Source: an uncultured Naasia sp. (GTDB lineage: Bacteria; Actinomycetota; Actinomycetes; Actinomycetales; Microbacteriaceae). Taken from it: DNA of 64,000 bases. The notes under the pieces were generated by a model. It made no database searches. It was not told where the DNA came from and worked only from the letters and a program-made list of their open reading frames with translations. Positions 1-64,000 of this stretch are shown here, one piece after another (position 1 is the first letter of the stretch; each line of letters begins with the position of its first letter). The stretch spans positions 186,001 through 250,000 of the forward strand of contig CAJYYA010000008.1 of assembly GCA_913778905.1 (NCBI GenBank), written 5' to 3'. The position numbers and the translations under genes are program-made.

Positions 1-1452
1 GAACTGACGCGAGGTGAGTGAGTCCTGGCCGTTGAAGAAGCTGAGCCAGACGGGAGGGGTCGTGGTCGGGACGCTCTGAGTCGTGTTGCGGAGGAGGACG
101 AGGGCGTAGTCGCCGTCGGGGTTCGGTCCGGACGGGTTGTCGTAGATGAAGACCGAGTTCGGGATGTTCGAAGTCGCGCGGGTGGTAGACCCGATGAGCT
201 GACGAGTTGGTCCGTCGATGCGGTAGAGCTGGGCGATCATGTCGGTGGTGACACCGTTGACCGGCTCACCCCAGCCGATCATGGGAATGGGGCGTTCGCT
301 TCCGTTGAAGCTGAGCACGTCCCACGCCTGTGCGCCCGATTCGGGGTCGAAGTCGAGGCAGTCGGCCGAGGTCACCCCGGTCGGGAGAGCGATCCAGGCC
401 GGGCACGCCGTAGGCCGGTATGCGTCGGTCTCCCAACCCGCGATGGGGAGTCCGGCGCTCGGTCCGCGCCCCGTGACGTTGTTGTTGCCCGCGGCTGAGT
501 AGTAGGCGACGCCGTACTCCCTCTCGACGTACTCGATGGCGGACGAGAGGACGCCCTGCTGGTACACGGGCTCGTCAGGGAAGCCGAGGTCGTCGACGAT
601 GACCGTCGCTCCGTTCCGGGCGAGCAGGACGACACTCTCCGCCATGCCGATGGCGCCGAACCCGGCGCCGGATGCGAATGACAGGTCGGCTCCGGGCGCG
701 ATCCCATGGACGAGTTGCGCCATGGCGCGCCCTTCGTCGGCCGCGTTGGCGGGGCCCTCCTTCAGGACCTCGACGGGGGTGGTCCACCCGCAGGGGTTGC
801 CTTCACCGGGCAGGGCTCCTGCCTCGACGTCCTGCTGGGGGGAGGAGATGGTGGTGGCGCGTGCGTAGGAGTCGGAGATGATCCCCACCTTGACACCCGA
901 GCCGTCGACCCCGTAGTCGAGCCGGGCCAGATCGGCGGCGAGCGGTGCGGAGGAGTCGCTCGGGAAGGGAGTGCAGTCGGCAGGGTTGGCGGCGCCCGGT
1001 GCGGGTGCGGCGATGCCACCGGCCAGGGCTCTCGACTGCGTCAGGACCGGGTCGACGCTGATGACGCCGTCGATGCTCGCGAGCTCGCTGAAAACGGTGG
1101 GTTCGACGGTTGCCGAGATGGTCGGAGTGAAGGTGTTCACCCGGTCGACCTGGGCGATGGCGGCAACGGCCTCCACCTGTGCGGCGGTCGGCTTCGCGGA
1201 GAAGGTGATGTTGACGGCGAGACGACCGGCCGAGTCGTCGGCGAGGCTGATCGGGCCGTCGGCGGGCAGGCCGACCGCTGCAGCCACCTGCGCGGCTGTG
1301 GTGGCGCCGTCGTCGACGGCGGACTGCACGTTCCCGGCCAGCGTCGAGGCGGCCGCGGACTCCGGCTCGGGCTGTGCGAATGCGGAGGGGCCGGAGAAGA
1401 GGATCAATGCCGCCGATGCGACTGCCGCTGTAGTGAGGACTTGCCGTTTCAC
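1..1452 (-). CDS. Secreted subtilase-fold (S8/S53-like) serine protease, C-terminus beyond window
   Basis: Read on the minus strand from a GTG at 1452 with AAGGA five bases upstream; the frame stays open to base 1 (484 codons), so the 3' end is missing. The N-terminus (VKRQVLTTAAVASAALILF) is a signal peptide ending near AFA. The protein is collinear with the complete paralogue at 3016-5139, sharing GSGVKVGIISDS, a DEGRAMAQ segment followed by HGIAPGA, and GVAYYSAAGN, so it should be the same enzyme type. The active-site Ser would lie beyond the edge. As in the paralogue, Glu of DEGRAM sits where subtilisins have the catalytic His. It is divergent from the CPBP protease gene. An inverted repeat shared with the paralogue lies 73 bases upstream. 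Protease fold is confident from similarity between the copies; substrate unknown. Confidence 0.85.
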   Translation of the reverse strand, partial: MKRQVLTTAAVASAALILFSGPSAFAQPEPESAAASTLAGNVQSAVDDGATTAAQVAAAVGLPADGPISLADDSAGRLAVNITFSAKPTAAQVEAVAAIAQVDRVNTFTPTISATVEPTVFSELASIDGVISVDPVLTQSRALAGGIAAPAPGAANPADCTPFPSDSSAPLAADLARLDYGVDGSGVKVGIISDSYARATTISSPQQDVEAGALPGEGNPCGWTTPVEVLKEGPANAADEGRAMAQLVHGIAPGADLSFASGAGFGAIGMAESVVLLARNGATVIVDDLGFPDEPVYQQGVLSSAIEYVEREYGVAYYSAAGNNNVTGRGPSAGLPIAGWETDAYRPTACPAWIALPTGVTSADCLDFDPESGAQAWDVLSFNGSERPIPMIGWGEPVNGVTTDMIAQLYRIDGPTRQLIGSTTRATSNIPNSVFIYDNPSGPNPDGDYALVLLRNTTQSVPTTTPPVWLSFFNGQDSLTSRQF

Positions 1453-1524
1453 GCCGTTCCTTCGTTATGGTCGGGCAAGCGTGTGCGCCGCGTTCCCCCG
1501 TCGCTGTACGCCTCCCCCGAGACG

Positions 1525-1540
1525 GATCTCAGATGAGATC
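1525..1540. promoter_or_regulatory. Inverted-repeat operator upstream of the first subtilase gene
   Basis: GATCTCA-GA-TGAGATC is a perfect 7-base inverted repeat. A near copy (GGTCTCA-GAT-TGAGACC) sits at 5209-5225 at a similar distance from the paralogous gene. On the minus strand both are followed by two GGGGGA boxes. Its conservation between paralogues suggests a binding site for a common dimeric regulator; no regulator gene is visible here. Confidence 0.55.
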
Positions 1541-1664
1541 GATGCGCCCAAACTATCGACAACGGACGCACCCCGGGCCGGTCTGGGGAATCCGACGCGC
1601 CCCAATCATGGGCCCCTTGATCATGGGTCTGTGCGTGATCGAGGGGCCCGGGCTGACCCGAAGT

Positions 1665-1698
1665 GGGGATCGCTCGTGATCACGGTGGTTCTTAGATT
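1665..1698 (+). promoter_or_regulatory. Candidate promoter of the CPBP protease, leaderless start
   Basis: GGGG at 1665-1668 is followed after 24 bases by TAGATT (1693-1698), and the ATG begins six bases later at 1705. That spacing is typical of actinobacterial leaderless transcripts, and it explains why no Shine-Dalgarno sequence precedes this start. It resembles, with one base more, the G-run/N23/TAGnnT module found four times later in the window. Confidence 0.4.
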
Positions 1699-1704
1699 TG
1701 GCGC

Positions 1705-2670
1705 ATGACAGCAATCGATGCTCGGCATCAGAAGATCGACGCACCTCTCAGCGAGCACTCGGGCCATGACGTTCCGGTCGCTGCGCGCGACTTCGCGACC
1801 GGCATGTCACGCGGTGCGCGACCCACCGGAGTCATTGTCGGCACCCTGATGGTGCTCGTCGGGGTCCTCGCCATCACCGTGGTGCAGTCCGTCGTCGGCT
1901 TGTCGGTGCCTTTTGAGGTGATGAGCGCCCTGGGGCAGCCGCTCGAGGCCGTCGCTTTCGCGGGTGCCTGGGTGGTCATCGCGCTATGGGTGGTGTTCCG
2001 CGAGAAGCGGCGCTTCCGCACGGTCGGCTTCTTCCGCCCTCGTCAGGGTCTCGTGCAGGCCGGGCGCGGTGCGCTCATCGCCCTGGGTGCCATGGCGATC
2101 ATCGTGGCCGTGGGTGTGCTCAGCGGCAACCTCGTCTTCGTGCCGTCCGCGGCCTCCTTCTCGACCGCGCTCGTCGCGTTCGTGCTGATAGCCCTCCCGA
2201 TGTACCTCATGCAGGGCGGAGCCGAAGAGCTCCTCATGAGGGGCTATCTGATGCAGGTCTGGTACCGCCGTTTCGGGCGGACGGGGGCCGTTCTCGCGCC
2301 GACCGTCGTGTTCACCCTGCTCCACAGCCTGAACCCCGGCTTCTCATTCATGTCGGTCATCAACCTGGTGCTGGTCGGCCTGCTCTTCACGTTCTGGTCG
2401 CTGACCGAGGGCGCGTTGTGGGGCGTCATCGCGTTCCACGGTGTGTGGAACTGGGCCCAGGGGTGCGTCTTCGGTGCCGCAGTGTCGGGCGGAGACTCGG
2501 TCGCCGCACTGTTCCCCACGGCACCCACCCCGGGAGCGTCCGACCTCATCACGGGCGGGGTCTACGGATTCGAGTCGAGCGTGGTGTCGCTCGTGCTGAT
2601 CGGCCTGATGGCGCTCGCCGCGTTCATCGCGTTCCTGCGCGCACCGAAGGGAGTCGCCGCCTCAGCGTGA
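1705..2670 (+). CDS. CPBP family intramembrane glutamic endopeptidase
   Basis: A 321-residue polytopic membrane protein with about eight hydrophobic segments after a 45-residue cytoplasmic N-terminus. The CPBP (CAAX protease / bacteriocin-processing) motifs are present in order: EELLMR (EExxxR, Glu174, Glu175, Arg179), TLLHSLNP with the second-motif His, and AFHGVWNW with the last conserved His. Members include eukaryotic Rce1 and bacterial bacteriocin-maturation or self-immunity proteins; the substrate here cannot be read from sequence. It is divergent from the first subtilase gene. The start at 1705 is favoured by a TAGATT box six bases upstream. A family link to peptide maturation is notable given the small peptides at 24-38 kb, but the distance makes this speculative. 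Confidence 0.88.
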   Translation: MTAIDARHQKIDAPLSEHSGHDVPVAARDFATGMSRGARPTGVIVGTLMVLVGVLAITVVQSVVGLSVPFEVMSALGQPLEAVAFAGAWVVIALWVVFREKRRFRTVGFFRPRQGLVQAGRGALIALGAMAIIVAVGVLSGNLVFVPSAASFSTALVAFVLIALPMYLMQGGAEELLMRGYLMQVWYRRFGRTGAVLAPTVVFTLLHSLNPGFSFMSVINLVLVGLLFTFWSLTEGALWGVIAFHGVWNWAQGCVFGAAVSGGDSVAALFPTAPTPGASDLITGGVYGFESSVVSLVLIGLMALAAFIAFLRAPKGVAASA

Positions 2671-2681
2671 CTGCCGAGCGG

Positions 2682-2712
2682 GCCGCCCGCGGGGTTTCAT
2701 AGCCCCGGCGGC
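2682..2712 (+). terminator. Terminator-like hairpin after the CPBP gene
   Basis: GCCGCC-CGCGGGG and GCCCCGGCGGC form an imperfect GC-rich hairpin around a TTTCATA loop, starting 12 bases after the CPBP stop codon. There is no strong T tract. Confidence 0.4.
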
Positions 2713-2731
2713 TACGAGCTTGATGCCTACG

Positions 2732-2833
2732 TCAGCGCGAGGCGTGCTCGTCGAGGTGGTTGTAGACCGTCTCGATGGGGGCGGTGACGTGGCGGTGCCA
2801 CCAGGAGCGGAGCGTGCGAATGGGGTGCGACAT
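2732..2833 (-). CDS. 33-residue microprotein of unknown function
   Basis: ATG at 2833 preceded at normal spacing by GAAGG; the frame ends in TGA at 2732. The product begins MSHPIRTLRSWWHRHVTAPI and is followed by ETVYNHLDEH. It is basic and aromatic in the first half, acidic in the second, and could form one amphipathic helix. It lies downstream of the subtilase at 3016-5139 in the same direction but 180 bases away. The ribosome binding site and protein-like composition support a real gene, yet it is too short for certainty. The rest of 2671-3015 holds only weak hairpins, for example TGTCCCC/GGGGACA at 2941-2960. Confidence 0.45.
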   Translation of the reverse strand: MSHPIRTLRSWWHRHVTAPIETVYNHLDEHASR

Positions 2834-3015
2834 GGGTGTGCCTTCGGGTGGGTGTCGAACCGCCTGCGATGTCGGGTACATCGAGTGGGGGAGCGGCTCT
2901 CGAACCATGATGCGGCATCCATGCTCGGATGTGGTCCTTTTGTCCCCGCAACTGGGGACATTCCCATGTACCCCGGAATGGGTGTCGGGAATGGCCCCGG
3001 TTGCGGAGCCTGCGA

Positions 3016-5139
3016 CTAGTGCCCTCGAACGTGTCGCCGCCGCGCGACCAGGACGGTCACGCCCAGCAGGAATGCGATCGCCGCTGCAGCGATGCCGGGT
3101 GCGGTCTCCTGCCCCGTGGACGCGAGCGATGCGGGCGCCGGAGCGGGGGCGGGGGAATCGGTGAGCAGGGCGAGCGCGTCGTCAGCTCGGACCAGCCCGG
3201 CACCGAAGACGGACTCGTCGGAGGTGTAGGCGGCCCACGGGTTCTTCACGGGGCGGGCTGTCGTGCGGAGGGCGTTCCAGATCCTCGTGGCGTCCGGTCG
3301 GCCGAGGTGGGACTGTGCCAGGGCATGGACCGCGGCGACGCTGGGTGCTGCCGCAGAAGTCCCGTAGAACCGGTGGACGGTCTGGCCGTCTTCGACGGTC
3401 GGGCGGCCCAGGAAGGTGTTCCGGGCTCCATCGATGCCCGCGATCATGGGAGACGCGATGTCGAGCGGCTCGCTGAGAGCGGGAGCAGGCGTGGAGGCGT
3501 CGGGATCGTAGGGCGCGAAGTACATGCGTGCCGGTCCGTGAGAGGAGAACGGTTCGGCGATGTCGGGGCTGAGCGCGGAGACGGCCGCTACGCCGAGGGC
3601 GGATCCGTCGGACATGTGGCCGAATGAGGCGCGCCCCACACGGTCATCGCCGGTGCTTCTGTCGAACTGACGCTGAACGAGTGAATCCATCCGGCCCATC
3701 GTCCCGATCCAGACCGGAGGTGTCGTGGTCGGTGTTCCGGACGTGGTGTTGCGAAGGATGACGAGGTCGTAGGTCCCGGCGGGGAGATTCGCCTGCGGAT
3801 CCGAGGCGAGCGAGGGGAAGATGAATGAGGCGTTGGGGATCTCCGCCTCGATCCGTGCTGACACTCCGATCAATTCTCGGGTGCTGCCGTCCACGCGGTA
3901 GAGCTGGCCCATCATGCCGGTGGTCACACCGCCTACGGGCTCACCCCAGCTCAGGAGTGGGGCGGGTCGGGTGGTCCCGTCGAAGGTCAGCGTGTCCCAT
4001 GCCTGCGTGGTCTCGGTGGGGTTGAAGTCGAGGCAGTCGGCGGTGGTGAAGGTCGGGGGGAGTTCGAGCCAATCCGGGCACGTCGCGGGGCGGTAGGCCC
4101 CGGTCTCCCACGCCGAGATGGGGCGTCCGGCGCTGTCGCCCCTGCCCGTCACGGTGTAGTTCCCGGCGGCCGAGTAGTAGGCGACGCCGTACTGCTTCTT
4201 CACGAACTCGATGGCGGAGGAGATGATTCCCTGCTGGAACAGCGGCTCGTTGCTGAAGACGATGTCGTCGACGATCACGGTCGCGCCGCCCCGGGCGAGG
4301 CGGACGATGTTCTCGGCCATGCCTTCAGGGCCGAAGTAGCCGGTGGCGAAGGCCAGCTCGGCACCGGGCGCGATGCCGTGCACCACCTGCGCCATCGCGC
4401 GACCCTCGTCGCTGCCCCTGTGGTCCTGGACGACGTCGACCGGCGTGGTCCACCCGCAGGGGTTGCCGACACCCGGTATCGCATCGAGCCTGATGTCTTC
4501 TTCGGGGGTGCTTGCGGCCTCCGCGTTCGTCGCGAAGGAGTCGGAGATGATGCCGACCTTGACTCCGCTGCCGTCCACGCCGAAGTCGAGCCGGGCGAGG
4601 TCGGCCGCGAGGGGCGCCGAGGAATCGCTGGGGTAGGGGGTGCACGACGTGGCCGACGCGGCTCGCGCAGCGGGAGCCGAGCCCGACGGCGTAGCTGAGG
4701 TCATCGAACCGACCGACGGGGTGAGCACCGGCGTAACCGAGGTCACTCCGGCGAGTGTCGAGAGCTCGGCGAGCCGCTCCGGGGCCACGCTGGCCGAGAT
4801 GGTCGGGGTGAACGTGTTGACGCTCGCGACCTCGGCGATCGCCGCGACTGCGGTCGCGTCGGCGCTCGTGGGCTTGGAGGCGTAGGTGATGGTGACGACG
4901 AGTCGTCCTGTCGCGTCGGTGGAGAGGCTCGACGGGCCGTCGACGGGAAGTCCCACGGCGTCGGCGATGGCGTCCACGGTGGTCGCGCCGCTGTCGATCG
5001 CGTCTCGGACACTGGCGCTCACCGTGGGTTCCGCGGGAGGAGCGGGCTCGGCCTGAGGGGTGGCCGATGCGGCCGTACCCGTCAGTGCGATGAGGGTCAT
5101 CGAGGCGAGCGCGGCTGCGGCGAGGAGATGTTTCTGCAT
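3016..5139 (-). CDS. Secreted, wall-anchored subtilase-fold (S8/S53-like) serine protease
   Basis: A 707-residue protein with a signal peptide (MQKHLLAAAALASMTLIALT), a propeptide-like N-terminal domain, and a protease domain from about residue 185. Asp200 lies in KVGIISDS and Ser595 in GTSAAAPS, the subtilase Asp and Ser motifs. The expected catalytic His is replaced by Glu245 in DEGRAMAQ, an arrangement seen in S53-like (sedolisin-type) members of the clan. The insert between them contains the YYSAAGN oxyanion-region motif. The C-terminus has LASTG, a hydrophobic helix and RRRHVRGH, a class E sortase-type signal. It is a paralogue of the protein at 1-1452. An alternative upstream ATG is not supported by a ribosome binding site. 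Activity is inferred; substrate unknown. Confidence 0.9.
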   Translation of the reverse strand: MQKHLLAAAALASMTLIALTGTAASATPQAEPAPPAEPTVSASVRDAIDSGATTVDAIADAVGLPVDGPSSLSTDATGRLVVTITYASKPTSADATAVAAIAEVASVNTFTPTISASVAPERLAELSTLAGVTSVTPVLTPSVGSMTSATPSGSAPAARAASATSCTPYPSDSSAPLAADLARLDFGVDGSGVKVGIISDSFATNAEAASTPEEDIRLDAIPGVGNPCGWTTPVDVVQDHRGSDEGRAMAQVVHGIAPGAELAFATGYFGPEGMAENIVRLARGGATVIVDDIVFSNEPLFQQGIISSAIEFVKKQYGVAYYSAAGNYTVTGRGDSAGRPISAWETGAYRPATCPDWLELPPTFTTADCLDFNPTETTQAWDTLTFDGTTRPAPLLSWGEPVGGVTTGMMGQLYRVDGSTRELIGVSARIEAEIPNASFIFPSLASDPQANLPAGTYDLVILRNTTSGTPTTTPPVWIGTMGRMDSLVQRQFDRSTGDDRVGRASFGHMSDGSALGVAAVSALSPDIAEPFSSHGPARMYFAPYDPDASTPAPALSEPLDIASPMIAGIDGARNTFLGRPTVEDGQTVHRFYGTSAAAPSVAAVHALAQSHLGRPDATRIWNALRTTARPVKNPWAAYTSDESVFGAGLVRADDALALLTDSPAPAPAPASLASTGQETAPGIAAAAIAFLLGVTVLVARRRHVRGH

Positions 5140-5208
5140 ACCCGTCCTTGAGATAGATGGGCCGCGTCAGCATCGGATCCCCCGTGGCCATGCGCTTCCC
5201 CCGAAGCG

Positions 5209-5225
5209 GGTCTCAGATTGAGACC
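5209..5225. promoter_or_regulatory. Inverted-repeat operator upstream of the second subtilase gene
   Basis: GGTCTCA-GAT-TGAGACC, a perfect 7-base inverted repeat matching the element at 1525-1540. On the minus strand it is followed by TTCGGGGGAAGCG and then ACGGGGGATCC. TATCTC lies exactly 23 bases past the second G run (5155-5150), so a repressor or activator here would overlap or flank the promoter. Confidence 0.55.
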
Positions 5226-5350
5226 TACTCACGAATCGTACGAGTCTCGGGGATGGACCTGTCTTCGACTGGCCGAGCCGTCATGGGGAATTCTTCGGCC
5301 GTACCCGTGGCGAGGAACCGACGCCCTCTCGGCTCAGAAGAGCGGCTGAG

Positions 5351-6586
5351 TCAGCGGCTCGCGGTCAGCCGGTTCAGAAGAGCGGCGAGCGACTCCACCG
5401 CGTGACTCTCGTCGAGCACCGTGTGGCGGAACGCGAGGCCGTTCGCTCCGAGACGGTCGGCTCCGCGCGGGTCCTCGCGGAGTCGCCACGCGGCTTCCAG
5501 GAGGAGCGCCGGCTGCCCGGCGGGCACCACGACGCCGGCCTGCGCGGCATCGACCTCGGCAGCCGTGATCCCTGTGGGGTCGGTTGCGGCGATAACGGGT
5601 CGCCCGGCGTTGAAGTATGAGGTGAGCTTGCTCGGGACCGCCATCTCGGAGACGCCTTCCTTCTCGTTGACGAGGAGGATGTCGGCCGAGGCGAGGGTGG
5701 CCTGGAAAGCGGCGTCGTCGAGGGAGCCGATGAACTGGATCCGCTGGACTCCTTCGGCGGCGGTGATGAGGCGGTCCCGTTCGCTGCCGTTGCCGACGAG
5801 CACGAATCGGACGGGAAGTCCCCGCTCGTCGGCTTCACGGGCCGCGTCGATCACGTTCCCGAGGCCTTGCTTGGCTCCCATGTTGCCGCTGTGGAGCACG
5901 ACGGTCTCGTCGGAGCCCCACCCGTGCCCGGCTCGTGTCGCCGCGACATCGGGGGTGGGGGTCGGCTTGAGGTGCGTCCAGTTGCGGATCACCGTGATGC
6001 GTTCGGCAGGCACGCCCAGCTTGTCGACGAGGACGCCCTTGAAGCGGTCGTGGATGACGATGACGTGGTCGGCGGCGCGCAGAGTGGCTGATTCGATCCG
6101 CGTCATGAAGGACGCGAGTCCGGCTCCGCCTTGACCGGTCTCTTCAATGCCGAGGCTGTAGATGTCTTGAACCCACACGACCTTCGGCGTCCTGGGCGCG
6201 CGGATCTTCGCGGCTGCCACCCCGATGGCGGTGGAGAAGAGGGCGGGGCTGACGAACAGCAGCGCCCTCGGGCGCCCGAGCCGTGTGGTGGCGAGGCGCA
6301 ATCCGAAGCTGATCTCGGACAGGAGGCGCCGTACCCCGGTGGGGCGTTCGGGCACGTAGTGGCTCACGCGCGTGACGGGGACTCCGGCGATGTTCTCGCG
6401 GGTCGACCATCCGCCGTACCCGTCCCGCACGGTCCACTCGGGGTAGTGCGGGTGGGCGGTCACGACTCGGGACGCCCACCCGTGCTCGCGCAGTGCCGCC
6501 GCGGCTGCCCCGGTGTAGGGAGCGATGCCGGTGGTCTCCGGAGGGAAGTTGATGCCCAGAATCGCGACGCGCGAAATGTCCCCCAC
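5351..6586 (-). CDS. Family 4 glycosyltransferase, WcaI-like
   Basis: A 411-residue GT-B fold enzyme. The N-terminal ILGINFPPETTGIAPYTG motif is typical of the WcaI (colanic acid) branch of GT4. The C-terminal half has VVLHSGNMGAKQGLGNVIDA and the sugar-nucleotide site ending LLVNEKEG...AVPSKLTSYFNAGRPVIAA. It likely transfers a sugar from a nucleotide donor to a lipid-linked repeat unit at the inner membrane face. Its place downstream of gmd, fcl and a small membrane protein on the same strand suggests one operon and a link to a fucose-containing unit, although the exact donor cannot be read. The start is GTG within GTGGGGGAC, with no separate Shine-Dalgarno sequence. Confidence 0.88.
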   Translation of the reverse strand: MGDISRVAILGINFPPETTGIAPYTGAAAAALREHGWASRVVTAHPHYPEWTVRDGYGGWSTRENIAGVPVTRVSHYVPERPTGVRRLLSEISFGLRLATTRLGRPRALLFVSPALFSTAIGVAAAKIRAPRTPKVVWVQDIYSLGIEETGQGGAGLASFMTRIESATLRAADHVIVIHDRFKGVLVDKLGVPAERITVIRNWTHLKPTPTPDVAATRAGHGWGSDETVVLHSGNMGAKQGLGNVIDAAREADERGLPVRFVLVGNGSERDRLITAAEGVQRIQFIGSLDDAAFQATLASADILLVNEKEGVSEMAVPSKLTSYFNAGRPVIAATDPTGITAAEVDAAQAGVVVPAGQPALLLEAAWRLREDPRGADRLGANGLAFRHTVLDESHAVESLAALLNRLTASR

Positions 6587-6612
6587 ACGTTGACTGTAGC
6601 TGTCGTCGTGGT

Positions 6613-7290
6613 TCAGGACGTCCCTATCGTCGGCGCAACTTCAATACCGAGGAGGACGAGGAGCAGCAGGAATCCGGGGGCCAGGGCGAATCCAGCGACG
6701 ATGTCGACTTTGTCGGCAACGGACGCCTGGCATACAGCGCGGAGGAGGGCGCGAGACGACGACGGAGAAAATCGGTGAATCCACCAGTCGACGGCGTTCC
6801 GGCGGCCCCTCCTACCGAGACGAAACAGATCGATCAGAAGTCCCGCCCATATGAACACCGCCGCCACGACGACGAGCCCGATCAGCAATTCGGCGGTGTT
6901 GGCTACGACGGCCTGTGTAGGCGCCGGGTCCGCGGCAACGGGTGACGCGGTCATCGACCACGTCCACAACGCCCCACCGAAGAAGGCCGCGATCGTGATC
7001 CCTCGCCTCCAGAATGCTGCGGCACGTCGCCACAAGATAGAAATGTCCGCGAGCGGGGTCAGCGGTTTGGCGATTGCGGCCGCGAGCAAAGCGACGAGAA
7101 GAACCCAAACGGTGGCTGAGGCGAATACCGCTAGACCTCCGACCACGAGGAATTGACCCAAATTCTCAAGTGCGCGCGAGATAAATGCACCGATGATGGC
7201 GCAAGCGAACAGCACCGGGTAGGCGATGAGGATGGGAGACCAGCGAATCCGTCGAATCATGCCGCGGATCTTCTCGCGGACGGCCGACAC
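6613..7290 (-). CDS. Uncharacterised multi-pass membrane protein
   Basis: A 225-residue protein with five or six hydrophobic segments: SPILIAYPVLFACAIIGAF near the N-terminus, two in the middle, LLIGLVVVAAVFIWAGLLI, and a C-terminal APGFLLLLVLLG. Loops are rich in Arg (FRLGRRGRRNAVDWW). No recognisable motif. GTG at 7290 is 12 bases after the fcl stop codon; an internal ATG (MIRRIRWSP) is an alternative start. Position between fcl and a glycosyltransferase suggests a part in making or exporting the fucosylated polymer, but this rests on context only. Confidence 0.7.
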   Translation of the reverse strand: MSAVREKIRGMIRRIRWSPILIAYPVLFACAIIGAFISRALENLGQFLVVGGLAVFASATVWVLLVALLAAAIAKPLTPLADISILWRRAAAFWRRGITIAAFFGGALWTWSMTASPVAADPAPTQAVVANTAELLIGLVVVAAVFIWAGLLIDLFRLGRRGRRNAVDWWIHRFSPSSSRALLRAVCQASVADKVDIVAGFALAPGFLLLLVLLGIEVAPTIGTS

Positions 7291-7302
7291 GACTTCGCGA
7301 AG

Positions 7303-8310
7303 CTACTCCCGCAACGACCCGATGTGCTCGCGGTACCACTCGACCGTGGACCGCAGCCCGTCTTCGAGCCCGATCTGAGCGGTCCAGCCGGCGTCCGCCA
7401 GCTTGGACACGTCGAGGAGCTTCTGCGGGGTGCCGTCCGGCTTTGAGATGTCCCACTCGGTGTCGCCGGTGAAGCCCACGACCCGCGCGATGGTCTCGGC
7501 GATCTCGCGGATCGTCACGTCCGAGCCGGTGCCCACGTTGACCTGCTGCGGGCCGTCGTAGTGCTCCATCAGGTGGAGGCAGGCGGCTGCCATGTCATCG
7601 ACGTGGAGGAACTCGCGGCGGGGAGTGCCGGTGCCCCAGTTCGTCACGGTCGGCAACCCCTGCTGGGCGGCTTCGTCGTAACGGCGGATGAGAGCCGGGA
7701 GGACGTGCGAGCCGGTGGGGGAGAAGTTGTCGCCCGGGCCGTAGAGGTTGGTCGGCATGGCCGAGATCCACGGGAGTCCGTACTGACGGCGAACGGCCTG
7801 GATCTGCATGATGCCGGCGATCTTCGCGATGGCGTAGGCGTCGTTGGTGTGCTCGAGGTAGCCCGTCAGGAGCGCGCCCTCATGGATCGGCTGGGGTGCG
7901 TACTTCGGGTAGATGCACGACGACCCAAGGAACAGCAGTCGATCGGTCTTCTGGTCGAGGGCTGCGCTCAGGACGTTGTCCTGGATGCGCAGGTTGTCGC
8001 TGAGGAAGTCGACCGGGTAGGTGTTGTTCGCCAGGATGCCGCCCACCTTCGCGGCGGCGAGCACCACGTAGCGGGGCTGGGTCTCAGCGAAGAAGGCAGC
8101 GACCGCGTCGCGATCCTTGAGGTCGAGCTCGGCCGAGGTGCGTCCGATGAGGTTGGTGAAACCCTCGGCTTCCAGCTTGCGCCAGATGGCCGACCCGACG
8201 AGGCCACGGTGGCCGGCGATGTAGAACGGCGCCGACCGGTCGAGTGCAGCCGGGGTGTATTCGACGTCGTCGGTGACGCGTGCGCCCTCGGTCTCGCCGA
8301 TCGTGCTCAC
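7303..8310 (-). CDS. fcl: GDP-L-fucose synthase
   Basis: A 335-residue extended short-chain dehydrogenase that epimerises and reduces GDP-4-keto-6-deoxymannose to GDP-L-fucose. The Rossmann motif GHRGLVGSA, the [14 protein letters not shown] segment with the active Ser, and YAIAK (YxxxK) are present, as is the family signature [10 protein letters not shown]. The start is GTG at 8310, overlapping the gmd stop codon by four bases (GTGA), so the two are translationally coupled. Longer in-frame extension upstream lies inside gmd and is not used. With gmd it forms the complete two-step route from GDP-mannose. Confidence 0.95.
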
Positions 8311-9338
8311 GCGGTCGCCCAGCTGGCGAGCTTGGGGGCGTCGATCCACGGTCGCCCCTCGTGTTCGAGGGCGGCGGTGTCGGCGTCGACCATGATGCGG
8401 GCGAGCTGCAGGCCGTCGACCGTGGCCTTCCAGTCGAGCTTCTGCTGGGCCTTCGACGGGTCGCCGACGAGGGCGTCGACCTCGGTGGGGCGCAGGTAGC
8501 GCTCGTCGAACTTGACGAACTCCTGCCAGTCGAGGCCCGCGTGGCCGAATGAGGCGTCGAGGAAGTCGCGGATCGTGTAGCCGACACCGGTGGCGAGCAC
8601 GAAGTCTTCGGGCTCGTCGACCTGAAGCATGCGCCACATCCCTTCGACGTACTCGGGTGCGTAGCCCCAGTCGCGCACGGAGTCGAGGTTGCCGAGGTAG
8701 AGATCCTTCTGCGCACCTGCCTTGATGCGGGCGACGGCACGGGTGATCTTGCGGGTCACGAAGGTTTCACCGCGGCGGGGCGACTCGTGGTTGAAGAGGA
8801 TCCCGTTGACGGCGAACATGCCGTAGGCCTCGCGGTAGTTCTTGGTGATCCAGAAGCTATAGAGCTTCGCTGCCGCGTAGGGGGAGCGCGGGTAGAAGGG
8901 GGTGGTCTCGCTCTGCGGAGGGGGAGTGGCCCCGTAAAGCTCCGAGGAGGAGGCCTGGTAGAAGCGGGTCTCGATGCCGGCGAGACGAACGGCGTCGAGC
9001 AAGCGAACGGTGCCGGTCCCGGTCACGTCGGCGGTGTGCTCGGGCTCATCGAACGAGACGCGCACGTGCGACTGGGCGCCGAGGTTGTAGACCTCGTCGG
9101 GCTTGATCTCAGCCATGAGAGACACAAGGCGCGAGCCGTCACCGAGGTCGCCGTAGTGCAGGTAGAGCTTGGCGTCGGGAGTGTGCGGGTCGACGTAGAG
9201 ATGGTCGATGCGGCTCGTGTTGAAGGTGGAGGAGCGGCGGATGATGCCGTGGACCTCGTAGCCCTTCTTGAGCAGCAGCTCGGCTAGGTAGGAGCCGTCT
9301 TGGCCGGTGATGCCTGTGATGAGTGCGCGCTTAGTCAA
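8307..9338 (-). CDS. gmd: GDP-mannose 4,6-dehydratase
   Basis: A 343-residue SDR enzyme. [15 protein letters not shown] is the NAD(P)-binding motif; SSSELYG supplies the catalytic Ser/Thr-Glu region and [10 protein letters not shown] the YxxxK pair. [14 protein letters not shown] and [14 protein letters not shown] are GMD hallmarks. It makes GDP-4-keto-6-deoxy-D-mannose, the substrate of the adjacent fcl. The start is TTG at 9338 with GGGGGA only three bases upstream. TAGGCT at 9365-9360 is a likely -10 box, placing transcription start a short distance upstream. First gene of a leftward operon: gmd, fcl, membrane protein, GT4. Confidence 0.95.
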
Positions 9339-9534
9339 AGTTCCCCCATTTTTCTGTTGAGCCTAGGCGACGAAGCATTCGTTCAAAGCGGCGACCCAGT
9401 CATGGGGTACGGCGAACAAACGTGACGTCTGGCGTCGCGAGCGACCCTCACCTGTCCTACCATTGGCGCCGTGTCGGATGGGGGACAGAACGTAGCACCT
9501 GAGGAGCTGACCGGTTTCCGCTGTTCACAAGCAG

Positions 9535-10671
9535 GTGGCTGCCGTGCCTAGCTCGGTTCTCTGGATGACGAACCTCGCCGCACCGTATCGACTGCCAGTG
9601 TGGGACGAGATGGCTTCACGCGTCGACCTGACGGTCGCTCTGCTGGAATCGGACCATGACGTGCGTAGCGGCTCGACCGGGCGCGGGAATGATTGGCAGA
9701 CGAGCGAACAGAGTCGCTATCGGATGCGGGCCCTCCCGACCTTCACTGTCACCCGGGGGGACCATCGGCATCACATCCTCGGGCCCGGCGCGCTGCGCCA
9801 CACGGATGCGCCGGCAGCGATCCTGGTGGGGGGATGGGACTCACCTGCGTTCTGGCAGGTTGCTCATTGGGGGCGCAAACACGGCTCTCGAATAGTCGCC
9901 TTCTACGAGTCGACTGAACGCTCGCAGGGATTCGCAAAGGGGCCGATCGCAGAAGCTAGGGCGCGCTTCTTCCGCAAGGTAGATGGAGTGGTGGTGCCGG
10001 GCCGTGCGTCTGCACGGGCTGTGAGCGCAATGGGTGTGCCTAGCGACCGAATCGCTATGGGGTTCAATGCGGTCGATGTCGCTGCGATCCACAGCGAGGC
10101 CAATGTTGAACGTAGCCGCACCTTCCGCTCGTCCGAAGGCGGCCATCGTTACGTTTACGTCGGTCAGCTCATCGAACGTAAGAACATCTTTGCGGCCCTC
10201 GATGCGTTCGCTCATATGGCAGGAGCCTCGGACCGCTTCTCAATCGTGGGAGCAGGTCCCCTGCATTCGCTGATCACGGAACACGTGCGGTCGATGGGTG
10301 ACATCGGACGACGCGTGGACATCGTCGGCGGCATTGCGTATCGAGACCTTCCGCGCGAGCTGGCACGCCACGACACGCTCGTCTTGCCCTCCCGCGAGGA
10401 AGTGTGGGGGCTGGTGGTCAACGAAGCACTGGCAGCAGGTCTGCACGTGGTTGTGACGGAGGAATGCGGCGTTTACGAGGACGTCGCCGGTATGCGCGGG
10501 GTTTTCGGCGCGTCTTCGTCGGTCGAAGGCCTCCAGGTCGCCTTGCGAGCCAGTCGAGATTCCTGGGACGGTGTGATTTCCACACCAGAAATCCTCCGCT
10601 TCGGCCCGCGCCAATTCGCCAGCGTCTTCGAGGAAGCGCTTCTCAAATCCGAGGCACGTTCGTTCCGTTGA
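9535..10671 (+). CDS. Family 4 glycosyltransferase
   Basis: A 378-residue GT-B protein. YVYVGQLIERKNIFAALDAF marks the start of the C-terminal donor domain, followed by IVGAGPL and PSREEVWGLVVNEALAAGLH, the conserved Glu-rich donor-binding region (EX7E). The N-terminal half contains AAILVGGWDSPAFWQ and FYESTE. Donor and acceptor unknown. GTG 9535 is used here; GTG 9544 with AGGTGG upstream is a good alternative. It is divergent from gmd and converges on the next gene across a bidirectional hairpin. A TGGGGGAC box lies about 50 bases upstream. Confidence 0.85.
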   Translation: MAAVPSSVLWMTNLAAPYRLPVWDEMASRVDLTVALLESDHDVRSGSTGRGNDWQTSEQSRYRMRALPTFTVTRGDHRHHILGPGALRHTDAPAAILVGGWDSPAFWQVAHWGRKHGSRIVAFYESTERSQGFAKGPIAEARARFFRKVDGVVVPGRASARAVSAMGVPSDRIAMGFNAVDVAAIHSEANVERSRTFRSSEGGHRYVYVGQLIERKNIFAALDAFAHMAGASDRFSIVGAGPLHSLITEHVRSMGDIGRRVDIVGGIAYRDLPRELARHDTLVLPSREEVWGLVVNEALAAGLHVVVTEECGVYEDVAGMRGVFGASSSVEGLQVALRASRDSWDGVISTPEILRFGPRQFASVFEEALLKSEARSFR

Positions 10672-10673
10672 AC

Positions 10674-10708
10674 CGAAGCTGGTGGACCCTTCCTGCCCAC
10701 CAGCTTCG
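10674..10708. terminator. Bidirectional terminator hairpin
   Basis: CGAAGCTGGTGG and CCACCAGCTTCG form a perfect 12-base stem around an 11-base loop between two convergent glycosyltransferase genes. Confidence 0.75.
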
Positions 10709-10725
10709 CTTCCAGACTCCCGGCC

Positions 10726-11835
10726 TCAGCGGGCCGCGTAAGCTTCGATGAGTTGGTCTCGCACCTTCTCCATCGAGAATCGAGAACGTACGAGTCGCTG
10801 GCCGTTCTTGCCCATCTCCTCCCGGAGCTCGGAGTCGGTGAGCAAGGTCTCGAGAGCGGAGCTGAGTTCGTCTTCGCCGGGGCCCACCACGAGCCCAGCA
10901 CGCGCCTCGCGTATAGCGTCGGCCAGACCGCATGTATCGGTGACGATCACAGGGAGCCCAAGCGACATTGCTTCGAGGACCGACATCGGGAATGGCTCAT
11001 TGATGGAGGGAAGAACGTATACAGATGCGCGGGCCATCCGCCGCAATGAATCATCCGGGCTGATGGGGCCTTCGACCGCAACTCGTCCACCAGCCGCCGA
11101 CTCGTCGATCGAGCGGCGCACTGGCGCACCCTCTCCCTCGTCGGGACCAACGAGAGCGAAGGTGGCGGTTGGGAATCGCGGAGCCAGGCGTAGGGCTGCT
11201 TCGACGAAATGCGTGGGCCGCTTTCGATGATGGAGACGCGCAAGGAAGAGCACCTCCAACGGGCGCGACGGATGCGGATCACACCCAGGGGTCGGCACTC
11301 CGTTGGGGACGATCTCAACCGGACCGTGATGAGGGTCGACGAGATCCAACTCACGTGACTCGAACGGTGTGAGGCAGAGGCAACGGTGCGCGTGGGCGAG
11401 CACCGTCCGCGTGGCGACCGCGTCGATCACTCGAGCGAGACGTCGATCGGAGCGATCCACCATGCCATGGGTCTGCGTGACGAAACGCACCCTGAATAGT
11501 CTCGCGAGGAGGGCGGCGGGCAGGGTGACAAGATCGCGTGCCAGATGAACGTGGACCACGTCGAACCCCCTCATCTTCGTGAGGAGCTCCCAGAGGAGAC
11601 CGGGAGAGAGGAGGCCGGCGAATCCAAGTCCAGGGTGAAGAAAATAGCCGCGCCGGAGGACAGCGGGAACCCCTCCGACTGAGTCTGGCTTTGAGTCGAA
11701 TCCGCGGTGCGTGGCGAAGATGGTCACCTCGTGACCGGCGTCCTGAAGCGCACTGCACTGGTTGACGGCGACGCGAGTTGGACCCCCGTACGCGGCGTCC
11801 GGGGAGATGAGCGTGACGACGTGTGCGATCTTCAT
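10726..11835 (-). CDS. Family 4 glycosyltransferase
   Basis: A 369-residue GT4 enzyme starting MKIAHVVTLISPDAAYGGP, a typical N-terminal fold for retaining GT4 proteins. EVLFLARLHHRKRPTHFVEA opens the second Rossmann domain, and PSINEPFPMSVLEAMSLGLP is the EX7E donor site. It overlaps the upstream acyltransferase gene by four bases (ATGA at 11832-11835), so the two are coupled. Likely adds one sugar of the cluster A repeat unit. Confidence 0.9.
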   Translation of the reverse strand: MKIAHVVTLISPDAAYGGPTRVAVNQCSALQDAGHEVTIFATHRGFDSKPDSVGGVPAVLRRGYFLHPGLGFAGLLSPGLLWELLTKMRGFDVVHVHLARDLVTLPAALLARLFRVRFVTQTHGMVDRSDRRLARVIDAVATRTVLAHAHRCLCLTPFESRELDLVDPHHGPVEIVPNGVPTPGCDPHPSRPLEVLFLARLHHRKRPTHFVEAALRLAPRFPTATFALVGPDEGEGAPVRRSIDESAAGGRVAVEGPISPDDSLRRMARASVYVLPSINEPFPMSVLEAMSLGLPVIVTDTCGLADAIREARAGLVVGPGEDELSSALETLLTDSELREEMGKNGQRLVRSRFSMEKVRDQLIEAYAAR

Positions 11836-12401
11836 GCGTCGCCGGTCGGCATGCTGGCTGGGGGGAAACGTTCACCGATGGGGCCGGCCGACGGGCCTCC
11901 CCAGATCGTGTTAGGCGGAACCCGACCCTTCACTACCGTGCCCGGCGCGACGAGGGCCGACTCCCCAATCCGAGTGCCCCCGAGCACGATGCAGCGCGAT
12001 GTCACCCAGGCGCCGTCCGCGATCACGACCGGCGAAGTGATCAAGGCCATATCCGTGCGGTGGGCGTGACTCCCCGTGGTGATGAAGGTCTCTTGCGAGA
12101 CAGCGACGTTGGCGCCGATCTCCACCTGGTCTTGGTTGTGAATCCAAACTCCCTCGCCAATCCAGCTGTTGTCGCCGACGGCGAGCTTCCATGGAAAGCG
12201 GATTCTGGTGCGCGGACGGATGATGACCTTCGACCCCACGGAGGCTCCGAAGCGCCGAAGAGCGGCAACCCGGAGCCGCGAACTCGGTTGCCAAGCATTC
12301 GTCAAAATGAGTATCTCGACGATTGCCCACAGATAGACGACGCTCTTAGGCCGGTCCCAGGCCATCCGCTCCCCTGGGGCCTGCGACAGGTCGATCGGCA
12401 T
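11832..12401 (-). CDS. WcaF-type left-handed beta-helix acetyltransferase
   Basis: A 189-residue hexapeptide-repeat protein. After a short hydrophobic N-terminus come successive hexapeptide turns (VGSKVIIRPRTRI, VGDNSWIGEGVWI, EIGANVAVSQETFI, VIADGAWVTSRCIV, RIGESALVAPGTVV) and the usual C-terminal NTIWGGPSAGPIGER. Family members O-acetylate a sugar using acetyl-CoA. The typical catalytic His region reads TTGSHAHRTDMAL. It precedes a GT4 gene with a four-base overlap, so it probably decorates the polymer built by this block. Confidence 0.9.
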   Translation of the reverse strand: MPIDLSQAPGERMAWDRPKSVVYLWAIVEILILTNAWQPSSRLRVAALRRFGASVGSKVIIRPRTRIRFPWKLAVGDNSWIGEGVWIHNQDQVEIGANVAVSQETFITTGSHAHRTDMALITSPVVIADGAWVTSRCIVLGGTRIGESALVAPGTVVKGRVPPNTIWGGPSAGPIGERFPPASMPTGDA

Positions 12402-12449
12402 ACACGCCCTCCGGTTATGCGTCGTCAGCGGGCCCAGTGACCTGAGTGA

Positions 12450-13610
12450 CTAGCGGCCCGAGCGGTACCGCCGTGTGTTTGGCGGCGCTTCGAACATCTC
12501 TACCACGCCCTCGGCGAAGTTCGACACCATCTCGTCGATCGTAGGAAATGGGCTCGGAGTGCGGTCCTCGAAAGCGGCAACACCTCTGTCGGCGGTCGCG
12601 ATAACGGTGTCTGTGAAGTCAGTCACCGATGGACCGGTCGTGAACATGTCGCGCCCCTCTACCAGGTATTCCGTCTCCGGGGCGCTGAAGTCGAAGGGCG
12701 CGGCGATGAGGGGCAACCTCATGGCTAGCGCGTCCACCGCCACCAGACCAATGCGGCCAGCGCTGATGAGCGCGGCGCTCCTCAGGCTCATGTGAGCCTT
12801 CATCCTGCTATCGGCGTTGCCGAGCAGCTTAACCTGGCTCCTCGCAGCGGCTCGGTCCAGAAAGTGCTCCTGACTCCCGCGCCCGGCGACCAGAACCTGA
12901 ACGTCCGGCCTACGACGCCAGAGTTCGTCAAGAGCGTCCCGCAGGAAGTCGATGCGCTTGGTGCTGTCGAGCGCGCCCAGATAGGCGACTACTGGACCGG
13001 GAGCTATCGAGTGGGTGGACAGCCATGCCTGATGCTCTTCCTGACCGATTGAGGCGAGGTGTCGGGTGAGCTCGGTCGTATCAAATGTATTCATCACCGT
13101 TGTGACTCGCGAAGACTCAGCGCCCTGGCGGATCGCGAAGGCTGATCCCGTGGGCGTGTAAGAGAAGACATGGTCTGCATGGCGCAATTGCCACTGCTCG
13201 AGCCGGACGTCGACGGGGTTGGGCGGTGAAACATAGTTGTCGATATGACCCCATAGCCCGACGCGGCGTCCACCACGCCGCCACAATGCGCGCCAGGTGC
13301 CCAAATGGCTGCCCTGGACGGGAGCGATGACGCCGTCGGCGCTTCTCCAATGGCTGAACGCTGAGGACAGGCTGAGGTGCCTGCGACCAATCGCTAGGTT
13401 GCGCAGGTTGTATGTCCGGATCCACGGCGTGAGACCCGACGAGTCCCCTCTTGCCGCCATTTCTCCTTTGGGCAGTGAGGATAAAACTGACATTTCAATC
13501 TGCGAGTCCGATAATGAATCGAATAAACGCTGGAAAAACTCGAGTCGGTATCTAGGGACGTAGGGCTGGATTACCACGAGCCGCCGGAGATGCCTCACCA
13601 AAGAGGGCAA
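12450..13610 (-). CDS. Glycosyltransferase (GT4-like)
   Basis: A 386-residue protein. QPYVPRYRLEFFQRLFD near the N-terminus is common in actinobacterial exopolysaccharide GTs. PVVAYLGALDSTKRIDFLRD begins the donor domain and VQVLVAGRGSQ follows. The usual EX7E site is weakened (LISAGRIGLVAVDALAMRLP), so donor use may differ. The start may be TTG 13610 or GTG 13598; neither has a good ribosome binding site. Ends 48 bases before the acetyltransferase, same strand, probably co-transcribed. The 235 bases upstream (13611-13845) hold a GGTTG/CAACC hairpin with GGGGGA in the loop and the promoter of the + strand gene. Confidence 0.78.
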   Translation of the reverse strand: MPSLVRHLRRLVVIQPYVPRYRLEFFQRLFDSLSDSQIEMSVLSSLPKGEMAARGDSSGLTPWIRTYNLRNLAIGRRHLSLSSAFSHWRSADGVIAPVQGSHLGTWRALWRRGGRRVGLWGHIDNYVSPPNPVDVRLEQWQLRHADHVFSYTPTGSAFAIRQGAESSRVTTVMNTFDTTELTRHLASIGQEEHQAWLSTHSIAPGPVVAYLGALDSTKRIDFLRDALDELWRRRPDVQVLVAGRGSQEHFLDRAAARSQVKLLGNADSRMKAHMSLRSAALISAGRIGLVAVDALAMRLPLIAAPFDFSAPETEYLVEGRDMFTTGPSVTDFTDTVIATADRGVAAFEDRTPSPFPTIDEMVSNFAEGVVEMFEAPPNTRRYRSGR

Positions 13611-13845
13611 CCGTCGGTTGGGGGACGCAACCCTGGGGGCACCTCTGAAGACATGAGGGGCATCCTCCCTTGAGTTCCTGAATCCTGCGTGCGAAGCGTA
13701 TTTGGCGGTGGTGACTGGGTCATGGCCGTGCTGTGCGTCATCAAGGGGCGAGGCGCCCTAGCTGTTCACGTCGCTCCTTTTCAGTGAAGCTTTCTCGCAA
13801 CGGGGTGGGAAGGTTGAGTCGGTCGCAGGTTGATACGCTCGGCTC

Positions 13846-15132
13846 ATGATCGCAGCGCAGCTGGCCGCCCTTGGGGCGATCCTTGGGTGGATCTGGGGCC
13901 TGCGCGGAGGGGATCAACTGCGTAGGCATGCGGGAAGAGTCGAATTCTGGTGGGCCATCTCTGCCTTCGCCCTGGGGTTTTTGGGCCCGTTGTCGGGGTT
14001 TCTCGGTGTCCCCTCTGATGCGAGCGACGCGGGAGCGCTAGTAAGGGTCGCCCCCCTGGCCCTCCTTGGCGTCGGCATGGTCATCCAAGCGTTGAAATCT
14101 GGCGCTCGCGTTCCGGCTTTCGCTGTCTTTCTGCTGCTTGCCTTCGGTGTGCTAGCTGTTCACTACCTCGAGACCCCGTCTCTCATGGTCGCATTCTCGT
14201 TCGCGCTGTTCTTGCCAGCGCTTTTGAGTCCGCGAGATGGATGGAGCATAGAGGCTCTGAGGGCCGGGGTTTCCGTAGGTGTGAGCGTAGGTCTTCTCGT
14301 CCTTGCGATGGGGGCGACGGTATTTGCCTCCAGTCTCCTGGGGCCGTGTCGCCTGGATAAGTGCTCGGTCTGGGGTACCGCGATCGGAGCTGGCGGAACG
14401 GGAAACGCCATAGGCATGGTTCTGGCCGCCTCTGCAGGGGTTACCATACTTTCTGTCTCGAGCTGGTATCGGTATCTCGCGGTACTCCTGTCGAGCCTAG
14501 TTCTGGTTGATCTCACGAGCAGCCGTTCCGCTCTCTATTCTTGGTGTGCGGTCGTGGTAATCTCGGGCGCTTTCTACTTGTCGAAGAAAGTCGAACGACG
14601 CTCCTATGTGCGTCTCGCGGCCGCCCTTACGGCTGCAATTGTGGTGGTCCTCCCGTTTCTTGGATGGAGTCCTTCTTCCTTCACTCAACGAGGTGCGCTG
14701 TGGCTCTATGCTCAAGAGTTGATTGATCGGAGCCCGCTTTTTGGGTACGGATCTTCCTATTGGGTGCGAGGGGGGAGTGCTTATGGGGTCCCCCTCAATT
14801 ATTCGACTCACAACCTGGCCCTGGAGCTTCTCGTGTCAATGGGGGCTGTTGGCGCCGTAGCGATCATGATTTCGCTTTTTCTTGCCAGTCGCGGTCGAGG
14901 TGTATCGAGTGATACGCCATACCCAACGGCTTTGGTCGGTGTTCTGTTTGCCGTCTCGATGACCGAGGTTTTCTCGGCCCCCGGTCGCACCTACCTCATG
15001 GCGGGACTATTTGTCTATGTCCTCGTCGCTTCCCAAGGGGCGGTCACCCGACAAGACGAATTCAAGCCCCGGCGAGGCGCGCTTCCCAAACAGGACGTTC
15101 GCAATGTCGCCTCCGTGAGGCTGGGTAACTAA
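13846..15132 (+). CDS. O-antigen polymerase/ligase-like membrane protein (Wzy-like)
   Basis: A 428-residue protein with about eleven membrane helices. The large periplasmic-type loop before the last helices contains RSPLFGYGSSYWVRGG and THNLALELLVSMGAVG, matching the O-antigen ligase/Wzy pattern (GxG then HN). It would polymerise lipid-linked repeat units outside the membrane. TACGCT ends six bases before the ATG, fitting a leaderless transcript. Base composition is clearly less GC-rich than the neighbours, with TTT, AAA and GAT codons, which suggests recent acquisition. It overlaps the next, convergent gene by four bases. Confidence 0.82.
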   Translation: MIAAQLAALGAILGWIWGLRGGDQLRRHAGRVEFWWAISAFALGFLGPLSGFLGVPSDASDAGALVRVAPLALLGVGMVIQALKSGARVPAFAVFLLLAFGVLAVHYLETPSLMVAFSFALFLPALLSPRDGWSIEALRAGVSVGVSVGLLVLAMGATVFASSLLGPCRLDKCSVWGTAIGAGGTGNAIGMVLAASAGVTILSVSSWYRYLAVLLSSLVLVDLTSSRSALYSWCAVVVISGAFYLSKKVERRSYVRLAAALTAAIVVVLPFLGWSPSSFTQRGALWLYAQELIDRSPLFGYGSSYWVRGGSAYGVPLNYSTHNLALELLVSMGAVGAVAIMISLFLASRGRGVSSDTPYPTALVGVLFAVSMTEVFSAPGRTYLMAGLFVYVLVASQGAVTRQDEFKPRRGALPKQDVRNVASVRLGN

Positions 15133-16304
15133 CGGGCGGGGCTGGGGATCGCTCCGCGGATGCCCTCCCGGAACCACGCCCATGACCGGTTTCGCGCCAT
15201 GTTGAGAGCGATGTCGGCCGAGTCGCCCGGGTCGCGTTGCATCTCCTGCTCAAGCGCGCCCGCGAGAGCTGACACGCTCCCCGGCTCAATGACGGTCGAA
15301 ACATCAGCGGGGAGGTCGAGGTCGGGCAAGCCGGTGTTGGTGGTTGCGATAAGCCGGCAGCCGCCGGCGAGCGCCTCACCAAGGACGAGTCCGAACCCCT
15401 CGACTAAACTGGGGAGGACGAAGATGCTGGCCGAGTTGTAGAGCTGCGACAGCTCTTCCTTAGGGAGCGCCCCCGACACCTCGACGTTTGTCAGGCGAGG
15501 GTCAGCGAGCGCGCGCGCGACATGTGGGTCGATCTTTGAAGCGACCACTCTGAGCTTCCACCCTCGGGTATCGATTCGGCCCCAAGCCTTGGCCAGGAGA
15601 TGGAGACCCTTCCGCTGAATCCCCTGCCCCACGAAGAGGACAGTACGGTCGCGGGTCGAACGCGCCCCCGCCTCCGGGACTGGACAGCCGTAGGGCACCA
15701 CCCTGATTGCGTTCGGATCCACCCCGTCGAGCTCGAGACCTTGCGCGGTGAAGGTAGAGGCGCAGACGACGAGATCCGCGGCGGAGATCTCTCGCTCGTA
15801 AATTTCCCGTCGGTCCTGCTCTATGTCCTGCTCCGGCTGCCAGGGGGCCTGATCGGCGAGCTCGTCGGTGGCCATTCCGCGATCGATAATGGTCGGGCTC
15901 GGATGGAATTGAAAGAGGCCCTTCAAAGTGGAGAGGTCGGGGCGCTCGAAGGATCGCCATGCGTAGTTCGAGTACACGAGGAGTGACGCCGAAGGATGAA
16001 GAGAGCTCTGTGACGCGATCTCTCTTGCAATTGCGTCATCCACGAATGCAGAAGGAAAGCGGGCGGCCTTCAGGACCTTGCGACGCGCCAGGTAGAGGAG
16101 CTGAGAGCGCACCGCCGCAGGAACTGTTGCGACCAATTCGGGCGAAATCGCAGGGGTTTGACGGTGCGAAAGGCTTGGGATCGGAAACTTGGCCTTGGGG
16201 TGGTAGTAGTCCGTGACTAGCTTTTCTAGAAGTCCGCCCTCGGCGAGAGCGATAGCGACCTGGTAGTTGTCCCGATCGCGGTTCATCCCCGTGATGTACT
16301 TCAC
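15129..16304 (-). CDS. Family 4 glycosyltransferase
   Basis: A 391-residue GT-B protein. Its N-terminus (NRDRDNYQVAIALAEGGLL) resembles a GT4 subgroup in which NYQVxxAL is conserved. RTVLFVGQGIQRKGLHLLAK starts the donor domain and VLPSLVEGFGLVLGEALAGG is the EX7E site. The stop codon of the preceding gene overlaps its ATG, so it is coupled to 16301-17413. Exact sugar unknown. Confidence 0.88.
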   Translation of the reverse strand: MKYITGMNRDRDNYQVAIALAEGGLLEKLVTDYYHPKAKFPIPSLSHRQTPAISPELVATVPAAVRSQLLYLARRKVLKAARFPSAFVDDAIAREIASQSSLHPSASLLVYSNYAWRSFERPDLSTLKGLFQFHPSPTIIDRGMATDELADQAPWQPEQDIEQDRREIYEREISAADLVVCASTFTAQGLELDGVDPNAIRVVPYGCPVPEAGARSTRDRTVLFVGQGIQRKGLHLLAKAWGRIDTRGWKLRVVASKIDPHVARALADPRLTNVEVSGALPKEELSQLYNSASIFVLPSLVEGFGLVLGEALAGGCRLIATTNTGLPDLDLPADVSTVIEPGSVSALAGALEQEMQRDPGDSADIALNMARNRSWAWFREGIRGAIPSPAR

Positions 16305-17413
16305 GACACCATTCTCCCGCGAGGGGCGGCGTGGTCATCTGCCTCCATCGGTATGCCGAGTAGGCGTGAACTGAAGAGTCTGTTGTGATCGGCGGTGGCG
16401 GCTGGATTCGGCAGGTCGAGGCAGTCGTCGATTGCCCCCGCCAGGGCATCCTCGTCTAGTCGGCTCCAGACCGCCAAGTGAGGCAAGAGTTCGGCGTCTC
16501 GTTTGAGCGCAAGTGCTCCAGCGGCGAGCACGCGAGTACCACTCACGGCAGCTTTGGCGAAGATGCCGCTGGAGCCTTCGTTCGAATGAGCGAGGACTAC
16601 CGCGTCAAGAGCAGTGATGATCGAGTCGAACTCCACGTCGGGTAGCTGCTCAGCGATCCGAACCACCGGGATTCGGTTTGTTCGAAGAGGTTGCGTCCAC
16701 TCGTAAAGCGTCTCCTCGGGCACTTCGGCAGAGCCAGCGAGCACCAGACCGGCGCGATGTCGCGTGTGGGTCATCGCGCGCGCGACGAGGTCGACGTTCT
16801 TCCTGGCGCCGATACCTCCAACGATCCCCAGCCACCGCACGGGTTGCGTTTGGTCGTCATCCCATGAGGCCCGACGACTCTGCGCTTTGTTCTCGTCGGC
16901 GGCGGACGTCGCCGGATCAGGGACCTCCCACCGTTCTGGGGGAGTTGCGAACCCAACCAATGAATAAATCCGGACGCCGCGGCGACATCGCGAAAGGCCT
17001 CGAAGCGCCGCTTTGAAGATGGATTCGACAGCCCGTCTCAGTTGCCCTGGGGCTTGACCGCGAGGGCGCATTACAAGCAGATTGACGCCCGCGGGATGGA
17101 TGAGCTTCCCGGCCGCCGTAGGCAGGATCCATTCATCGCCCTCCGGAAGGACGACCGGATACCGGGTGTGGCGGCGTGACTCTGCGGCAATGACCCGTGG
17201 TGTGATGGTTGGCGCCGTCAGGATGTCGACGTCGTCGGGGAGCGATGCCAGATGAAGCGCGAACTCGTTTGAGCCCATGGCCGCGTCGCTGAGAAGAAGC
17301 GTCGGCCGTCTGCCATCCGCTCTCGCTGCGTCGGCGAGAAGCCTCGCGTAGGCAAGCCGGTGTCCGCCGTGGCCCTGAGCGACGATGAGCTGACGATTCG
17401 CGTCGGTTGGCAT
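16301..17413 (-). CDS. Putative glycosyltransferase
   Basis: A 370-residue protein starting MPTDANRQLIVAQGHGGHRL, where GHGGH could be a nucleotide-sugar loop. WLGIVGGIGARKNVDLVARA looks like the start of a GT-B donor domain and VVLAHSNEGSSGIFAKAAVSG like a degenerate EX7E region. AGAGGGG lies ten bases before the ATG. First gene of a two-gene leftward operon. Glycosyltransferase assignment is by pattern, not by a strong motif. Confidence 0.7.
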   Translation of the reverse strand: MPTDANRQLIVAQGHGGHRLAYARLLADAARADGRRPTLLLSDAAMGSNEFALHLASLPDDVDILTAPTITPRVIAAESRRHTRYPVVLPEGDEWILPTAAGKLIHPAGVNLLVMRPRGQAPGQLRRAVESIFKAALRGLSRCRRGVRIYSLVGFATPPERWEVPDPATSAADENKAQSRRASWDDDQTQPVRWLGIVGGIGARKNVDLVARAMTHTRHRAGLVLAGSAEVPEETLYEWTQPLRTNRIPVVRIAEQLPDVEFDSIITALDAVVLAHSNEGSSGIFAKAAVSGTRVLAAGALALKRDAELLPHLAVWSRLDEDALAGAIDDCLDLPNPAATADHNRLFSSRLLGIPMEADDHAAPRGRMVS

Positions 17414-17517
17414 TGTTGATACGCCCCTCTAGAGCCTGTGAATGAGCGTTCGCGAACGCTCCGGCCCGCGCTTCTGTCACCCTCCGCGCGTTCCTCCGGC
17501 TAGGCGTTAGCCTACTC

Positions 17518-17559
17518 ATGAGGGCCGTGCGGGCGCGTCGCCGGAAGCGGCAGCTATGA
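17518..17559 (+). CDS. Possible 13-residue basic leader peptide coupled to the next gene
   Basis: ATG at 17518 opens MRAVRARRRKRQL, seven Arg/Lys residues in thirteen, and its TGA overlaps the ATG at 17556 (ATGA). TAGCCT at 17508-17513 is a possible -10 box just upstream. It may be a translational coupler, or chance. Confidence 0.25.
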   Translation: MRAVRARRRKRQL

Positions 17560-18617
17560 GTGCTCACCTCTGGCCCCTTGCCGCTCAACGACGGGACCCA
17601 ATGCGAATTCTTCAGCTTCTGTTGAGTCCACGTATCGGTGGGGCGGAATCCCTCGTGGCGACGCTTGACCGAAGTTGGGCGCTGGCGGGGCACGTGACCA
17701 GGGTCGGCTATCTGGACGTTGCAGAAGGAGATCGACCGGGCAAGCAAATGCGACGAGTGCGCGGACTGCGCCGTCTCGGCCGGGAGTTCGCGCCCGATCT
17801 GGTGGTGGCCCACTCCTTCCTTCCCAACCTCTATGCCCGTCTCGCGCTCGGGCGTCGTGTCCCGGTGCATACCGTTCTCCACAGTGCGACGGATGACTTC
17901 GTGAGACCCAAGGCTCGGTGGGCAGAGCGAGCGCTGCTCGGAAGGACCGCGAGTGTCATCGCCGTCGCGGGGCGACAACTCGAGGAGTACCAGGGCCATT
18001 TCGGTCGGGCTGTGCCGCAGACGGTCATTCCGAACGGGGTCGGCGCGAATATCGCGCCTCGCTTGCAGCTGCGCCCCGAGGCTCGACGAGTCGTCACCCT
18101 CGCCCGAGTAGCTGAGCAGAAGAGGCCGGAATTCTGGGTGAAGGCCGCGCGCTTGGCGGCCGAGACGGTCCCCGAAGTGGCCTTCGAATGGTGGGGGCCC
18201 GGCGACGGGGATGTGTTCGGCGATCTGCCATCAAATGCGCGTTTCTGTGGGCCGACCACCGACCCGGCGTCTGTTCTGGAAAGCGCTGACGTCTTGTTCC
18301 ATCCTGCGGCCCGTGAGGCCCACAGCGTCGTCCTCCTGGAAGGGGCTGTTGCGGGGATGCCTGTTATTTATGCCGACTCGATCGGACGCCCTGGGGGGCA
18401 GAGCGAGTGGGACAATCGGTACTCCGCAGAGTCGCCTGAATCGGCAGTGGAGACGCTCCGTCACGTGGCGGCCAGCTGGACGGAGGTTTCGCGCTCCGCG
18501 CGAGACTTTTCGAAGGAAGCGTCCGAGCTGTACGGCTCGCGTAGGGTTGCCCAGGCTTACTTGGATTGGATGCTGGGCACGGCGACACGACGCAAGGCGG
18601 GGGGCCTGCCGCGATGA
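17556..18617 (+). CDS. Family 4 glycosyltransferase
   Basis: A 353-residue GT4 protein. RIGGAESLVATLDRSW is the N-terminal GGAE motif, RRVVTLARVAEQKRPEFWVK the donor-domain start, and FHPAAREAHSVVLLEGAVAG the EX7E-like site. The conserved part begins at MRILQLLLSP, so ATG 17601 with GGGA upstream is an alternative to ATG 17556 (GGAAG upstream). It overlaps the next gene by four bases. Starts the rightward operon GT, sugar transferase, flippase. Confidence 0.87.
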   Translation: MSAHLWPLAAQRRDPMRILQLLLSPRIGGAESLVATLDRSWALAGHVTRVGYLDVAEGDRPGKQMRRVRGLRRLGREFAPDLVVAHSFLPNLYARLALGRRVPVHTVLHSATDDFVRPKARWAERALLGRTASVIAVAGRQLEEYQGHFGRAVPQTVIPNGVGANIAPRLQLRPEARRVVTLARVAEQKRPEFWVKAARLAAETVPEVAFEWWGPGDGDVFGDLPSNARFCGPTTDPASVLESADVLFHPAAREAHSVVLLEGAVAGMPVIYADSIGRPGGQSEWDNRYSAESPESAVETLRHVAASWTEVSRSARDFSKEASELYGSRRVAQAYLDWMLGTATRRKAGGLPR

Positions 18618-19585
18618 CCAACTCCGGGATAAGTGCGCTCCGGGTCGTCTCCTATTGGAGCGGACCGCTGCCTGCGGTTGCCGAACTGCACTTCCGGTCG
18701 TTCCTCAGTCGGACGACGAACGCGACGTACGAGCTTTTCCTTGAGAACGACGATGTTCAGACTGAGACAGAACCGAATGGTCGGCTTTTGGAATGGCTCG
18801 AAAGCGAACCTCGAGTGCGCGTGCATCGCGATTTCTGGAGCCAGCTCGGGAACGAAGAGGTGGCACCGGGTTATCGACTGCGCAAACTCGCGGCACGGCG
18901 AGGGGCCGCCGGTCGTATCGGATCGGCGGTGAGGAGATGGGCGCCCGCCATCGCGCGGCGCCTGCACGTATCCCGCTCGAGACTTCTGCGCGGTCGCACG
19001 CACTCCGTCGGCGGATGGGACTTCGACACCGATTCGCCCTTGGTCAACTGGCCGCGGTGGCACACCTACCGTGCCGATGTCTTCCGCGTGCTCGCGCCGT
19101 CTCTCTTCCCATCCCACGACTACCTCTGGGTGGATCTCGACACCTGTTTCGTCCGCGATTTCTCTGAGTGGCCGCTGGACGGAGCCTTCGTCTACCGATG
19201 GGATGATCAACCTTTCGGTAACAACGCGATTATGTATCTCCCGGGAGATGGCCAGGCCGCTCGAGCGCTGGGTAGTAAGGCGGTCGCGGAGAGGTCTTTC
19301 CGGCCGTGGGTGCTCCTGACCGAGGCGGCCGTCTCGGACATCGGTATAACTATGCTGCCGGCGCCGGAATTCGATCCCGTTTGGGATCCGGAGTCCTCCA
19401 TCTTCGGTGCACCGAAGGACTTCATGGCCTCCAGCCAGAAGGCCCAGCGGATAGTCGACGAGATCGAGGACAGGTGCCTCATCGTTCATTGGCACAACCA
19501 ATGGAAGGCCGTGCCCGCCACCGAGTCGCCGTGGGCCATTCTGAACATGCGCATGAGTCCCGCAGTCGGACCGCCGCGACCGTGA
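18614..19585 (+). CDS. DXD-motif sugar transferase (capsular synthesis type)
   Basis: 323 residues from ATG 18614, which overlaps the stop of the previous gene. It has a DLDTCF motif (DXD, in the context YLWVDLDTCFVRDF), typical of GT-A folds such as GT32 and capsular polysaccharide transferases, followed by NNAIMYLPG. The late LIVHWHNQWK with conserved His also fits that superfamily. A longer upstream in-frame extension lies inside the previous gene and is rejected. Likely adds a sugar to the cluster A unit; donor unknown. Confidence 0.72.
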   Translation: MTNSGISALRVVSYWSGPLPAVAELHFRSFLSRTTNATYELFLENDDVQTETEPNGRLLEWLESEPRVRVHRDFWSQLGNEEVAPGYRLRKLAARRGAAGRIGSAVRRWAPAIARRLHVSRSRLLRGRTHSVGGWDFDTDSPLVNWPRWHTYRADVFRVLAPSLFPSHDYLWVDLDTCFVRDFSEWPLDGAFVYRWDDQPFGNNAIMYLPGDGQAARALGSKAVAERSFRPWVLLTEAAVSDIGITMLPAPEFDPVWDPESSIFGAPKDFMASSQKAQRIVDEIEDRCLIVHWHNQWKAVPATESPWAILNMRMSPAVGPPRP

Positions 19586-19592
19586 CGCCCTC

Positions 19593-21041
19593 GTGAATAG
19601 ATCGCGCCGCCTGAGTGGCGGAGCGGCTTGGAACTATGCGGCGCAACTCGCGACCGCGGCGGCGCAATTCGCCTACGCGGCGCTCGCGGCCAGAGCAGTA
19701 GGCGATGACGGGTTCGGCGCGTACGCAATCGCCCTGTCGGTGTCAGGACTGGCCGGAATGGTTGCGAATGGCGGCCTGGTGCAATCGGTCGGACGTATGC
19801 ATGACGTGAGCATCTCGCGGCTTGCCCCCCTGATGACCTATGCCCTCATCAGCGGCGGCGCGGTCTCTCTTTTCCTCCTGACAACAGCCGACCTGTGGGG
19901 GCTCATCTGGAGTTCCCCGGCGGCTGCCGAGCCGATCCGGCTATTCGCTATCAGCGCCTTCTTTGCGCCTTTCGGGTCTTTAGCCGCCGGTATCGCCCTG
20001 CGTCTCGGGCGGTTCAAGTCCTTCGCCGTCAACTCGCTGCTTGCGAACCTCGGAGGGATGCTGGTGGGCGGTGCCGTCCTTCTGACGTTCTCGTCGGCGC
20101 CCCTGCTCACGGTGGCGCCGATTGTCACCAGCTTTCTCGTTTTTCTTCTCAACAACGCGGCGTTGCGGTTCAGGTACCTCCGGTTCGGTCGAGTCGGCCA
20201 CGCTCTCGCCGACCTCAACTACAGCTGGACGGTCACCGGCTCCAACCTGCTCTCGTACTTCAGCAATTCCGTGTCGAGGTGGGGAGTTACCACCGGTGTG
20301 GGCGCCGGCGCGCTCGGACAGTGGAACCGAGCTGAGGCCGTGTCCACCGTGCCCATGTACAACGTGCAGACGGCCATCATGCAGGTTGTGTTTCCGGAGT
20401 TCAGGAACGATGTCGAGAACCCGGAACGTGCGCGGCGGATCTGGCCCGATCTGCTCGAACTCGTGGGCTGGGTGACCGTGCCCATCGGAGCAGTTCTGGC
20501 AGTGGTTCTGCCTTCGCTCATTCCCGTTCTGTTCGGACCTGGGTGGGAGCAGGCTTCCGAAATTGCACCAATTCTTGGTGTGGCCGCTGCCGTGCAACCG
20601 CTGATCGGAGTGATCAACAATGCTGTTCTCGCCATCGGCAAGCGATCCTGGGTTCTCGGTACCGAGCTCTCCGTGCTCACGACGCAGGTCCTCATCGCGG
20701 TCGCGGTGCTCGTCACGCACGACCTTCGAGTAGCCATCTGGGGGGTTCTCATCGCGGGGGCAGTGCAGCACGCGTGGCAGGTCGTACTGTGTGTCCGGAA
20801 CGGCTACCTCGGCGGGGCGAGCGTCCTCCGCCGCTACCTCGGCCTGTTGCTACTCGGGGTGACTGTCTTCGCGGTGGTGACCATCGGCGTCGATGTGGCG
20901 CAGGTGCAGTTCGCATCACCGATCTTCTGGGGCTGTGCCGTCGGCCTCATCATCGTCGCGCTGCTCCTCGTGTGGAAGGGGCGCCGCTATCTGCCTCCCT
21001 GGCGTATCGCCGTTCGATACGGGCTTATTCGCGAGCGTTAG
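19593..21041 (+). CDS. Polysaccharide flippase, Wzx/MOP family (cluster A)
   Basis: A 482-residue protein with about twelve to fourteen hydrophobic segments and no large soluble domain. LSGGAAWNYAAQLATAAAQF and GDDGFGAYAIALSVSGLAGM match the N-terminal helices of Wzx-type oligosaccharide flippases, and VLFGPGWEQASEIAPILGVA is the typical central motif. It moves undecaprenyl-linked units across the membrane. GTG start seven bases after the upstream stop codon. A second flippase at 59329-60816 belongs to cluster B. Confidence 0.9.
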   Translation: MNRSRRLSGGAAWNYAAQLATAAAQFAYAALAARAVGDDGFGAYAIALSVSGLAGMVANGGLVQSVGRMHDVSISRLAPLMTYALISGGAVSLFLLTTADLWGLIWSSPAAAEPIRLFAISAFFAPFGSLAAGIALRLGRFKSFAVNSLLANLGGMLVGGAVLLTFSSAPLLTVAPIVTSFLVFLLNNAALRFRYLRFGRVGHALADLNYSWTVTGSNLLSYFSNSVSRWGVTTGVGAGALGQWNRAEAVSTVPMYNVQTAIMQVVFPEFRNDVENPERARRIWPDLLELVGWVTVPIGAVLAVVLPSLIPVLFGPGWEQASEIAPILGVAAAVQPLIGVINNAVLAIGKRSWVLGTELSVLTTQVLIAVAVLVTHDLRVAIWGVLIAGAVQHAWQVVLCVRNGYLGGASVLRRYLGLLLLGVTVFAVVTIGVDVAQVQFASPIFWGCAVGLIIVALLLVWKGRRYLPPWRIAVRYGLIRER

Positions 21042-21244
21042 GTGGAGACCGGCGTTCGAGTCCCCGATATGCAGGGGGTGAGGCGTCCATCCTGCGGCCT
21101 CACAAACCGGGGACGCTCGCATAACGGTCTGCCCGGAAGCAGATGAGGCGGAGCGCGGTGGATCGTTCCGGACCCGCCGTGGCCACCACGGCAGCAGGTC
21201 TCAAACACCGATAGGTTCGTCAACGTGCGCCGGGGGAGGCGCAT

Positions 21245-21263
21245 CCCGCAAGCGACTTGCGGG
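21245..21263. promoter_or_regulatory. Perfect palindrome in the leader of the surface hydrolase gene
   Basis: CCCGCAAG-CGA-CTTGCGGG, an 8-base perfect inverted repeat lying between two GGGGGA boxes (21232 and 21270 regions) and about 24 bases before the GTG start. It could be an operator or an mRNA hairpin that exposes or hides the ribosome binding site. Confidence 0.45.
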
Positions 21264-21286
21264 CTTCTCGGGGGAGAGGCGCTTCG

Positions 21287-24178
21287 GTGCGTTCAAGAAT
21301 GTCGTCCATCGGACTCGTCGCGGCCCTGGGGGTGGCGGCTCTCAGCCTGCCCCTCGTCACCACTCTGCCCGCGGGTGCGGCCACGGACGACGCGCCCGTC
21401 GCTCAAGGCCACGACTGGGAGGTCACCCGCGCCCCCGGCGGCTACGCCGTGCAGCTGCGTCTCGATGAGCGGCTCCCCGTCCGGTCGGCCGCGCCCACGC
21501 TCTTCGTCGACGACGAACTGATCGGGGTCGCCACCGAGGATGCCGCCGGCACCACACTGACCGTCACCACCGACGATCCGCGGGTCGCCGACGCCCGGGA
21601 CGTCGAACTCGGCTGGGGTGAGACGCCCGCCGTCGACGCCGTGAGTCCGCACGACTCCGGCAATCGGCGAGGCGCATCGGCTCAACTGGCTCGCCCCAAC
21701 TCGACGGTCATCCCGGACGACCCGTCCACGCCCGGCAGCTACACCGTCGCCCGCGCCGACTACGACCTGGGCGACCAGGCCGTCCCCCTCGCCGGATCCG
21801 ACACTCTGCGTGGCGAACTGCGCGGAGCCGTCTACTACCCGGCCGAGAAGACCACCCGCAGCCCCGTCGTGCTGTTCCTCCACGGCCGCCACTCGAGCTG
21901 CACCGGCAACCCCGCACCGGACCAAGCGCCGTGGCCCTGCCCCGACGGGATGTCGAGCATCCCGAGCTACCTCGGCTACACGCAAATGGCCGACGCGCTC
22001 GCCAGCAACGGCTACGTCGTCGTCTCCATCTCCGCCAACGCCATCAACGCGTTCGACAACTCCGCCTTCGACGACCTCGGCGCCAACGCCCGCGGCCAGC
22101 TGGTGCTCGACAGCCTCGACCTGCTCGCCGACGCCGACGCAGGAACCAGCACGGTGCTCTCCGCCGACCTCGCCGGGCGCCTCGACCTCACCAACGTAGG
22201 CCTCATGGGCCACTCCCGCGGAGGCGACGGCGTCGTCCGCGCCGCACTCCTCAACGCACGCCGCGCGAACCCCTACGGCATCCGCTCCGTGCTGCCGCTC
22301 GCGCCCACCGACTTCACGCGGCAGAGCCTGCCCGGCGCCGCGATGGCCACGATCCTTCCGTACTGCGACGGCGACCTCCCCGACCTGCAAGGTCAGCACT
22401 ACATCGACGACTCCCGCCGCTACGACGACGACGCCCTGCGCACCTCGATCCTGATGATGGGCGCGAACCACAACTACTTCAACACCTACTGGACCCCCGA
22501 GGACTACACGCCCCAGACCGAAGACGACTGGGGCGCCGTCGACCCCGCGCAGACCGACCCGACCTGCGGATCCACCACCGGCAACCGCCTCACGCCCGCC
22601 GAACAGCGCGCGGCCGGCACCGTGTGGCTCGGCGGGTTCTTCCGGCTCACCCTCGGCGGCGAGCAGCAGTTCCTCCCGCTGTTCGACGGATCGGCCACCA
22701 CCACGACCAGCGCCGGCCGGGCCGACGTGCGAACCACCGCCACCCTGCCGTCCTCCTCCTGGACCGCGATCGACCCCTTCACCGCCCCCGGCGCCACCAC
22801 CGTCACCAATGGCACCGCGGAGATCTGCAACAGCCTCGCCGGCGCCACACCGACGGGCCCCTACTGCGCGTCCACCCTCACAGGTGACCAGGTGCCGCAC
22901 TGGAGTCGCGGACTCCTCGTCCCGACCGCTCCGACCTCGCCGACCATGCACTTCACCTGGACGGCACGGGGAGGCGACCTCACCGTGCCGGTCGACGCCG
23001 CCGCCCGGCCTGCCGCCGCCGCCGGTGCCGCGTTGCGATTCAAGATCGCGCCCGACCAGAACACGGTCGGCTCGACCGAGCTCTCCGTCGCTCTCGTCGA
23101 CGGAGCGGGCCACGCAACAGTCGTGAACCTCGCCGATATCGGCGACCAGCTGCAGGTGCTCCCCGGCACGAGCGCGCCGCTGCGCAAGATCCTGTTGCGC
23201 GACGTCGTCATCCCGACCGACGGCCTCCCCGCCGTCGACACGAGCGACATCGTCGAGATCCACTTCACCGGCGGCACCGACAGTGGCGGCGTCCACATCT
23301 CCGACCTCGGCTTCGGGACAGTCGCGACCGGGGCTCCCGCCGTATCGACGCTGCCGGCGATCGCCATGGTCGACACCCGCATCGACGAGGGCGAATCCTC
23401 ATCCACATTCGGTGCGGCGGTCCTGCTCTCCGCGCCGAGTGCGGATCGAGTCACCGCCGACGTGACGGTGGTCGCACGGACCTCCGCTCTCAACCGTCGA
23501 GGAACCGTGCCCGTGACCTTCGAGCCCGGCCAGACCTGTGCGGTCGTCCGCCTCCCGCTGGCCGGCGACCTGAGCCCCTCGGGCCGGGCGACCTCGGTCT
23601 ACACCATGAGCATCACCGAACCCCACGCGGCCCAGCTCGGCTTCACGACTGCGCGACTCCTCGTCCACGACGATGACGCCGCTCTCGGATCCGGCATCCG
23701 CTACGGCGTCCAGGGCGACCCCTGCGTCGAAGCCACCCAAGGGCCGGCGGAGATGACCGTCACCACCCCCACCGTGGAACAGGGCGGTGAGATCGGGGCG
23801 ACCTCCGCGGGATTCCGCGTCGGCGAGACGGTGCAGGCCGTGCTGATCCAGGGCGGCACCGAGACGCCCCTCGAGACGATCGTCAACGACGGCGGGCGGC
23901 CCACCCTGGCGGGGCGTCTCGCGAACGACGTCGCGACGGGATCGGGGATCATCGAGTTCCGAGGTGCCGGCTCGCTGCGCCGTGCCGACGGAGCGGTCTC
24001 GATCACGGCTGGTGGCGGTGGCGGTGGTGGCAGTGTGCCTGCCAGCGACCCGAGCTCGACCCGATCGGCGCTCGCCGCAACCGGCTTCGAGGGTCAGCCG
24101 TGGTGGGCGGCAGCTCTGCTGCTTCTCCTCGCAGGGGGAGCCGTGGTGTTCGTCTCCCGGCGGCGTGTGCGGAGCTGA
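21287..24178 (+). CDS. Secreted, wall-anchored alpha/beta hydrolase
   Basis: 963 residues from GTG 21287, with GGGGAGAGG upstream at good spacing. Signal peptide ends near PAGAATDD. The hydrolase domain (about residues 150-420) has FLHGRHSSC (oxyanion), GHSRGGD with nucleophile Ser310, a CDGDLPD segment as a likely acid residue, and GANHNYFN for the His, an arrangement like chlorophyllase/cutinase-type esterases. Beta-sandwich regions follow, then a Gly-rich linker, LAATG, a hydrophobic helix and SRRRVRS, a class E sortase-type signal. Followed after 146 bases by a double-glycine microprotein gene. Probably an extracellular esterase or amidase displayed on the wall; substrate unknown. Confidence 0.86.
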   Translation: MRSRMSSIGLVAALGVAALSLPLVTTLPAGAATDDAPVAQGHDWEVTRAPGGYAVQLRLDERLPVRSAAPTLFVDDELIGVATEDAAGTTLTVTTDDPRVADARDVELGWGETPAVDAVSPHDSGNRRGASAQLARPNSTVIPDDPSTPGSYTVARADYDLGDQAVPLAGSDTLRGELRGAVYYPAEKTTRSPVVLFLHGRHSSCTGNPAPDQAPWPCPDGMSSIPSYLGYTQMADALASNGYVVVSISANAINAFDNSAFDDLGANARGQLVLDSLDLLADADAGTSTVLSADLAGRLDLTNVGLMGHSRGGDGVVRAALLNARRANPYGIRSVLPLAPTDFTRQSLPGAAMATILPYCDGDLPDLQGQHYIDDSRRYDDDALRTSILMMGANHNYFNTYWTPEDYTPQTEDDWGAVDPAQTDPTCGSTTGNRLTPAEQRAAGTVWLGGFFRLTLGGEQQFLPLFDGSATTTTSAGRADVRTTATLPSSSWTAIDPFTAPGATTVTNGTAEICNSLAGATPTGPYCASTLTGDQVPHWSRGLLVPTAPTSPTMHFTWTARGGDLTVPVDAAARPAAAAGAALRFKIAPDQNTVGSTELSVALVDGAGHATVVNLADIGDQLQVLPGTSAPLRKILLRDVVIPTDGLPAVDTSDIVEIHFTGGTDSGGVHISDLGFGTVATGAPAVSTLPAIAMVDTRIDEGESSSTFGAAVLLSAPSADRVTADVTVVARTSALNRRGTVPVTFEPGQTCAVVRLPLAGDLSPSGRATSVYTMSITEPHAAQLGFTTARLLVHDDDAALGSGIRYGVQGDPCVEATQGPAEMTVTTPTVEQGGEIGATSAGFRVGETVQAVLIQGGTETPLETIVNDGGRPTLAGRLANDVATGSGIIEFRGAGSLRRADGAVSITAGGGGGGGSVPASDPSSTRSALAATGFEGQPWWAAALLLLLAGGAVVFVSRRRVRS

Positions 24179-24324
24179 TCCAGTAGGCCGGGCCATTCCG
24201 TCGCCTCGCCCACCTCGAAGGGTGACCCGAGATCGGGGGATGTCGGACCGTCGGGAGCGCCGCCACACTGGGGGCGACGCGGCTGACTCGAGCCGAGCTC
24301 ACTGAACCGACGGGAGCTGCATCC

Positions 24325-24501
24325 ATGACCGACTCGACGAATCCGACGCCCGATGCGCCTGCGACGCCCGACGCGCCCATCGACGAGAGCGGCACTCCGC
24401 TGCAGGATGTCGACGGTGGTCGCCCATGGTGGCTCTCGAACGTGGAGGTCGTGCACCCCATGCGCAAGCCCCAGCCCGCGGAGCCGCACGCGTCGGAGTG
24501 A
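24325..24501 (+). CDS. Double-glycine leader microprotein, copy 1 (58 residues)
   Basis: ATG 24325 with GGGAG upstream, TGA at 24501. Begins MTDSTNPTPDAPATPDAP, an acidic, Thr/Pro/Ala-rich leader, then LQDVDGG and an aromatic core RPWWLSNVEVVHPMRK with a longer tail. It shares leader style and the GG boundary with five other small ORFs in 28.5-37.6 kb but is the most divergent. It sits directly downstream of the anchored hydrolase gene in the same direction, and may be co-transcribed. Not assigned to any family I know; export by a double-glycine (C39) peptidase transporter is an inference. Confidence 0.6.
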   Translation: MTDSTNPTPDAPATPDAPIDESGTPLQDVDGGRPWWLSNVEVVHPMRKPQPAEPHASE

Positions 24502-24550
24502 CGTGCCATAGTCGACTCGACCTCGCTTCCACTTGCCGGGTTGCACGAGC

Positions 24551-25028
24551 ATGTGGGGGACTGTGAGCCAGCAGCGACGAAGAGTGATGATCGGGGCGGC
24601 TGTCATCGCCGGGCTCATCCTCGTTGCCGTCTGCGCTATCGGCATCAGCCTGCTGCTCAACTTCCGACCTTCGACGCCCGAGCTTCGAGCCCTGCAAGCC
24701 TTCCGCGAGGACGCCCACGCCGCACCTCTCGGAGAAATCTCCTGCGAGTACTTCAATGACCCCCCCGCCCTGGGAGCCCGGCCGCCCTTTCCTGCGCTAC
24801 ATCGTGAGCGGCGTCTCGATGGAGGACTTCAAGAACTTCTATCTCGAGAACGGTTTTGAAGATCCCTACCCCTATCAGACCGAGGATTTCCTTACTCTTC
24901 GATCTCGTGAAGCAGGCGTGTCGATCCTGTACTCGGCTGTAGCACCGTCGGCCGACGCCGATCGCACCAATGACGTTGAATGCGTCCTGCCCACCGCAGG
25001 TGGAGTCGCGGTAAACGCATTCTCCTGA
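24551..25028 (+). pseudogene. Membrane-anchored small protein, frameshifted at a run of seven C
   Basis: The first part (from ATG 24551 or GTG 24563) encodes MIGAAVIAGLILVAVCAIG, one membrane helix, and continues to EISCEYFNDPP. At C 24760-24766 the frame must shift by one base to continue as WEPGRPFLRYIVSGVSMED and end ...NDVECVLPTAGG at 25028. With six C instead of seven the gene reads as a single 158-residue protein with two Cys flanking the external domain. Either a true inactivation, phase variation at the homopolymer, or a sequencing error. GGGGGA is two bases before the GTG. No family recognised. Confidence 0.7.
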
Positions 25029-25209
25029 TGTCATCTGACTTGGGTGAATGAGACTGATTCGCGCCCACACCGATACTCAGTGATTTTACAGGATCGCAAC
25101 TTGGCGACATCTGGGGGATACGGGGGACTGACAGGCTCCCGTTGAGGTTCCCGGACCGCACAGCTCAGGCCTGGGGCCGATTCCCCCGCCCTGACCAGAA
25201 GGCTCCTGT

Positions 25210-26415
25210 ATGCCTGCATCGCGCTCCCCTCTGCCCGCTTCGACCCGATCCAGATCGAGGTCCCGACTCCTCCTGCTCCTCGGGGCCGCAGGCGCGATGT
25301 GCCTGGCACTCGGCTCGGCCAGCACGGTCGCAGCCGTCGTGGCGCTCAACGCCGGTACCCGAGCCACGGCTGAGCTCAGTGCCGAGAAGGGGGAGATCGG
25401 GGACCCGGTCACACTCGACCTCGCCGCCCTCGACGCCGACGACCTCTACTCCGCCACCGTCCGCATCGGCTACCGCCCCAGCGTCGTCGGGCTCGATCTC
25501 GACTCGTTCGCCAGCGACTTCGACGGGATGTGGAGCGCCGTCGGGAACGCGGACGGCGACCACGCCACCGTCGACCTGACGGTCACCCGACTCGGCACCT
25601 CCGACGGGGTCGTCGGCGCGGCCACATTCGGCACCCTCGATTTCGTCGGCATTGCGGCGGGAGACCCCGGTGTCACGGTCGAGACGCTCACCGTGGTCGA
25701 CTCGAGCCTCGAGGTGGTGAGCAGCGAACCGAAGACGTCGCTGTCCTACACCGTCCTCGCCCCGCCGCCCCCGCCGGAACCCGAACCGCAGCCCGAGCCC
25801 AGCGAACCCGCCGCGGAGAAGCCGGTGGTCTACAACCCCGTCTTCGTCACCACGGGCGAGAGCGGCCGCACCCCCGCCCGCTCGTCGACCGGAACGTCGC
25901 CCGGTCTCACCGCCTCGCCCAGCACCGACAAGCCGATCAGTATCACTCTCGGCAGTTCCCGCGTCGCTCTCGGCGGCACCGTCGACATGACCGTCAAGAA
26001 CGCGCCGGCCGACACCGAACTGCAGGTCGCCTTCGTCAGCGACGGATCGAGCCTCGGCTCCTTCCGATCCGATGCCACCGGATCCGCCGTCGGTCGCCTC
26101 GCCGTACCGCGCACCGCACCCACCGGGCAGCAGGAACTCGCCATCTCCGCCGGAGGCAACGTGATCGGCAGCGCCCAGGTCGAGATCACCGCGACCACGA
26201 CCGCGTCGCCCTCACCGAGCGCGAGCGCCGGCGCGGGAGCCGCGGCCCCGTCCGATTCGGATGGCTCCGGTGCCGTCGCGCTCGACGCGGATCAGGCATC
26301 CCAGTCGGGAATGCCGTGGCTCATCGGCGGCCTCATCGTCGGAGGACTCGGCCTCGTGGCAGTGATCCTCGCCGTCATCACCGCGGCGCGCCGCTCGAAG
26401 GCGGCAGGCGCATGA
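25210..26415 (+). CDS. Membrane-anchored cohesin-domain protein
   Basis: A 401-residue protein. Signal peptide or anchor at LLLLLGAAGAMCLALG, then a domain at about residues 50-178 with cohesin features: GEIGDPVTLDLAALDADDLY, ATVRIGYRPSVVGLDLDSF, LTVTRLGTSDGVVGAATFGT and a closing strand ending LSYTVL. A Pro-rich spacer (PPPPPEPEPQPEPSEP) leads to a second beta domain (about 240-330), a Ser/Ala linker and a C-terminal helix with Arg/Lys tail; there is no LAxTG motif. The next gene, overlapping by four bases if its first ATG is used, encodes a dockerin-bearing secreted amidase, so the two should bind each other on the cell surface. Cohesin call is by pattern; binding is inferred. Two GGGGGA boxes lie about 90 bases upstream. 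Confidence 0.8.
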   Translation: MPASRSPLPASTRSRSRSRLLLLLGAAGAMCLALGSASTVAAVVALNAGTRATAELSAEKGEIGDPVTLDLAALDADDLYSATVRIGYRPSVVGLDLDSFASDFDGMWSAVGNADGDHATVDLTVTRLGTSDGVVGAATFGTLDFVGIAAGDPGVTVETLTVVDSSLEVVSSEPKTSLSYTVLAPPPPPEPEPQPEPSEPAAEKPVVYNPVFVTTGESGRTPARSSTGTSPGLTASPSTDKPISITLGSSRVALGGTVDMTVKNAPADTELQVAFVSDGSSLGSFRSDATGSAVGRLAVPRTAPTGQQELAISAGGNVIGSAQVEITATTTASPSPSASAGAGAAAPSDSDGSGAVALDADQASQSGMPWLIGGLIVGGLGLVAVILAVITAARRSKAAGA

Positions 26416-26474
26416 GCCCCGCGAACTTCCGCGCCGACCGTTCGACCAGCGACACCTCCCTACGAAGGACCACC

Positions 26475-28307
26475 GTGAAACGCATCACCGCACGCCTGGC
26501 CGTCGCCGGCCTCGTCGCCGGAGGAGCCGTCGTCACTGTCGCCGGCCCCGCCGTCGCCGCCGACGACTCCGTCAGCTACCGCGCCCCCGAATACCAGGTC
26601 GGAGAGCTGACGGGCGACCACAAGATCGACACCGACGACATCGCCCTCGCGCTCGCAGCCGTCGGAACCGCACGCGGCGACGCGGGATGGGCCGCCGTCG
26701 CGGCCGCCGACTCGGACTCCGACGGGATCATCACCGCCCGCGACGTCGCCGCCCTCTCTCGCCAGTACATCTACGACGACCGCGACTTCGAGCTCCTCGA
26801 GGCCACGGTCGTCGACATCCAGAAAGCCATGACGGCCGGGGTGCTCACGGCGCGCGAACTCACTCTCGACTACCTCCAGCGGATGGTCGCCTACGACCGC
26901 ACCAAGGGTCTCGACACCTCGTCGCCCGAGGCGCAGGCCGAAGCCCTCGAGTCGATCATCACGACCAACCCCGACGCACTCGCCCAGGCGGATGCACTCG
27001 ACACCGAGCGCGCCGCGACCGGTCCACGCAGCATGCTGCACGGCGTCCCGGTCATCGTGAAGGACAACATCAACACGGTCGGCATGCCGACGACCGCAGG
27101 CTGCGCCTGCCTGTCCGACAACGTGACCGCCACCGACGCGGAGACGGTGGAGCGCCTCAAGGCGATGGGCGCCATCGTCATCGCGAAGGCAAACCTCTCC
27201 GAGTTCGCGCAGGCGACGACCACCTCGATCAGCAAGTACGCGACCACGCAGAACGCCTACCGCCTCGACAAGGCGTCGGGCGGGTCGAGCGGCGGCACGG
27301 GAGCGTCCGTCTCTGCCAACTTCGCCGCCTTCGGGTTGGGGACCGACACGGGCGGATCCGTCCGCGTCCCGTCGTCGTTCCAGGGCTTGGTCGGCATTCG
27401 CCCCACCATCGGACTCGTCAGCCGTGAGGGCGTCATCCCGCTCGACCTCTACCGCGACACCGTGGGCCCGATGGCCCGCTCCGTCTCGGACGCGGCGTTG
27501 GCGCTCGACGGCCTCGCCGGGAGCGACCCGATGGACGCCGTCACAGCAGGCGCCGACGCGGCCAAGCCCGCGTCCTACGCCGAGTCGCTCGACGCGAATG
27601 CCCTCCGCGGGGCGCGGATCGGGTACATCTCCGGACTGGTCTCCGGCAACTCACGCGCTCCCGGCTTCCGGTTGGTCGACAAGGCGCTCGCGGATCTCCG
27701 CGGTGCCGGCGCCACGGTCATCGACGTCGGAGCCTTCGGGACCGTCAACGGTGCCGGCATCGGCTCGCTCCCCAGCAGCCGCTCCTTCACCCACGACATG
27801 GACGACTACCTGGGCACCTACTACGAGCCGGGATTCACGTTCATGGATCTGGCCGACAAGGTGGCCGCAAGTGAGGCGGCAGGCGACCGATCGTCGTCGT
27901 GGCCGGTGTCGACCATCCGCGGGTGGGCAAGCACCACCGAGGCGCAGCGAGACGCGGCGTACCCCGCCTTCAGTGCGGCGCAGGCCGCCATGCGAGCCCG
28001 TCTCGACGCTCTCATGGCCGCCAACGACCTCGACGCCCTCGTCTACCCCAGCACCGGTGGTGTGGTCGGCTCTCCCGCGAGCAACAATCGGATCAGCGCC
28101 TATAGCGGCTATCCGGCGATCTCGGTTCCCATGGGCTTCGCCGATTCGAGGCTCGACGACACGTCGAATTCGGGAACGCCGATGGGGCTCGAGTTCATCG
28201 CCGAGGCGTACTCGGAGTCGAAGCTGATCGGTCTGGCCTACAGCTACGAGCAGGCCACGAAGAACAGGCGCCCGACGACGCTGTTCCCGGACCTGCCGAA
28301 GGGCTGA
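26475..28307 (+). CDS. Secreted amidase-signature enzyme with N-terminal dockerin
   Basis: 610 residues from GTG 26475, preceded by AAGGA at ideal spacing; an in-frame ATG at 26412 overlapping the previous stop would add a non-signal extension. Signal peptide VKRITARLAVAGLVAGGAVV. Residues about 43-99 form a type I dockerin with two Ca-binding repeats: GDHKIDTDDIALALAAVG and DSDSDGIITARDVAALSRQ. The amidase-signature domain follows with Lys196 (VIVKDNIN), the SGGSSGG loop (Ser271/Ser272) and nucleophile Ser295 (DTGGSVRVPS), a complete Ser-cisSer-Lys triad. It hydrolyses an amide outside the cell; substrate unknown. It is paired with the cohesin gene just upstream. Confidence 0.9.
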   Translation: MKRITARLAVAGLVAGGAVVTVAGPAVAADDSVSYRAPEYQVGELTGDHKIDTDDIALALAAVGTARGDAGWAAVAAADSDSDGIITARDVAALSRQYIYDDRDFELLEATVVDIQKAMTAGVLTARELTLDYLQRMVAYDRTKGLDTSSPEAQAEALESIITTNPDALAQADALDTERAATGPRSMLHGVPVIVKDNINTVGMPTTAGCACLSDNVTATDAETVERLKAMGAIVIAKANLSEFAQATTTSISKYATTQNAYRLDKASGGSSGGTGASVSANFAAFGLGTDTGGSVRVPSSFQGLVGIRPTIGLVSREGVIPLDLYRDTVGPMARSVSDAALALDGLAGSDPMDAVTAGADAAKPASYAESLDANALRGARIGYISGLVSGNSRAPGFRLVDKALADLRGAGATVIDVGAFGTVNGAGIGSLPSSRSFTHDMDDYLGTYYEPGFTFMDLADKVAASEAAGDRSSSWPVSTIRGWASTTEAQRDAAYPAFSAAQAAMRARLDALMAANDLDALVYPSTGGVVGSPASNNRISAYSGYPAISVPMGFADSRLDDTSNSGTPMGLEFIAEAYSESKLIGLAYSYEQATKNRRPTTLFPDLPKG

Positions 28308-28322
28308 TCCTCTGTTCGCAGC

Positions 28323-28361
28323 GCGGATGCCGCCACCCGGTCTGCGGGTGGCGGCATCCGC
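28323..28361 (+). terminator. Terminator hairpin after the dockerin-amidase
   Basis: GCGGATGCCGCCACCCG and CGGGTGGCGGCATCCGC form a perfect 17-base stem with a 5-base loop, 15 bases after the stop codon. Confidence 0.85.
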
Positions 28362-28367
28362 GAGTGA

Positions 28368-28470
28368 CTTGTGATCTATGTATAGCTAGACAGTCTAAAT
28401 ATGTCCTAGAGGCATACGTTGTGGGCTTTTCTGGGTAGGCGCCGGGAGTTTTAGAAAAACAGCGGCCGGA
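28368..28470 (+). promoter_or_regulatory. AT-rich promoter region of microprotein copy 2
   Basis: After the terminator the sequence becomes unusually A/T-rich for this window (TGTATAGCTAG, TCTAAATATG, TTTTAGAAAAAC) and contains the inverted repeat TAGAC-A-GTCTA at 28387-28397. It ends about 30 bases before the microprotein ATG. Likely holds its promoter; I cannot fix the -35/-10 pair. Confidence 0.4.
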
Positions 28471-28501
28471 GCACTATGTACCCGACACGAAAGGTCAAGA
28501 A

Positions 28502-28681
28502 ATGAACGGAAAGAATCTCTCGGCCGCCGAGCTCCGCGCGCCCGAGCGTACGCCGGCCCTCGCTATCCGAGAGGGATACCTCGAAGACGATCAGGTCGCC
28601 CACGTCGTGGGCGGCGCAGGGAACGACATGCCATGGCAACGTCTCTTCAGCGGCCGCAGCGTCAACGTCCAACCCCGGTAA
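28502..28681 (+). CDS. Double-glycine leader microprotein, copy 2 (59 residues)
   Basis: ATG 28502 with GAAAGG eight bases upstream; TAA at 28681. Leader MNGKNLSAAELRAPERTP then EDDQVAHVVGG, and a core containing MPWQRLFSGR and a SVNVQPR tail. The core motif W-x-R-[LVI]-x-x-GR is shared with copies 3 and 4. Flanked by its own terminator (28697-28728) and an AT-rich promoter region, so it looks like a single-gene transcription unit. The leader pattern (acidic, hydrophobic at spaced positions, ending GG) matches double-glycine secretion leaders; no modification enzyme or transporter is nearby. Confidence 0.7.
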   Translation: MNGKNLSAAELRAPERTPALAIREGYLEDDQVAHVVGGAGNDMPWQRLFSGRSVNVQPR

Positions 28682-28696
28682 CCAGCCTCGCTCCGA

Positions 28697-28728
28697 CGGC
28701 CCCGTCCATGCGGCGCGCGACGGGGCCG
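28697..28728 (+). terminator. Terminator hairpin after microprotein copy 2
   Basis: CGGCCCCGTC and GACGGGGCCG form a perfect 10-base stem with a 12-base loop, 15 bases after the microprotein stop codon. Confidence 0.75.
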
Positions 28729-28850
28729 AACCATCGCCGCCGACCGGACGAGACAACGCTCGGCCTCTGCATCCACCCCTCGATGACGGGGTTTCGCCGG
28801 TTCGCGGCCACCGCCAAGCTATGAGGCACGACCGCGAGGGGGATATCGCG

Positions 28851-31175
28851 ATGACAGCTGAGCAATTCCGCACACGCATGCCGTTCGGGACGCCGAGGGG
28901 CGGGTCCCGGAGACTGGCCGCGGTGCTCGCCGTGGGGCTCGTCTCGAGCTCGGTGGGCGGCGCGGTCGTCGCCGCCCCCAGCTCGGCGCAGGCGGCCGAG
29001 GTCTTCACCCTGGAACGTGAAGTCACCATCACCCCTGATAGTCCGTCCAAGACGTGGAGGGTGCCGGCGGGGATCGTCGGCGCGATCGATCTCGTCGTGT
29101 CCGGCGAGCCCGGCCACGCCACCTCGTCGACGGGCGCGGGGGCCGGCGCGAAGCTGTCCTTCTCCACGGTCCGGGCCGCCGGTGAAGAGCTCACGGTCGT
29201 CTTCGGTGCTCGCAATCGAGCGGAGTACGCGTCGCTCGGAGGTGGGGCGGGCAGCGGCCTGCCGCCCGAGTTCGTAGCCGGGCTTCGCAATTACCAGTTT
29301 CCGTACCTGGCCAAGAACGCGTCGAGCGCGGGTGGCGGGGACGCGACCGCGGTGCTCGTCGGGTCCGCCGGAGACCGATGCGACAGCGACGCCGAGGTTC
29401 TCGCGGTAGCTGCCGGAGGGGGCGGCGCCGGTGGCCGGACCGTCGGCAAAGTCGCGAACATGCCGATGATCCCGTTCAATTCCTTCAGCGGCGACCCCGG
29501 GAAGGACGCCACCCAGCTCACCCGCTCCGTCCGAGTGACGGCGTCGGCTCTCTGCAGAACCCCCAACACGAACTCGGCCGGTGCGGACGGCCGCGGTGAG
29601 ACGCTCCTATTCCACGCGGCGGGAGGTGGCGGAGGCGGAGGCCTGACGGCCGGGAACGGCGGAGGGCCCGATAAGGCCTCCCTCCGAGGACTCATCGTTC
29701 GCGACGTCGTTCCCGCCGGGGGCGGTGCCGGCGGCGCCAGCTACATCTCGCCCTCCGTCTGCGGCGACTGCGCGGCGCAGACCGTGACGCCCACGACAGC
29801 GGCGCGCTCGACGACGATCCGGTGGCAGGAAAAGCACACCCCCGTCATGACGGCCGTCCCCAGGGACGGTCTGCTCGTCGTGGAGGTCAAGAGCGCTCAG
29901 ACGGGCCAGCCGCTCTCCGGAACGATCACCTTGCGCCGCCCGGACGGAACAGTCGTCGCGAACGGGGTGCAGGGAACGGGCCGGTGGGAGCTCGACGTTT
30001 CGGCACAGGCGGGCTCGGCTCAGGATGTCGCCGTCGAATTCGCCTCCGACAGCGACGCGGCGATGTCCGGTCGAATCGAGACGACGCTCCCGAACGTTCC
30101 TGTGCAACCCGTCAGTGCCCCCGCCGTTCCGACGACGGTGAAGGTTGAGATCCCCCGCGCGGCTGAACCGTCGGCAGTGGGCGGGGCGACGACCGTGCCG
30201 GTCGGCGAGCCCATCCAACTCGCCGCCCTCGTCTCCGACAGCGCGGGGCAGGGCGTCGGCGGCGGGTTGGTCGAGTTCCGGGATGACGACGTCCTGCTGG
30301 GCCTCGCGCCCGTCGAGGACGGCCAGGCGACGCTCGAGCTCGACGGTCTCGACGGGATGACCAACCGCATCGAGGCTCGCTATCTCGGTGTCCCCGGCGT
30401 GACCACGGCGAGTGAGTCCGATCCCGTCACGCTCGCCTACGCTTCGGCCGTTATCCGCATCGCCGTCGATCCCGGGCCTGCGGAGTTCGTCGCCGACACC
30501 GACGGGGAGGCCACCATCACGGTGAGCGCTTCGTCCGGGTCGCCCGCGCCCGCCGGCGATCTGTCCCTTCACGCAGCCGACGGTCAGGAGCTGCTGCGAC
30601 TCGTCGACGCCGAAGCCGAGCGGCTCCCGGATGGCGCGATGCAGTGGCGCTATCCGCTGTCGATGCTCACGTCGGGCGATCACGAGCTCTTCGCCTCATT
30701 CGACGGGGATCCAGGCTTCGCAGATGCCCGATCGGACCCGTGGTCGAACCGGGTGACGCCGCGCGCGACCCTCCTCTCCGCCCAGGTCGCCTCTCGAGAC
30801 GACGCGCGCATCGTCCTCGACGTCGCAGCCGCGGTCGACGGCTCGGGCAAGGACCCTCAGCTGCCCAGCGGTGTCCCGCTCGGGTCGGTGAAGGTCCTCC
30901 AGGGGGACGTCGAGGTCGCCTCAGGAGACGTCGACGGCAGCGGATCGATCACGATCGACCGCGACGCATTGCGCGGCGAGGGCGATCTCCGGGTCGAGTT
31001 CGCACCCGACAACGTCGATCTCGCGCCCTCGGCCATCACCGTGTCGCTCCGCAGCCGACTCGCAGCCACCGGCGTCGAACCCGGGACCGGGGCGGCAGCC
31101 GCCCTCGGACTGCTGGCGCTGGTCGTCGGCGCCGCGTGCGTGACAGCCCGCCGCCGTCGCGTGAACGCCAGCTGA
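28851..31175 (+). CDS. Wall-anchored Gly-rich / Ig-like adhesin
   Basis: 774 residues from ATG 28851, with GGGGGA seven bases upstream; the in-frame ATG at 28821 lacks a binding site. Signal peptide LAAVLAVGLVSSSVGGAVV, cleaved near AQA. The first domain (about 40-330) is a Gly-rich fold with GGGGAGG and AAGGGGGGGL stretches, and Cys pairs near CDSDAE and CGDCA. Then Ig-like repeats (VPVGEPIQLAALVSDSAGQG, LVEFRDDDVLLG). It ends LAATG, a helix and ARRRRVNAS, a class E sortase-type signal. Probably a surface adhesin or scaffold. Followed by two overlapping microprotein genes. Confidence 0.82.
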   Translation: MTAEQFRTRMPFGTPRGGSRRLAAVLAVGLVSSSVGGAVVAAPSSAQAAEVFTLEREVTITPDSPSKTWRVPAGIVGAIDLVVSGEPGHATSSTGAGAGAKLSFSTVRAAGEELTVVFGARNRAEYASLGGGAGSGLPPEFVAGLRNYQFPYLAKNASSAGGGDATAVLVGSAGDRCDSDAEVLAVAAGGGGAGGRTVGKVANMPMIPFNSFSGDPGKDATQLTRSVRVTASALCRTPNTNSAGADGRGETLLFHAAGGGGGGGLTAGNGGGPDKASLRGLIVRDVVPAGGGAGGASYISPSVCGDCAAQTVTPTTAARSTTIRWQEKHTPVMTAVPRDGLLVVEVKSAQTGQPLSGTITLRRPDGTVVANGVQGTGRWELDVSAQAGSAQDVAVEFASDSDAAMSGRIETTLPNVPVQPVSAPAVPTTVKVEIPRAAEPSAVGGATTVPVGEPIQLAALVSDSAGQGVGGGLVEFRDDDVLLGLAPVEDGQATLELDGLDGMTNRIEARYLGVPGVTTASESDPVTLAYASAVIRIAVDPGPAEFVADTDGEATITVSASSGSPAPAGDLSLHAADGQELLRLVDAEAERLPDGAMQWRYPLSMLTSGDHELFASFDGDPGFADARSDPWSNRVTPRATLLSAQVASRDDARIVLDVAAAVDGSGKDPQLPSGVPLGSVKVLQGDVEVASGDVDGSGSITIDRDALRGEGDLRVEFAPDNVDLAPSAITVSLRSRLAATGVEPGTGAAAALGLLALVVGAACVTARRRRVNAS

Positions 31176-31326
31176 TCCGGGGCCCGGATCCGCGTTCGGC
31201 GAATGGCGTCGGAGGCGCGTCGGCCGATCCGCCCCTGTACGAGGGGTGGCGGGCGCGTCTCACGAGGAGCAAGCTGAGGTGGCTCGGCGCGCGACCGCCG
31301 GGTCTTCAGCGAGAACGGAACAGGAC

Positions 31327-31470
31327 ATGACCACTCACGACGGAACGACGGGAGCGAATCCCGTCGACACCGACCGCGCACCCGAGGACGGTGACACGGT
31401 CGTCGAGCACGTGACAGGCGGCGGGGGAGACTTCCGGTGGCCCTGGCAGCGGGTGGCGGACGGCCGATGA
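31327..31470 (+). CDS. Double-glycine leader microprotein, copy 3 (47 residues)
   Basis: ATG 31327 with AGGA just upstream; TGA at 31470 overlaps the ATG of copy 4 (ATGA), so the two are translated together. Acidic leader MTTHDGTTGANPVDTDRA, then VVEHVTGGGG and a 13-residue core with RWPWQRVADGR. The core matches copy 2 (PWQRLFSGR) and copy 4 (WTRIFSGR). It lies 151 bases downstream of the adhesin gene, on the same strand. Too short and acidic to be an enzyme; best read as an exported peptide precursor. Confidence 0.72.
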   Translation: MTTHDGTTGANPVDTDRAPEDGDTVVEHVTGGGGDFRWPWQRVADGR

Positions 31471-31637
31471 CCGAGCACGATGCGTCTGCCACGACGCCGG
31501 ACTCCGTCGCGCCCATGCCGGAAAGCGAGCAGGACGCCACCACCCCGGCACCTCAGAACGAAGCCATCCACGACGACCTGCTCGACGGGGTCGCCGGAGG
31601 GGGCGGCGCGTGGACGAGGATCTTCAGCGGGCGCTGA
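31467..31637 (+). CDS. Double-glycine leader microprotein, copy 4 (56 residues)
   Basis: ATG 31467 within the ATGA overlap with copy 3; TGA at 31637. Leader MTEHDASATTPDSVAPMPES is rich in Asp/Glu/Thr/Pro; the junction reads IHDDLLDGVAGGGG and the core is only AWTRIFSGR. The DDLLDGVAGG segment is a good match to double-glycine leader consensus of bacteriocin and pheromone precursors. Followed by a strong hairpin terminator. Tandem, coupled synthesis with copy 3 suggests two peptides acting together. Confidence 0.75.
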   Translation: MTEHDASATTPDSVAPMPESEQDATTPAPQNEAIHDDLLDGVAGGGGAWTRIFSGR

Positions 31638-31660
31638 CGCCGAAAGACGACATCGAGAAC

Positions 31661-31700
31661 CGAAAGAGGGTCGGCACCCCAGGACGCCGACCCTCTTTCG
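31661..31700. terminator. Bidirectional terminator after microproteins 3 and 4
   Basis: CGAAAGAGGGTCGGC and GCCGACCCTCTTTCG form a perfect 15-base stem with a 10-base loop between the microprotein pair and a convergent membrane-protein pair. Confidence 0.85.
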
Positions 31701-31731
31701 TTGTCGCCGAACCGAGTCCGGTGGCCGGATG

Positions 31732-31962
31732 TCAGGCCTTGGGAGTCGCCCATCGGCGCCTGGCCGTCAGAGCTGCAGCGACGACGAGCATCGCCCAGGA
31801 CGCCATGAGAACGAAGTCGGCGAGATCGAGTGGACCGTCCGGAGCGGCGTTCTCGTCTTTGACGGACCACAGGAATGCGCCGACCACGAAGCCGAGCACG
31901 GCCACGAGATAGAGCGTCGTCAACGGCCGGCTGAACCGGGCGGGAGAGGAAAGTGCGCTCAA
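31732..31962 (-). CDS. Small two-helix membrane protein
   Basis: 76 residues from a TTG at 31962 that overlaps the TGA of the upstream gene (TTGA), with AAAGGA further upstream. Two hydrophobic segments, TTLYLVAVLGFVVGAFLW and FVLMASWAMLVVAAALTA, joined by an acidic loop, and a basic C-terminus. No family recognised. It converges on the microprotein pair, so an accessory or protective role for those peptides is conceivable but rests on position alone. Confidence 0.65.
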   Translation of the reverse strand: MSALSSPARFSRPLTTLYLVAVLGFVVGAFLWSVKDENAAPDGPLDLADFVLMASWAMLVVAAALTARRRWATPKA

Positions 31963-32495
31963 TGTGAGAACAGTCCTTTCAGAGTCGCGGCGCCGACGCC
32001 CATGGCGGCAGTGAGGACGGCCGACAGCAGGCATACGTACCAGCTGGCGCGCCGCTCGCTCATCGCCACGTAGCCGAGCACACCCAGCATCGCGACTGAC
32101 GAACCGGACGCCACCAGATAGCTCTCGTAGTCACCGATGATGTTGAGCGTGCCGAGAAGAAGCGCCACGGTCGGCACGAGCGGGCCGAGGAGGATGCCGT
32201 AGGAGTGATCCAGGGCGCGCCGGAACGACTCGCGAACTCCCACGGTGCGATTGTCCCGCGACCCGTGCGACGCGACGGCTACGGCGATGACATGGGCCGC
32301 CCAGATCGACACGGAGGTCACCGCCCCGTGGAAGAACAGGTCCTGGCTCTTCTGCCCGTCCTCGGAGAAGGCGAGCATCGCGAGGAAGAGGATCGTGCCG
32401 TATATGGCTTCCGGCGTCGCGATGGCATCCCGAATCATGTAGCGCCGCGCTGTGGCGAGCTCAGGCTCTTCCGCGACCGTTCCCCCGTGTGTCAC
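31959..32495 (-). CDS. Uncharacterised membrane protein
   Basis: 178 residues from GTG 32495, with four or five helices (IYGTILFLAMLAF, IWAAHVIAVAVASHG, GILLGPLVPTVALLLGTLNI, VAMLGVLGYVAM and a C-terminal one). GGGGGA lies just inside the start. No catalytic motif. Coupled to the downstream 76-residue membrane protein by a stop/start overlap. Divergent from ugd. Confidence 0.7.
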   Translation of the reverse strand: MTHGGTVAEEPELATARRYMIRDAIATPEAIYGTILFLAMLAFSEDGQKSQDLFFHGAVTSVSIWAAHVIAVAVASHGSRDNRTVGVRESFRRALDHSYGILLGPLVPTVALLLGTLNIIGDYESYLVASGSSVAMLGVLGYVAMSERRASWYVCLLSAVLTAAMGVGAATLKGLFSH

Positions 32496-32610
32496 TTTCT
32501 CATCATCCCGAATAGGGCAGCAGATCGGGAGTTCCCACTACGGGTGGCATCGAAGTCGCTCGCTCCGCCGTCACCCCTTCCGGTCAACCCCGTCTGCTAG
32601 GAAGAGCGGC

Positions 32611-33921
32611 ATGCGTCTGTCTGTCATCGGTTGCGGCTATCTCGGAGCGGTCCACGCCGCCGCCATGGCGTCCATCGGCCACGAGGTCGTCGGGATCGAC
32701 GTCGACGAGAACAAGATCGCGTCGCTCTCGAAGGGCGAAGCGCCCTTCTTCGAGCCGGGCCTTCCCGAGATCCTCGCCGAGGGCATCGCCTCCGGCCGGC
32801 TGCGCTTCACGACCGACATGTCCGAGGCCCGCGGCGCCCAGATTCACTTCGTGGGAGTCGGCACCCCGCAGCAGCGCGACGGTTACGCCGCAGATCTCAC
32901 CTACGTCAATGCCGCCATCGACGGGCTGCTGCCCTACCTCGCCGCGGGCGACGTGGTCGCCGGGAAGTCGACCGTCCCGGTCGGAACGGCCGCCGGCCTC
33001 GCGCCCCGCGTCGCCGAGACGGGCGCGACCCTCGTCTGGAATCCCGAGTTCCTGCGGGAAGGGTGGGCCGTCCAGGACACCGTCGACCCCGACCGACTCG
33101 TGGTCGGTATTCCGGCGGGAGATGCAGGAGAGGAGGCGGCGGATCTGCTGCGCGAGGTCTACCACCCCTCCGTCGCCAAGGGCACGCCGTTCATCGTCAC
33201 GGACCTCGCCACGGCGGAACTCGTCAAGGTGTCGGCCAACGCGTTCCTGGCCACCAAGATCAGCTTCATCAACGCGATGGCCGAGATCGCCGAGGTGACG
33301 GGAGCCGACGTGACGACCCTCGCCGATGCGATCGGCCACGACGTTCGCATCGGCCGTCGCTTCCTCGGCGCCGGGATCGGGTTCGGCGGTGGCTGTCTGC
33401 CGAAGGACATCCGTGCCTTCTCGGCCCGCGCCGAGGAGCTCGGCCGTGGTGAGTCCGTCGCGTTCCTCCGCGAGATCGACGCCATCAACCTGCGTCGCCG
33501 CGACCGCGCCGTCGACCTCGCGGTCGCCGCCCTCGACGGGCAGGTGTTCGAGAAGAAGATCACGCTCCTCGGAGCCGCTTTCAAGCCGCACAGCGACGAC
33601 ATCCGCGATTCGCCGGCCCTCGACGTCGCCGTCCGACTGCGCGGACTGGGCGCCTCGGTCACCGTGACCGACCCGGCCGCCATCGAGAACGCCCGTCGCG
33701 TGCACCCGCAGCTCACCTACGTGACCGACCGCGACGAGGCGCTCGCCGACGCCGACGTCGTCATCGTGGTGACCGAGTGGGACGAGTACCGCCGTCAGAT
33801 GAGCCCCGAGCACGTGAGCTCGCTCACGACAGGCCGCATCGTCATCGACGGCCGCAACTGTCTCGACGCGGCCGCCTGGCGTGCCGCCGGCTGGACCTAC
33901 TTCGGCATGGGACGGCCCTGA
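32611..33921 (+). CDS. ugd: UDP-glucose 6-dehydrogenase
   Basis: 436 residues from ATG 32611 (AGGAAGAG upstream); the reading frame is open further upstream but without homology. MRLSVIGCGYLGAVHAAAMA is the NAD-binding motif, NPEFLREGWAVQD the substrate-binding region, and GGGCLPKDIRAF carries the catalytic Cys262. It oxidises UDP-glucose to UDP-glucuronate in two steps, supplying uronic acid for the polysaccharides made by the flanking clusters. It stands alone within the surface-protein block and ends at a strong terminator. Confidence 0.95.
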   Translation: MRLSVIGCGYLGAVHAAAMASIGHEVVGIDVDENKIASLSKGEAPFFEPGLPEILAEGIASGRLRFTTDMSEARGAQIHFVGVGTPQQRDGYAADLTYVNAAIDGLLPYLAAGDVVAGKSTVPVGTAAGLAPRVAETGATLVWNPEFLREGWAVQDTVDPDRLVVGIPAGDAGEEAADLLREVYHPSVAKGTPFIVTDLATAELVKVSANAFLATKISFINAMAEIAEVTGADVTTLADAIGHDVRIGRRFLGAGIGFGGGCLPKDIRAFSARAEELGRGESVAFLREIDAINLRRRDRAVDLAVAALDGQVFEKKITLLGAAFKPHSDDIRDSPALDVAVRLRGLGASVTVTDPAAIENARRVHPQLTYVTDRDEALADADVVIVVTEWDEYRRQMSPEHVSSLTTGRIVIDGRNCLDAAAWRAAGWTYFGMGRP

Positions 33922-33935
33922 CCTTCCCCCCGAAC

Positions 33936-33974
33936 GACGAAGGCCCGCCCCGATGCTCGGAGCGGGCCTTCGTC
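33936..33974. terminator. Bidirectional terminator after ugd
   Basis: GACGAAGGCCCGC and GCGGGCCTTCGTC form a perfect 13-base stem with a 13-base loop between ugd and the convergent surface-protein operon. Confidence 0.85.
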
Positions 33975-33989
33975 GTCGAGAGCGACCGA

Positions 33990-35432
33990 TCAGGCTCGGC
34001 GTCCGGCCCGGCGCGCGACGATCAGAGCGGCACCGGCGAGCAGGAGCAGCCCGCCGAGGGGCCACGATCCGGAGTCGGGGCCCGTCGCGGCCAACCGCGC
34101 TGCCGAGGGGCCGGTCACCGCGGCCCGGTCGACGACGATCGACAGCGCCCCAGCCGCGAACTGACCCTGCACGACCGCGCTCGACACGGTGACGCCATCG
34201 ACGGTGACGGTAGCCCGGAACCACTGACGCGGGTCGATGACGAGGAATCCGAAGCGTCCCTCCGCATCGGTCGATACGGGGTTCCGGTCGGTCGCGTAGT
34301 GCAGATCGTCGGAAGCGACCGGTGCGAACGGGCCGTCGGGAGAAGCGGACGACTCGAGCACGACATCCACGCCGGAGAGGGGCTCGCCCCGCCGGTCGGT
34401 GACGGTCGCCGGGGCGACGACCGCCAGATCGATGAAGGTGGCGTACTGCTCACCGCCCTGATAGTTGCGGTAGACGCCGAGCGCGGCGAGCTGGGGACTC
34501 CGATCGAGATCCAGGATGCCGGTCCAGTCGGATCCGTTCCGCGAGAGCTCGACGCGCTGATTATCGCCGTCCGTGACGCTGAGACGGAGCTCGGCCGAGG
34601 TCATCGGGGTGTCGTCCAGCCGGTTGTCGTCTCGCATCCCGTCGGCCAGATCGCCGCCCAGGCGGAACGCCTTCGCCCCGGCGAACACACCGAGGCTGCC
34701 GGTGCTGCCGGCGAAGACGCCTTCGAGACTGCTGTCCTTCTGCAGAGCGGGCGTGATGACGACGCGGCGCAGGGTCTCGTCGTCCGCCCGTACCTCGATC
34801 TGCTGCCCCATCGCCCGGAACGAGCCGTCCTGGAAGAGCGTGTAAGTGTAGTGAGGAGCCGCCGGGAGCCCCTGGAAGATCGCGACCCCGCGAGCGGATG
34901 TCGTCGCCGTGGCCTGCAGCAGACGATCGTCCGTGGACAGGTGGACGGTCGCGCCCTCGACCAGGCCGTCCGTCGGAGTGAGGGCCCCGATCACGATGGT
35001 CGCGTCGTCCTCGCTCGTGATCGGCGCGGATCCGTCCGAAACCACCTGCTTCGAGCCCCACGAACCCGTTCCCGAGACTGTGACGGTGAGCACGGCGCGA
35101 TAGTCGGCGAAACCCGGGAAGTACGAGGCGGAGGTGGCGCCGTCGATGGGTTCGCCATCACGCAACCATCGGTAGGAGAGCGTCGTGTCGGCCGGCCAAC
35201 CCGTCGTGGCGACGGTCATCCGCTGCGCCATGAGCGAGTCCCCCGCGAGGGTCGCCGTGGGCGTCGGATCGGTCACCGGCGCCGAGACGTCGACCGTGGG
35301 GTTGGTGTTCGACGGATCCGGAACCGGAGCCGCGCCGGCCATCGACGGAACCGCGACGGCGGCGAGGACCGCGGCCGTGACCGCCACGGCGCTGATGAGG
35401 CCGCCCGTTCGGCGACGCGACGAGTTACGCAT
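33990..35432 (-). CDS. Wall-anchored Ig-like surface protein (paralogue of next gene)
   Basis: 480 residues. N-terminal signal peptide with RRR (SRRRTGGLISAVAVTAAVLA). A first Ig-like repeat has YRWLRDGEPIDGATSASY; a carboxypeptidase-regulatory-like fold follows (GATVHLSTDDRLLQATATTS, RGVAIFQGLPA) and is repeated near the C-terminus (GVDVVLESSASPDGPFAPVA, AEGRFGFLVIDP). It ends LAATGPDSGSWPLGG, a helix and ARRAGRRA: a class E sortase-type signal. The gene starts 16 bases after its paralogue, so both form one operon. AGGGGA before the ATG. Likely structural or adhesive. Confidence 0.82.
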   Translation of the reverse strand: MRNSSRRRTGGLISAVAVTAAVLAAVAVPSMAGAAPVPDPSNTNPTVDVSAPVTDPTPTATLAGDSLMAQRMTVATTGWPADTTLSYRWLRDGEPIDGATSASYFPGFADYRAVLTVTVSGTGSWGSKQVVSDGSAPITSEDDATIVIGALTPTDGLVEGATVHLSTDDRLLQATATTSARGVAIFQGLPAAPHYTYTLFQDGSFRAMGQQIEVRADDETLRRVVITPALQKDSSLEGVFAGSTGSLGVFAGAKAFRLGGDLADGMRDDNRLDDTPMTSAELRLSVTDGDNQRVELSRNGSDWTGILDLDRSPQLAALGVYRNYQGGEQYATFIDLAVVAPATVTDRRGEPLSGVDVVLESSASPDGPFAPVASDDLHYATDRNPVSTDAEGRFGFLVIDPRQWFRATVTVDGVTVSSAVVQGQFAAGALSIVVDRAAVTGPSAARLAATGPDSGSWPLGGLLLLAGAALIVARRAGRRA

Positions 35433-35447
35433 GGTTTCCCCTATCCC

Positions 35448-36902
35448 TCAGATGCCTGGGCGGTCGACTCGGACCGCAATTCCCCGTCGCCGCGTGCGCG
35501 CCACCGCGAGGGTGATCGCCCCGGCGAGGAGAAGCAGTGCCGCCAACGGCAGCGGCGCGTCGAATCCGGTGGACGCGAGCGTCCCGGACGCTCCGACCGT
35601 CGGCGTCGAGCGGTCGGGGAGGTTCAGAGTGGTCGTGAGGGATCCGGCGGCGAACGGCGCGGTGGTCACCGGGCCGTCCGCCGTGACACCCGCAGCGGAC
35701 ACGCGGACGCGGAAGAACCCGGACGGTGCGGACGGAACGAATCCGAATCGACCCTGCGCATCGGTCGTGGCGGGTACTCGGTCGGTGCCGCCGGCGAGAT
35801 CCCCGACCGCGACCGGGGTGAACGGGCCGTCAGCGGAGGTCGCATGCAACAGGGTCACCTCGGCGCCTCCGACCGGTGCGCCCCGCTGATCGAGCACGAG
35901 GGACGGTGCGGCGATCGTCAGGTCGAAGACGCTCACCTGCTCCTCGCCTCCCGGGAACACCCGTGCGAGACCGGCGGAGGCGAACTGAGGTGCCACGTTC
36001 AGGTCGACCACGCCGACGAAGTCGTCGCCGTCCTTGATCAGCTGCACGTTGTCGGCGTCTCCTTCACGGAGGCTGAGTCGCAGTTCGACGGACTCGACGT
36101 CCGGCTGATCGGCGAGCGCGATGACGGCGGGCTGAGCGAATACCCCGACGCTCCCCGTCGACCCGGTGAAGGAGCCCTCGAGCGTGGCGCCCACGGGCAG
36201 CCCCGGCGTGAGCACGGCGGTGCGCTCCGTGGTCGTCGCCGCCTCCCCCAGGTGGAGATGCCGGACGAGCAAGCGCAGACGGCCGAATGCATCGTCATCG
36301 GTCTGGAAGACGGTGAACTCGTAGTCCGCAACAGGCAGTCCCTGGAAGGTGACGCGGCCCTGGGCGTCCGTGACGCCTTCCGCGCGAAGCCCGCCCGCCT
36401 CGGTGAACAGATAGACGTTCGCGCCCGGGATCGACGCGCCCGACGGGTCGACCGTCGTCACCACGAGAGATGCGTCGTCTCCGCTCGTGATGGGGGCCGA
36501 TTCGGCGCTCGTCACGACGCCGACGGCGCCCGAAAGTGCCGTCGCGGTCACCCGCACCGACAGGCGGGTGCCCCAGTCCGTGAAGCCGGGGAGGTAGCCG
36601 CTCGACGTGGCGCCGTCGATGGCGGCGCCGTCGCGCAGCCACTGGTAGGCGAACGTCGTGCCCGGTTCCCAGTCCTCGAGGCGCACGCTCATCGGCTGGG
36701 CGAGAAGCGCATCCCCTTGGAGAGTCGCGGTTCCCAGAATGGCCGGGGCAGCGGAGGCCGCGCTGTCCGTGCCCGGGACGCCACCCGTGGTGTCCTCGGC
36801 TGCCGAGGCCGTCATGGGAAGCGCGAGCGAGACGAGCAGGAGCGCCGCCGTCGCGCCTCCACCGATCGATGCGCTGATTCGGCGCAGGCGTGAGCGTGCC
36901 AT
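35448..36902 (-). CDS. Wall-anchored Ig-like surface protein (paralogue of previous gene)
   Basis: 484 residues from ATG 36902, with GGGGGA five bases upstream; the longer frame to 37196 has no signal peptide and is rejected. Signal peptide SIGGGATAALLLVSLALP. Same architecture as its neighbour: Ig-like YQWLRDGAAIDGATSSGYLP, regulatory-like domains (GANVYLFTEAGGLRAEGVTD, GRVTFQGLPVADYEFTVF; AEVTLLHATSADGPFTPVAV, GRFGFVPSAPSGFFRV), and LASTGFDAPLPL, a helix and an Arg-rich tail. Tandem duplication is plain from the collinear motifs. First gene of a two-gene operon. Confidence 0.82.
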   Translation of the reverse strand: MARSRLRRISASIGGGATAALLLVSLALPMTASAAEDTTGGVPGTDSAASAAPAILGTATLQGDALLAQPMSVRLEDWEPGTTFAYQWLRDGAAIDGATSSGYLPGFTDWGTRLSVRVTATALSGAVGVVTSAESAPITSGDDASLVVTTVDPSGASIPGANVYLFTEAGGLRAEGVTDAQGRVTFQGLPVADYEFTVFQTDDDAFGRLRLLVRHLHLGEAATTTERTAVLTPGLPVGATLEGSFTGSTGSVGVFAQPAVIALADQPDVESVELRLSLREGDADNVQLIKDGDDFVGVVDLNVAPQFASAGLARVFPGGEEQVSVFDLTIAAPSLVLDQRGAPVGGAEVTLLHATSADGPFTPVAVGDLAGGTDRVPATTDAQGRFGFVPSAPSGFFRVRVSAAGVTADGPVTTAPFAAGSLTTTLNLPDRSTPTVGASGTLASTGFDAPLPLAALLLLAGAITLAVARTRRRGIAVRVDRPGI

Positions 36903-37030
36903 ATCCATCCCCCGGAAATCGTCGGAGCTGTGAAAGCGCCCCGGAACGGACGCTACTATCCGAGCCCGCCCGAGCTGAATGACCACGCGGTGATTGACCC
37001 GCGCACTGGGGCGTGGGCCGAGCGACGATC

Positions 37031-37115
37031 CGCCCGCGAACGGGTGTACCGCGGTGCGGGTCGGCGCCTGCCCGGGTACCTCCTGCTGCCCGCGGACGTG
37101 TCGGAGGTGCCTGCC
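37031..37115 (+). pseudogene. Remnant of a ThDP-decarboxylase gene copy
   Basis: 37031-37063 nearly matches the bases before the start of the decarboxylase at 37910 (CCCGCGAACGGG.TGTACCGCGGTGC), and 37062-37115 nearly matches its codons near 38380-38432 (CGGCGCCTGCCCGGnTACCT, then CTGCTGCCCGCGGACGTGTC). The stretch between is missing, so this is a second copy with an internal deletion of about 500 bases, broken and not translatable as the enzyme. It lies in the 36903-37245 gap, which otherwise holds the promoter of the surface-protein operon. Confidence 0.75.
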
Positions 37116-37245
37116 GAGGCGTCGAAATCCGACCACCCGAGCCCCCCGAAGGGGAGATTCTGGGAAGAGCCGGAGACATGCACACTCGTAAGACACGGCT
37201 GGGCCAGCGTCTCAGCGCCGAAATCTCACGGACGGAACCCCCCGC

Positions 37246-37383
37246 ATGGCCGAGCGCAACCAAACCGAAGCGGACGTCAAGGGCGAGGATCCGACCGGCC
37301 TCCTCGAAGACGAGATCCTCGACACGATCGGCGGCGGCGGCGAAGAGCCCCAGGTGACCCGCCACCGACGCGGCGGTCTGTAG
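37246..37383 (+). CDS. Double-glycine leader microprotein, copy 5 (45 residues)
   Basis: ATG 37246, GGAAC upstream, TAG at 37383. Leader MAERNQTEADVKGEDP, then GLLEDEILDTIGGGG and a basic core EEPQVTRHRRGGL. The LEDEILDTIGG segment fits the double-glycine leader consensus very well. The core lacks the Trp seen in copies 2-4. It precedes copy 6 by 58 bases. It lies next to the decarboxylase remnant, so the region has been rearranged. Confidence 0.62.
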   Translation: MAERNQTEADVKGEDPTGLLEDEILDTIGGGGEEPQVTRHRRGGL

Positions 37384-37441
37384 GCACACGCCGGCACCGC
37401 CGCTGATCACCCGCTCGGCGCCAGAACATAGAAGGACGAAC

Positions 37442-37630
37442 ATGACCGACGACATCCGTCTCGACCACGCCGGAGACGGTCCCCACGACGAGGTCGCGAC
37501 CATCGAGACGGCGGAAGACTCTGTGGCGGCGTCCGATACGCCTGTGGCGGCAACCGAACTGGAGGAGGTCGGCGGCGGCGGCGTCGTCTTCTTCGAGCCC
37601 TTGTTCGGCATCCGGCCCGGGCGGACGTGA
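37442..37630 (+). CDS. Double-glycine leader microprotein, copy 6 (62 residues)
   Basis: ATG 37442 with AGAAGGA at good spacing; TGA at 37630. Acidic Asp/Ala/Thr leader (MTDDIRLDHAGDG...), then ATELEEVGGGG and a hydrophobic, aromatic core VVFFEPLFGIRPGRT. It ends in GR plus one residue, like the GR end of copies 3 and 4. Probably expressed with copy 5. 37631-37909 downstream holds no further gene that I can support. Confidence 0.7.
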   Translation: MTDDIRLDHAGDGPHDEVATIETAEDSVAASDTPVAATELEEVGGGGVVFFEPLFGIRPGRT

Positions 37631-37909
37631 CCCACGCCACCTCCACGCCTCGCACCCGTGACGGGGGAGCATCGATAGGTCGCCCCTGACATCGGCGAGG
37701 TCGCTGGCAGCGGGGCCCCGAGCAGATCCCGCGGCTATCAACGACCTGCTGGAGCCTGAGAGCCTCTCGTCCTCACGGCCGGCCGTCTACTGCCTTTCGC
37801 CCTGGGGACGCGCGGAGGGCCCGACCTGCCCAGGACCTGGGGCACCAGCCGGCCCGCCCGCGAACGGGGTGTACCGCGGTGCTGGGTCGGTGAGGAAATG
37901 TGGCCTCCC

Positions 37910-39586
37910 ATGACCGCCTACACCGTTGCCGACTACCTGCTCGACCGTCTCGCCCACGCGGGCGTGCGTCACCTGTTCGGCGTGCCCGGCGACTTCACCC
38001 TGGCGTTCCTCGATCACGTGGAAGCCCATCCGCTCATCGAGTGGGTCGGCTGCGCGAACGAGCTCGGCGCCGGATACGCGGCCGACGGATACGCGCGCAT
38101 GCACGGGCTGGGCGCGCTCAGCACGACGTTCGGCGTGGGCGAGCTCGCGGCCATCAACGCGGTCGCCGGCAGCTACGCGGAGCACGTTCCGGTCATCCAC
38201 ATCGTCGGTGCTCCCGCGACCCCCACGCAGTCCGCGGGGCGCGCGACCCACCATTCGCTCGGCGACGGCGACTTCACCCACTTCGCCCGTATGTCGGCGG
38301 AGGTCACCGCGATCCAGCACACGCTCACAGCCGAGGACGCGGTCGCTCAGATCGACGAGGTGATCACATCGGTGAGGGACCGGCGCCTGCCCGGCTACCT
38401 CCTGCTGCCCGCGGACGTGTCGGAGGCGCCCGCCGCGCGTCCGGATCACGATCTGCCCACGCCGCCCACCGTCACCGACCCCGCCGTGCTCTCCGCATTC
38501 GACGATGCCGTGCGCACGCGACTTGCGGCGTCACGATCCGTCGCCGTGCTGGCCGACATCCTCGTCGAGCGGGTCGGCGCGGAGGCCGAACTCCACGAAC
38601 TCCTCGCCCTCGACATCCCTCACGCGACCCTGCTCTGGGGGCGCCGCGTCGTCGACGAACAGGCGCCCGCCTACCTGGGCTCCTACATCGGGGCCGCGAG
38701 CGATCAGCGGGTGCGCGAAACGATCGAAGGCGCCGACACCCTCGTCGTCGCCGGGGTGCAGTTCACCGACCTCACGAGCGGCTTCTTCTCGCAGCACCTC
38801 GACCGGGGACGCACCGTCGAGATCGGCGGCGAGGCCGCCAGCGTCGGCGACCGGAACTTCGCTCCGCTCGCGATGACGGACGCCCTGAACGTGGTCACCG
38901 CCGCCATCGGCGACCTCCGTCACCAGCTCTCACTCGATGCTCCCGTGCAGGGCGCGCACGTCGAGCTGCCCGCCCCCGCCGAGGCCTCCGCGCCGCTCGA
39001 TCAGACCGAGCTCTGGGCGATCGTCGACGACTTCCTCCGCCCAGGCGACACCGTGCTCGCCGACCAGGGCACGAGCTTCTACGGAATGGGCGGCCAGCGG
39101 CTGCCGCACGACGTCGTGTTCATCGGCCAGCCGCTGTGGGCATCCATCGGATACACCCTGCCCGCCCTCGTGGGCGCCGCGACCGCCAGGCCCGACCGAC
39201 GGCCCGTGCTCCTGATCGGCGACGGGGCCGCGCAACTCACGATCGCCGACCTCGGCACCCTCATCCGGCAGCGGATCCCCGCCATCGCGGTCATCGTCGA
39301 CAATGACGGCTACACGGTCGAGCGCGTCATCCACGGCGAGTTCGCCGCCTACAACGACATCGCCCGCTGGGATTGGACCCTGCTGCCTGCCGCGTTCGAC
39401 CGTTCGGGTCGTTCCCGCGGGGTCCGGGCGGAGACCGTGGGGGAGCTGCAGGCGGCGCTCGCCGACGCCCGCGCGCACGACGGGCTCACCCTCGTCCAGG
39501 CCGTCGTGCCGGCGCACGACGTGCCACCCATCCTGCGCACCCTCGCCGAGGCGGCGGCTGCTGCCAATCGCCGCGCGGTTGGGTAG
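37910..39586 (+). CDS. ThDP-dependent 2-oxoacid (indolepyruvate/pyruvate-type) decarboxylase
   Basis: 558 residues. YTVADYLLDRLAHAGVRHLF and GVPGDFTLAFLDHVE are typical of IPDC/PDC/KdcA N-termini; Glu of WVGCANELGAGYAADGYAR is the conserved ThDP-activating Glu; GRATHHSLGDGDF carries the HH pair characteristic of decarboxylases; GDGAAQLTIADLG starts the GDG...N ThDP motif, ending IVDNDGYTVE. It decarboxylates a 2-oxoacid to an aldehyde; indolepyruvate (auxin route) versus pyruvate cannot be decided. Start MTAYTVADYL is preferred over the upstream in-frame ATG. A broken duplicate lies at 37031-37115. Confidence 0.9.
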   Translation: MTAYTVADYLLDRLAHAGVRHLFGVPGDFTLAFLDHVEAHPLIEWVGCANELGAGYAADGYARMHGLGALSTTFGVGELAAINAVAGSYAEHVPVIHIVGAPATPTQSAGRATHHSLGDGDFTHFARMSAEVTAIQHTLTAEDAVAQIDEVITSVRDRRLPGYLLLPADVSEAPAARPDHDLPTPPTVTDPAVLSAFDDAVRTRLAASRSVAVLADILVERVGAEAELHELLALDIPHATLLWGRRVVDEQAPAYLGSYIGAASDQRVRETIEGADTLVVAGVQFTDLTSGFFSQHLDRGRTVEIGGEAASVGDRNFAPLAMTDALNVVTAAIGDLRHQLSLDAPVQGAHVELPAPAEASAPLDQTELWAIVDDFLRPGDTVLADQGTSFYGMGGQRLPHDVVFIGQPLWASIGYTLPALVGAATARPDRRPVLLIGDGAAQLTIADLGTLIRQRIPAIAVIVDNDGYTVERVIHGEFAAYNDIARWDWTLLPAAFDRSGRSRGVRAETVGELQAALADARAHDGLTLVQAVVPAHDVPPILRTLAEAAAAANRRAVG

Positions 39587-39597
39587 CGTCGCTCGAC

Positions 39598-39990
39598 GTG
39601 AACGAGTCATTCGACACCGCCCTCGAGCGGACGGCCGCCGCGCTCACCGCGATCGCAGGCGGAGACCCGGGTCCCTTCGCGGCGTGCTGGACGGAAACGG
39701 ACGACGGAACCCTCATGGGCGGGTTCCTCACCCGTGTGCAGGGAGCGGTTGCCGTCCGTGAAACGCTCGGCTGGGTGGCTTCGCGCTTCTCGAACGGCGA
39801 CCTGGTGGCCGAGTACGACCAGGTGCTCGTCGGGAACGACTGGGCGATGACGGCCGGCTACGAACGCGGGGTCCTCGCCCTCGACGGGGCCGAGCCGGCA
39901 CCGTTCGCAGTGAGGGTGACGCACGTCTACCGCCTCGAAGAGGGCGTGTGGCGCATCATCCACCGCCACGGCGACCACGTCCCCGCTTGA
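39598..39990 (+). CDS. SnoaL/NTF2-like protein
   Basis: 130 residues from GTG 39598, 11 bases after the decarboxylase stop codon. Helix-rich start (FDTALERTAAALTAIAGGD) then strands ending AVRVTHVYRLEEGVWRIIHR, the usual SnoaL-like/DUF4440 fold ending with a W-x-I-x-H motif. Fold family is confident; function (small hydrolase, isomerase or ligand binder) is not. Likely co-transcribed with the decarboxylase. The longer frame overlapping the decarboxylase is rejected. Confidence 0.8.
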   Translation: MNESFDTALERTAAALTAIAGGDPGPFAACWTETDDGTLMGGFLTRVQGAVAVRETLGWVASRFSNGDLVAEYDQVLVGNDWAMTAGYERGVLALDGAEPAPFAVRVTHVYRLEEGVWRIIHRHGDHVPA

Positions 39991-40040
39991 GGGAATCGGC
40001 TCCGCCGAGGGATCGGCTGAGCCGATGCTGCTTTGGTCTG

Positions 40041-40178
40041 CTCTCGGTACGCCTGCGGCTACTCGAGCCGTCTCGGTACGGCCTGGCGGCCTACTCGACG
40101 TCCGGGTTCCGGAGGTCGAGTAGCGGCCGCGAAGCGCCGCGTACCGAGACCGGCCGAGTAGCGGAGCGTATCGAGGCC
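40041..40178. repeat. Cluster of four palindromic repeats (CTCGGTAC...CTACTCGA type)
   Basis: Two units in one direction (near 40041-40069 and 40070-40100: CTCGGTACGCCTGCGGCTAC and CTCGGTACGGCCTGGCGGCC, each ending ACTCGA) face two in the other (40114-40150 and 40151-40178: GTCGAGTAGCGGCCGC..., CCGAGTAGCGGAGCGTATCG). Each unit is itself partly palindromic. Such repeats are common between genes in Microbacteriaceae. They separate convergent genes and could act as terminator or REP-like element. A smaller hairpin ATCGGCT-G-AGCCGAT precedes them. Confidence 0.75.
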
Positions 40179-40616
40179 CTAGCTCCGGTGGGAACGCCCC
40201 GCATAGCGGCGCCAGAGGAAGACGGCGGTTGCTCCGAGGAACGCGCCCGTCGTGTTGGCGAGGACGTCCTGAGCGCTCGCGAAGCGCCCCGGAAGCAGCG
40301 TCGCCTGAGCGGTCTCGATCCCGCACGACACCGCGAAACCGATGACCCCCGCCAGCCACCATCGTCGCGGGAGCAGGAGCAGCGCCGCGAACACCCCCAC
40401 CGGGACGAAGAACGCGATGTTCGCCGTGAACTCCACGAACGCGTAATCGAACGCGCCCGGAACGCCGTGGCGGTGCAGGAATCGCAGCACCCGGCTCAAC
40501 ATCCCGTCGATGGGGCGATCGACCGGTGTCGGATACAACCCGATGGCGAGCACGAACAGGGCGTAGACACCCGCTGCGATAGCCACGCGGCGGACGTGGG
40601 TGCGGCGCGCCGTCAC
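40179..40616 (-). CDS. VanZ family membrane protein
   Basis: 145 residues with four or five helices. DRPIDGMLSRVLRFLH, FTANIAFFVPVGVFAALLL and the C-terminal IETAQATLLPGRFASAQDVL then ANTTGAFLGA follow the VanZ pattern (GR..D...N..G..LG). Some VanZ proteins give low-level teicoplanin resistance; most have unknown roles. Its ATG overlaps the stop of the Doc gene (ATGA), an unusual operon partner. Confidence 0.85.
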   Translation of the reverse strand: MTARRTHVRRVAIAAGVYALFVLAIGLYPTPVDRPIDGMLSRVLRFLHRHGVPGAFDYAFVEFTANIAFFVPVGVFAALLLLPRRWWLAGVIGFAVSCGIETAQATLLPGRFASAQDVLANTTGAFLGATAVFLWRRYAGRSHRS

Positions 40617-41143
40617 GGATGCTGCGGCTGACCGGGCCGGCGCGGATGCTCAGCCGCCGCGCTCGCCTCCCTGGTCGCACCGCGGGAGGAACGCCGCCGC
40701 TTCCCCGGCGCGGGCGGCGGCCACGGGCCCATACGACGAGCCAACCGGTCGGTGAGCTCGGCCGTGGAGATGACGCCCTTCGAGATCTCGCGCAGAAGGG
40801 CGACGACCTCGTGGTCCTCGAACTCGACGGCGACACGGTTCAGCTCGAGGAACACCCCGGTGGCCAGCCACGCGAGGCGCTTGTTGCCCGAGATCAACGG
40901 AGCGTGCCCGGCGATGCTCTCGAGCAGCACGGCCGCCTTGGCGGCCATCGTGGGGTAGACATCGCGGCCCTCGAAGACAAGGGACGGGCGGGCGACTGCG
41001 CCGATGAGCAGCCCCATGTCGCGGACGCCGACGTCGTCACCGCCGCTGTCGAAGGCGACGACGATGTGGACGACGTCCTCGATCGTCAGATATCTGACGG
41101 TGGGGGCGTCCTCGGCGACCGCGGCGGGGTGATCCGCGGTCAT
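40613..41143 (-). CDS. doc: Doc-type Fic family toxin
   Basis: 176 residues. The Fic/Doc core is HAPLISGNKRLAW, with the conserved His and GNKR nucleotide-binding loop, preceded by AKAAVLLESIAG. TIEDVVHIVVAF and RDMGLLIGAVARP are typical Doc N-terminal segments. Doc proteins phosphorylate EF-Tu and stop translation. A basic, Pro-rich C-terminal tail (PWPPPAPGKRRRSSRG) is unusual. Its ATG overlaps the stop of the upstream antitoxin gene and its stop overlaps the VanZ start, giving a three-gene operon. Confidence 0.85.
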   Translation of the reverse strand: MTADHPAAVAEDAPTVRYLTIEDVVHIVVAFDSGGDDVGVRDMGLLIGAVARPSLVFEGRDVYPTMAAKAAVLLESIAGHAPLISGNKRLAWLATGVFLELNRVAVEFEDHEVVALLREISKGVISTAELTDRLARRMGPWPPPAPGKRRRSSRGATREASAAAEHPRRPGQPQHP

Positions 41144-41343
41144 GCGTCAGCGAGTCGGGCCATCACCTCAGCGTATCGAACGAGCACGGCCGACAACGCG
41201 GCGTCGACCTCGTCGCGGCGGCCCAGCGAGGGGGCGACAGCGGGAGTCGCCGAGACGAGCTCCGGTCGCATCGCGAGGATGGCGGCCGCCAGAGTCCGCG
41301 CCAGCGGCACTGCTGCATCGCTCGACGGGACGGTCTCGGACAT
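41140..41343 (-). CDS. Probable antitoxin of the Doc module
   Basis: 67 residues with no Phd-like DNA-binding motif visible. The C-terminal half is helical (DEVDAALSAVLVRYAEVMAR). It is called antitoxin because it sits directly upstream of and overlaps the Doc gene by four bases, the standard order for such pairs. TAGGTT lies seven bases before the ATG, consistent with a leaderless start. Could instead be an unrelated small protein. Confidence 0.6.
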   Translation of the reverse strand: MSETVPSSDAAVPLARTLAAAILAMRPELVSATPAVAPSLGRRDEVDAALSAVLVRYAEVMARLADA

Positions 41344-41368
41344 GCGGGCGAACCTAGGCGCACACGCG

Positions 41369-41399
41369 AGGAGGCCCCGCGCGACGCGCGGGGCCTCCT
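41369..41399 (-). terminator. Terminator hairpin after the IPT-repeat protein gene
   Basis: AGGAGGCCCCGCGCG and CGCGCGGGGCCTCCT form a perfect 15-base inverted repeat separated by one base, 33 bases past the stop codon on the minus strand. It lies just upstream of the antitoxin promoter. Confidence 0.75.
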
Positions 41400-41431
41400 G
41401 CCTTTACCCGGTTTCCCCTCCGGGTGGTGGA

Positions 41432-43588
41432 TCAAGCCTCTCGGCTGCGGAAGCGCATGATCGCTGCGCCGGCGAGCAGGGCCAGGAGGGCTCCGATCGT
41501 CAGCGGCAGGATCGGCGCGTCGACACCCGTGCTGGCCAGGAGGGGGCCACCGGCGGCGCCGCTCACGACCGCACCGCCGTTGCCGTTACCGCCCCCGCCG
41601 GGGGTGATGGGGCTGACGTAGGTGAAGCCGTCCTCGACGAGGGCGGATCCGTCATCCCCGGTCAGCACCACGTCGACGACGCCCGCGGGCCCGGCCGGAG
41701 TGATGACGGTGATGGAGGTGTCGGTGGGAGTCCCGACGATCGTGCCGGGATTGCCCCCGAAGGTGACCTCGGTCACGCCGCCCAGGTTGTCACCGACGAT
41801 GACGACCGTCGTGCCGCCGGCCGTGGGGCCCGTGGCGGGGGTGATGCTGTCCACGACGGGAGAGGCGTCGTCGACGTAGAGGTACTGTCCGCCGTCGATG
41901 ACCTCGTCGTCGCTGAAGGTGAGCTCGACGTCGACGAATCCGGCCTCACCCGCTGGGGTGACGACGACGACCTCGGTGCCGTCCTCGGAGACCGAGACGA
42001 TCGGGGCGGTGACCCCGTCGAACGTGACCTCGGTGACGTCGTTCAGAGCGTCACCGGTGATGGTGACCTCCTGGCCGCCGGCAGTGGGGCCCTGACGCGG
42101 GTCGATGTCGGTGACGACACGATCCTCGTCCGCGATGTAGCGGAAAGTACCCGGGGCGGTGATGACACGGCCGTCGGTCAGCTCGATGGTGACGGGCACT
42201 ACGCCCACGCCGGCCGGTGTGACCACGGTGACCTCGTCGCCGTCCTCCGAGACGCCGAGGACCAGAGCGACGCCGGTGCCGAAGCGGACCACGTCTGTCT
42301 CCCCGAGTCCGTCACCGGAGATGACGACGAGCGTGCCGCCCGCCTCCGGGCCGCCGGTGGGGGTGAAGCCCAGGATCGACGGAGCGACGTACTCGAAGTC
42401 GCCGGCGTCGACCTCCACGCCGGTCGAGGAGCCGACCGTCACCGGGACCGTTCCGGTGCCGGCGGGGGTGGTGACGACGACCGCGGTGTCGGAGACGGAG
42501 ACGATGTCCGCTTCCTCGTCGCCGAACGTGACCGTTGTGGTGTCGCCCAGCCCCGAGCCGCCGATGGTGACGGTGTCGCCGCCGTCCTCGCTGCCCGATC
42601 CCGGCTCGAGGCCGGTCACGGTGGGGGCGAGGTACTCGTAGGCGAGCTCTGCGGTGGCGTCGCCCGAGGTGACGACGACCGTGGCCGGGCCGAGGTCGCC
42701 GACCGGGGTCGTCGCGACGAGCGACTGGCCGGTGGGGTCGACCACGAGGCCGGTGGCGGGGGTGCCGTCGAAGGTGACGGTCGTGTCGGGCCCGAAGCCC
42801 TCGCCCGTGATGGTGACGGTCTGGCCACCGGCGGTCGGGCCCGCGGCGGGAGCGATCGCGTCGGCGACGAGCGCGACGAGGGGACGCTCGCATTCGGCGG
42901 ACGCGATCGTCACGGTGCCGTCGATGTCGACGACGGGGATCGCGAGGAGGCTGCCCGTGATCGCGATGTCGGCCACGAGGGCGGTGGCGAGGCTGGAGTC
43001 GCCGTCGCTGGTCTCGACGTTGTCGACCGAGATCGTCAGGTCGAGGCCGGTGAACTGGCCGCCCAGGGCGACGGTCGTTTCGGCTCCCAGCTCGTCCACC
43101 CCGATGTCCTGCCCCAGCACCGTGAGCCCGAGGAATTCGGTCTCGGCGCTGGGAGCTGCTCCCACGGGGCAGATCGCGGCCGCCGTCAGTGTGCCGTTGG
43201 CGGCGATGGCGTCCTCGAAGCCGAGGATGTTGACGCTGAGCCCGTCGACCGCGGCCGTCGCGGCGGACCCGGTGTTGCTGCTCGTCGCGCTCGTGTTGAC
43301 CGCGGTCGCCGAAGCGCTTGCCAGCAGCGAACCGGCGATGGACGCGTCGGCGCCGACGAGTTCGCTGGAATCGGTGCCGGCGCCCGTGACGGCGACGTCG
43401 CCGACGGTCGCGTCCACCGAGGCGGCGAGGAGCGCCAGGACTCCGGCGTCGATGTCGACGCCGAGTCCGAGCGCCGAAGCGTCGCCCGGAGCTGCGAATG
43501 CGGGTGTCGCGGAGAGGAGGCTTCCTCCCGCGATGAGCCCGGCGACGGTCGCGGCCGCCAGTGCTCGTGTTCTCTTGGTGCGGATCAT
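41432..43588 (-). CDS. Wall-anchored protein with five IPT/TIG repeats
   Basis: 718 residues from ATG 43588 (MIRTKRTRALAAATVAGLIA, a signal peptide); the longer frame to 43774 is rejected. Residues about 32-265 form an Ala/Ser-rich beta domain of the choice-of-anchor kind with two Cys (AAICPVG, SAECERPL). Then five IPT (Ig-like, plexin, transcription factor) repeats, each with the P..GP.AGG..V.I.G pattern, for example GPTAGGQTVTITGEGFG and GPEAGGTLVVISGDGLG. It ends LASTGVDAPILP, a helix and a short Arg tail: a class E sortase-type signal. Likely adhesion or matrix protein. A perfect inverted repeat lies about 150 bases upstream. Confidence 0.85.
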   Translation of the reverse strand: MIRTKRTRALAAATVAGLIAGGSLLSATPAFAAPGDASALGLGVDIDAGVLALLAASVDATVGDVAVTGAGTDSSELVGADASIAGSLLASASATAVNTSATSSNTGSAATAAVDGLSVNILGFEDAIAANGTLTAAAICPVGAAPSAETEFLGLTVLGQDIGVDELGAETTVALGGQFTGLDLTISVDNVETSDGDSSLATALVADIAITGSLLAIPVVDIDGTVTIASAECERPLVALVADAIAPAAGPTAGGQTVTITGEGFGPDTTVTFDGTPATGLVVDPTGQSLVATTPVGDLGPATVVVTSGDATAELAYEYLAPTVTGLEPGSGSEDGGDTVTIGGSGLGDTTTVTFGDEEADIVSVSDTAVVVTTPAGTGTVPVTVGSSTGVEVDAGDFEYVAPSILGFTPTGGPEAGGTLVVISGDGLGETDVVRFGTGVALVLGVSEDGDEVTVVTPAGVGVVPVTIELTDGRVITAPGTFRYIADEDRVVTDIDPRQGPTAGGQEVTITGDALNDVTEVTFDGVTAPIVSVSEDGTEVVVVTPAGEAGFVDVELTFSDDEVIDGGQYLYVDDASPVVDSITPATGPTAGGTTVVIVGDNLGGVTEVTFGGNPGTIVGTPTDTSITVITPAGPAGVVDVVLTGDDGSALVEDGFTYVSPITPGGGGNGNGGAVVSGAAGGPLLASTGVDAPILPLTIGALLALLAGAAIMRFRSREA

Positions 43589-43735
43589 CTGCTTGGTACC
43601 CCCGTGTAGGCCCTTTCGGGCACGTTGTATTTCTGCAGCGATGAATAGTCGTCGACTCGTTTCACCGGTATTCATCGACAATTCTTTGCGAATGCCAATT
43701 CCTGGCCAGTGTGACCCGCGGGGGAGTGTCAGGGC

Positions 43736-43753
43736 GTGACCCGAATGGGTCAC
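43736..43753. promoter_or_regulatory. Inverted-repeat operator upstream of the IPT-repeat gene
   Basis: GTGACCC-GAAT-GGGTCAC, a perfect 7-base inverted repeat; a half site GTGACCC recurs about 25 bases away near 43711. The 43589-43952 gap otherwise holds an A/T-richer promoter region and the terminator at 43890-43923. Confidence 0.5.
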
Positions 43754-43889
43754 AGATGAATTATGTGGCTCCAAAATCTCGCTTTGACCAGGCTAATCAC
43801 AAGTGCTACTTGGATTCGACAGGTGAATATGGGCAACTACTGGGATCGTGCGAAAAGGCCGTATCAGTAGTCGCCGAGAAAAAAGAAGT

Positions 43890-43923
43890 AGCCCCGCCGC
43901 CTGGATTATCAGGCGGCGGGGCT
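43890..43923 (-). terminator. Rho-independent terminator after tagD
   Basis: AGCCCCGCCGCCTG and CAGGCGGCGGGGCT form a perfect 14-base stem with a 6-base loop. On the minus strand it is followed by ACTTCTTTTTTCTC, a clear T tract. Confidence 0.9.
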
Positions 43924-43952
43924 TGTTCTCTCAGCGGGAATGGTCGGCGGGG

Positions 43953-44399
43953 TCAGCGGCCCGCAGGAATACGGGCTCCGGCGCTCAACGCGTCCAATGC
44001 GCCCCGCAGTCGAGTGCTCGACGTCGACATCGTGTAGGGGAAGTAGACGACCTCGACCCCCACCTTGGCGAACTCGCGCTCGAGGCGCTCGCCCTTCTCG
44101 GTGCCCCGCCAGTCGTCACCCTTGAAGAAGACGTCGAAGCGCAACTCCTCCCAGGTGTCGAGCTTGTCGGAGAGCGTCTCGGCGTGGACCTGATCGACGA
44201 AGTCGATGTGGCGCACGATCTCCATGCGCTCAGCCAGGGTGATCACGGGGGTGATGCCCTTGTTCTGCATCAGCATCTCGTCCGAGACGACGCCCGCGAT
44301 GAGGTGGTCGCAGTTCGCCTTGGCATGCTTGAGGATGTTCAGATGGCCGATGTGGAACAGGTCGAAGGCGCCTGCCGCGTACCCGACGACCCGGCTCAT
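43953..44399 (-). CDS. tagD: Glycerol-3-phosphate cytidylyltransferase family protein
   Basis: 148 residues. GAFDLFHIGHLNILKHAK contains the HIGH nucleotide-binding motif, and MSTSSTRLR corresponds to the RTxGISTT/STS region of cytidylyltransferases. FVDQVHAETLSDKLDTWEEL and FDVFFKGDDW are typical for TagD. It makes CDP-glycerol or a related CDP-polyol for teichoic-type polymers. Overlaps the stop of the upstream glycosyltransferase by four bases; third gene of the leftward operon starting at 46847. The end is longer than in TagD of Bacillus. Confidence 0.88.
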   Translation of the reverse strand: MSRVVGYAAGAFDLFHIGHLNILKHAKANCDHLIAGVVSDEMLMQNKGITPVITLAERMEIVRHIDFVDQVHAETLSDKLDTWEELRFDVFFKGDDWRGTEKGERLEREFAKVGVEVVYFPYTMSTSSTRLRGALDALSAGARIPAGR

Positions 44400-45604
44400 C
44401 GCGCACCCGCCGATACCTGCACACCGGTGCCGCGACGGGGGCCGATCCCGGCCGTGTGGGCGATGGCCCGCACGATGCGGGTCCGGTACAGCTCGGGGGA
44501 GTAGCGCAGGCGGGCGTCTTCCGCGTCCTCGATGGCGATGGCGCGGAACGTCGCCCAGCGTTCGAAGATCGTCTGCAGTGCGAGCGCCAGGTCGTCGACG
44601 TCGCCCGGGCGGACCAGGAGCGACGAGTCGAAGCCGCTGACGGCCTCGGGGAGTCCGCCGGACCGGCTCACCACGCTGGGACGCGCGGCCAGGACGGCTT
44701 CGACCGCGGTGTTGCCGAAGGGCTCATCGGTGCGGGAGGGCACGACGACCGCATCCGCCGCGTCGACGTACTCCCAGGCGTCGCTCTGCCACCCGTGGAG
44801 GCGGACGGACGCGGCGAGGCGCAGGTCGAGGACCTTCTGGCGGAGGTCCTGTTCGTACCATTCGTAGCCCGTGAACGCGTCGCCGACGATGTCGAGCTGG
44901 ATGTCCAACCCTAGGGTGCGCAGTTGAGCGACCGCGTCGATCGCCACGTCCACACCCTTGCGCGGCGACAGGCGTCCGACGTAGATGACGCGGAGAGTGC
45001 CGTCGATCGATTCGCGAGGTGCGCTGAGGTGGGTCGGGCCCACGACGCCGTTGTAGACGACGCTACCGCGGCGAGCGAGGGCCTTCGACTCGCGCCCGAG
45101 GACCTGCAGGCTGAATTCGCTGTTGGCGACCACGTCGTTAGCGAGCAGCATCGGCATTGCGAGACCGGCGCGGAGGAGCTTCGGGGCCGACTTCTCGGCT
45201 TCGTGGACGTGACCGACCACGGGGATCCCGGCGGCCCGGGCCGCCAGCGCCCAGATCGGCACGGTGAGCGTGCTCACGTAGACGACGTCGGGGCGAAGGC
45301 GGCGGAGGAACTTGTCTGCGGCGATGAGACGGGCCGGAGCTTGCACGCTCAGCTTCGCCAGGGAGAAGGGGCGAAGCAGGCTCTTACGGAGCACCGGGAT
45401 GTCGAGGATCGCGGTCTCGGCTCCGCGCGCACGAGCCTCGCGAAGAAGAGGGCCGTCGACGGGGGTCGTCAGGACCACCCGCCAGTTGGCCTCGACGAGA
45501 CCGCTGATGGTCTCGAGCATGACCCGGTCGGAGCCGTACATCTCGGCGCTCGGGTGGGCGATGAGCGCCGTGCCCACCTCGGCGGGGAAGAGGGGATCAG
45601 GCAC
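44396..45604 (-). CDS. Family 4 glycosyltransferase
   Basis: 402 residues. ALIAHPSAEMYGSDRVMLET matches GT4 proteins that begin with an AxxxYGSD motif. LRVIYVGRLSPRKGVDVAID starts the donor domain; VVVPSRTDEPFGNTAVEAVL and AARPSVVSRSGGLPE are the donor site. It overlaps the DUF1972-type glycosyltransferase by eight bases and tagD by four. Likely builds the linkage unit or backbone of a wall polymer. Confidence 0.9.
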   Translation of the reverse strand: MPDPLFPAEVGTALIAHPSAEMYGSDRVMLETISGLVEANWRVVLTTPVDGPLLREARARGAETAILDIPVLRKSLLRPFSLAKLSVQAPARLIAADKFLRRLRPDVVYVSTLTVPIWALAARAAGIPVVGHVHEAEKSAPKLLRAGLAMPMLLANDVVANSEFSLQVLGRESKALARRGSVVYNGVVGPTHLSAPRESIDGTLRVIYVGRLSPRKGVDVAIDAVAQLRTLGLDIQLDIVGDAFTGYEWYEQDLRQKVLDLRLAASVRLHGWQSDAWEYVDAADAVVVPSRTDEPFGNTAVEAVLAARPSVVSRSGGLPEAVSGFDSSLLVRPGDVDDLALALQTIFERWATFRAIAIEDAEDARLRYSPELYRTRIVRAIAHTAGIGPRRGTGVQVSAGAR

Positions 45605-46847
45605 GGGTCGACACCGCCACTCGCGACTCCTGGGGAACTTCGACCGACCAGGCGGATTCGCGTCGGCGACCGCTCGACAGACCGCGGGTGCTGTATCCGG
45701 CGGCGAGACGACGGGCGAGATCCTCGTAGCGCAGCGTCACCTCGTCCCAGTTGTAGGTGGCCTCGGCCCGGTCCTGGACGGTCGCGGAGAACGCGGCCGT
45801 CCGCATCGGGTTCGCTTCCGCATCCTCGACCGCGCGGGCCAGATCGTCGGGGGAGGAGAAGTACACCCCCGACTCCCCGGCGACCTCGCGGTTGAACACG
45901 ACGTCCCAGCCGATGACGGCGGTGCCGGCCCCCATTGCACGGAGCAGGGAGGGGTTGGTGCCGCCGACCGAGTGGCCGTGCAGGTAGGTGAACGCGCCGG
46001 TGTAGAGCTGGTCGAGCAGGTCCTGGTCCCAGACGCCTCCGAGCATCTTGATGCGCGGATCGGCGTCGGCCACGGCCTGGATGCGGTTCGTGTAGTCGGC
46101 CGAGTAGGGGGCGGATCCGACGATGACGAGCGGCTTGGTCGCGTTGCTACGGGTGTAGCCCTCGACGATGACGTCGACGTGGTTCTCGGGCTCGAAGCGC
46201 GCGACGACCAGGTGGAACCCGCCGGCCTCCAGGCCGAGCTCGGCGAGACGGTCGCTGGGGTGGTCGCGCAGCACGCGGGTGCCGTAGGTGATCAGCTCGG
46301 TCGGGATGGAGAACTCGTCGTCGTAGTAGTCGGCGATGCCCTGAGCGTCGGCGATGAGGGCGTCGGCCTGACGGACGGCCAGCTGCTCGGCGGCCCGGTA
46401 GTAGCGGCGCCCCCACTTGCCCCACTTGTCGCGCTTCCATTCGAGGCCGTCGACGTGGACGGCCGCAGCGGCGCCGCGAGCGCGGAAGAAGGGGACGAAG
46501 GGAGCGTTCGCGGCGTTGAACACGAACGCGACGTCGTGCTTGCGGGCCCCCATGAAGTGCATGGAGGACAGCGCGGTGTGGCTGATCGTCTCGACGGCCT
46601 TGGAGTGAACGGCCGGGAGGTGCACGAGCTTCATGCCCAGGTGTTCGCTCGGGCGCTCGTCGCCGACCGGTCGGCAGTAGACCGTGAGGTCGTGGCCGGC
46701 CGCGACGAGGCGCTGACCGATCTCCTCGATCGCGGTCTCGAATCCGCCGTAGGCGGCGGGAACGCCACGCGTGCCGACCATCGCGATCCGCAGAAGTGCG
46801 GTCGACGGGGTGGTGGGCTGCCGGGTGGTCGCGTGGAGCGAAGTCAC
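45597..46847 (-). CDS. DUF1972-type glycosyltransferase (GT4)
   Basis: 416 residues from GTG 46847, with AAAAGGA upstream. IAMVGTRGVPAAYGGFETAI is the signature of the DUF1972 group of rhamnosyl- and related GT4 enzymes, followed by KAVETISHTALSSMHFM. HLVVARFEPENHVDVIVEGY opens the donor domain and YLHGHSVGGTNPSLLRAMGA is the donor site. An upstream in-frame extension to 47015 reads through the G-rich leader region and is rejected. First gene of a three-gene leftward operon. Confidence 0.9.
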   Translation of the reverse strand: MTSLHATTRQPTTPSTALLRIAMVGTRGVPAAYGGFETAIEEIGQRLVAAGHDLTVYCRPVGDERPSEHLGMKLVHLPAVHSKAVETISHTALSSMHFMGARKHDVAFVFNAANAPFVPFFRARGAAAAVHVDGLEWKRDKWGKWGRRYYRAAEQLAVRQADALIADAQGIADYYDDEFSIPTELITYGTRVLRDHPSDRLAELGLEAGGFHLVVARFEPENHVDVIVEGYTRSNATKPLVIVGSAPYSADYTNRIQAVADADPRIKMLGGVWDQDLLDQLYTGAFTYLHGHSVGGTNPSLLRAMGAGTAVIGWDVVFNREVAGESGVYFSSPDDLARAVEDAEANPMRTAAFSATVQDRAEATYNWDEVTLRYEDLARRLAAGYSTRGLSSGRRRESAWSVEVPQESRVAVSTRA

Positions 46848-47341
46848 GAGGGGTGGGTTCCTTTTCAGGGATGCCCTCCCGCCGGAACCCGAGCAGGGTG
46901 CCAGCGACGTGAGCGTTGCGTTGGGGTCGTGGGTGGCGACCCCGGGGCCAGCGGGCGGACGGCGACGCACGGGGGGAGCGTCGGCCGGTCGCCATGCAGT
47001 GGCACCGGTGTGCAACCGGCGGGGGACCGGGTGCGGGCAAGCGAGTCGGTTGGCCTGATCGGGTTCCAGGCGGTCGGGTTTTCGGGGGGTTGTTTGTCCG
47101 CGCCGAAACGCTCGATCACCGCCGACGGGGGGAGTCGGTGGGGTAGGTGTCCGAACGCTGGGGGTCCGATGCGAACAGGTTCAAACCTAGTGTCCGCATT
47201 ATGGGGGACCCAATACCCCGTTCGGGGGGTCGTCACATTTTTCGACCGACTGGCCCGATCGGGGGCCTTATCGTGCTCGAAGCCCACTGCCTAGGCTGTG
47301 AGCCGCCCCTCCCCGTCTTCGATTCGAGCTGAGCAGACCCG
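46848..47341 (+). other. 494-base gap with eight G runs, divergent promoters
   Basis: Between two divergent envelope genes. The + strand carries runs of five or six G near 46972, 47019, 47088, 47127, 47160, 47203, 47224 and 47257, including ATGGGGGACCC. Apart from the promoter module at 47160-47193 and a CCTAGGCTGTG box near 47290, I see no gene; the open frames here have G/C-run composition and no binding sites. Confidence 0.5.
47160..47193 (+). promoter_or_regulatory. G-run/N23/TAGTGT promoter module
   Basis: GGGGG at 47160-47164, exactly 23 bases, then TAGTGT at 47188-47193. The same spacing is found at 49271, 55599 and 57933. Here it lies about 150 bases before the CDP-alcohol phosphotransferase gene. 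Confidence 0.5.
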
Positions 47342-48115
47342 ATGAGCAACCCGATGCACCGCCCCACGAGCCCCACGGCCCGCCCCACGGAGTCGTACCG
47401 TGAGGTCGTCGCGCGACTCGCCGCCGCGCAGAAGAAGCGGGCCCCCGGGGCCCCGGCGTACTCCATCTACGTCAACCGGCCGCTCGGACGGCTGTTCGCG
47501 GCGGCCGCCTACCGGGCCGGGCTCACTCCCAACGGTGTCACCGCCATCAGCGCCGTGGTGACCTTCGCGGGGATCATCGTGTTGGCCGCGCTGCCGGCTT
47601 CGATTCCGGTGGCGATCTTCGTGGCAGTCGCCCTCGTCGTGGGCTACGCGCTCGACTCTGCCGACGGGCAGGTCGCCCGGCTCCGCGGCGGAGGATCACT
47701 GGCGGGCGAATGGCTCGACCATGTGATCGACTGCATCAAGAACGCGAGTCTTCACCTGGCGGTCCTGATCCAGTTCTTCCGGTTCGGCGGTCTGCCGAAC
47801 GAGGCTCTTATGCTCATTCCGATCGGCTACTCCATCGTCGTGACGACGTCGTTCTTCGCGATGATCCTCAACGACCAGCTCAAGGCCGAGGCGGTGCGTC
47901 GGGGAGCCCCGTCGCCCACACCTCGCACCGGCTCGAGCCCGCTGAGGGCACTGCTCGTCCTGCCGACCGATTACGGCCTGCTGTGCGTCGTCTTCATCCT
48001 GTTGGTGGCGCCGCCCGTGTTCTTCGTGGTCTACACGCTGCTCTTCGTCGCCAACCTGGGGCATCTCGCTCTGGCTCTGCGCAAATGGTTCCGCGATATG
48101 AGCGCGCTGGGCTGA
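47342..48115 (+). CDS. CDP-alcohol phosphatidyltransferase family protein
   Basis: 257 residues. After a 55-residue N-terminus with YSIYVNRPLGRL, the motif DSADGQVARLRGGGSLAGEW followed by LDHVID matches D-G-x2-A-R-x8-G-x3-D-x3-D, the metal and CDP-alcohol site of the family. About six membrane helices. It transfers a phosphoalcohol from a CDP-alcohol to a lipid or polymer acceptor; the nearby tagD may provide the CDP-alcohol. It converges on a glycosyltransferase gene. Confidence 0.9.
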   Translation: MSNPMHRPTSPTARPTESYREVVARLAAAQKKRAPGAPAYSIYVNRPLGRLFAAAAYRAGLTPNGVTAISAVVTFAGIIVLAALPASIPVAIFVAVALVVGYALDSADGQVARLRGGGSLAGEWLDHVIDCIKNASLHLAVLIQFFRFGGLPNEALMLIPIGYSIVVTTSFFAMILNDQLKAEAVRRGAPSPTPRTGSSPLRALLVLPTDYGLLCVVFILLVAPPVFFVVYTLLFVANLGHLALALRKWFRDMSALG

Positions 48116-48134
48116 GGAGTCGCCCACCCGGAGG

Positions 48135-49154
48135 TCAGCGACCGGCGCGCCGCGTCCGTGCCCGTCGGAACGCATCACGATGTGCCGGGCCGGCGTACGA
48201 CCACTCCCGTGCGCTCAAATCCGGCCGGTCTAGTCGGGGAGCCGAGGCGACGGCGCGGATGGCCGATTCGAGGTGAGAACTCGCCAACGGCGGTGCAAAC
48301 GTGAGTACCCACCCCTCGCCCACCTCGGCGGCGAGAGCGCGGTTCACCTCGTTGTCGGGCACCAACACGGGCCGATCGACCGAGAGTGCGGCAAGCACCC
48401 CGCCCGAATTGTGCATGAACAGGTAGGGCAAGACGACGACCTGCGACGAGCTGAGCACCTCCACGAGCTCGGCGTCGTCGAGGAAATGCAGGATCGTGCG
48501 TATTCGACGGTCTTCCTGCGACGCCGCGTCCACCGCATCCCGGAGATCCGAGGAGGACGGCTTCCCCGCCACGGTCAGGGAGATGGACGGATCCGACGTC
48601 TCCTGGAACGCCGCGATGAGCTCCTCGACGCCTTTGTATCGGCGAATGAGGCCCGCGTAACCGAGTCGCCCCTCGACGGCCTCCGCGTGCGGGTACTGCT
48701 CGAACCAGTCGCGATAGTGACCGTGGGGGATGAGTGCCCAAGCCGAGCCCTCGGGGACCGGGGTCGTGCTGTTGAGGACGATCCGCAGGTCCGTCCACCG
48801 TTCGAGGAGGCCCAGGATCCAACGCTCGCGCCGCGACAGGTCGCTGGGGAGCTCGAGGTTGTGCACCGTGCGGACGAAGGCGGTTCCACTGAGGCGCATC
48901 CTGACAACAGCGGCGAGGGTCAGCACCTGGCGAGCGAGGCTCTTGAGAGGTGACGTTCCGCGGAGCAGCACTTCGGGCCAATGGAGGTGGAAGACGTCTA
49001 CGCGTGCGGTGAGGGCATGTCTCCAGCCAAACGTGGCGACCTCGAGACCCTCCGTCGCGGCGAGGCGCTCTCCGAGCATGACGATGTACGGGTTGGTCGT
49101 CGGCCGAGGACGTCGAAAAGACTCCATGACGTGTAGGGGGCGGGGGTCCGGCAT
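48135..49154 (-). CDS. Family 4-like glycosyltransferase
   Basis: 339 residues from ATG 49154 (MPDPRPLHVMESFRRPRPTT); the frame is open 63 bases further but without a better start. VFHLHWPEVLLRG is the conserved LHWPE motif of this GT subgroup, TVHNLELPSDLS follows, and LGYAGLIRRYKGVEELIAAF starts the donor domain. VVLPYLFMHNSGGVLAALSV is the donor site. The acceptor is not predictable. Single gene on the minus strand. Confidence 0.82.
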   Translation of the reverse strand: MPDPRPLHVMESFRRPRPTTNPYIVMLGERLAATEGLEVATFGWRHALTARVDVFHLHWPEVLLRGTSPLKSLARQVLTLAAVVRMRLSGTAFVRTVHNLELPSDLSRRERWILGLLERWTDLRIVLNSTTPVPEGSAWALIPHGHYRDWFEQYPHAEAVEGRLGYAGLIRRYKGVEELIAAFQETSDPSISLTVAGKPSSSDLRDAVDAASQEDRRIRTILHFLDDAELVEVLSSSQVVVLPYLFMHNSGGVLAALSVDRPVLVPDNEVNRALAAEVGEGWVLTFAPPLASSHLESAIRAVASAPRLDRPDLSAREWSYAGPAHRDAFRRARTRRAGR

Positions 49155-49270
49155 CCGGTTCTCACACGATCTCTCTCGGGGCTGAACGGGTGCCCGCGGG
49201 CTTCCAGTCTGTCGCACGACCTGGTCACATCAGTCACCCCAGAAGAGAGGGGACGCGTGCCCCCTCTTCC

Positions 49271-49304
49271 GGGGGTAGGCAGATTCTCAGGCAGCGGATA
49301 GCCT
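49271..49304 (+). promoter_or_regulatory. G-run/N23/TAGCCT promoter module
   Basis: GGGGG at 49271-49275, 23 bases, TAGCCT at 49299-49304, about 90 bases before the start of the giant LamG/PKD gene. Confidence 0.55.
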
Positions 49305-49392
49305 GACCTCACCCGCGGCACACCCATGCCGCTCACCCCCACCCATTCCGGCATCCCCGTGCCGTGCTCACCCGAAGCCGAGGCCACCCACC

Positions 49393-52300
49393 ATGGGCTC
49401 TTCCCCCCTGTCGCGCCCTGCCCGCGCGATCTCCATCCTGACGGCTGCGGCCGTGGCCGTCGCCGGCTTCTTCGTGGCGGCGCCGGCCGCGTTCGCGGAC
49501 ACCTCCCCGGCAGTCCCGAACGATCCCGCCAATCCGGCCACCGTGACCGCGGATCCGCTGCCGACCGTCCAGATCGACGGCATCGTCTGGGGTCAGGCGA
49601 TCGTCGGCAACACGGTCTACGCCGTGGGCAAGTTCGGCACCGCGCGTCCCGCGGGCTCGGCGGCCGGCGTGAACACCACACCCCGCAACAACATGCTCGC
49701 CTACAACATCGAGACGGGGAACCTGGTCACCTCGTTCAACCCCGATGTGAACGGGCAGATCCTCGGCATCTCGGCGTCGCCCGACGGCAAGCGCCTCTAC
49801 ATCGTGGGTGACTTCAACAAGGTGGGCGGAGTCTCCTACTGGGGAGTCGCCGCGATCGACACCGCCACAGGTAAGGCCATCCCGTCCTTCAAGCCCACGC
49901 CGAGCAGCCAGGTGCGCACGGTCGTCGCGACCAACGACACCGTCTACCTCGGCGGCACCTTCACGGGTATGAACAGCAAGCCGCGGAAGTACGCGGCCGC
50001 GCTGAATGCGAGTGACGGTTCGCTCACCGGTCTCGTCGCCGACACGGATGCGGTCGTCGATTCGATCGCCCTGACGAACAACGGCAAGCTCGTCCTGGGT
50101 GGTCGGTTCACGACCATCAACGGGGTGGGGAACATCGGCATGGGAGCCGTGGACACCGCCTCCGGGGCCGTCTTGGCGTGGAACGTCAACAAGACCGTGA
50201 CGAACTCCGGCAAGGGGTCGTCCATCACGAGCCTCTACGCAGTCGGCGACCGGGTGTACGGCACCGGATACGACTTCTACGGAACCGGCAACCTGGAGGG
50301 CACGTTCGCCGCCAACACCACCTCGGGAGACATCGACTGGATCGAGAACTGCCGCGGTGACAGCTACGGCGTATGGGCGAACGACAAGGTCACCTACATC
50401 GCCGGTCACCCGCATGACTGCTCCTACATCGGCGGCTTCCCCGACACCTCGAACCCCCGCGCCCACTGGAACAGCATCGCGTTCTCCCACGTGGCTACCC
50501 ACCCGATCGATCACGACGGCATGGGCATGAACATCGCGGGCATTCAGGCCCCCAACCTTCTCGACTGGTTCCCCACGTGGGGCACGGCCAATGTGTCCGG
50601 GGCCAGCCAGGCGACCTGGACCGTGACCGGCAACGACCGCTATGTGGTCTACGGCGGAGAGTTCCCCTGGGTCCAGGGTGTGCAGCAGCAGGGCCTCGTT
50701 CGCTTCGCGGTTCCCTCGATCGCGCCCAAGAAGGTCGCACCCAACGTCAACACCGACCTCGTCCCGAACGCCGTCTCCTTCGCGGCCGGCGAGGCCCGCA
50801 TCACCTGGTTGCAGACCTTCGACCGGGACAACGGCAACCTGACCTACAAGCTGGTCCGCGACGGCAACACCGCGAACCCGGTCTATCAGGAGACCGCGCA
50901 CTCCACCTTCTGGAACCGCAAGCAGATGGGCTTCGTCGACAAGGGACTCGCGCCGGGAAGCACTCACAGCTACCGGCTCTACGTCACCGATCCGGACGGC
51001 AACAGCATCAGTCGACTGGGTAACACCGTGACCGTCGCCGCGACGTCCGACTCGACTCCGTACTCCGACTCGGTCAAGGCCGATGCGCCCAGCATCTTCT
51101 ACCCGCTCGGCGAGGGCTCGGGCACGACCGTCTACGACCACGCCGGCTTCAACGACGGAACGGCGCAGACCGGTGTGACCCGTGGTGCTCAGGGCGTGAC
51201 GTCGGGCTCGACCGCGACGACGTTCTCGGGTACCGACTCCGGCACCGTCGCGACGAACTCCCTCGTCGACGGCCCGCAGACGTTCAGCCTCGAGGCCTGG
51301 TTCAAGACGACCTCCACCAAGGGTGGAAAGATCGTCAGCTTCGGAAGCTCGAAGACCGGTAACTCGGGCAGCTACGACCGCCAGGTCATGATGTCCGACG
51401 ATGGTCGCCTGACGTTCGGCGTCTACCCGAACGAGGTTCGAACGGTCCAGAGCGGCACCGGCTACAACGACGGCCAGTGGCACCACGTGGTCGCGTCCCT
51501 GGGCAGCAACGGCATGCGCCTCTACGTCGACGACTCGCTCGTGGACTCGCGCACCGACACCACCAGTGCTCAGAGCTACCAGGGCTACTGGCGCATCGGC
51601 GGCGACAACTACGGCGGATGGCCGAACTCGGGCTCGAGCTGGTACTTCAACGGAGACATCGCGAACGTCGCGGTCTACAGCACGCCGCTGACGCTCAAGC
51701 AGGTCGACGCTCACTGGACGGCGGCAGGGCGCACCAGCACCATCCCCGCCCCGCCCTCCGACGCCTACGGCGCAGCAGTGGTCGGCGCCGACCCCGACCT
51801 GTACTGGCGTTTCGATGGAGCCACGAAGGGCTACATCACCGACAGCGGTAGCGCGGGCCGATCCGGGCGCATCGAGGACGGACTCACCTTCGGTGGCGGC
51901 GCGGCGGGCGTGCCCGGCCAGTCCGGAATCTTCAACGGCGGTCGCGTCATCGCCGAGAAGCCGATGACTAACCCCACTCGGTTCACATCGGAGATCTGGT
52001 TCAAGACCACCACGCAACAGGGTGGCGTACTGATCGGCTTCGGCAGCGTGCCGGACGGCTACAGCTGGCAGAACGATCGCAAGATCTACATGCTCGGCGA
52101 CGGCCGACTGGAGTTCGGCACCTACCCCGGTTTCCAGAGCTTCACCACGTCCGACAAGGCCTACAACGACGGCCAGTGGCACCTCGCCGCTGCCTCGCTC
52201 GGCCAGGACAGCACCAAGCTCTACGTGGATGGCGAACTGGTCGCCTCGAACTCGCAGCAGGGTGCCGAGAACTACACCGGCTACTGGCGTGTGGGCGGCG

Positions 52301-54738
52301 ACAACCCGTGGCGCGCGCCGCAGGGCGACTTCCACGGCCAGCTCGACGAAGCCGCCGTCTACTCGACGGTTCTGAGCCCCGAGACGATCAAGTCGCACTT
52401 CGACACGGGCAAGACCGGTGTGGCGCCCAACCAGGCCCCGACGGCCTCGTTCACCTCGACTCCGGTGAACCTGGACGCTTCCTTCGATGCGTCGAAGTCG
52501 GCGGATGCGGACGGCACCATCGCGTCCTACGCCTGGGACTTCGGTGACGGGCAGACCGGCACCGGCGTGACGCCGACCCACACCTACGCGACGCCCGGCA
52601 CCTACACGGTCACCCTGACGGTGACGGACGACAAGGGCGCCACCGGCACCGCGCAGGCTCAGGTCACCGCCACTGAGAAGCCCAACGCGGCACCCACCGC
52701 CGCGATCTCGAGCACGACCACCTACCTGGCGGCTTCCTTCGACGGAACCGGATCGAAGGACAGTGACGGCTCCGTCGCGTCCTACGCCTGGGACTTCGGC
52801 GACGGGCAGACCGGCACCGGATCCAAGGTCGATCACACCTACGGCACGGGCGGCACCTACACCGTCACGCTCACGGTGACCGACGACCGCGGCGCGACCG
52901 GGACCACGACCAAGTCCGTCACCGTTGCCCCGAAGCCGAACGCGCTGCCGACGGCGGCCTTCACCACCCAGGTGAACGGTCTCGACGTCGCGGTCGACGG
53001 CTCCGGCTCGTCCGACATCGACGGTTCGATCAGCGCCTACGCCTGGGATTTCGGTGACGGATCGGTCGCCACGGGCGCCCAGAAGTCGCACACCTACTCG
53101 GCCGGCGGCACCTACACCGTGACGCTCTCGGTGACCGACGACCGCGGCGCGACCGCGACGAAGACCGCGAGCGTGACGGTCCAGGGTGCGGTCCCGACGA
53201 ACACCATCGCCAAGGACGCCTTCGAGCGCACCGTCAGCGGCGGCTGGGGAACGGCTGACACAGGCGGCGCCTGGAGCGTCACGGGCGGGTCGACCTCGAT
53301 CGTCCAGGTGACCAACGGCACCGGCCGCGTGAACCTCGCCCCTGGATCGACCCGCAACCTGCTGCTCAACTCGACGCAGGTCACGGACGCGGACACGACG
53401 TTCGACTTCGCTCTGGACAAGGTGCCCACCGGCACCGGCTCCTACACGGGTGTCGTCGCTCGTCAGGCCGGAAGCGACCTGTACATCGCCTCCGTCTGGG
53501 TCAAGCCCAACGGCACGGTGTGGGCGGTGCTCAAGCAGAACAGCACGTTGCTGCGCAACGTCCAGATCCCCGGACTCACCTACACGGCCGGCACCAAGCT
53601 GACCGCCCGTGTTCAGGTCAGTGGATCCTCACCGACCACGCTCTCGATGAAGGTCTGGCCCACGGGAACGACCGAACCGGGAGCCTGGCAGGCGACCGCT
53701 ACGGATAGCTTCGGCACGCTGCAGGGCAAGGGAATCATGGGCCTCCAGATGTCGCTCGGCTCGAGCGCCACCACGGGCGACCCCGTGTCCGTCGACAACC
53801 TGCAGGTCGTCGCCGCGCAGCAGACGCCGCCTCCCGTGGTCAACCAGGCGCCGACGGCGGGGATCTCCTCGTCGACGAGCAACCTGACGGCCAGCCTCGA
53901 CGGCTCCTCCTCCAAGGACTCGGACGGCCAGATCGCGTCCTACGCCTGGGACTTCGGCGACGGCACCACCGGCACCGGAGCAACCGCGCAGCACACCTAC
54001 GGTCAGGCCGGCACCTACACGGTCACGTTGACCGTCACGGACGACAAGGGAGCCACCGGCACCGCGACGGGCAGCGTCACCGTGACGGCCCCTGTCACCC
54101 CGCCGCCCGCCTCGGACGTCCTCGCTGCCGACACCTTCACCCGCACCGCGGCGAACGGGTGGGGCTCGGCAGACACCGGGGGAGCCTGGACGATCACGGG
54201 CGGCAACGCCTCGATCCTGTCGGTCAACGGCAGCGCCGCTCGTGCGGCGCTCGCCGCGGGCTCGACCCGTCTCGGGCTGCTGTCCTCGGTCTCGAGCTCG
54301 GCCACCGACTCGAAGGCGACCTTCGCGCTCGATGCGGTGCCCACCGGCGGCGGGCTCTATGCGGGTCTCGTCGGCCGCCAGGTCGGCAGCGCGAACTACG
54401 CGGCCCAGGTCTGGGTCCGGGCGAACGGCGCGGCCTACCTGGTCATCACTCAGAGCGGCACGGTCCTGAGCTCCACCCCGATCAGCGGCCTCACCTACTC
54501 GGCGGGGACCCGCCTCGTGGTGCGGATGCAGACCGTCGGCACCTCGCCGACGACCATCTCCGCCAAGGTGTGGGTCGAGGGCACCGCCGAGCCGTCCAGC
54601 TGGACCTCGACGGTGACGGACTCGACCAGCGCGCTGCAGGCGCCCGGCTCCGTCGGGATCCTGAGCTCGCTGTCGGGATCCGCAACGGCGGCCGATCCGA
54701 TCACCATCGACGACTACACGGTGACGCCGGTCAAGTGA
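49393..54738 (+). CDS. Giant secreted beta-propeller/LamG/PKD protein
   Basis: 1781 residues. Signal peptide to about residue 36 (AAAVAVAGFFVAAPAAFADT). Residues 50-440 are beta-propeller-like repeats (LYIVGDFNKVGG, VYLGGTFTGMN, LVLGGRFTTING). A fibronectin-type region follows (450-550), then two LamG/concanavalin-like domains (about 555-780 and 792-1006, each with YNDGQWH and YQGYWRIGGDN-like motifs), three PKD domains (1013-1264, each with SYAWDFGDG or AYAWDFGDG), a jelly-roll-like module (1271-1475), a fourth PKD (1483-1570) and a second copy of that module (1573-1781). No sorting signal or C-terminal helix, so it is released or held by carbohydrate binding. Probably matrix or adhesion. 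Confidence 0.88.
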   Translation: MGSSPLSRPARAISILTAAAVAVAGFFVAAPAAFADTSPAVPNDPANPATVTADPLPTVQIDGIVWGQAIVGNTVYAVGKFGTARPAGSAAGVNTTPRNNMLAYNIETGNLVTSFNPDVNGQILGISASPDGKRLYIVGDFNKVGGVSYWGVAAIDTATGKAIPSFKPTPSSQVRTVVATNDTVYLGGTFTGMNSKPRKYAAALNASDGSLTGLVADTDAVVDSIALTNNGKLVLGGRFTTINGVGNIGMGAVDTASGAVLAWNVNKTVTNSGKGSSITSLYAVGDRVYGTGYDFYGTGNLEGTFAANTTSGDIDWIENCRGDSYGVWANDKVTYIAGHPHDCSYIGGFPDTSNPRAHWNSIAFSHVATHPIDHDGMGMNIAGIQAPNLLDWFPTWGTANVSGASQATWTVTGNDRYVVYGGEFPWVQGVQQQGLVRFAVPSIAPKKVAPNVNTDLVPNAVSFAAGEARITWLQTFDRDNGNLTYKLVRDGNTANPVYQETAHSTFWNRKQMGFVDKGLAPGSTHSYRLYVTDPDGNSISRLGNTVTVAATSDSTPYSDSVKADAPSIFYPLGEGSGTTVYDHAGFNDGTAQTGVTRGAQGVTSGSTATTFSGTDSGTVATNSLVDGPQTFSLEAWFKTTSTKGGKIVSFGSSKTGNSGSYDRQVMMSDDGRLTFGVYPNEVRTVQSGTGYNDGQWHHVVASLGSNGMRLYVDDSLVDSRTDTTSAQSYQGYWRIGGDNYGGWPNSGSSWYFNGDIANVAVYSTPLTLKQVDAHWTAAGRTSTIPAPPSDAYGAAVVGADPDLYWRFDGATKGYITDSGSAGRSGRIEDGLTFGGGAAGVPGQSGIFNGGRVIAEKPMTNPTRFTSEIWFKTTTQQGGVLIGFGSVPDGYSWQNDRKIYMLGDGRLEFGTYPGFQSFTTSDKAYNDGQWHLAAASLGQDSTKLYVDGELVASNSQQGAENYTGYWRVGGDNPWRAPQGDFHGQLDEAAVYSTVLSPETIKSHFDTGKTGVAPNQAPTASFTSTPVNLDASFDASKSADADGTIASYAWDFGDGQTGTGVTPTHTYATPGTYTVTLTVTDDKGATGTAQAQVTATEKPNAAPTAAISSTTTYLAASFDGTGSKDSDGSVASYAWDFGDGQTGTGSKVDHTYGTGGTYTVTLTVTDDRGATGTTTKSVTVAPKPNALPTAAFTTQVNGLDVAVDGSGSSDIDGSISAYAWDFGDGSVATGAQKSHTYSAGGTYTVTLSVTDDRGATATKTASVTVQGAVPTNTIAKDAFERTVSGGWGTADTGGAWSVTGGSTSIVQVTNGTGRVNLAPGSTRNLLLNSTQVTDADTTFDFALDKVPTGTGSYTGVVARQAGSDLYIASVWVKPNGTVWAVLKQNSTLLRNVQIPGLTYTAGTKLTARVQVSGSSPTTLSMKVWPTGTTEPGAWQATATDSFGTLQGKGIMGLQMSLGSSATTGDPVSVDNLQVVAAQQTPPPVVNQAPTAGISSSTSNLTASLDGSSSKDSDGQIASYAWDFGDGTTGTGATAQHTYGQAGTYTVTLTVTDDKGATGTATGSVTVTAPVTPPPASDVLAADTFTRTAANGWGSADTGGAWTITGGNASILSVNGSAARAALAAGSTRLGLLSSVSSSATDSKATFALDAVPTGGGLYAGLVGRQVGSANYAAQVWVRANGAAYLVITQSGTVLSSTPISGLTYSAGTRLVVRMQTVGTSPTTISAKVWVEGTAEPSSWTSTVTDSTSALQAPGSVGILSSLSGSATAADPITIDDYTVTPVK

Positions 54739-54748
54739 GACGGTGAAC

Positions 54749-54788
54749 ACGACGAGGGCCCCGACCAACAGGTCGGGGCCCTCGTCGT
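54749..54788. terminator. Bidirectional terminator after the giant exoprotein
   Basis: ACGACGAGGGCCCCGACC and GGTCGGGGCCCTCGTCGT form a perfect 18-base stem with an AACA loop, ten bases past the stop codon, between convergent genes. Confidence 0.92.
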
Positions 54789-54832
54789 TTCGCAGCTGTC
54801 GGCCCAGCGGTGCGACCCGTCGAGTCCACCTG

Positions 54833-55492
54833 TCAGGGCGTGAAGACCACGAGCCCGGAATCCGGCGAGAGACCGACGGTGACGGTCACCGTTGCCCCCT
54901 CGGGAATGCTGAACAGGTAGGTGCCGGTGGCGGACTCACCCGCCGCGACGGATCCGCTGAAGCCCGTCCCCTCATCGATGGGGGAGGCGGGGGCGAAGTC
55001 CTGACCCGTGTACGCGCGCACGGACACGGTCGAGAGGTCGAGGTCGGCGCCGCCGGCGGGATTCGCGACCCGGACCACGACGCGGGCGGCGGGTCCGGCT
55101 GTCTCACCCGCGCGGGTTCCCGACGCCTGCTCGACGGAGACGCTCTCGATCGAGACGGTGGCGCCCGCGACGGTCGCGGGCTCCGAGACGGGCACCTCGG
55201 CTACGACGGGGAGCCCGAAGCGCTCGTCGGGAGTGGTCGTCGTCGCACTCGGAGCCGGGGTCGACGAGGCCGAAGCGGAAGCGGAAGGTACCGCGGACGG
55301 GGAAGCCGACGTCGACGCGGAAGGAGCGGCGCTCGGATCGGTGGGAGCCGGGCCGCCGGCCGCGACCGATACGACCAGGGCCGCGATCACTCCGAGGACG
55401 ACCACTCCTCCGACGATCGACCCGATGATCACGGCTCGATTCCGGGCGGGCGCCGGGCCCTCGGGGGAACGGGTGGGGTCGTTGTCGGTCAT
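54833..55492 (-). CDS. Membrane-anchored DUF4352-like protein
   Basis: 219 residues. A short Pro-rich cytoplasmic N-terminus, one helix (AVIIGSIVGGVVVLGVIAAL), a Ser/Ala/Pro linker (about 50-85), then an external beta-sandwich (SEPATVAGATVSIESVSVEQ, ARVVVRVANPAGGADLDLST, VGLSPDSGLVVFTP) resembling DUF4352-type Ig folds. Function unknown. Single gene, opposite to the operon B genes. Confidence 0.75.
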   Translation of the reverse strand: MTDNDPTRSPEGPAPARNRAVIIGSIVGGVVVLGVIAALVVSVAAGGPAPTDPSAAPSASTSASPSAVPSASASASSTPAPSATTTTPDERFGLPVVAEVPVSEPATVAGATVSIESVSVEQASGTRAGETAGPAARVVVRVANPAGGADLDLSTVSVRAYTGQDFAPASPIDEGTGFSGSVAAGESATGTYLFSIPEGATVTVTVGLSPDSGLVVFTP

Positions 55493-55598
55493 GCCTGTCG
55501 CCTCCGCGGACTCGTCGCGTGCGCGGGGCGCGTACGCGACGCCATCCTAGTTTCGCGAGCGGACGCGTCGGGGCATCGACGCCCGTGCCTCCCCTATT

Positions 55599-55633
55599 GG
55601 GGGGATCGGGGCCGGCAGCGGTCCGGGTAGCGT
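55599..55633 (+). promoter_or_regulatory. G-run/N23/TAGCGT promoter module of polysaccharide operon B
   Basis: GGGGGG at 55599-55604, 23 bases, TAGCGT at 55628-55633, about 90 bases before the pyruvyl transferase ATG. Confidence 0.55.
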
Positions 55634-55721
55634 GGAAGGACCCACCCCATTGATGCCGGCCCTCCCCGCGCCGGTTCGCGCGGTACCCGCCGCGCCGCAC
55701 CCGAAACTGGTGACCTCCGCC

Positions 55722-56816
55722 ATGCGCGTTCTCATCCTCTGGGCAGACGATGCCTCCCCGAACCTGGGCGTTCGTGCCCTCGGGCGTGGCTCCGCCGAGC
55801 TCGTCCGCCGAATCGATCCCGATGCGGAGATCGTGTTCCTCAACTATGGGCACCGTCCGCAGGAGGTGCCGATCGGGAGTGTCCGTTCGCTGCTGCGCGA
55901 GCGGGTGACGGGCCGCTTCGGGATGATGAAGTGGTTCGCCGGCTTCGATCTGGCGGTGGACACCCGCTCGGGCGACAGCTTCGCCGACATCTACGGCGTG
56001 GACCGCCTGGCGGTCATGTCGACCGTCGCCGAGTTCGTCACGCAGGCCGGTGTGCCCGTCGTTCTGGGACCGCAGACGGTGGGGCCCTTCGACACCCGTC
56101 GCGGACGTGCCATCGCGCGGCACTCGATCCGTCGTGCGGCGTCCGTCATGGTGCGTGACTCGATCAGCTCGCGCTACCTCGACTCGGTCCGCATGCCCGC
56201 CGACGTCGACACGACCGACGTGGTGTTCGCTCTACCCGTGCCGACGGTCGCGAAGACCCGCGACGTGGTCTTCAACGTGTCGGGTCTGCTCTGGCAGGAG
56301 AACCCGCATGTGGATGCTGCGGCTTACCGCGACACCGTCCGGTCGCTGTATCGCCGCCTCACCGACGAGGGCCGCCGGGTGACGCTGCTCGAGCACGTCC
56401 TCGACTCGAAGAACTCGGGTGACAACGACGCCGTGGCCGCGCGGGCCCTCCGCGAGGAGATCGGGGCGACCCTCGAGGTCGTCACGCCCGCCGGGCTCGA
56501 CGAGGTCCGCGACACGGTGGCCTCCGCGCGCGTCGTGATCGGATCGCGTATGCACGCCTGCCTCAATGCTCTGTCAACCGGCACCCCGGCGATCCCGCTC
56601 GCCTACTCGCGCAAGTTCGCCCCGCTGCTGGGGGATCTCGGGTGGGAGCACACGCTCGATCTGCGCACGGATGCGGATCTGGTCGACAAGACGATGGCAA
56701 TGGTCGCGCCCGACTCGGTCGAGCGCCTCACGGTCGAGGCTCGTGCGGTGGCGACGCGAGCCCGCGCCAGGCTCGGCATCGCCGAGGACGCACTCCGCGA
56801 TCTCGTCGTCGCATGA
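55722..56816 (+). CDS. Polysaccharide pyruvyl transferase family protein
   Basis: 364 residues from ATG 55722; an in-frame start near 55632 would add a 30-residue Pro/Ala stretch without homology. MRVLILWADDASPNLGVRAL, GPQTVGPFDTRRGRAIARHS, ASVMVRDSISSRYLDSV and VIGSRMHACLNALSTGTPAI are the segments of the WcaK/PssM/CsaB fold. Transfers ketal pyruvate from phosphoenolpyruvate to a sugar, giving the polymer a negative charge. First gene of operon B; its stop overlaps the acyltransferase ATG. Confidence 0.9.
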   Translation: MRVLILWADDASPNLGVRALGRGSAELVRRIDPDAEIVFLNYGHRPQEVPIGSVRSLLRERVTGRFGMMKWFAGFDLAVDTRSGDSFADIYGVDRLAVMSTVAEFVTQAGVPVVLGPQTVGPFDTRRGRAIARHSIRRAASVMVRDSISSRYLDSVRMPADVDTTDVVFALPVPTVAKTRDVVFNVSGLLWQENPHVDAAAYRDTVRSLYRRLTDEGRRVTLLEHVLDSKNSGDNDAVAARALREEIGATLEVVTPAGLDEVRDTVASARVVIGSRMHACLNALSTGTPAIPLAYSRKFAPLLGDLGWEHTLDLRTDADLVDKTMAMVAPDSVERLTVEARAVATRARARLGIAEDALRDLVVA

Positions 56817-57916
56817 CGGCTCTCTTCACCCCGACGGATCCGGCGTCGGGCGGCTCCGCCGTGCGTCCGGACGGACGCCTGGAGTGGATGGATCTGCTGC
56901 GTGGGATCGCCGTCGCGCTCGTCATCGTCTGGCATTCGGCCGCCATCCTGATGCTGTTCGACCTTACGGTGCCGACGTGGCTCGTCGATGCCAACGACGT
57001 CTTCGCGCCCTATCGGATGCCCACTCTGATGGTGCTGTCCGGCATGCTGCTCAACCGTTCGTTGGCGAAGCCGGTCCGGGTCTACGGCTGGGGCAAGGTC
57101 GCGAATCTGGTGTGGCCGTGGCTTCTCTGGACGGTGGTCAACTGGCTCGTCCTCCAGTACGAGGAGCCTTTATGGGACAGAACCGTCTGGGCGAAGAGCT
57201 ACCTCTGGTTCCTCTACTACCTCGTGATCCTCTACGCTCTGGCTCCGCTCGTCCGACGGGTTCCCGCCTGGGCGCTCGTGGCCCTGCCGTGGGCCGCTAC
57301 GCTCGCCGCCCCCACGATGGATGCGCAGAGATTCCTGTTCCTCGCGGGCTTCTTCTTCCTCGGCCGTATGGCCGATGAGCATCGTGACGTCGTCGAGCGG
57401 ATCACCTCGAGTCGGCGTGCTTGGTGGGCCCTGCCGATCGCGGTCGCGTTCAGTGTCGCTTTCGCCCTGTGGGGCCCGTGGCGGTACGAGGGCGCGCTCG
57501 CGATCTTCTCCGTGCTCGGCATCGTCACTCTCATCCGGATCGCCCGCATGCCCGCCATCTCCGAACGCGCCAGGGCATTGCGATGGATCGGCCGGAACTC
57601 GGTGGTGTTCTACGTGTCGCACTTCCCTGTCATCGTGGCGGTCGTCACGTTCTCCGGTGTCGTCGGCCTGCCGGTCGGCGCGACTATTCCACTCGGTTTC
57701 GCCGCCGCCGTACTCATCGGCGGGATGCTCGCCGCCGGTCGCCGATTCCGCCCGATCGCTCTGCTGTTCGCGCTCCCGGTGCGCAGCGAGAAGCGCGACT
57801 CGACGGGCCGACTCGATCGGATGGTCTCCGCAGCCTCCGGCTCGCTTATCGGCCGATGGGCAATCCCGGCCGCCGGGATGATCGCCCTGGGGGTTGTGGC
57901 GGTGAGACTCACCTGA
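56813..57916 (+). CDS. Acyltransferase 3 family membrane protein
   Basis: 367 residues from ATG 56813 (ATGA overlap). WMDLLRGIAVALVIVWHSAA is the first-helix motif with the conserved His, and about ten helices follow with PTLMVLSGMLLNRSLAK. Members transfer acetyl or succinyl groups to exported polysaccharides. Together with the pyruvyl transferase it would modify polymer B. An upstream in-frame extension lies inside the previous gene and is rejected. Confidence 0.9.
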   Translation: MTALFTPTDPASGGSAVRPDGRLEWMDLLRGIAVALVIVWHSAAILMLFDLTVPTWLVDANDVFAPYRMPTLMVLSGMLLNRSLAKPVRVYGWGKVANLVWPWLLWTVVNWLVLQYEEPLWDRTVWAKSYLWFLYYLVILYALAPLVRRVPAWALVALPWAATLAAPTMDAQRFLFLAGFFFLGRMADEHRDVVERITSSRRAWWALPIAVAFSVAFALWGPWRYEGALAIFSVLGIVTLIRIARMPAISERARALRWIGRNSVVFYVSHFPVIVAVVTFSGVVGLPVGATIPLGFAAAVLIGGMLAAGRRFRPIALLFALPVRSEKRDSTGRLDRMVSAASGSLIGRWAIPAAGMIALGVVAVRLT

Positions 57917-57932
57917 CCCGGTGACCCTTACT

Positions 57933-57967
57933 GGGGGGTTCGCGTCTGCGAACATCCCGTTTAGCCT
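57933..57967 (+). promoter_or_regulatory. G-run/N23/TAGCCT promoter module inside operon B
   Basis: GGGGGG at 57933-57938, 23 bases, TAGCCT at 57962-57967, in the 162-base gap before the FrhB-like gene, so the second half of operon B can be transcribed separately. Confidence 0.55.
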
Positions 57968-58078
57968 CGAAGGAAGCGGCGAGCTCTCGCTGTCGCCACC
58001 CCACCCGAACACCGCCGACTCTGACAGCCACCCCCTGTCGAAGGAGTCCGGCGGATCATCCGACCCGAACGGATAGGC

Positions 58079-59332
58079 ATGCCCGCGCTCCCGACGCGGC
58101 TCGAACAGGAGTCGCGCACGCCCCTCGACGCCGCCATCGCGGACGTCGTCGCGGCCGGCAACTGCAGCGGCTGCGGCTTCTGCGTCGCCCTCGACGGGGG
58201 GATCGAGATGCGGTCGGATGCGGCCGGCTTCGCCCGTCCCGTCCGCGTCGCACTGTCGACTCGCGACGAGGTGGAGCAGCAGGCCGCACGTCGCCGTTTC
58301 GATGCGGCGTGCCCCGGCCGGGTGCTGCGCGCGCAGACCCCTACGGGGGCGCGACGCCACCCCACCATGGGCCCTGTCGTGCAGGCGTGGGCGGCGTGGG
58401 CCGCCGACGAGGAGATCCGCCATCGCGGTAGCAGCGGGGGAGCGCTCAGCGCCCTGTCTGCGTGGCTCGTGGAGACCGGGCAGGTCAGCCGTATCATCGG
58501 CGCCCGTCCCGATTCGGGGGACCCGCGCCGTACTGTGTCGGTCTCCGTCCGCTCCCGCGCCGACGTGCTCGAGTCGGCCGGTTCCCGATACGCGCCTGTC
58601 GCGACCCTCGCCAACCCGGAGCTGGGTTCGGACGATGCCGGTCTGGCCGTCATCGCCAAGCCCTGCGAGATCTCGGCTCTCCGTGCCGATCGAGGCGCGG
58701 ACGCGCCCCTGCTGCTCAGCTTCTTCTGCGCCGGCACTCCCAGCCAGCGCGCTACGAACCGCCTGGTCGAAGATCTCGGCGCCGCCACTCCCGACGACCT
58801 GTCCGCGATGTGGTACCGCGGGCGTGGATGGCCGGGCCGTTTCACCGCCGTCAGCAACGACGGCAGCATGGTGAGCGCCACCTACGACGACTCCTGGGGC
58901 GCCCACCTCGGTCGCGACCTGCAGTGGCGCTGCAAGATCTGCCCCGACGGTGTCGGCGAAAGCGCGGACATCACCGCAGCCGACTACTGGGCCGCAGACG
59001 AGAACGGGTACCCCGTCTTCGCGGAAGGCGATGGCGTGAGCGCTCTGATCGCCCGCACCTCACGCGGCGCGGAAGTGGTGGCTCGCGCCATCGCGGCAGG
59101 CGTCCTCGTCGCCGAGCCGCTCGACGTGGACGACCTCGCCCGCATCCAACCGCTTCAGCGCGACCGCCGCGAGACCCTCCTCGGTCGCACCCTTGGGCAG
59201 CGCGCGGCCGGCGTCCGTCCGCCCCGCTACCGCGGCTTCGGCCTCGCGCGCCTCGCGCTTGCCCGCTGGCGTGATGTGATCGGCACGGCGCGCGGTACCT
59301 TCTCCCGCGTCCGTGGCGGAGCGATCCGATGA
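58079..59332 (+). CDS. FrhB/FdhB-like (coenzyme F420 hydrogenase beta-type) protein
   Basis: 417 residues. N-terminal NCSGCGFCVAL and AACPGR form a ferredoxin-like Cys cluster; a second Cys pair is in CKICPDGVGESADITAADYW, and SSGGALSALSAWLVETGQV is the conserved FrhB N-terminal helix. Proteins of this family recur in exopolysaccharide clusters next to pyruvyl transferases and flippases, where their exact reaction is unsettled. Its stop overlaps the flippase ATG. Confidence 0.85.
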   Translation: MPALPTRLEQESRTPLDAAIADVVAAGNCSGCGFCVALDGGIEMRSDAAGFARPVRVALSTRDEVEQQAARRRFDAACPGRVLRAQTPTGARRHPTMGPVVQAWAAWAADEEIRHRGSSGGALSALSAWLVETGQVSRIIGARPDSGDPRRTVSVSVRSRADVLESAGSRYAPVATLANPELGSDDAGLAVIAKPCEISALRADRGADAPLLLSFFCAGTPSQRATNRLVEDLGAATPDDLSAMWYRGRGWPGRFTAVSNDGSMVSATYDDSWGAHLGRDLQWRCKICPDGVGESADITAADYWAADENGYPVFAEGDGVSALIARTSRGAEVVARAIAAGVLVAEPLDVDDLARIQPLQRDRRETLLGRTLGQRAAGVRPPRYRGFGLARLALARWRDVIGTARGTFSRVRGGAIR

Positions 59333-60816
59333 CCGTCACCGCTCCACGACTCGGTACCGTCGCCGCGGGCGGGGCAGTCGTCACGCTCGCCTCGCAGGGC
59401 GGGCGGATACTCGTGCAACTGATCTCCGTGGCGGTGCTCGCCCGGCTCCTGACTCCCTATGACTACGGCCTGATCGCCGTCGTCGTGGCCGTCATCGGCG
59501 TCGGCGAGATCGTGCGCGACTTCGGGCTCTCGTCCGCGGCCATCCAGGCTCCCGTCCTCGAACGTCAGCAGCGCGACAACCTGTTCTGGGCCAATGCGGG
59601 CATCGGGGCCGTCCTCGCCGTGGGCATGTTCTTCGCCGCACCGCTCATCACCGCCGTCTTCGGTCAGCCCGAGCTGACCGGCATCGCACAGGCGTTGGCC
59701 GTCACCTTCCTGCTCAACGGTCTGGCGACCCAGTACCGTGCCGGTCTCAGCCGGGATCTGCGCTTCCGGGCCCTCGCCATCGTCGATCTCGCCGCGCCTG
59801 CCCTGGCATTGCTGGTCGCGGTCGTCGCGGCCCTCATGGGGGCGGGATACGAGGCCCTCGTGCTGCAGCAGATCGCTGTCGCCGTTCTCACCCTGGTCGG
59901 CGTCGCGCTCTTCGCCCGCTGGATCCCTCGCCTACCTCACCGCGTCGAGGGCATGCGCCACTTCTACCGTTTCGGCTGGAACATGTTCGCGGGCCAGGTG
60001 GTCGGGTACGTGGCCAACAATGCGGACACGCTTCTGGTCGGCTATCGCTTCGGACCCACCGACCTCGGTGGATACAACCGGGCCTTCCAGCTGCTGATGA
60101 TGCCCCTGAACCAGATCCGGGTCCCGATCAGCAGTGTCGCCGTCCCGGTCCTGTCACGCATCCACGCCTCGGAAGACGACGACCGCTTCTCCGACTTCGT
60201 CGCCAAGGGGCAGCTCGCCCTCGGCTACACCCTGGTACTGGGCCTCGGCCTCGTCGCGGGCGCTGCCGAGCCGGTCGTTCAGGTGTTCCTCGGCGATCAG
60301 TGGCTCACGGTCGTGCCTCTCCTGCAGCTGTTCGCGATCGCCGCAGCCTTCCAGATGCTCGCGTACGTGGGCTACTGGGTGTACGTCTCGCGCGGATTCA
60401 CCGCTCAGCTCTTCCGCTACTCGCTGGTGAGTGCGGCCATCAAGATCGTCTGCGTCGTCGTGGGATCCCAGTGGGGCCTGCTGGGCACCGCGATCGGCTT
60501 CGCCGTCGCGCCGGCCATCTCCTGGCCCATCAGCATCTGGTGGCTCTCGCGTCTCGGTCCCCTCCCGACCGCGCGTCTCTACGGTGGCGCCGCGCGTGTG
60601 CTGACCCTGACCGTCCTCGTCGGGACCGCCTCGTGGATCGCGGCCGGAGTCGCCCTGCCCGCCGTCCTCGAACTGGTCCTCGCCGTCCTGGCCGCGGCCG
60701 CCGTCGTCGCGCTCGCCCTGCTCGTCCCCGTGGTGCGCCGCGACCTCGCGTCGGTGGCGGGTCCGGTCCGCGAGGTGCTGGGCTCCCGCATGCGCCTCCG
60801 AGGGCGGACGGCATGA
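59329..60816 (+). CDS. Polysaccharide flippase, Wzx/MOP family (cluster B)
   Basis: 495 residues with about fourteen helices. LASQGGRILVQLISVAVLAR, LLTPYDYGLIAVVVAVIGVG and RFGPTDLGGYNRAFQLLMMP are strongly typical of Wzx/WzxC flippases. Exports lipid-linked repeat units of polymer B. Overlaps both neighbours by four bases. Confidence 0.93.
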   Translation: MTVTAPRLGTVAAGGAVVTLASQGGRILVQLISVAVLARLLTPYDYGLIAVVVAVIGVGEIVRDFGLSSAAIQAPVLERQQRDNLFWANAGIGAVLAVGMFFAAPLITAVFGQPELTGIAQALAVTFLLNGLATQYRAGLSRDLRFRALAIVDLAAPALALLVAVVAALMGAGYEALVLQQIAVAVLTLVGVALFARWIPRLPHRVEGMRHFYRFGWNMFAGQVVGYVANNADTLLVGYRFGPTDLGGYNRAFQLLMMPLNQIRVPISSVAVPVLSRIHASEDDDRFSDFVAKGQLALGYTLVLGLGLVAGAAEPVVQVFLGDQWLTVVPLLQLFAIAAAFQMLAYVGYWVYVSRGFTAQLFRYSLVSAAIKIVCVVVGSQWGLLGTAIGFAVAPAISWPISIWWLSRLGPLPTARLYGGAARVLTLTVLVGTASWIAAGVALPAVLELVLAVLAAAAVVALALLVPVVRRDLASVAGPVREVLGSRMRLRGRTA

Positions 60817-61739
60817 GCGCCGCCGCCCGGCTCGCCGTCGTCGTGGTCAACTACGGCTCCAGCGCCCTGCTCGAGACCAATCTCGCCCCCCTGTCGCGGG
60901 CGAGCGAAGCGGGCGTCGTCGTCGTCGACAACTTCTCGAGTGTCGAGGAGCGTCGTCGCATCGAGGACCTCGCCGCCGCCGAAGGATGGCTTCTCGTCGC
61001 CCCGGCGACCAACGAGGGGTTCGGCGGAGGGATGAACCTGGGCGCCGCCGCCGCGTTCGAGGCCGGTTTCGACGCGCTCCTCCTCCTGAACCCGGACGCT
61101 GTGCTCACCGCCCCGGCTCTGGACGCCCTGGCCGACGCCGTCCTCGCCGATTCCGCCCTCGCGGTCTCCCCGAAGGTGCTGCGTCCCGATGGCGGCGTCT
61201 ACTTCGCGGGCTCGGATCTGCATACGCGTGACGGCCGCATCATGTCGCCGCGCCACCGCACCGCAGACAGCGAGGTCGTCGAGTGGCTGAGCGGAGCGTG
61301 CCTCGCCCTCTCACGATCCCTCTGGCAAAGGATCGGCGGCTTCGACCCCGAATACTTCCTCTACTGGGAGGACGTCGACCTCTCCTGGCGCATCCTCGCA
61401 TCGGGCGGACGTCTCGAGGTGCTCACCGACGTCATCGCCGTGCACGACGAAGGCGGCACGCACCGGGAAGCGAGCGGTCGTCCCGAGGCGAAATCGACCA
61501 CTTACTACTACTACAACGTCCGCAACCGCCAGCTGTTCGCGGCGAAGAACCTCGACGCCGGGCGTCGCGCTGCGTGGCGGGCGAACGACATCCGGGTCGC
61601 GTACGAGATCCTGCTCCAGGGCGGACGTCGCCAGTTCCTCCGGCCGTGGAAACCCGTCTCTGCCGCGATCCGGGGCCTGCGCGACGGCCGCCGAATCGCC
61701 CGGGCCCTCGCCGGTGCCCGCGAGGAGGTGGCCGCGTGA
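60813..61739 (+). CDS. Family 2 glycosyltransferase
   Basis: 308 residues from ATG 60813. VVVVNYGSSALLETNLAPLS opens a GT-A fold; NPDAVLTAPAL holds the metal site, and FDPEYFLYWEDVDLSWRILA the conserved ED motif of rhamnosyl-type GT2 enzymes. Adds a sugar to the lipid-linked unit of polymer B. Overlaps the flippase and the polymerase genes. Confidence 0.92.
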   Translation: MSAAARLAVVVVNYGSSALLETNLAPLSRASEAGVVVVDNFSSVEERRRIEDLAAAEGWLLVAPATNEGFGGGMNLGAAAAFEAGFDALLLLNPDAVLTAPALDALADAVLADSALAVSPKVLRPDGGVYFAGSDLHTRDGRIMSPRHRTADSEVVEWLSGACLALSRSLWQRIGGFDPEYFLYWEDVDLSWRILASGGRLEVLTDVIAVHDEGGTHREASGRPEAKSTTYYYYNVRNRQLFAAKNLDAGRRAAWRANDIRVAYEILLQGGRRQFLRPWKPVSAAIRGLRDGRRIARALAGAREEVAA

Positions 61740-63049
61740 GCACCGACATCCTCGCGACTCCGGCGGTACGGACCGCCGACAGCGCCTACGTGTCCCGCTT
61801 CGACGGTCTGACGCGATTCCTCCGCCTGGCGGGTTTCGCCGCCATGGTCGCGACCGCGTTCTTCCCCTACTTCGCCACCATGGTCTTCAACCCGGGCTTC
61901 ATCGCGGCGGGCGGTCTCGCGATCTATGCCATCGCCGAGCTGTTGCGACGCGGGCGCCTCACGGCGTGGCTTCCCTACTGGGCCGTCGTGACGCCCATCG
62001 GGTTCGCGGCGACCTACCTGCTCGGGAGTTCGTCGCCCATCGAGCTCGCTCAGATGGGTCCGCTGCCGGACCTGGTCCGCGACGCGGTCCTCCTCATCCC
62101 GACCGGCATCGCGGCAGGCATCGTCGCGGCGACCGATCCGCGGATCAGGCAGTTGTTCGCCGTCGTGCGGATCGCAGCGCTCCTGTCCGCCGGTCTCGCC
62201 CTCGTGGAGTTCGTTCGGGGAGCACAGCTGTTCCCGGGGAACGCCCTCGACAAGATCCACGCGGGCAACTCGTCCGTCGACGCCCTGCTTCTCGACGGAG
62301 GCGGCATCCGTGCGATCGTCGCTGCCGACCACCCGCTCGTGCTCGCGGCCCTGCTCGCGGCGACCGTGCCGCTCGCCCTCGCGTCGACCCCCCGCTGGCG
62401 CGGGATCTGCGAGGCTCTCATCCTCGCGGCGGGAATTCGAGCGACCGACAGCGACGGCCCCCTGGGACTCGCGCTCCTCGCGATCGTCGTCAGTCTGTTC
62501 GTGGCACGACGCCCTCTCGGAGCGACCTTCGGACGCTGGGCGAGCCGAGCCGTGCCGATCTTCGGAATCGGATTTCTCGCCTTCTGCGCGGTGCTCGTAC
62601 CCGTCATCGATCCCGACAGCCCGCTCGATCCGAGCAGCCAGTACCGCTTCGGACTCTATTCGCTCATCCCCCGCATCTTCGTCGAGCACCCGTTCGGGTA
62701 CGGCGCCGGGATCATCCCGCGAGGTGAGCTGCTGATCGAACAGCTCGCGGGCACCATCGACGTGGCGCGGACCGTCGACTCCGAGCTCGTGCTGTCGGTG
62801 ATCCAGTACGGGATCCTCGGCTACGTCACCTATTTCGCGATCGTCTGGTTGGCCGTGCGAGCCTCCTTCGTCCCGGGTGCCGCCCGGATCGCCGCCGTGG
62901 CCGCTCTGATGATCACGGTCACCGGTTTCTTCCTGGCCCTCCACGTCTGGGTCTCCGTGCTACCGATCTGGGCATTCCTGCTCGGCATCGCCGTCTTCGC
63001 GGTCCTGCGCGGCCGCACAAACCCCTCGATCGACGGGAAAGAGAAATGA
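61736..63049 (+). CDS. O-antigen polymerase-like membrane protein (Wzy-like, cluster B)
   Basis: 437 residues from GTG 61736. Ten to twelve helices; the extracellular region before the final helices contains SQYRFGLYSLIPRIFVEHPF and GYGAGIIPRGEL, like the large loop of Wzy proteins. Polymerises repeat units exported by the flippase at 59329. Second Wzy-like gene of the window. Overlaps both neighbours by four bases. Confidence 0.82.
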   Translation: MSTDILATPAVRTADSAYVSRFDGLTRFLRLAGFAAMVATAFFPYFATMVFNPGFIAAGGLAIYAIAELLRRGRLTAWLPYWAVVTPIGFAATYLLGSSSPIELAQMGPLPDLVRDAVLLIPTGIAAGIVAATDPRIRQLFAVVRIAALLSAGLALVEFVRGAQLFPGNALDKIHAGNSSVDALLLDGGGIRAIVAADHPLVLAALLAATVPLALASTPRWRGICEALILAAGIRATDSDGPLGLALLAIVVSLFVARRPLGATFGRWASRAVPIFGIGFLAFCAVLVPVIDPDSPLDPSSQYRFGLYSLIPRIFVEHPFGYGAGIIPRGELLIEQLAGTIDVARTVDSELVLSVIQYGILGYVTYFAIVWLAVRASFVPGAARIAAVAALMITVTGFFLALHVWVSVLPIWAFLLGIAVFAVLRGRTNPSIDGKEK

Positions 63050-63738
63050 ACGACACTGCGAACCTCGACATCACGCGCGGTCTGATCCTGACGGTGTGCT
63101 CGGCCAATGTCTGCCGCTCGCCCCTGTCCGAGCTGACCCTCGCCGAGGTGGGCCGTCGCAACGCGACCCCCGTGCGCTTCGCGAGTGCGGGTCTCGCTGC
63201 CCGCACCGGCGCCGCGATGTGCCACATGGCTGCGCGGGGGATCCCGGATGAACCCGCCAGCCACGCGGCTCGTGAGCTGGACCGCGAGCTCGCCACATCG
63301 GCGGACCTCATCCTGACCATGGAGAAGGAGCAGCGGGGTCAGGTCGCGCGCGTCGCCCCCGGCACCCAGGCGAAGACCTTCACGCTCACCGAAGCGGCCG
63401 CCCTGCTCGATCTGCTCGTCCCCCTCGTGTCCGCCGGTGCGCACGCGCGCTTCACGTCGATGCGCGACATCGCCACGGCCCTGCACGGTCTGCGCGGACG
63501 TCTGCCGCTCGACCCGCCCAGCCGGCGTCGTCGGGAACTGCACAGCACGACCGGAGCGTGGATGAGCATCCCCGACGGCCACAATCAGAGCACCTCCGCG
63601 CACGTCGCGGTCGTCGACGGCGTCCGTCAGACCTCGGTCCGCGTCGCGACGGGGATCGCAGCCGTCATGGTCGAAACGCTGGCGCGTCCGGCCGCAGAGG
63701 CGCCGTCCAGGGAGAATGCCGACCATGCAGCTGCGTGA
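63046..63738 (+). CDS. Low-molecular-weight protein-tyrosine phosphatase (Wzb-like)
   Basis: 230 residues. ILTVCSANVCRSPLSELTLA has the CX5R loop (Cys18 to Arg24) of low-molecular-weight phosphatases, and DLILTMEKEQRGQV is the later conserved segment. The typical DPF/Y acid loop near the C-terminus is not obvious, and the protein is longer than usual (about 150-190). In exopolysaccharide operons it resets a tyrosine kinase that controls chain length. It overlaps the chain-length gene by 14 bases. Confidence 0.87.
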   Translation: MNDTANLDITRGLILTVCSANVCRSPLSELTLAEVGRRNATPVRFASAGLAARTGAAMCHMAARGIPDEPASHAARELDRELATSADLILTMEKEQRGQVARVAPGTQAKTFTLTEAAALLDLLVPLVSAGAHARFTSMRDIATALHGLRGRLPLDPPSRRRRELHSTTGAWMSIPDGHNQSTSAHVAVVDGVRQTSVRVATGIAAVMVETLARPAAEAPSRENADHAAA

Positions 63739-64000
63739 GTTCCTGCGGGGCCTGCGGGCCGACTGGTACATCGTCCTCATCAGCGTCCTCCTGCTGGGTG
63801 GCGCGGCGGCTGCGTACTCGTTCCTGCAGACGCCCGTGTACATGTCGACCTCGAAGGTCTTCGTCTCGACCCAGTCCGCCAACTCGGTGTCGGAGCTGAC
63901 CCAGGGCGGTACCTACACTCAGCAGCTCGTGAAGAGCTATGCCGATGTCGCGACCTCGCCTATCGTGCTCCAGCCGGTCATCGAACAGCTGGGTCTCGAC
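63725..64000 (+). CDS. Wzz-type chain-length / polysaccharide co-polymerase, N-terminal part
   Basis: ATG 63725; open to the end of the window (92 codons). MQLREFLRGLRADWYIVLIS with a following helix (VLLLGGAAAAYSFLQ) and YMSTSKVFVSTQ then TYTQQLVKSYADVATSPIVL match the N-terminal Wzz domain. Actinobacterial members often carry a C-terminal tyrosine kinase domain, which would lie outside the window. Controls polymer length together with the phosphatase just upstream. Confidence 0.88.
   Translation, partial: MQLREFLRGLRADWYIVLISVLLLGGAAAAYSFLQTPVYMSTSKVFVSTQSANSVSELTQGGTYTQQLVKSYADVATSPIVLQPVIEQLGLD

Follow-up and report, generated by a model that had tools for sequence, protein, structure and literature searches.

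Six small open reading frames (P1-P6) in the analysed window, a stretch of 64,000 nucleotides from an uncultured Naasia sp., probably encode precursors of peptides that are exported via the C39 transporter of this genome, a reading which, on the basis of the sequences, can be assigned a probability of roughly 0.78. The acidic leaders of P1-P6, which comprise 31-46 residues, would be read at positions -7 and -4 by the C39 domain of a transporter of probable NHLM type, and the precursors would be cut after the Gly-Gly, releasing a cargo of 11-26 residues outside the cell. Nine double-glycine genes and a broken tenth could be distinguished in the genome as a whole, with six of these located among genes for wall-anchored proteins in an exopolysaccharide region (Table 1).

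Table 1. Coordinates of the double-glycine ORFs, the surface-protein genes, the inverted repeats and the exporter set (positions in the window unless a contig is named).
Feature	Coordinates	Strand	Remarks
Surface protein, PETase-like match (PF12740)	21257..24178	+	LAATG, membrane stretch and basic tail (by eye)
P1, double-glycine microprotein, 58 aa	24325..24501	+	Leader 32 aa up to LQDVDGG; cargo 26 aa
Strong inverted repeat, terminator-like, without T run	28322..28362 (fold 28318-28372)		z -6.2; after amidase gene, ahead of P2
P2, double-glycine microprotein, 59 aa	28502..28681	+	Leader 38 aa up to VAHVVGG; cargo 21 aa with PWQRLFSGR
Surface protein, Ig-like domains (PF16640)	28821..31175	+	LAATG anchor (by eye); between P2 and P3-P4
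P3, double-glycine microprotein, 47 aa	31327..31470	+	Cargo contains PWQRVADGR
P4, double-glycine microprotein, 56 aa	31467..31637	+	Junction DDLLDGVAGG; cargo contains WTRIFSGR
Strong inverted repeat, terminator-like, without T run	31661..31700 (fold 31655-31710)		z -6.6; behind P4
Surface protein, CarboxypepD_reg domain	33990..35432	-	LAATG anchor (by eye)
Surface protein, CarboxypepD_reg domain	35448..36900	-	LASTG anchor (by eye); divergent from P5-P6; ORF listed up to 37196, start guessed at about 36900
P5, double-glycine microprotein, 45 aa	37246..37383	+	Junction EDEILDTIGGGG
P6, double-glycine microprotein, 62 aa	37442..37630	+	Junction ATELEEVGGGG
Exporter set, probable NHLM type	~43.2-48.7 kb, G000 contig C12

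All six ORFs proposed in the initial annotation were confirmed with the junctions described for them, and the length range of 45-62 residues was borne out, with P3 and P4 counted from their own ATGs. Using a strict definition (ATG start, 40-70 amino acids, and [LV]xx[VI]xGG preceded by at least fifteen residues), which was fixed after the six ORFs had been viewed and the positions of which are those in the PCAT literature, exactly six ORFs were retrieved from both strands of the 64 kb. Among 1,000 dinucleotide shuffles of four gaps, 979 contained no match and 21 contained one, and 60 shuffles of the whole window yielded between zero and four matches each. A looser pattern retrieved thirteen small ORFs in the window, including P1-P6, and the G+C content at codon position 3 ranged from 0.77 to 0.86 in P1-P6, as against 0.55 to 0.76 in the other seven. 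Spurious Gly-rich ORFs were set aside on the gap shuffles and this codon-position G+C. The stop codon of P3 and the start codon of P4 overlap as ATGA. Inspection by eye found plausible ribosome binding sites for P1, P2 and P6, but those of P3-P5 are weak, and the earlier description of most sites as plausible thus holds for the former three.

C39-peptidase transporters read leader positions -7 and -4 (PMC7018657), and the substrates of PCATs carry hydrophobic residues at leader positions including -4, -7 and -12 (PMC7018657, PMC6959990), with one studied PCAT relying less on -12 and -15 (PMC7018657). In all six window leaders the Gly-Gly is preceded by L or V at -7 and V or I at -4, while position -12 is hydrophobic in 4/6 and position -15 in 1/6 (Ala in P3; not in the other five). 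The likeness among the six is loose. Leave-one-out scores were 12.4 for P2, 12.2 for P3, 8.0 for P5, 7.3 for P4, 2.4 for P6 and -6.0 for P1, with P1 thus the weakest and P6 weak, and background ORFs scored up to ~7.8, leaving aside the exporter-side ORFs and one ORF at 15.1. No NHLP or Nif11 leader domain was matched by P1-P6 in Pfam and NCBIfam (E ≤ 1), and the sole NCBIfam match at this threshold is that of P4 to the XyeA triceptide model TIGR04495 (E 0.0097; 16 bits, under the cut-off of 33). P1 also has a Pfam Sorb match below cut-off (15.2 vs 27 bits).

The initial annotation held that the window contains no transporter and no modifying enzyme. The latter statement is consistent with a Pfam scan of the 22 larger window proteins, and the former agrees with the location of the single C39 match of the genome (E 4.3e-34) on another contig, where it was found in the search for a C39-peptidase transporter that had been suggested. 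This match forms part of a three-gene set of probable NHLM type (HlyD, C39-ABC and ABC), the proteins of which are best matched by TIGR03794/96/97 (HlyD-like, C39-ABC1, ABC2) at scores below the NCBIfam cut-offs (118 vs 156, 820 vs 853 and 602 vs 709 bits, respectively). The C39-ABC protein (727 residues) aligns over residues 19-724 with 4ry2, a bacteriocin transporter of solved structure, and over residues 23-726 with ComA (8hf4), and its C39 motifs include the catalytic-type Cys, His and Asp. In a pattern-based scan of named genomes, relatives of the exporter, considering the best 80 of 304, are 26-41 % identical and belong mostly to other phyla, with one Actinomycetota MAG among these best 80 matched over residues 423-726 only.

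The exporter genes and those of P1-P6 are unlinked. Three double-glycine ORFs (E1, E3 and E4) and a frame-broken one (E2) adjoin the exporter divergently. A leader matrix built from the six window leaders alone was applied to 2,059 small ORFs taken from 35 chosen high-G+C loci. Outside the window, its five top-scoring ORFs were two beside the exporter of the family genome G129, one of L039 (15.1 bits), E4 and E3; E1 scored 5.1. The earlier proposal of export by a C39 transporter thus gains support from the single C39 match, its three-gene set and the sibling ORFs, two of which the matrix recovered. Points that weigh against it are the lack of a hydrophobic -15 residue in five leaders, the low scores of P1, P6 and E1, the sub-cut-off scores of the exporter proteins and their separation from P1-P6, and, as described below, the absence of homologues in the relatives searched, a leader profile that did not discriminate, homologues of the surface protein beside P1 without such a peptide, and C39 loci at which no double-glycine ORFs were noted.

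The reported interleaving with surface-protein genes is evident, with P1-P4 directly adjoining such genes, P1 beginning 146 nt downstream of the first, and P5-P6 lying divergently upstream of two. The latter two genes share DNA stretches with 71-74 % identity. The wider surroundings comprise glycosyltransferase, sugar-nucleotide, Wzy-type and flippase-type genes as well as LAxTG surface proteins. The Ig-like protein has a partial paralogue within its own genome and no match at E 1e-10 among 59 other relatives. Two of the small ORFs had been said to end at strong terminators; P4 does end at a strong hairpin, but the other strong hairpin precedes P2, and neither has a T run. The folds downstream of P1, P2 and P6 are unremarkable (z 0.8, -1.5 and -0.7, respectively).

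Variants of the motif [PA]W[QT]R[LVI][FA][SD]GR occur in the cargos of P2, P3 and P4, with family-wise p values for cargo similarity of 0.001 (P2/P3), 0.001 (P2/P4) and 0.08 (P3/P4). Given these shared variants and the enclosure of one surface-protein gene, P2, the Ig-like protein, P3 and P4 may be read as one unit. This unit is the best case for a cassette of protein and peptides, in which each cargo would be the dedicated partner of the adjoining wall-anchored protein, exported by the C39 route rather than by Sec and assembled on the wall with the anchored protein or exopolysaccharide, an arrangement that is unlikely on present evidence. A more general role at the surface or in biofilms appears to be the likeliest function: it is tentatively proposed, in the manner of the biofilm-promoting double-glycine peptides EbfG, BriC and VP1, that the cargos serve as unmodified peptides on the cell surface or within the matrix, alongside exopolysaccharide and the wall-anchored proteins encoded nearby. 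Should they act with the neighbouring wall-anchored proteins, the C39 route would be linked to the assembly of wall and matrix in Actinobacteria, and there would be a small group of exported peptides open to testing.

The source genome is one of few in its family with a C39 match (8/398 genomes in a Microbacteriaceae draw, itself included). A lack of conservation in close relatives had been named as evidence against the six ORFs, and taken literally no conservation was observed, with P1-P6-like peptides found at the small-ORF level in 0/8 congeners and at none of the matches in the 398-genome draw. However, these congeners also showed no C39 exporter, and the absence of the peptides from them therefore does not decide the matter. 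As no homologues were found in these relatives, the co-occurrence of peptides and exporter represents one event. Homologues of the surface protein beside P1 occur in 4/59 other relatives, with no such peptide in the flanks viewed, and the P3-P4 DNA has no match among plasmids.

A profile built from all six ORFs at full length (A1) matched P1-P6 alone in their own genome, the next match being a 1,142-residue frame (E 0.89). Across the 398 family genomes (up to 17 candidates scored per genome), eight others matched this profile with E-values between 7e-4 and 0.02, the matched frames being 250-1,552 residues long, and no small ORF of the P1-P6 design was present among the ORFs with the Gly-Gly pattern across the match. 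With a leader profile (A3), nine matches below E 1e-3 were obtained in the own genome, all of them training sequences (next E 5.4), which shows just that no other sequence in this genome scores. At E ≤ 0.1 this profile did not discriminate between C39-bearing genomes (5/20) and other genomes (6/20; these twenty include G022, G025, G027 and G028, which are unnamed in the C39 survey listing), and among its matches across the forty genomes only that in G129 is a double-glycine small ORF, itself a training sequence. Among the seven other family genomes with a C39 match, six loci were viewed, and by eye double-glycine ORFs were noted at four (L129, L130, L131 and L134; none at L132 and L133). Among twelve phylum C39 stretches scanned by eye (fifteen fetched), such ORFs were noted in L169, L172, L175 and L178, longer ORFs with a similar ending in L167 and L176, and none of the double-glycine kind in six.

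P1-P6 might instead be small proteins of the cytoplasm, or spurious ORFs that happen to contain a Gly-rich stretch, their double-glycine likeness arising from chance or convergence; this would fit with their absence from relatives, the weak leave-one-out scores of P1 and P6 and the frequency of Gly runs in G+C-rich DNA. Such a reading is nevertheless quite improbable, considering the shuffle test, the codon-position G+C, the ATGA overlap, the -4/-7 pattern and the recovery of the exporter-side siblings by an independent matrix. Post-translational modification of the cargos, for example as a three-residue cyclophane at W-x-R in a RiPP system with distant enzymes, is suggested by the weak XyeA match of P4, but this match scores below cut-off and no modifying enzyme was spotted by eye in the 19 kb surrounding the exporter, and such modification is considered very improbable.

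Two further alternatives concern the function of the cargos and would leave their export through the same transporter intact. Bacteriocin-like precursors are the classical substrates of NHLM-type and C39 exporters (PMC2887384), a bacteriocin-like ORF lies upstream at one family C39 locus (L134 8200-8466), and among nine double-glycine ORFs of other C39 loci, the NCBIfam matches of which are all sub-cut-off, three match the CTB bacteriocin model. The cargos could thus be bacteriocins or other antagonistic peptides, with the surface setting incidental. This is rather doubtful, as the cargos are 11-26 amino acids long, lack cysteine and carry a net charge of 0 to +2, P1-P6 match no bacteriocin family at E ≤ 1 save for the sub-cut-off XyeA match, and no immunity gene adjoining them was recognised by inspection. 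Receptor-sensed pheromones, comparable to CSP and further double-glycine signals of pneumococci, would suit the cargo length, and pneumococcal signalling uses several diverged double-glycine peptides per genome (PMC7595303). However, no receptor kinase or peptide-binding regulator was recognised by eye beside P1-P6 or within 19 kb around the exporter, and a signalling function is considered unlikely.

The best-known double-glycine peptides are the bacteriocins and pheromones found in Firmicutes and the matrix proteins of cyanobacteria. Among the titles and abstract openings retrieved from the open-access literature, none dealt with such microproteins next to wall-anchored proteins in Microbacteriaceae. 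The EbfG1-4 proteins of Synechococcus elongatus and their transporter PteB resemble the present system in combining multiple small proteins of the double-glycine kind with a C39-peptidase transporter and a tie to surface and matrix (PMC4997328, PMC9981879). The mature parts of EbfG are, however, 6-7 kDa and encoded in one operon (PMC4997328, PMC9981879), whereas the cargos of P1-P6 comprise 11-26 residues and are dispersed among actinobacterial surface-protein genes, and a biofilm role for them would be by analogy. The pneumococcal BriC and VP1, which have a role in biofilms, share with P1-P6 the double-glycine leader and C39 export, which is putative for P1-P6, but use ComAB-type PCATs (PMC7595303) rather than a three-gene exporter of probable NHLM type. 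Closer in exporter architecture and Gly-Gly leader are the NHLP/Nif11 (N11P) systems with TIGR03794/03796/03797 exporters, the precursors of which may also be encoded far from the export genes (PMC2887384). In comparison, the P1-P6 leaders of 31-46 amino acids lack an NHLP/Nif11 domain, the exporter scores below cut-off and no modifying enzyme was noticed. The exporter-side double-glycine ORFs of the family genomes G129, G210 and G361 have acidic leaders with L at -7, similar to those of P1-P6 with L or V, but adjoin their exporter, while P1-P6 are found on another contig among surface genes. The kind of system is known, the peptide family is new and its placement among surface genes is unusual.

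The six small double-glycine ORFs (P1-P6) and their junctions described in the initial annotation are all present at the same coordinates. Using a strict definition, set post hoc with the ORFs already known and based on the -7, -4 and Gly-Gly positions given for C39 substrates in published accounts (PMC7018657; PMC6959990), P1-P6 are the sole matches on both strands of the 64 kb. Dinucleotide shuffles of the four gaps bearing P1-P6 gave no match in 979/1,000 and one match in 21/1,000 cases, and shuffles of the whole window (n = 60) gave between zero and four. The G+C content at codon position 3 is 0.77-0.86 in P1-P6, compared to 0.55-0.76 in seven other small ORFs of a looser pattern, and an ATGA overlap joins the end of P3 to the start of P4. 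With the cut placed so that V/I falls at -4, position -7 is L or V in all six leaders, -12 is hydrophobic in four and -15 in P3 only (Ala). The leaders (31-46 residues) carry a net charge of -2 to -12, and the cargos following Gly-Gly (11-26 residues; charge 0 to +2) lack Cys, with aromatic residues in five of the six. Among the fifteen window pairs (5,000 shuffles), the cargos of P2 and P3 (PWQRLFSGR/PWQRVADGR) and of P2 and P4 (WQRLFSGR/WTRIFSGR) are alike at a family-wise p of 0.001 each, P3/P4 reaches 0.02 singly and 0.08 family-wise, and none of the remaining pairs exceeds shuffle expectation.

Double-glycine ORFs in the window, beside the contig C12 exporter (locus L002) and in two family arrays
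Feature	Location	Strand	Remarks
P1	window, start 24325
P2	window, start 28502
P3	window, start 31327
P4	window, start 31467
P5	window, start 37246
P6	window, start 37442
E1	L002 7089-7253	opposite to exporter
E2	L002, GTG at 6969	opposite to exporter	leader open, frame broken at G run (by eye)
E3	L002 6585-6740	opposite to exporter
E4	L002 6384-6521	opposite to exporter	GTG start
Arrays of 5 and 11 ORFs	L130:3681-4591 and L131:14647-17467		acidic leaders, A[AS]GG junctions; counted by hand

A C39-peptidase transporter, for which the initial annotation proposed looking in the same genome, is indeed encoded in the assembly (3.22 Mb, 23 contigs; the window is C8:186001-250000), where the single C39 match (E 4.3e-34) lies on contig C12. 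The surrounding 19 kb (L002) encode a HlyD-like adaptor, a 741-residue C39-ABC transporter and a second ABC transporter, with TIGR03794, TIGR03796 and TIGR03797 as best models, all below cut-off (118 of 156, 820 of 853 and 602 of 709 bits). Almost the entire C39-ABC protein can be aligned with the bacteriocin transporter of solved structure 4ry2 (E 2.5e-86) and also with ComA (8hf4), and its C39-like motifs, at what we take to be their usual places, contain Cys, His and Asp. Genes for tRNA-Pro and tRNA-Gly lie ~1 kb from the exporter. A putative, convergent zinc metallopeptidase (L002:12738-13583; sub-cut-off PF15887/PF15890 matches) directly follows the exporter set, and a repeat with inverted parts and up to 88 % identity is common to window 40007-40188 and L002:18443-18752.

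Four sibling ORFs (E1-E4) diverge from the exporter, and the E4 junction ALDQIAGG resembles LLDGVAGG of P4 and ILDTIGG of P5. A small membrane-anchored-looking ORF at window 24533-25028 is apparently broken at a C run (by eye); this break and that of E2 may be homopolymer errors of the assembly. A position matrix trained on the six window leaders alone was applied to 2,059 small ORFs from 35 chosen high-G+C loci (280 kb). The top five outside the window were L129 4137-4295 (19.2 bits), L129 5389-5523 (16.0), L039 722-964 (15.1), E4 (12.9) and E3 (11.2), and C39 exporters adjoin four of these; E1 scored 5.1. L129 is a contig of G129, whose exporter is the nearest relative among the loci compared (44 % identity). 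The L039 ORF is the exception; its locus was retrieved through an ordinary ABC transporter match. In leave-one-out scoring P1 (-6.0) and P6 (2.4) rank under the 25 best ORFs listed, and P4 (7.3) and P5 (8.0) lie close to the best background ORF (7.8). A leader profile (E <= 0.1) run on 40 genomes gave no separation, with hits in 5/20 C39-bearing versus 6/20 other genomes.

Including the own genome, C39 matches occur in 8/398 genomes of the family, presumably Microbacteriaceae, and in 29/396 phylum genomes, and are absent from eight congeners (one just 68 % complete). No conservation of the six ORFs was seen in relatives: the eight congeners gave no match save a weak long-frame one in G003, and no small ORF of the P1-P6 design appeared among the 398 family genomes drawn. 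As one event, the co-occurrence of peptides and exporter is no proof that the two are linked. Double-glycine ORFs are missing from some of the C39 loci examined. Tandem arrays of small double-glycine ORFs lie near C39 exporters in G210 and G361, family members of lower G+C (loci 53-54 %). In G242, a bacteriocin-like ORF of 88 residues (L134:8200-8466), also of the double-glycine type and with cysteines towards the C-terminus, lies upstream of the gene for a C39 transporter. Outside the class, G758 has a double-glycine ORF after a large gene with a membrane-anchor-like C-terminus, near a similar exporter set; in this one instance seen, the predicted arrangement parallels that of the window.

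The reported interleaving with surface-protein genes holds, as genes for LAATG/LASTG proteins (anchors read by eye) adjoin or diverge from P1-P6. A 973-residue LAATG protein (PETase-like match) precedes P1, another LAATG protein (784 residues, Ig-like domains) is preceded by P2 and followed by P3-P4, and P5-P6 diverge from two related LAATG/LASTG proteins. One strong hairpin (28318-28372, z -6.2) lies ahead of P2 and another (31655-31710, z -6.6) behind P4, so P2, the surface protein, P3 and P4 may form one unit. In direct repeats (37052-37116/38370-38435 and 37030-37064/37854-37890), pieces of a TPP-enzyme gene (37898-39586) and of its upstream region reappear ahead of P5-P6, as if this block had arisen by duplication or insertion. 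At 25210-28307, a membrane-anchored protein, presumably cohesin-like and without a Pfam match, is directly followed by an amidase whose N-terminal part looks dockerin-like (PF00404, 17.8 bits; below the cut-off of 22.9); the two are perhaps a small cohesin-dockerin pair. The P1-P6 block sits within an exopolysaccharide region, where the ten proteins scanned include two glycosyltransferases, a GDP-mannose dehydratase, a UDP-glucose/GDP-mannose dehydrogenase, one protein of Wzy type and two of flippase type.

Export of P1-P6 by the contig C12 transporter is the best-supported reading of these sequences, and from their setting we infer that the cargos act more probably at the surface or in the matrix than in antagonism or signalling. 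Biofilm roles are described for the double-glycine peptides EbfG (PMC4997328; PMC9981879). The kind of system is already known; what looks new, as far as the literature was searched, is the peptide family, its host group and the way it is interleaved with genes for wall-anchored proteins.
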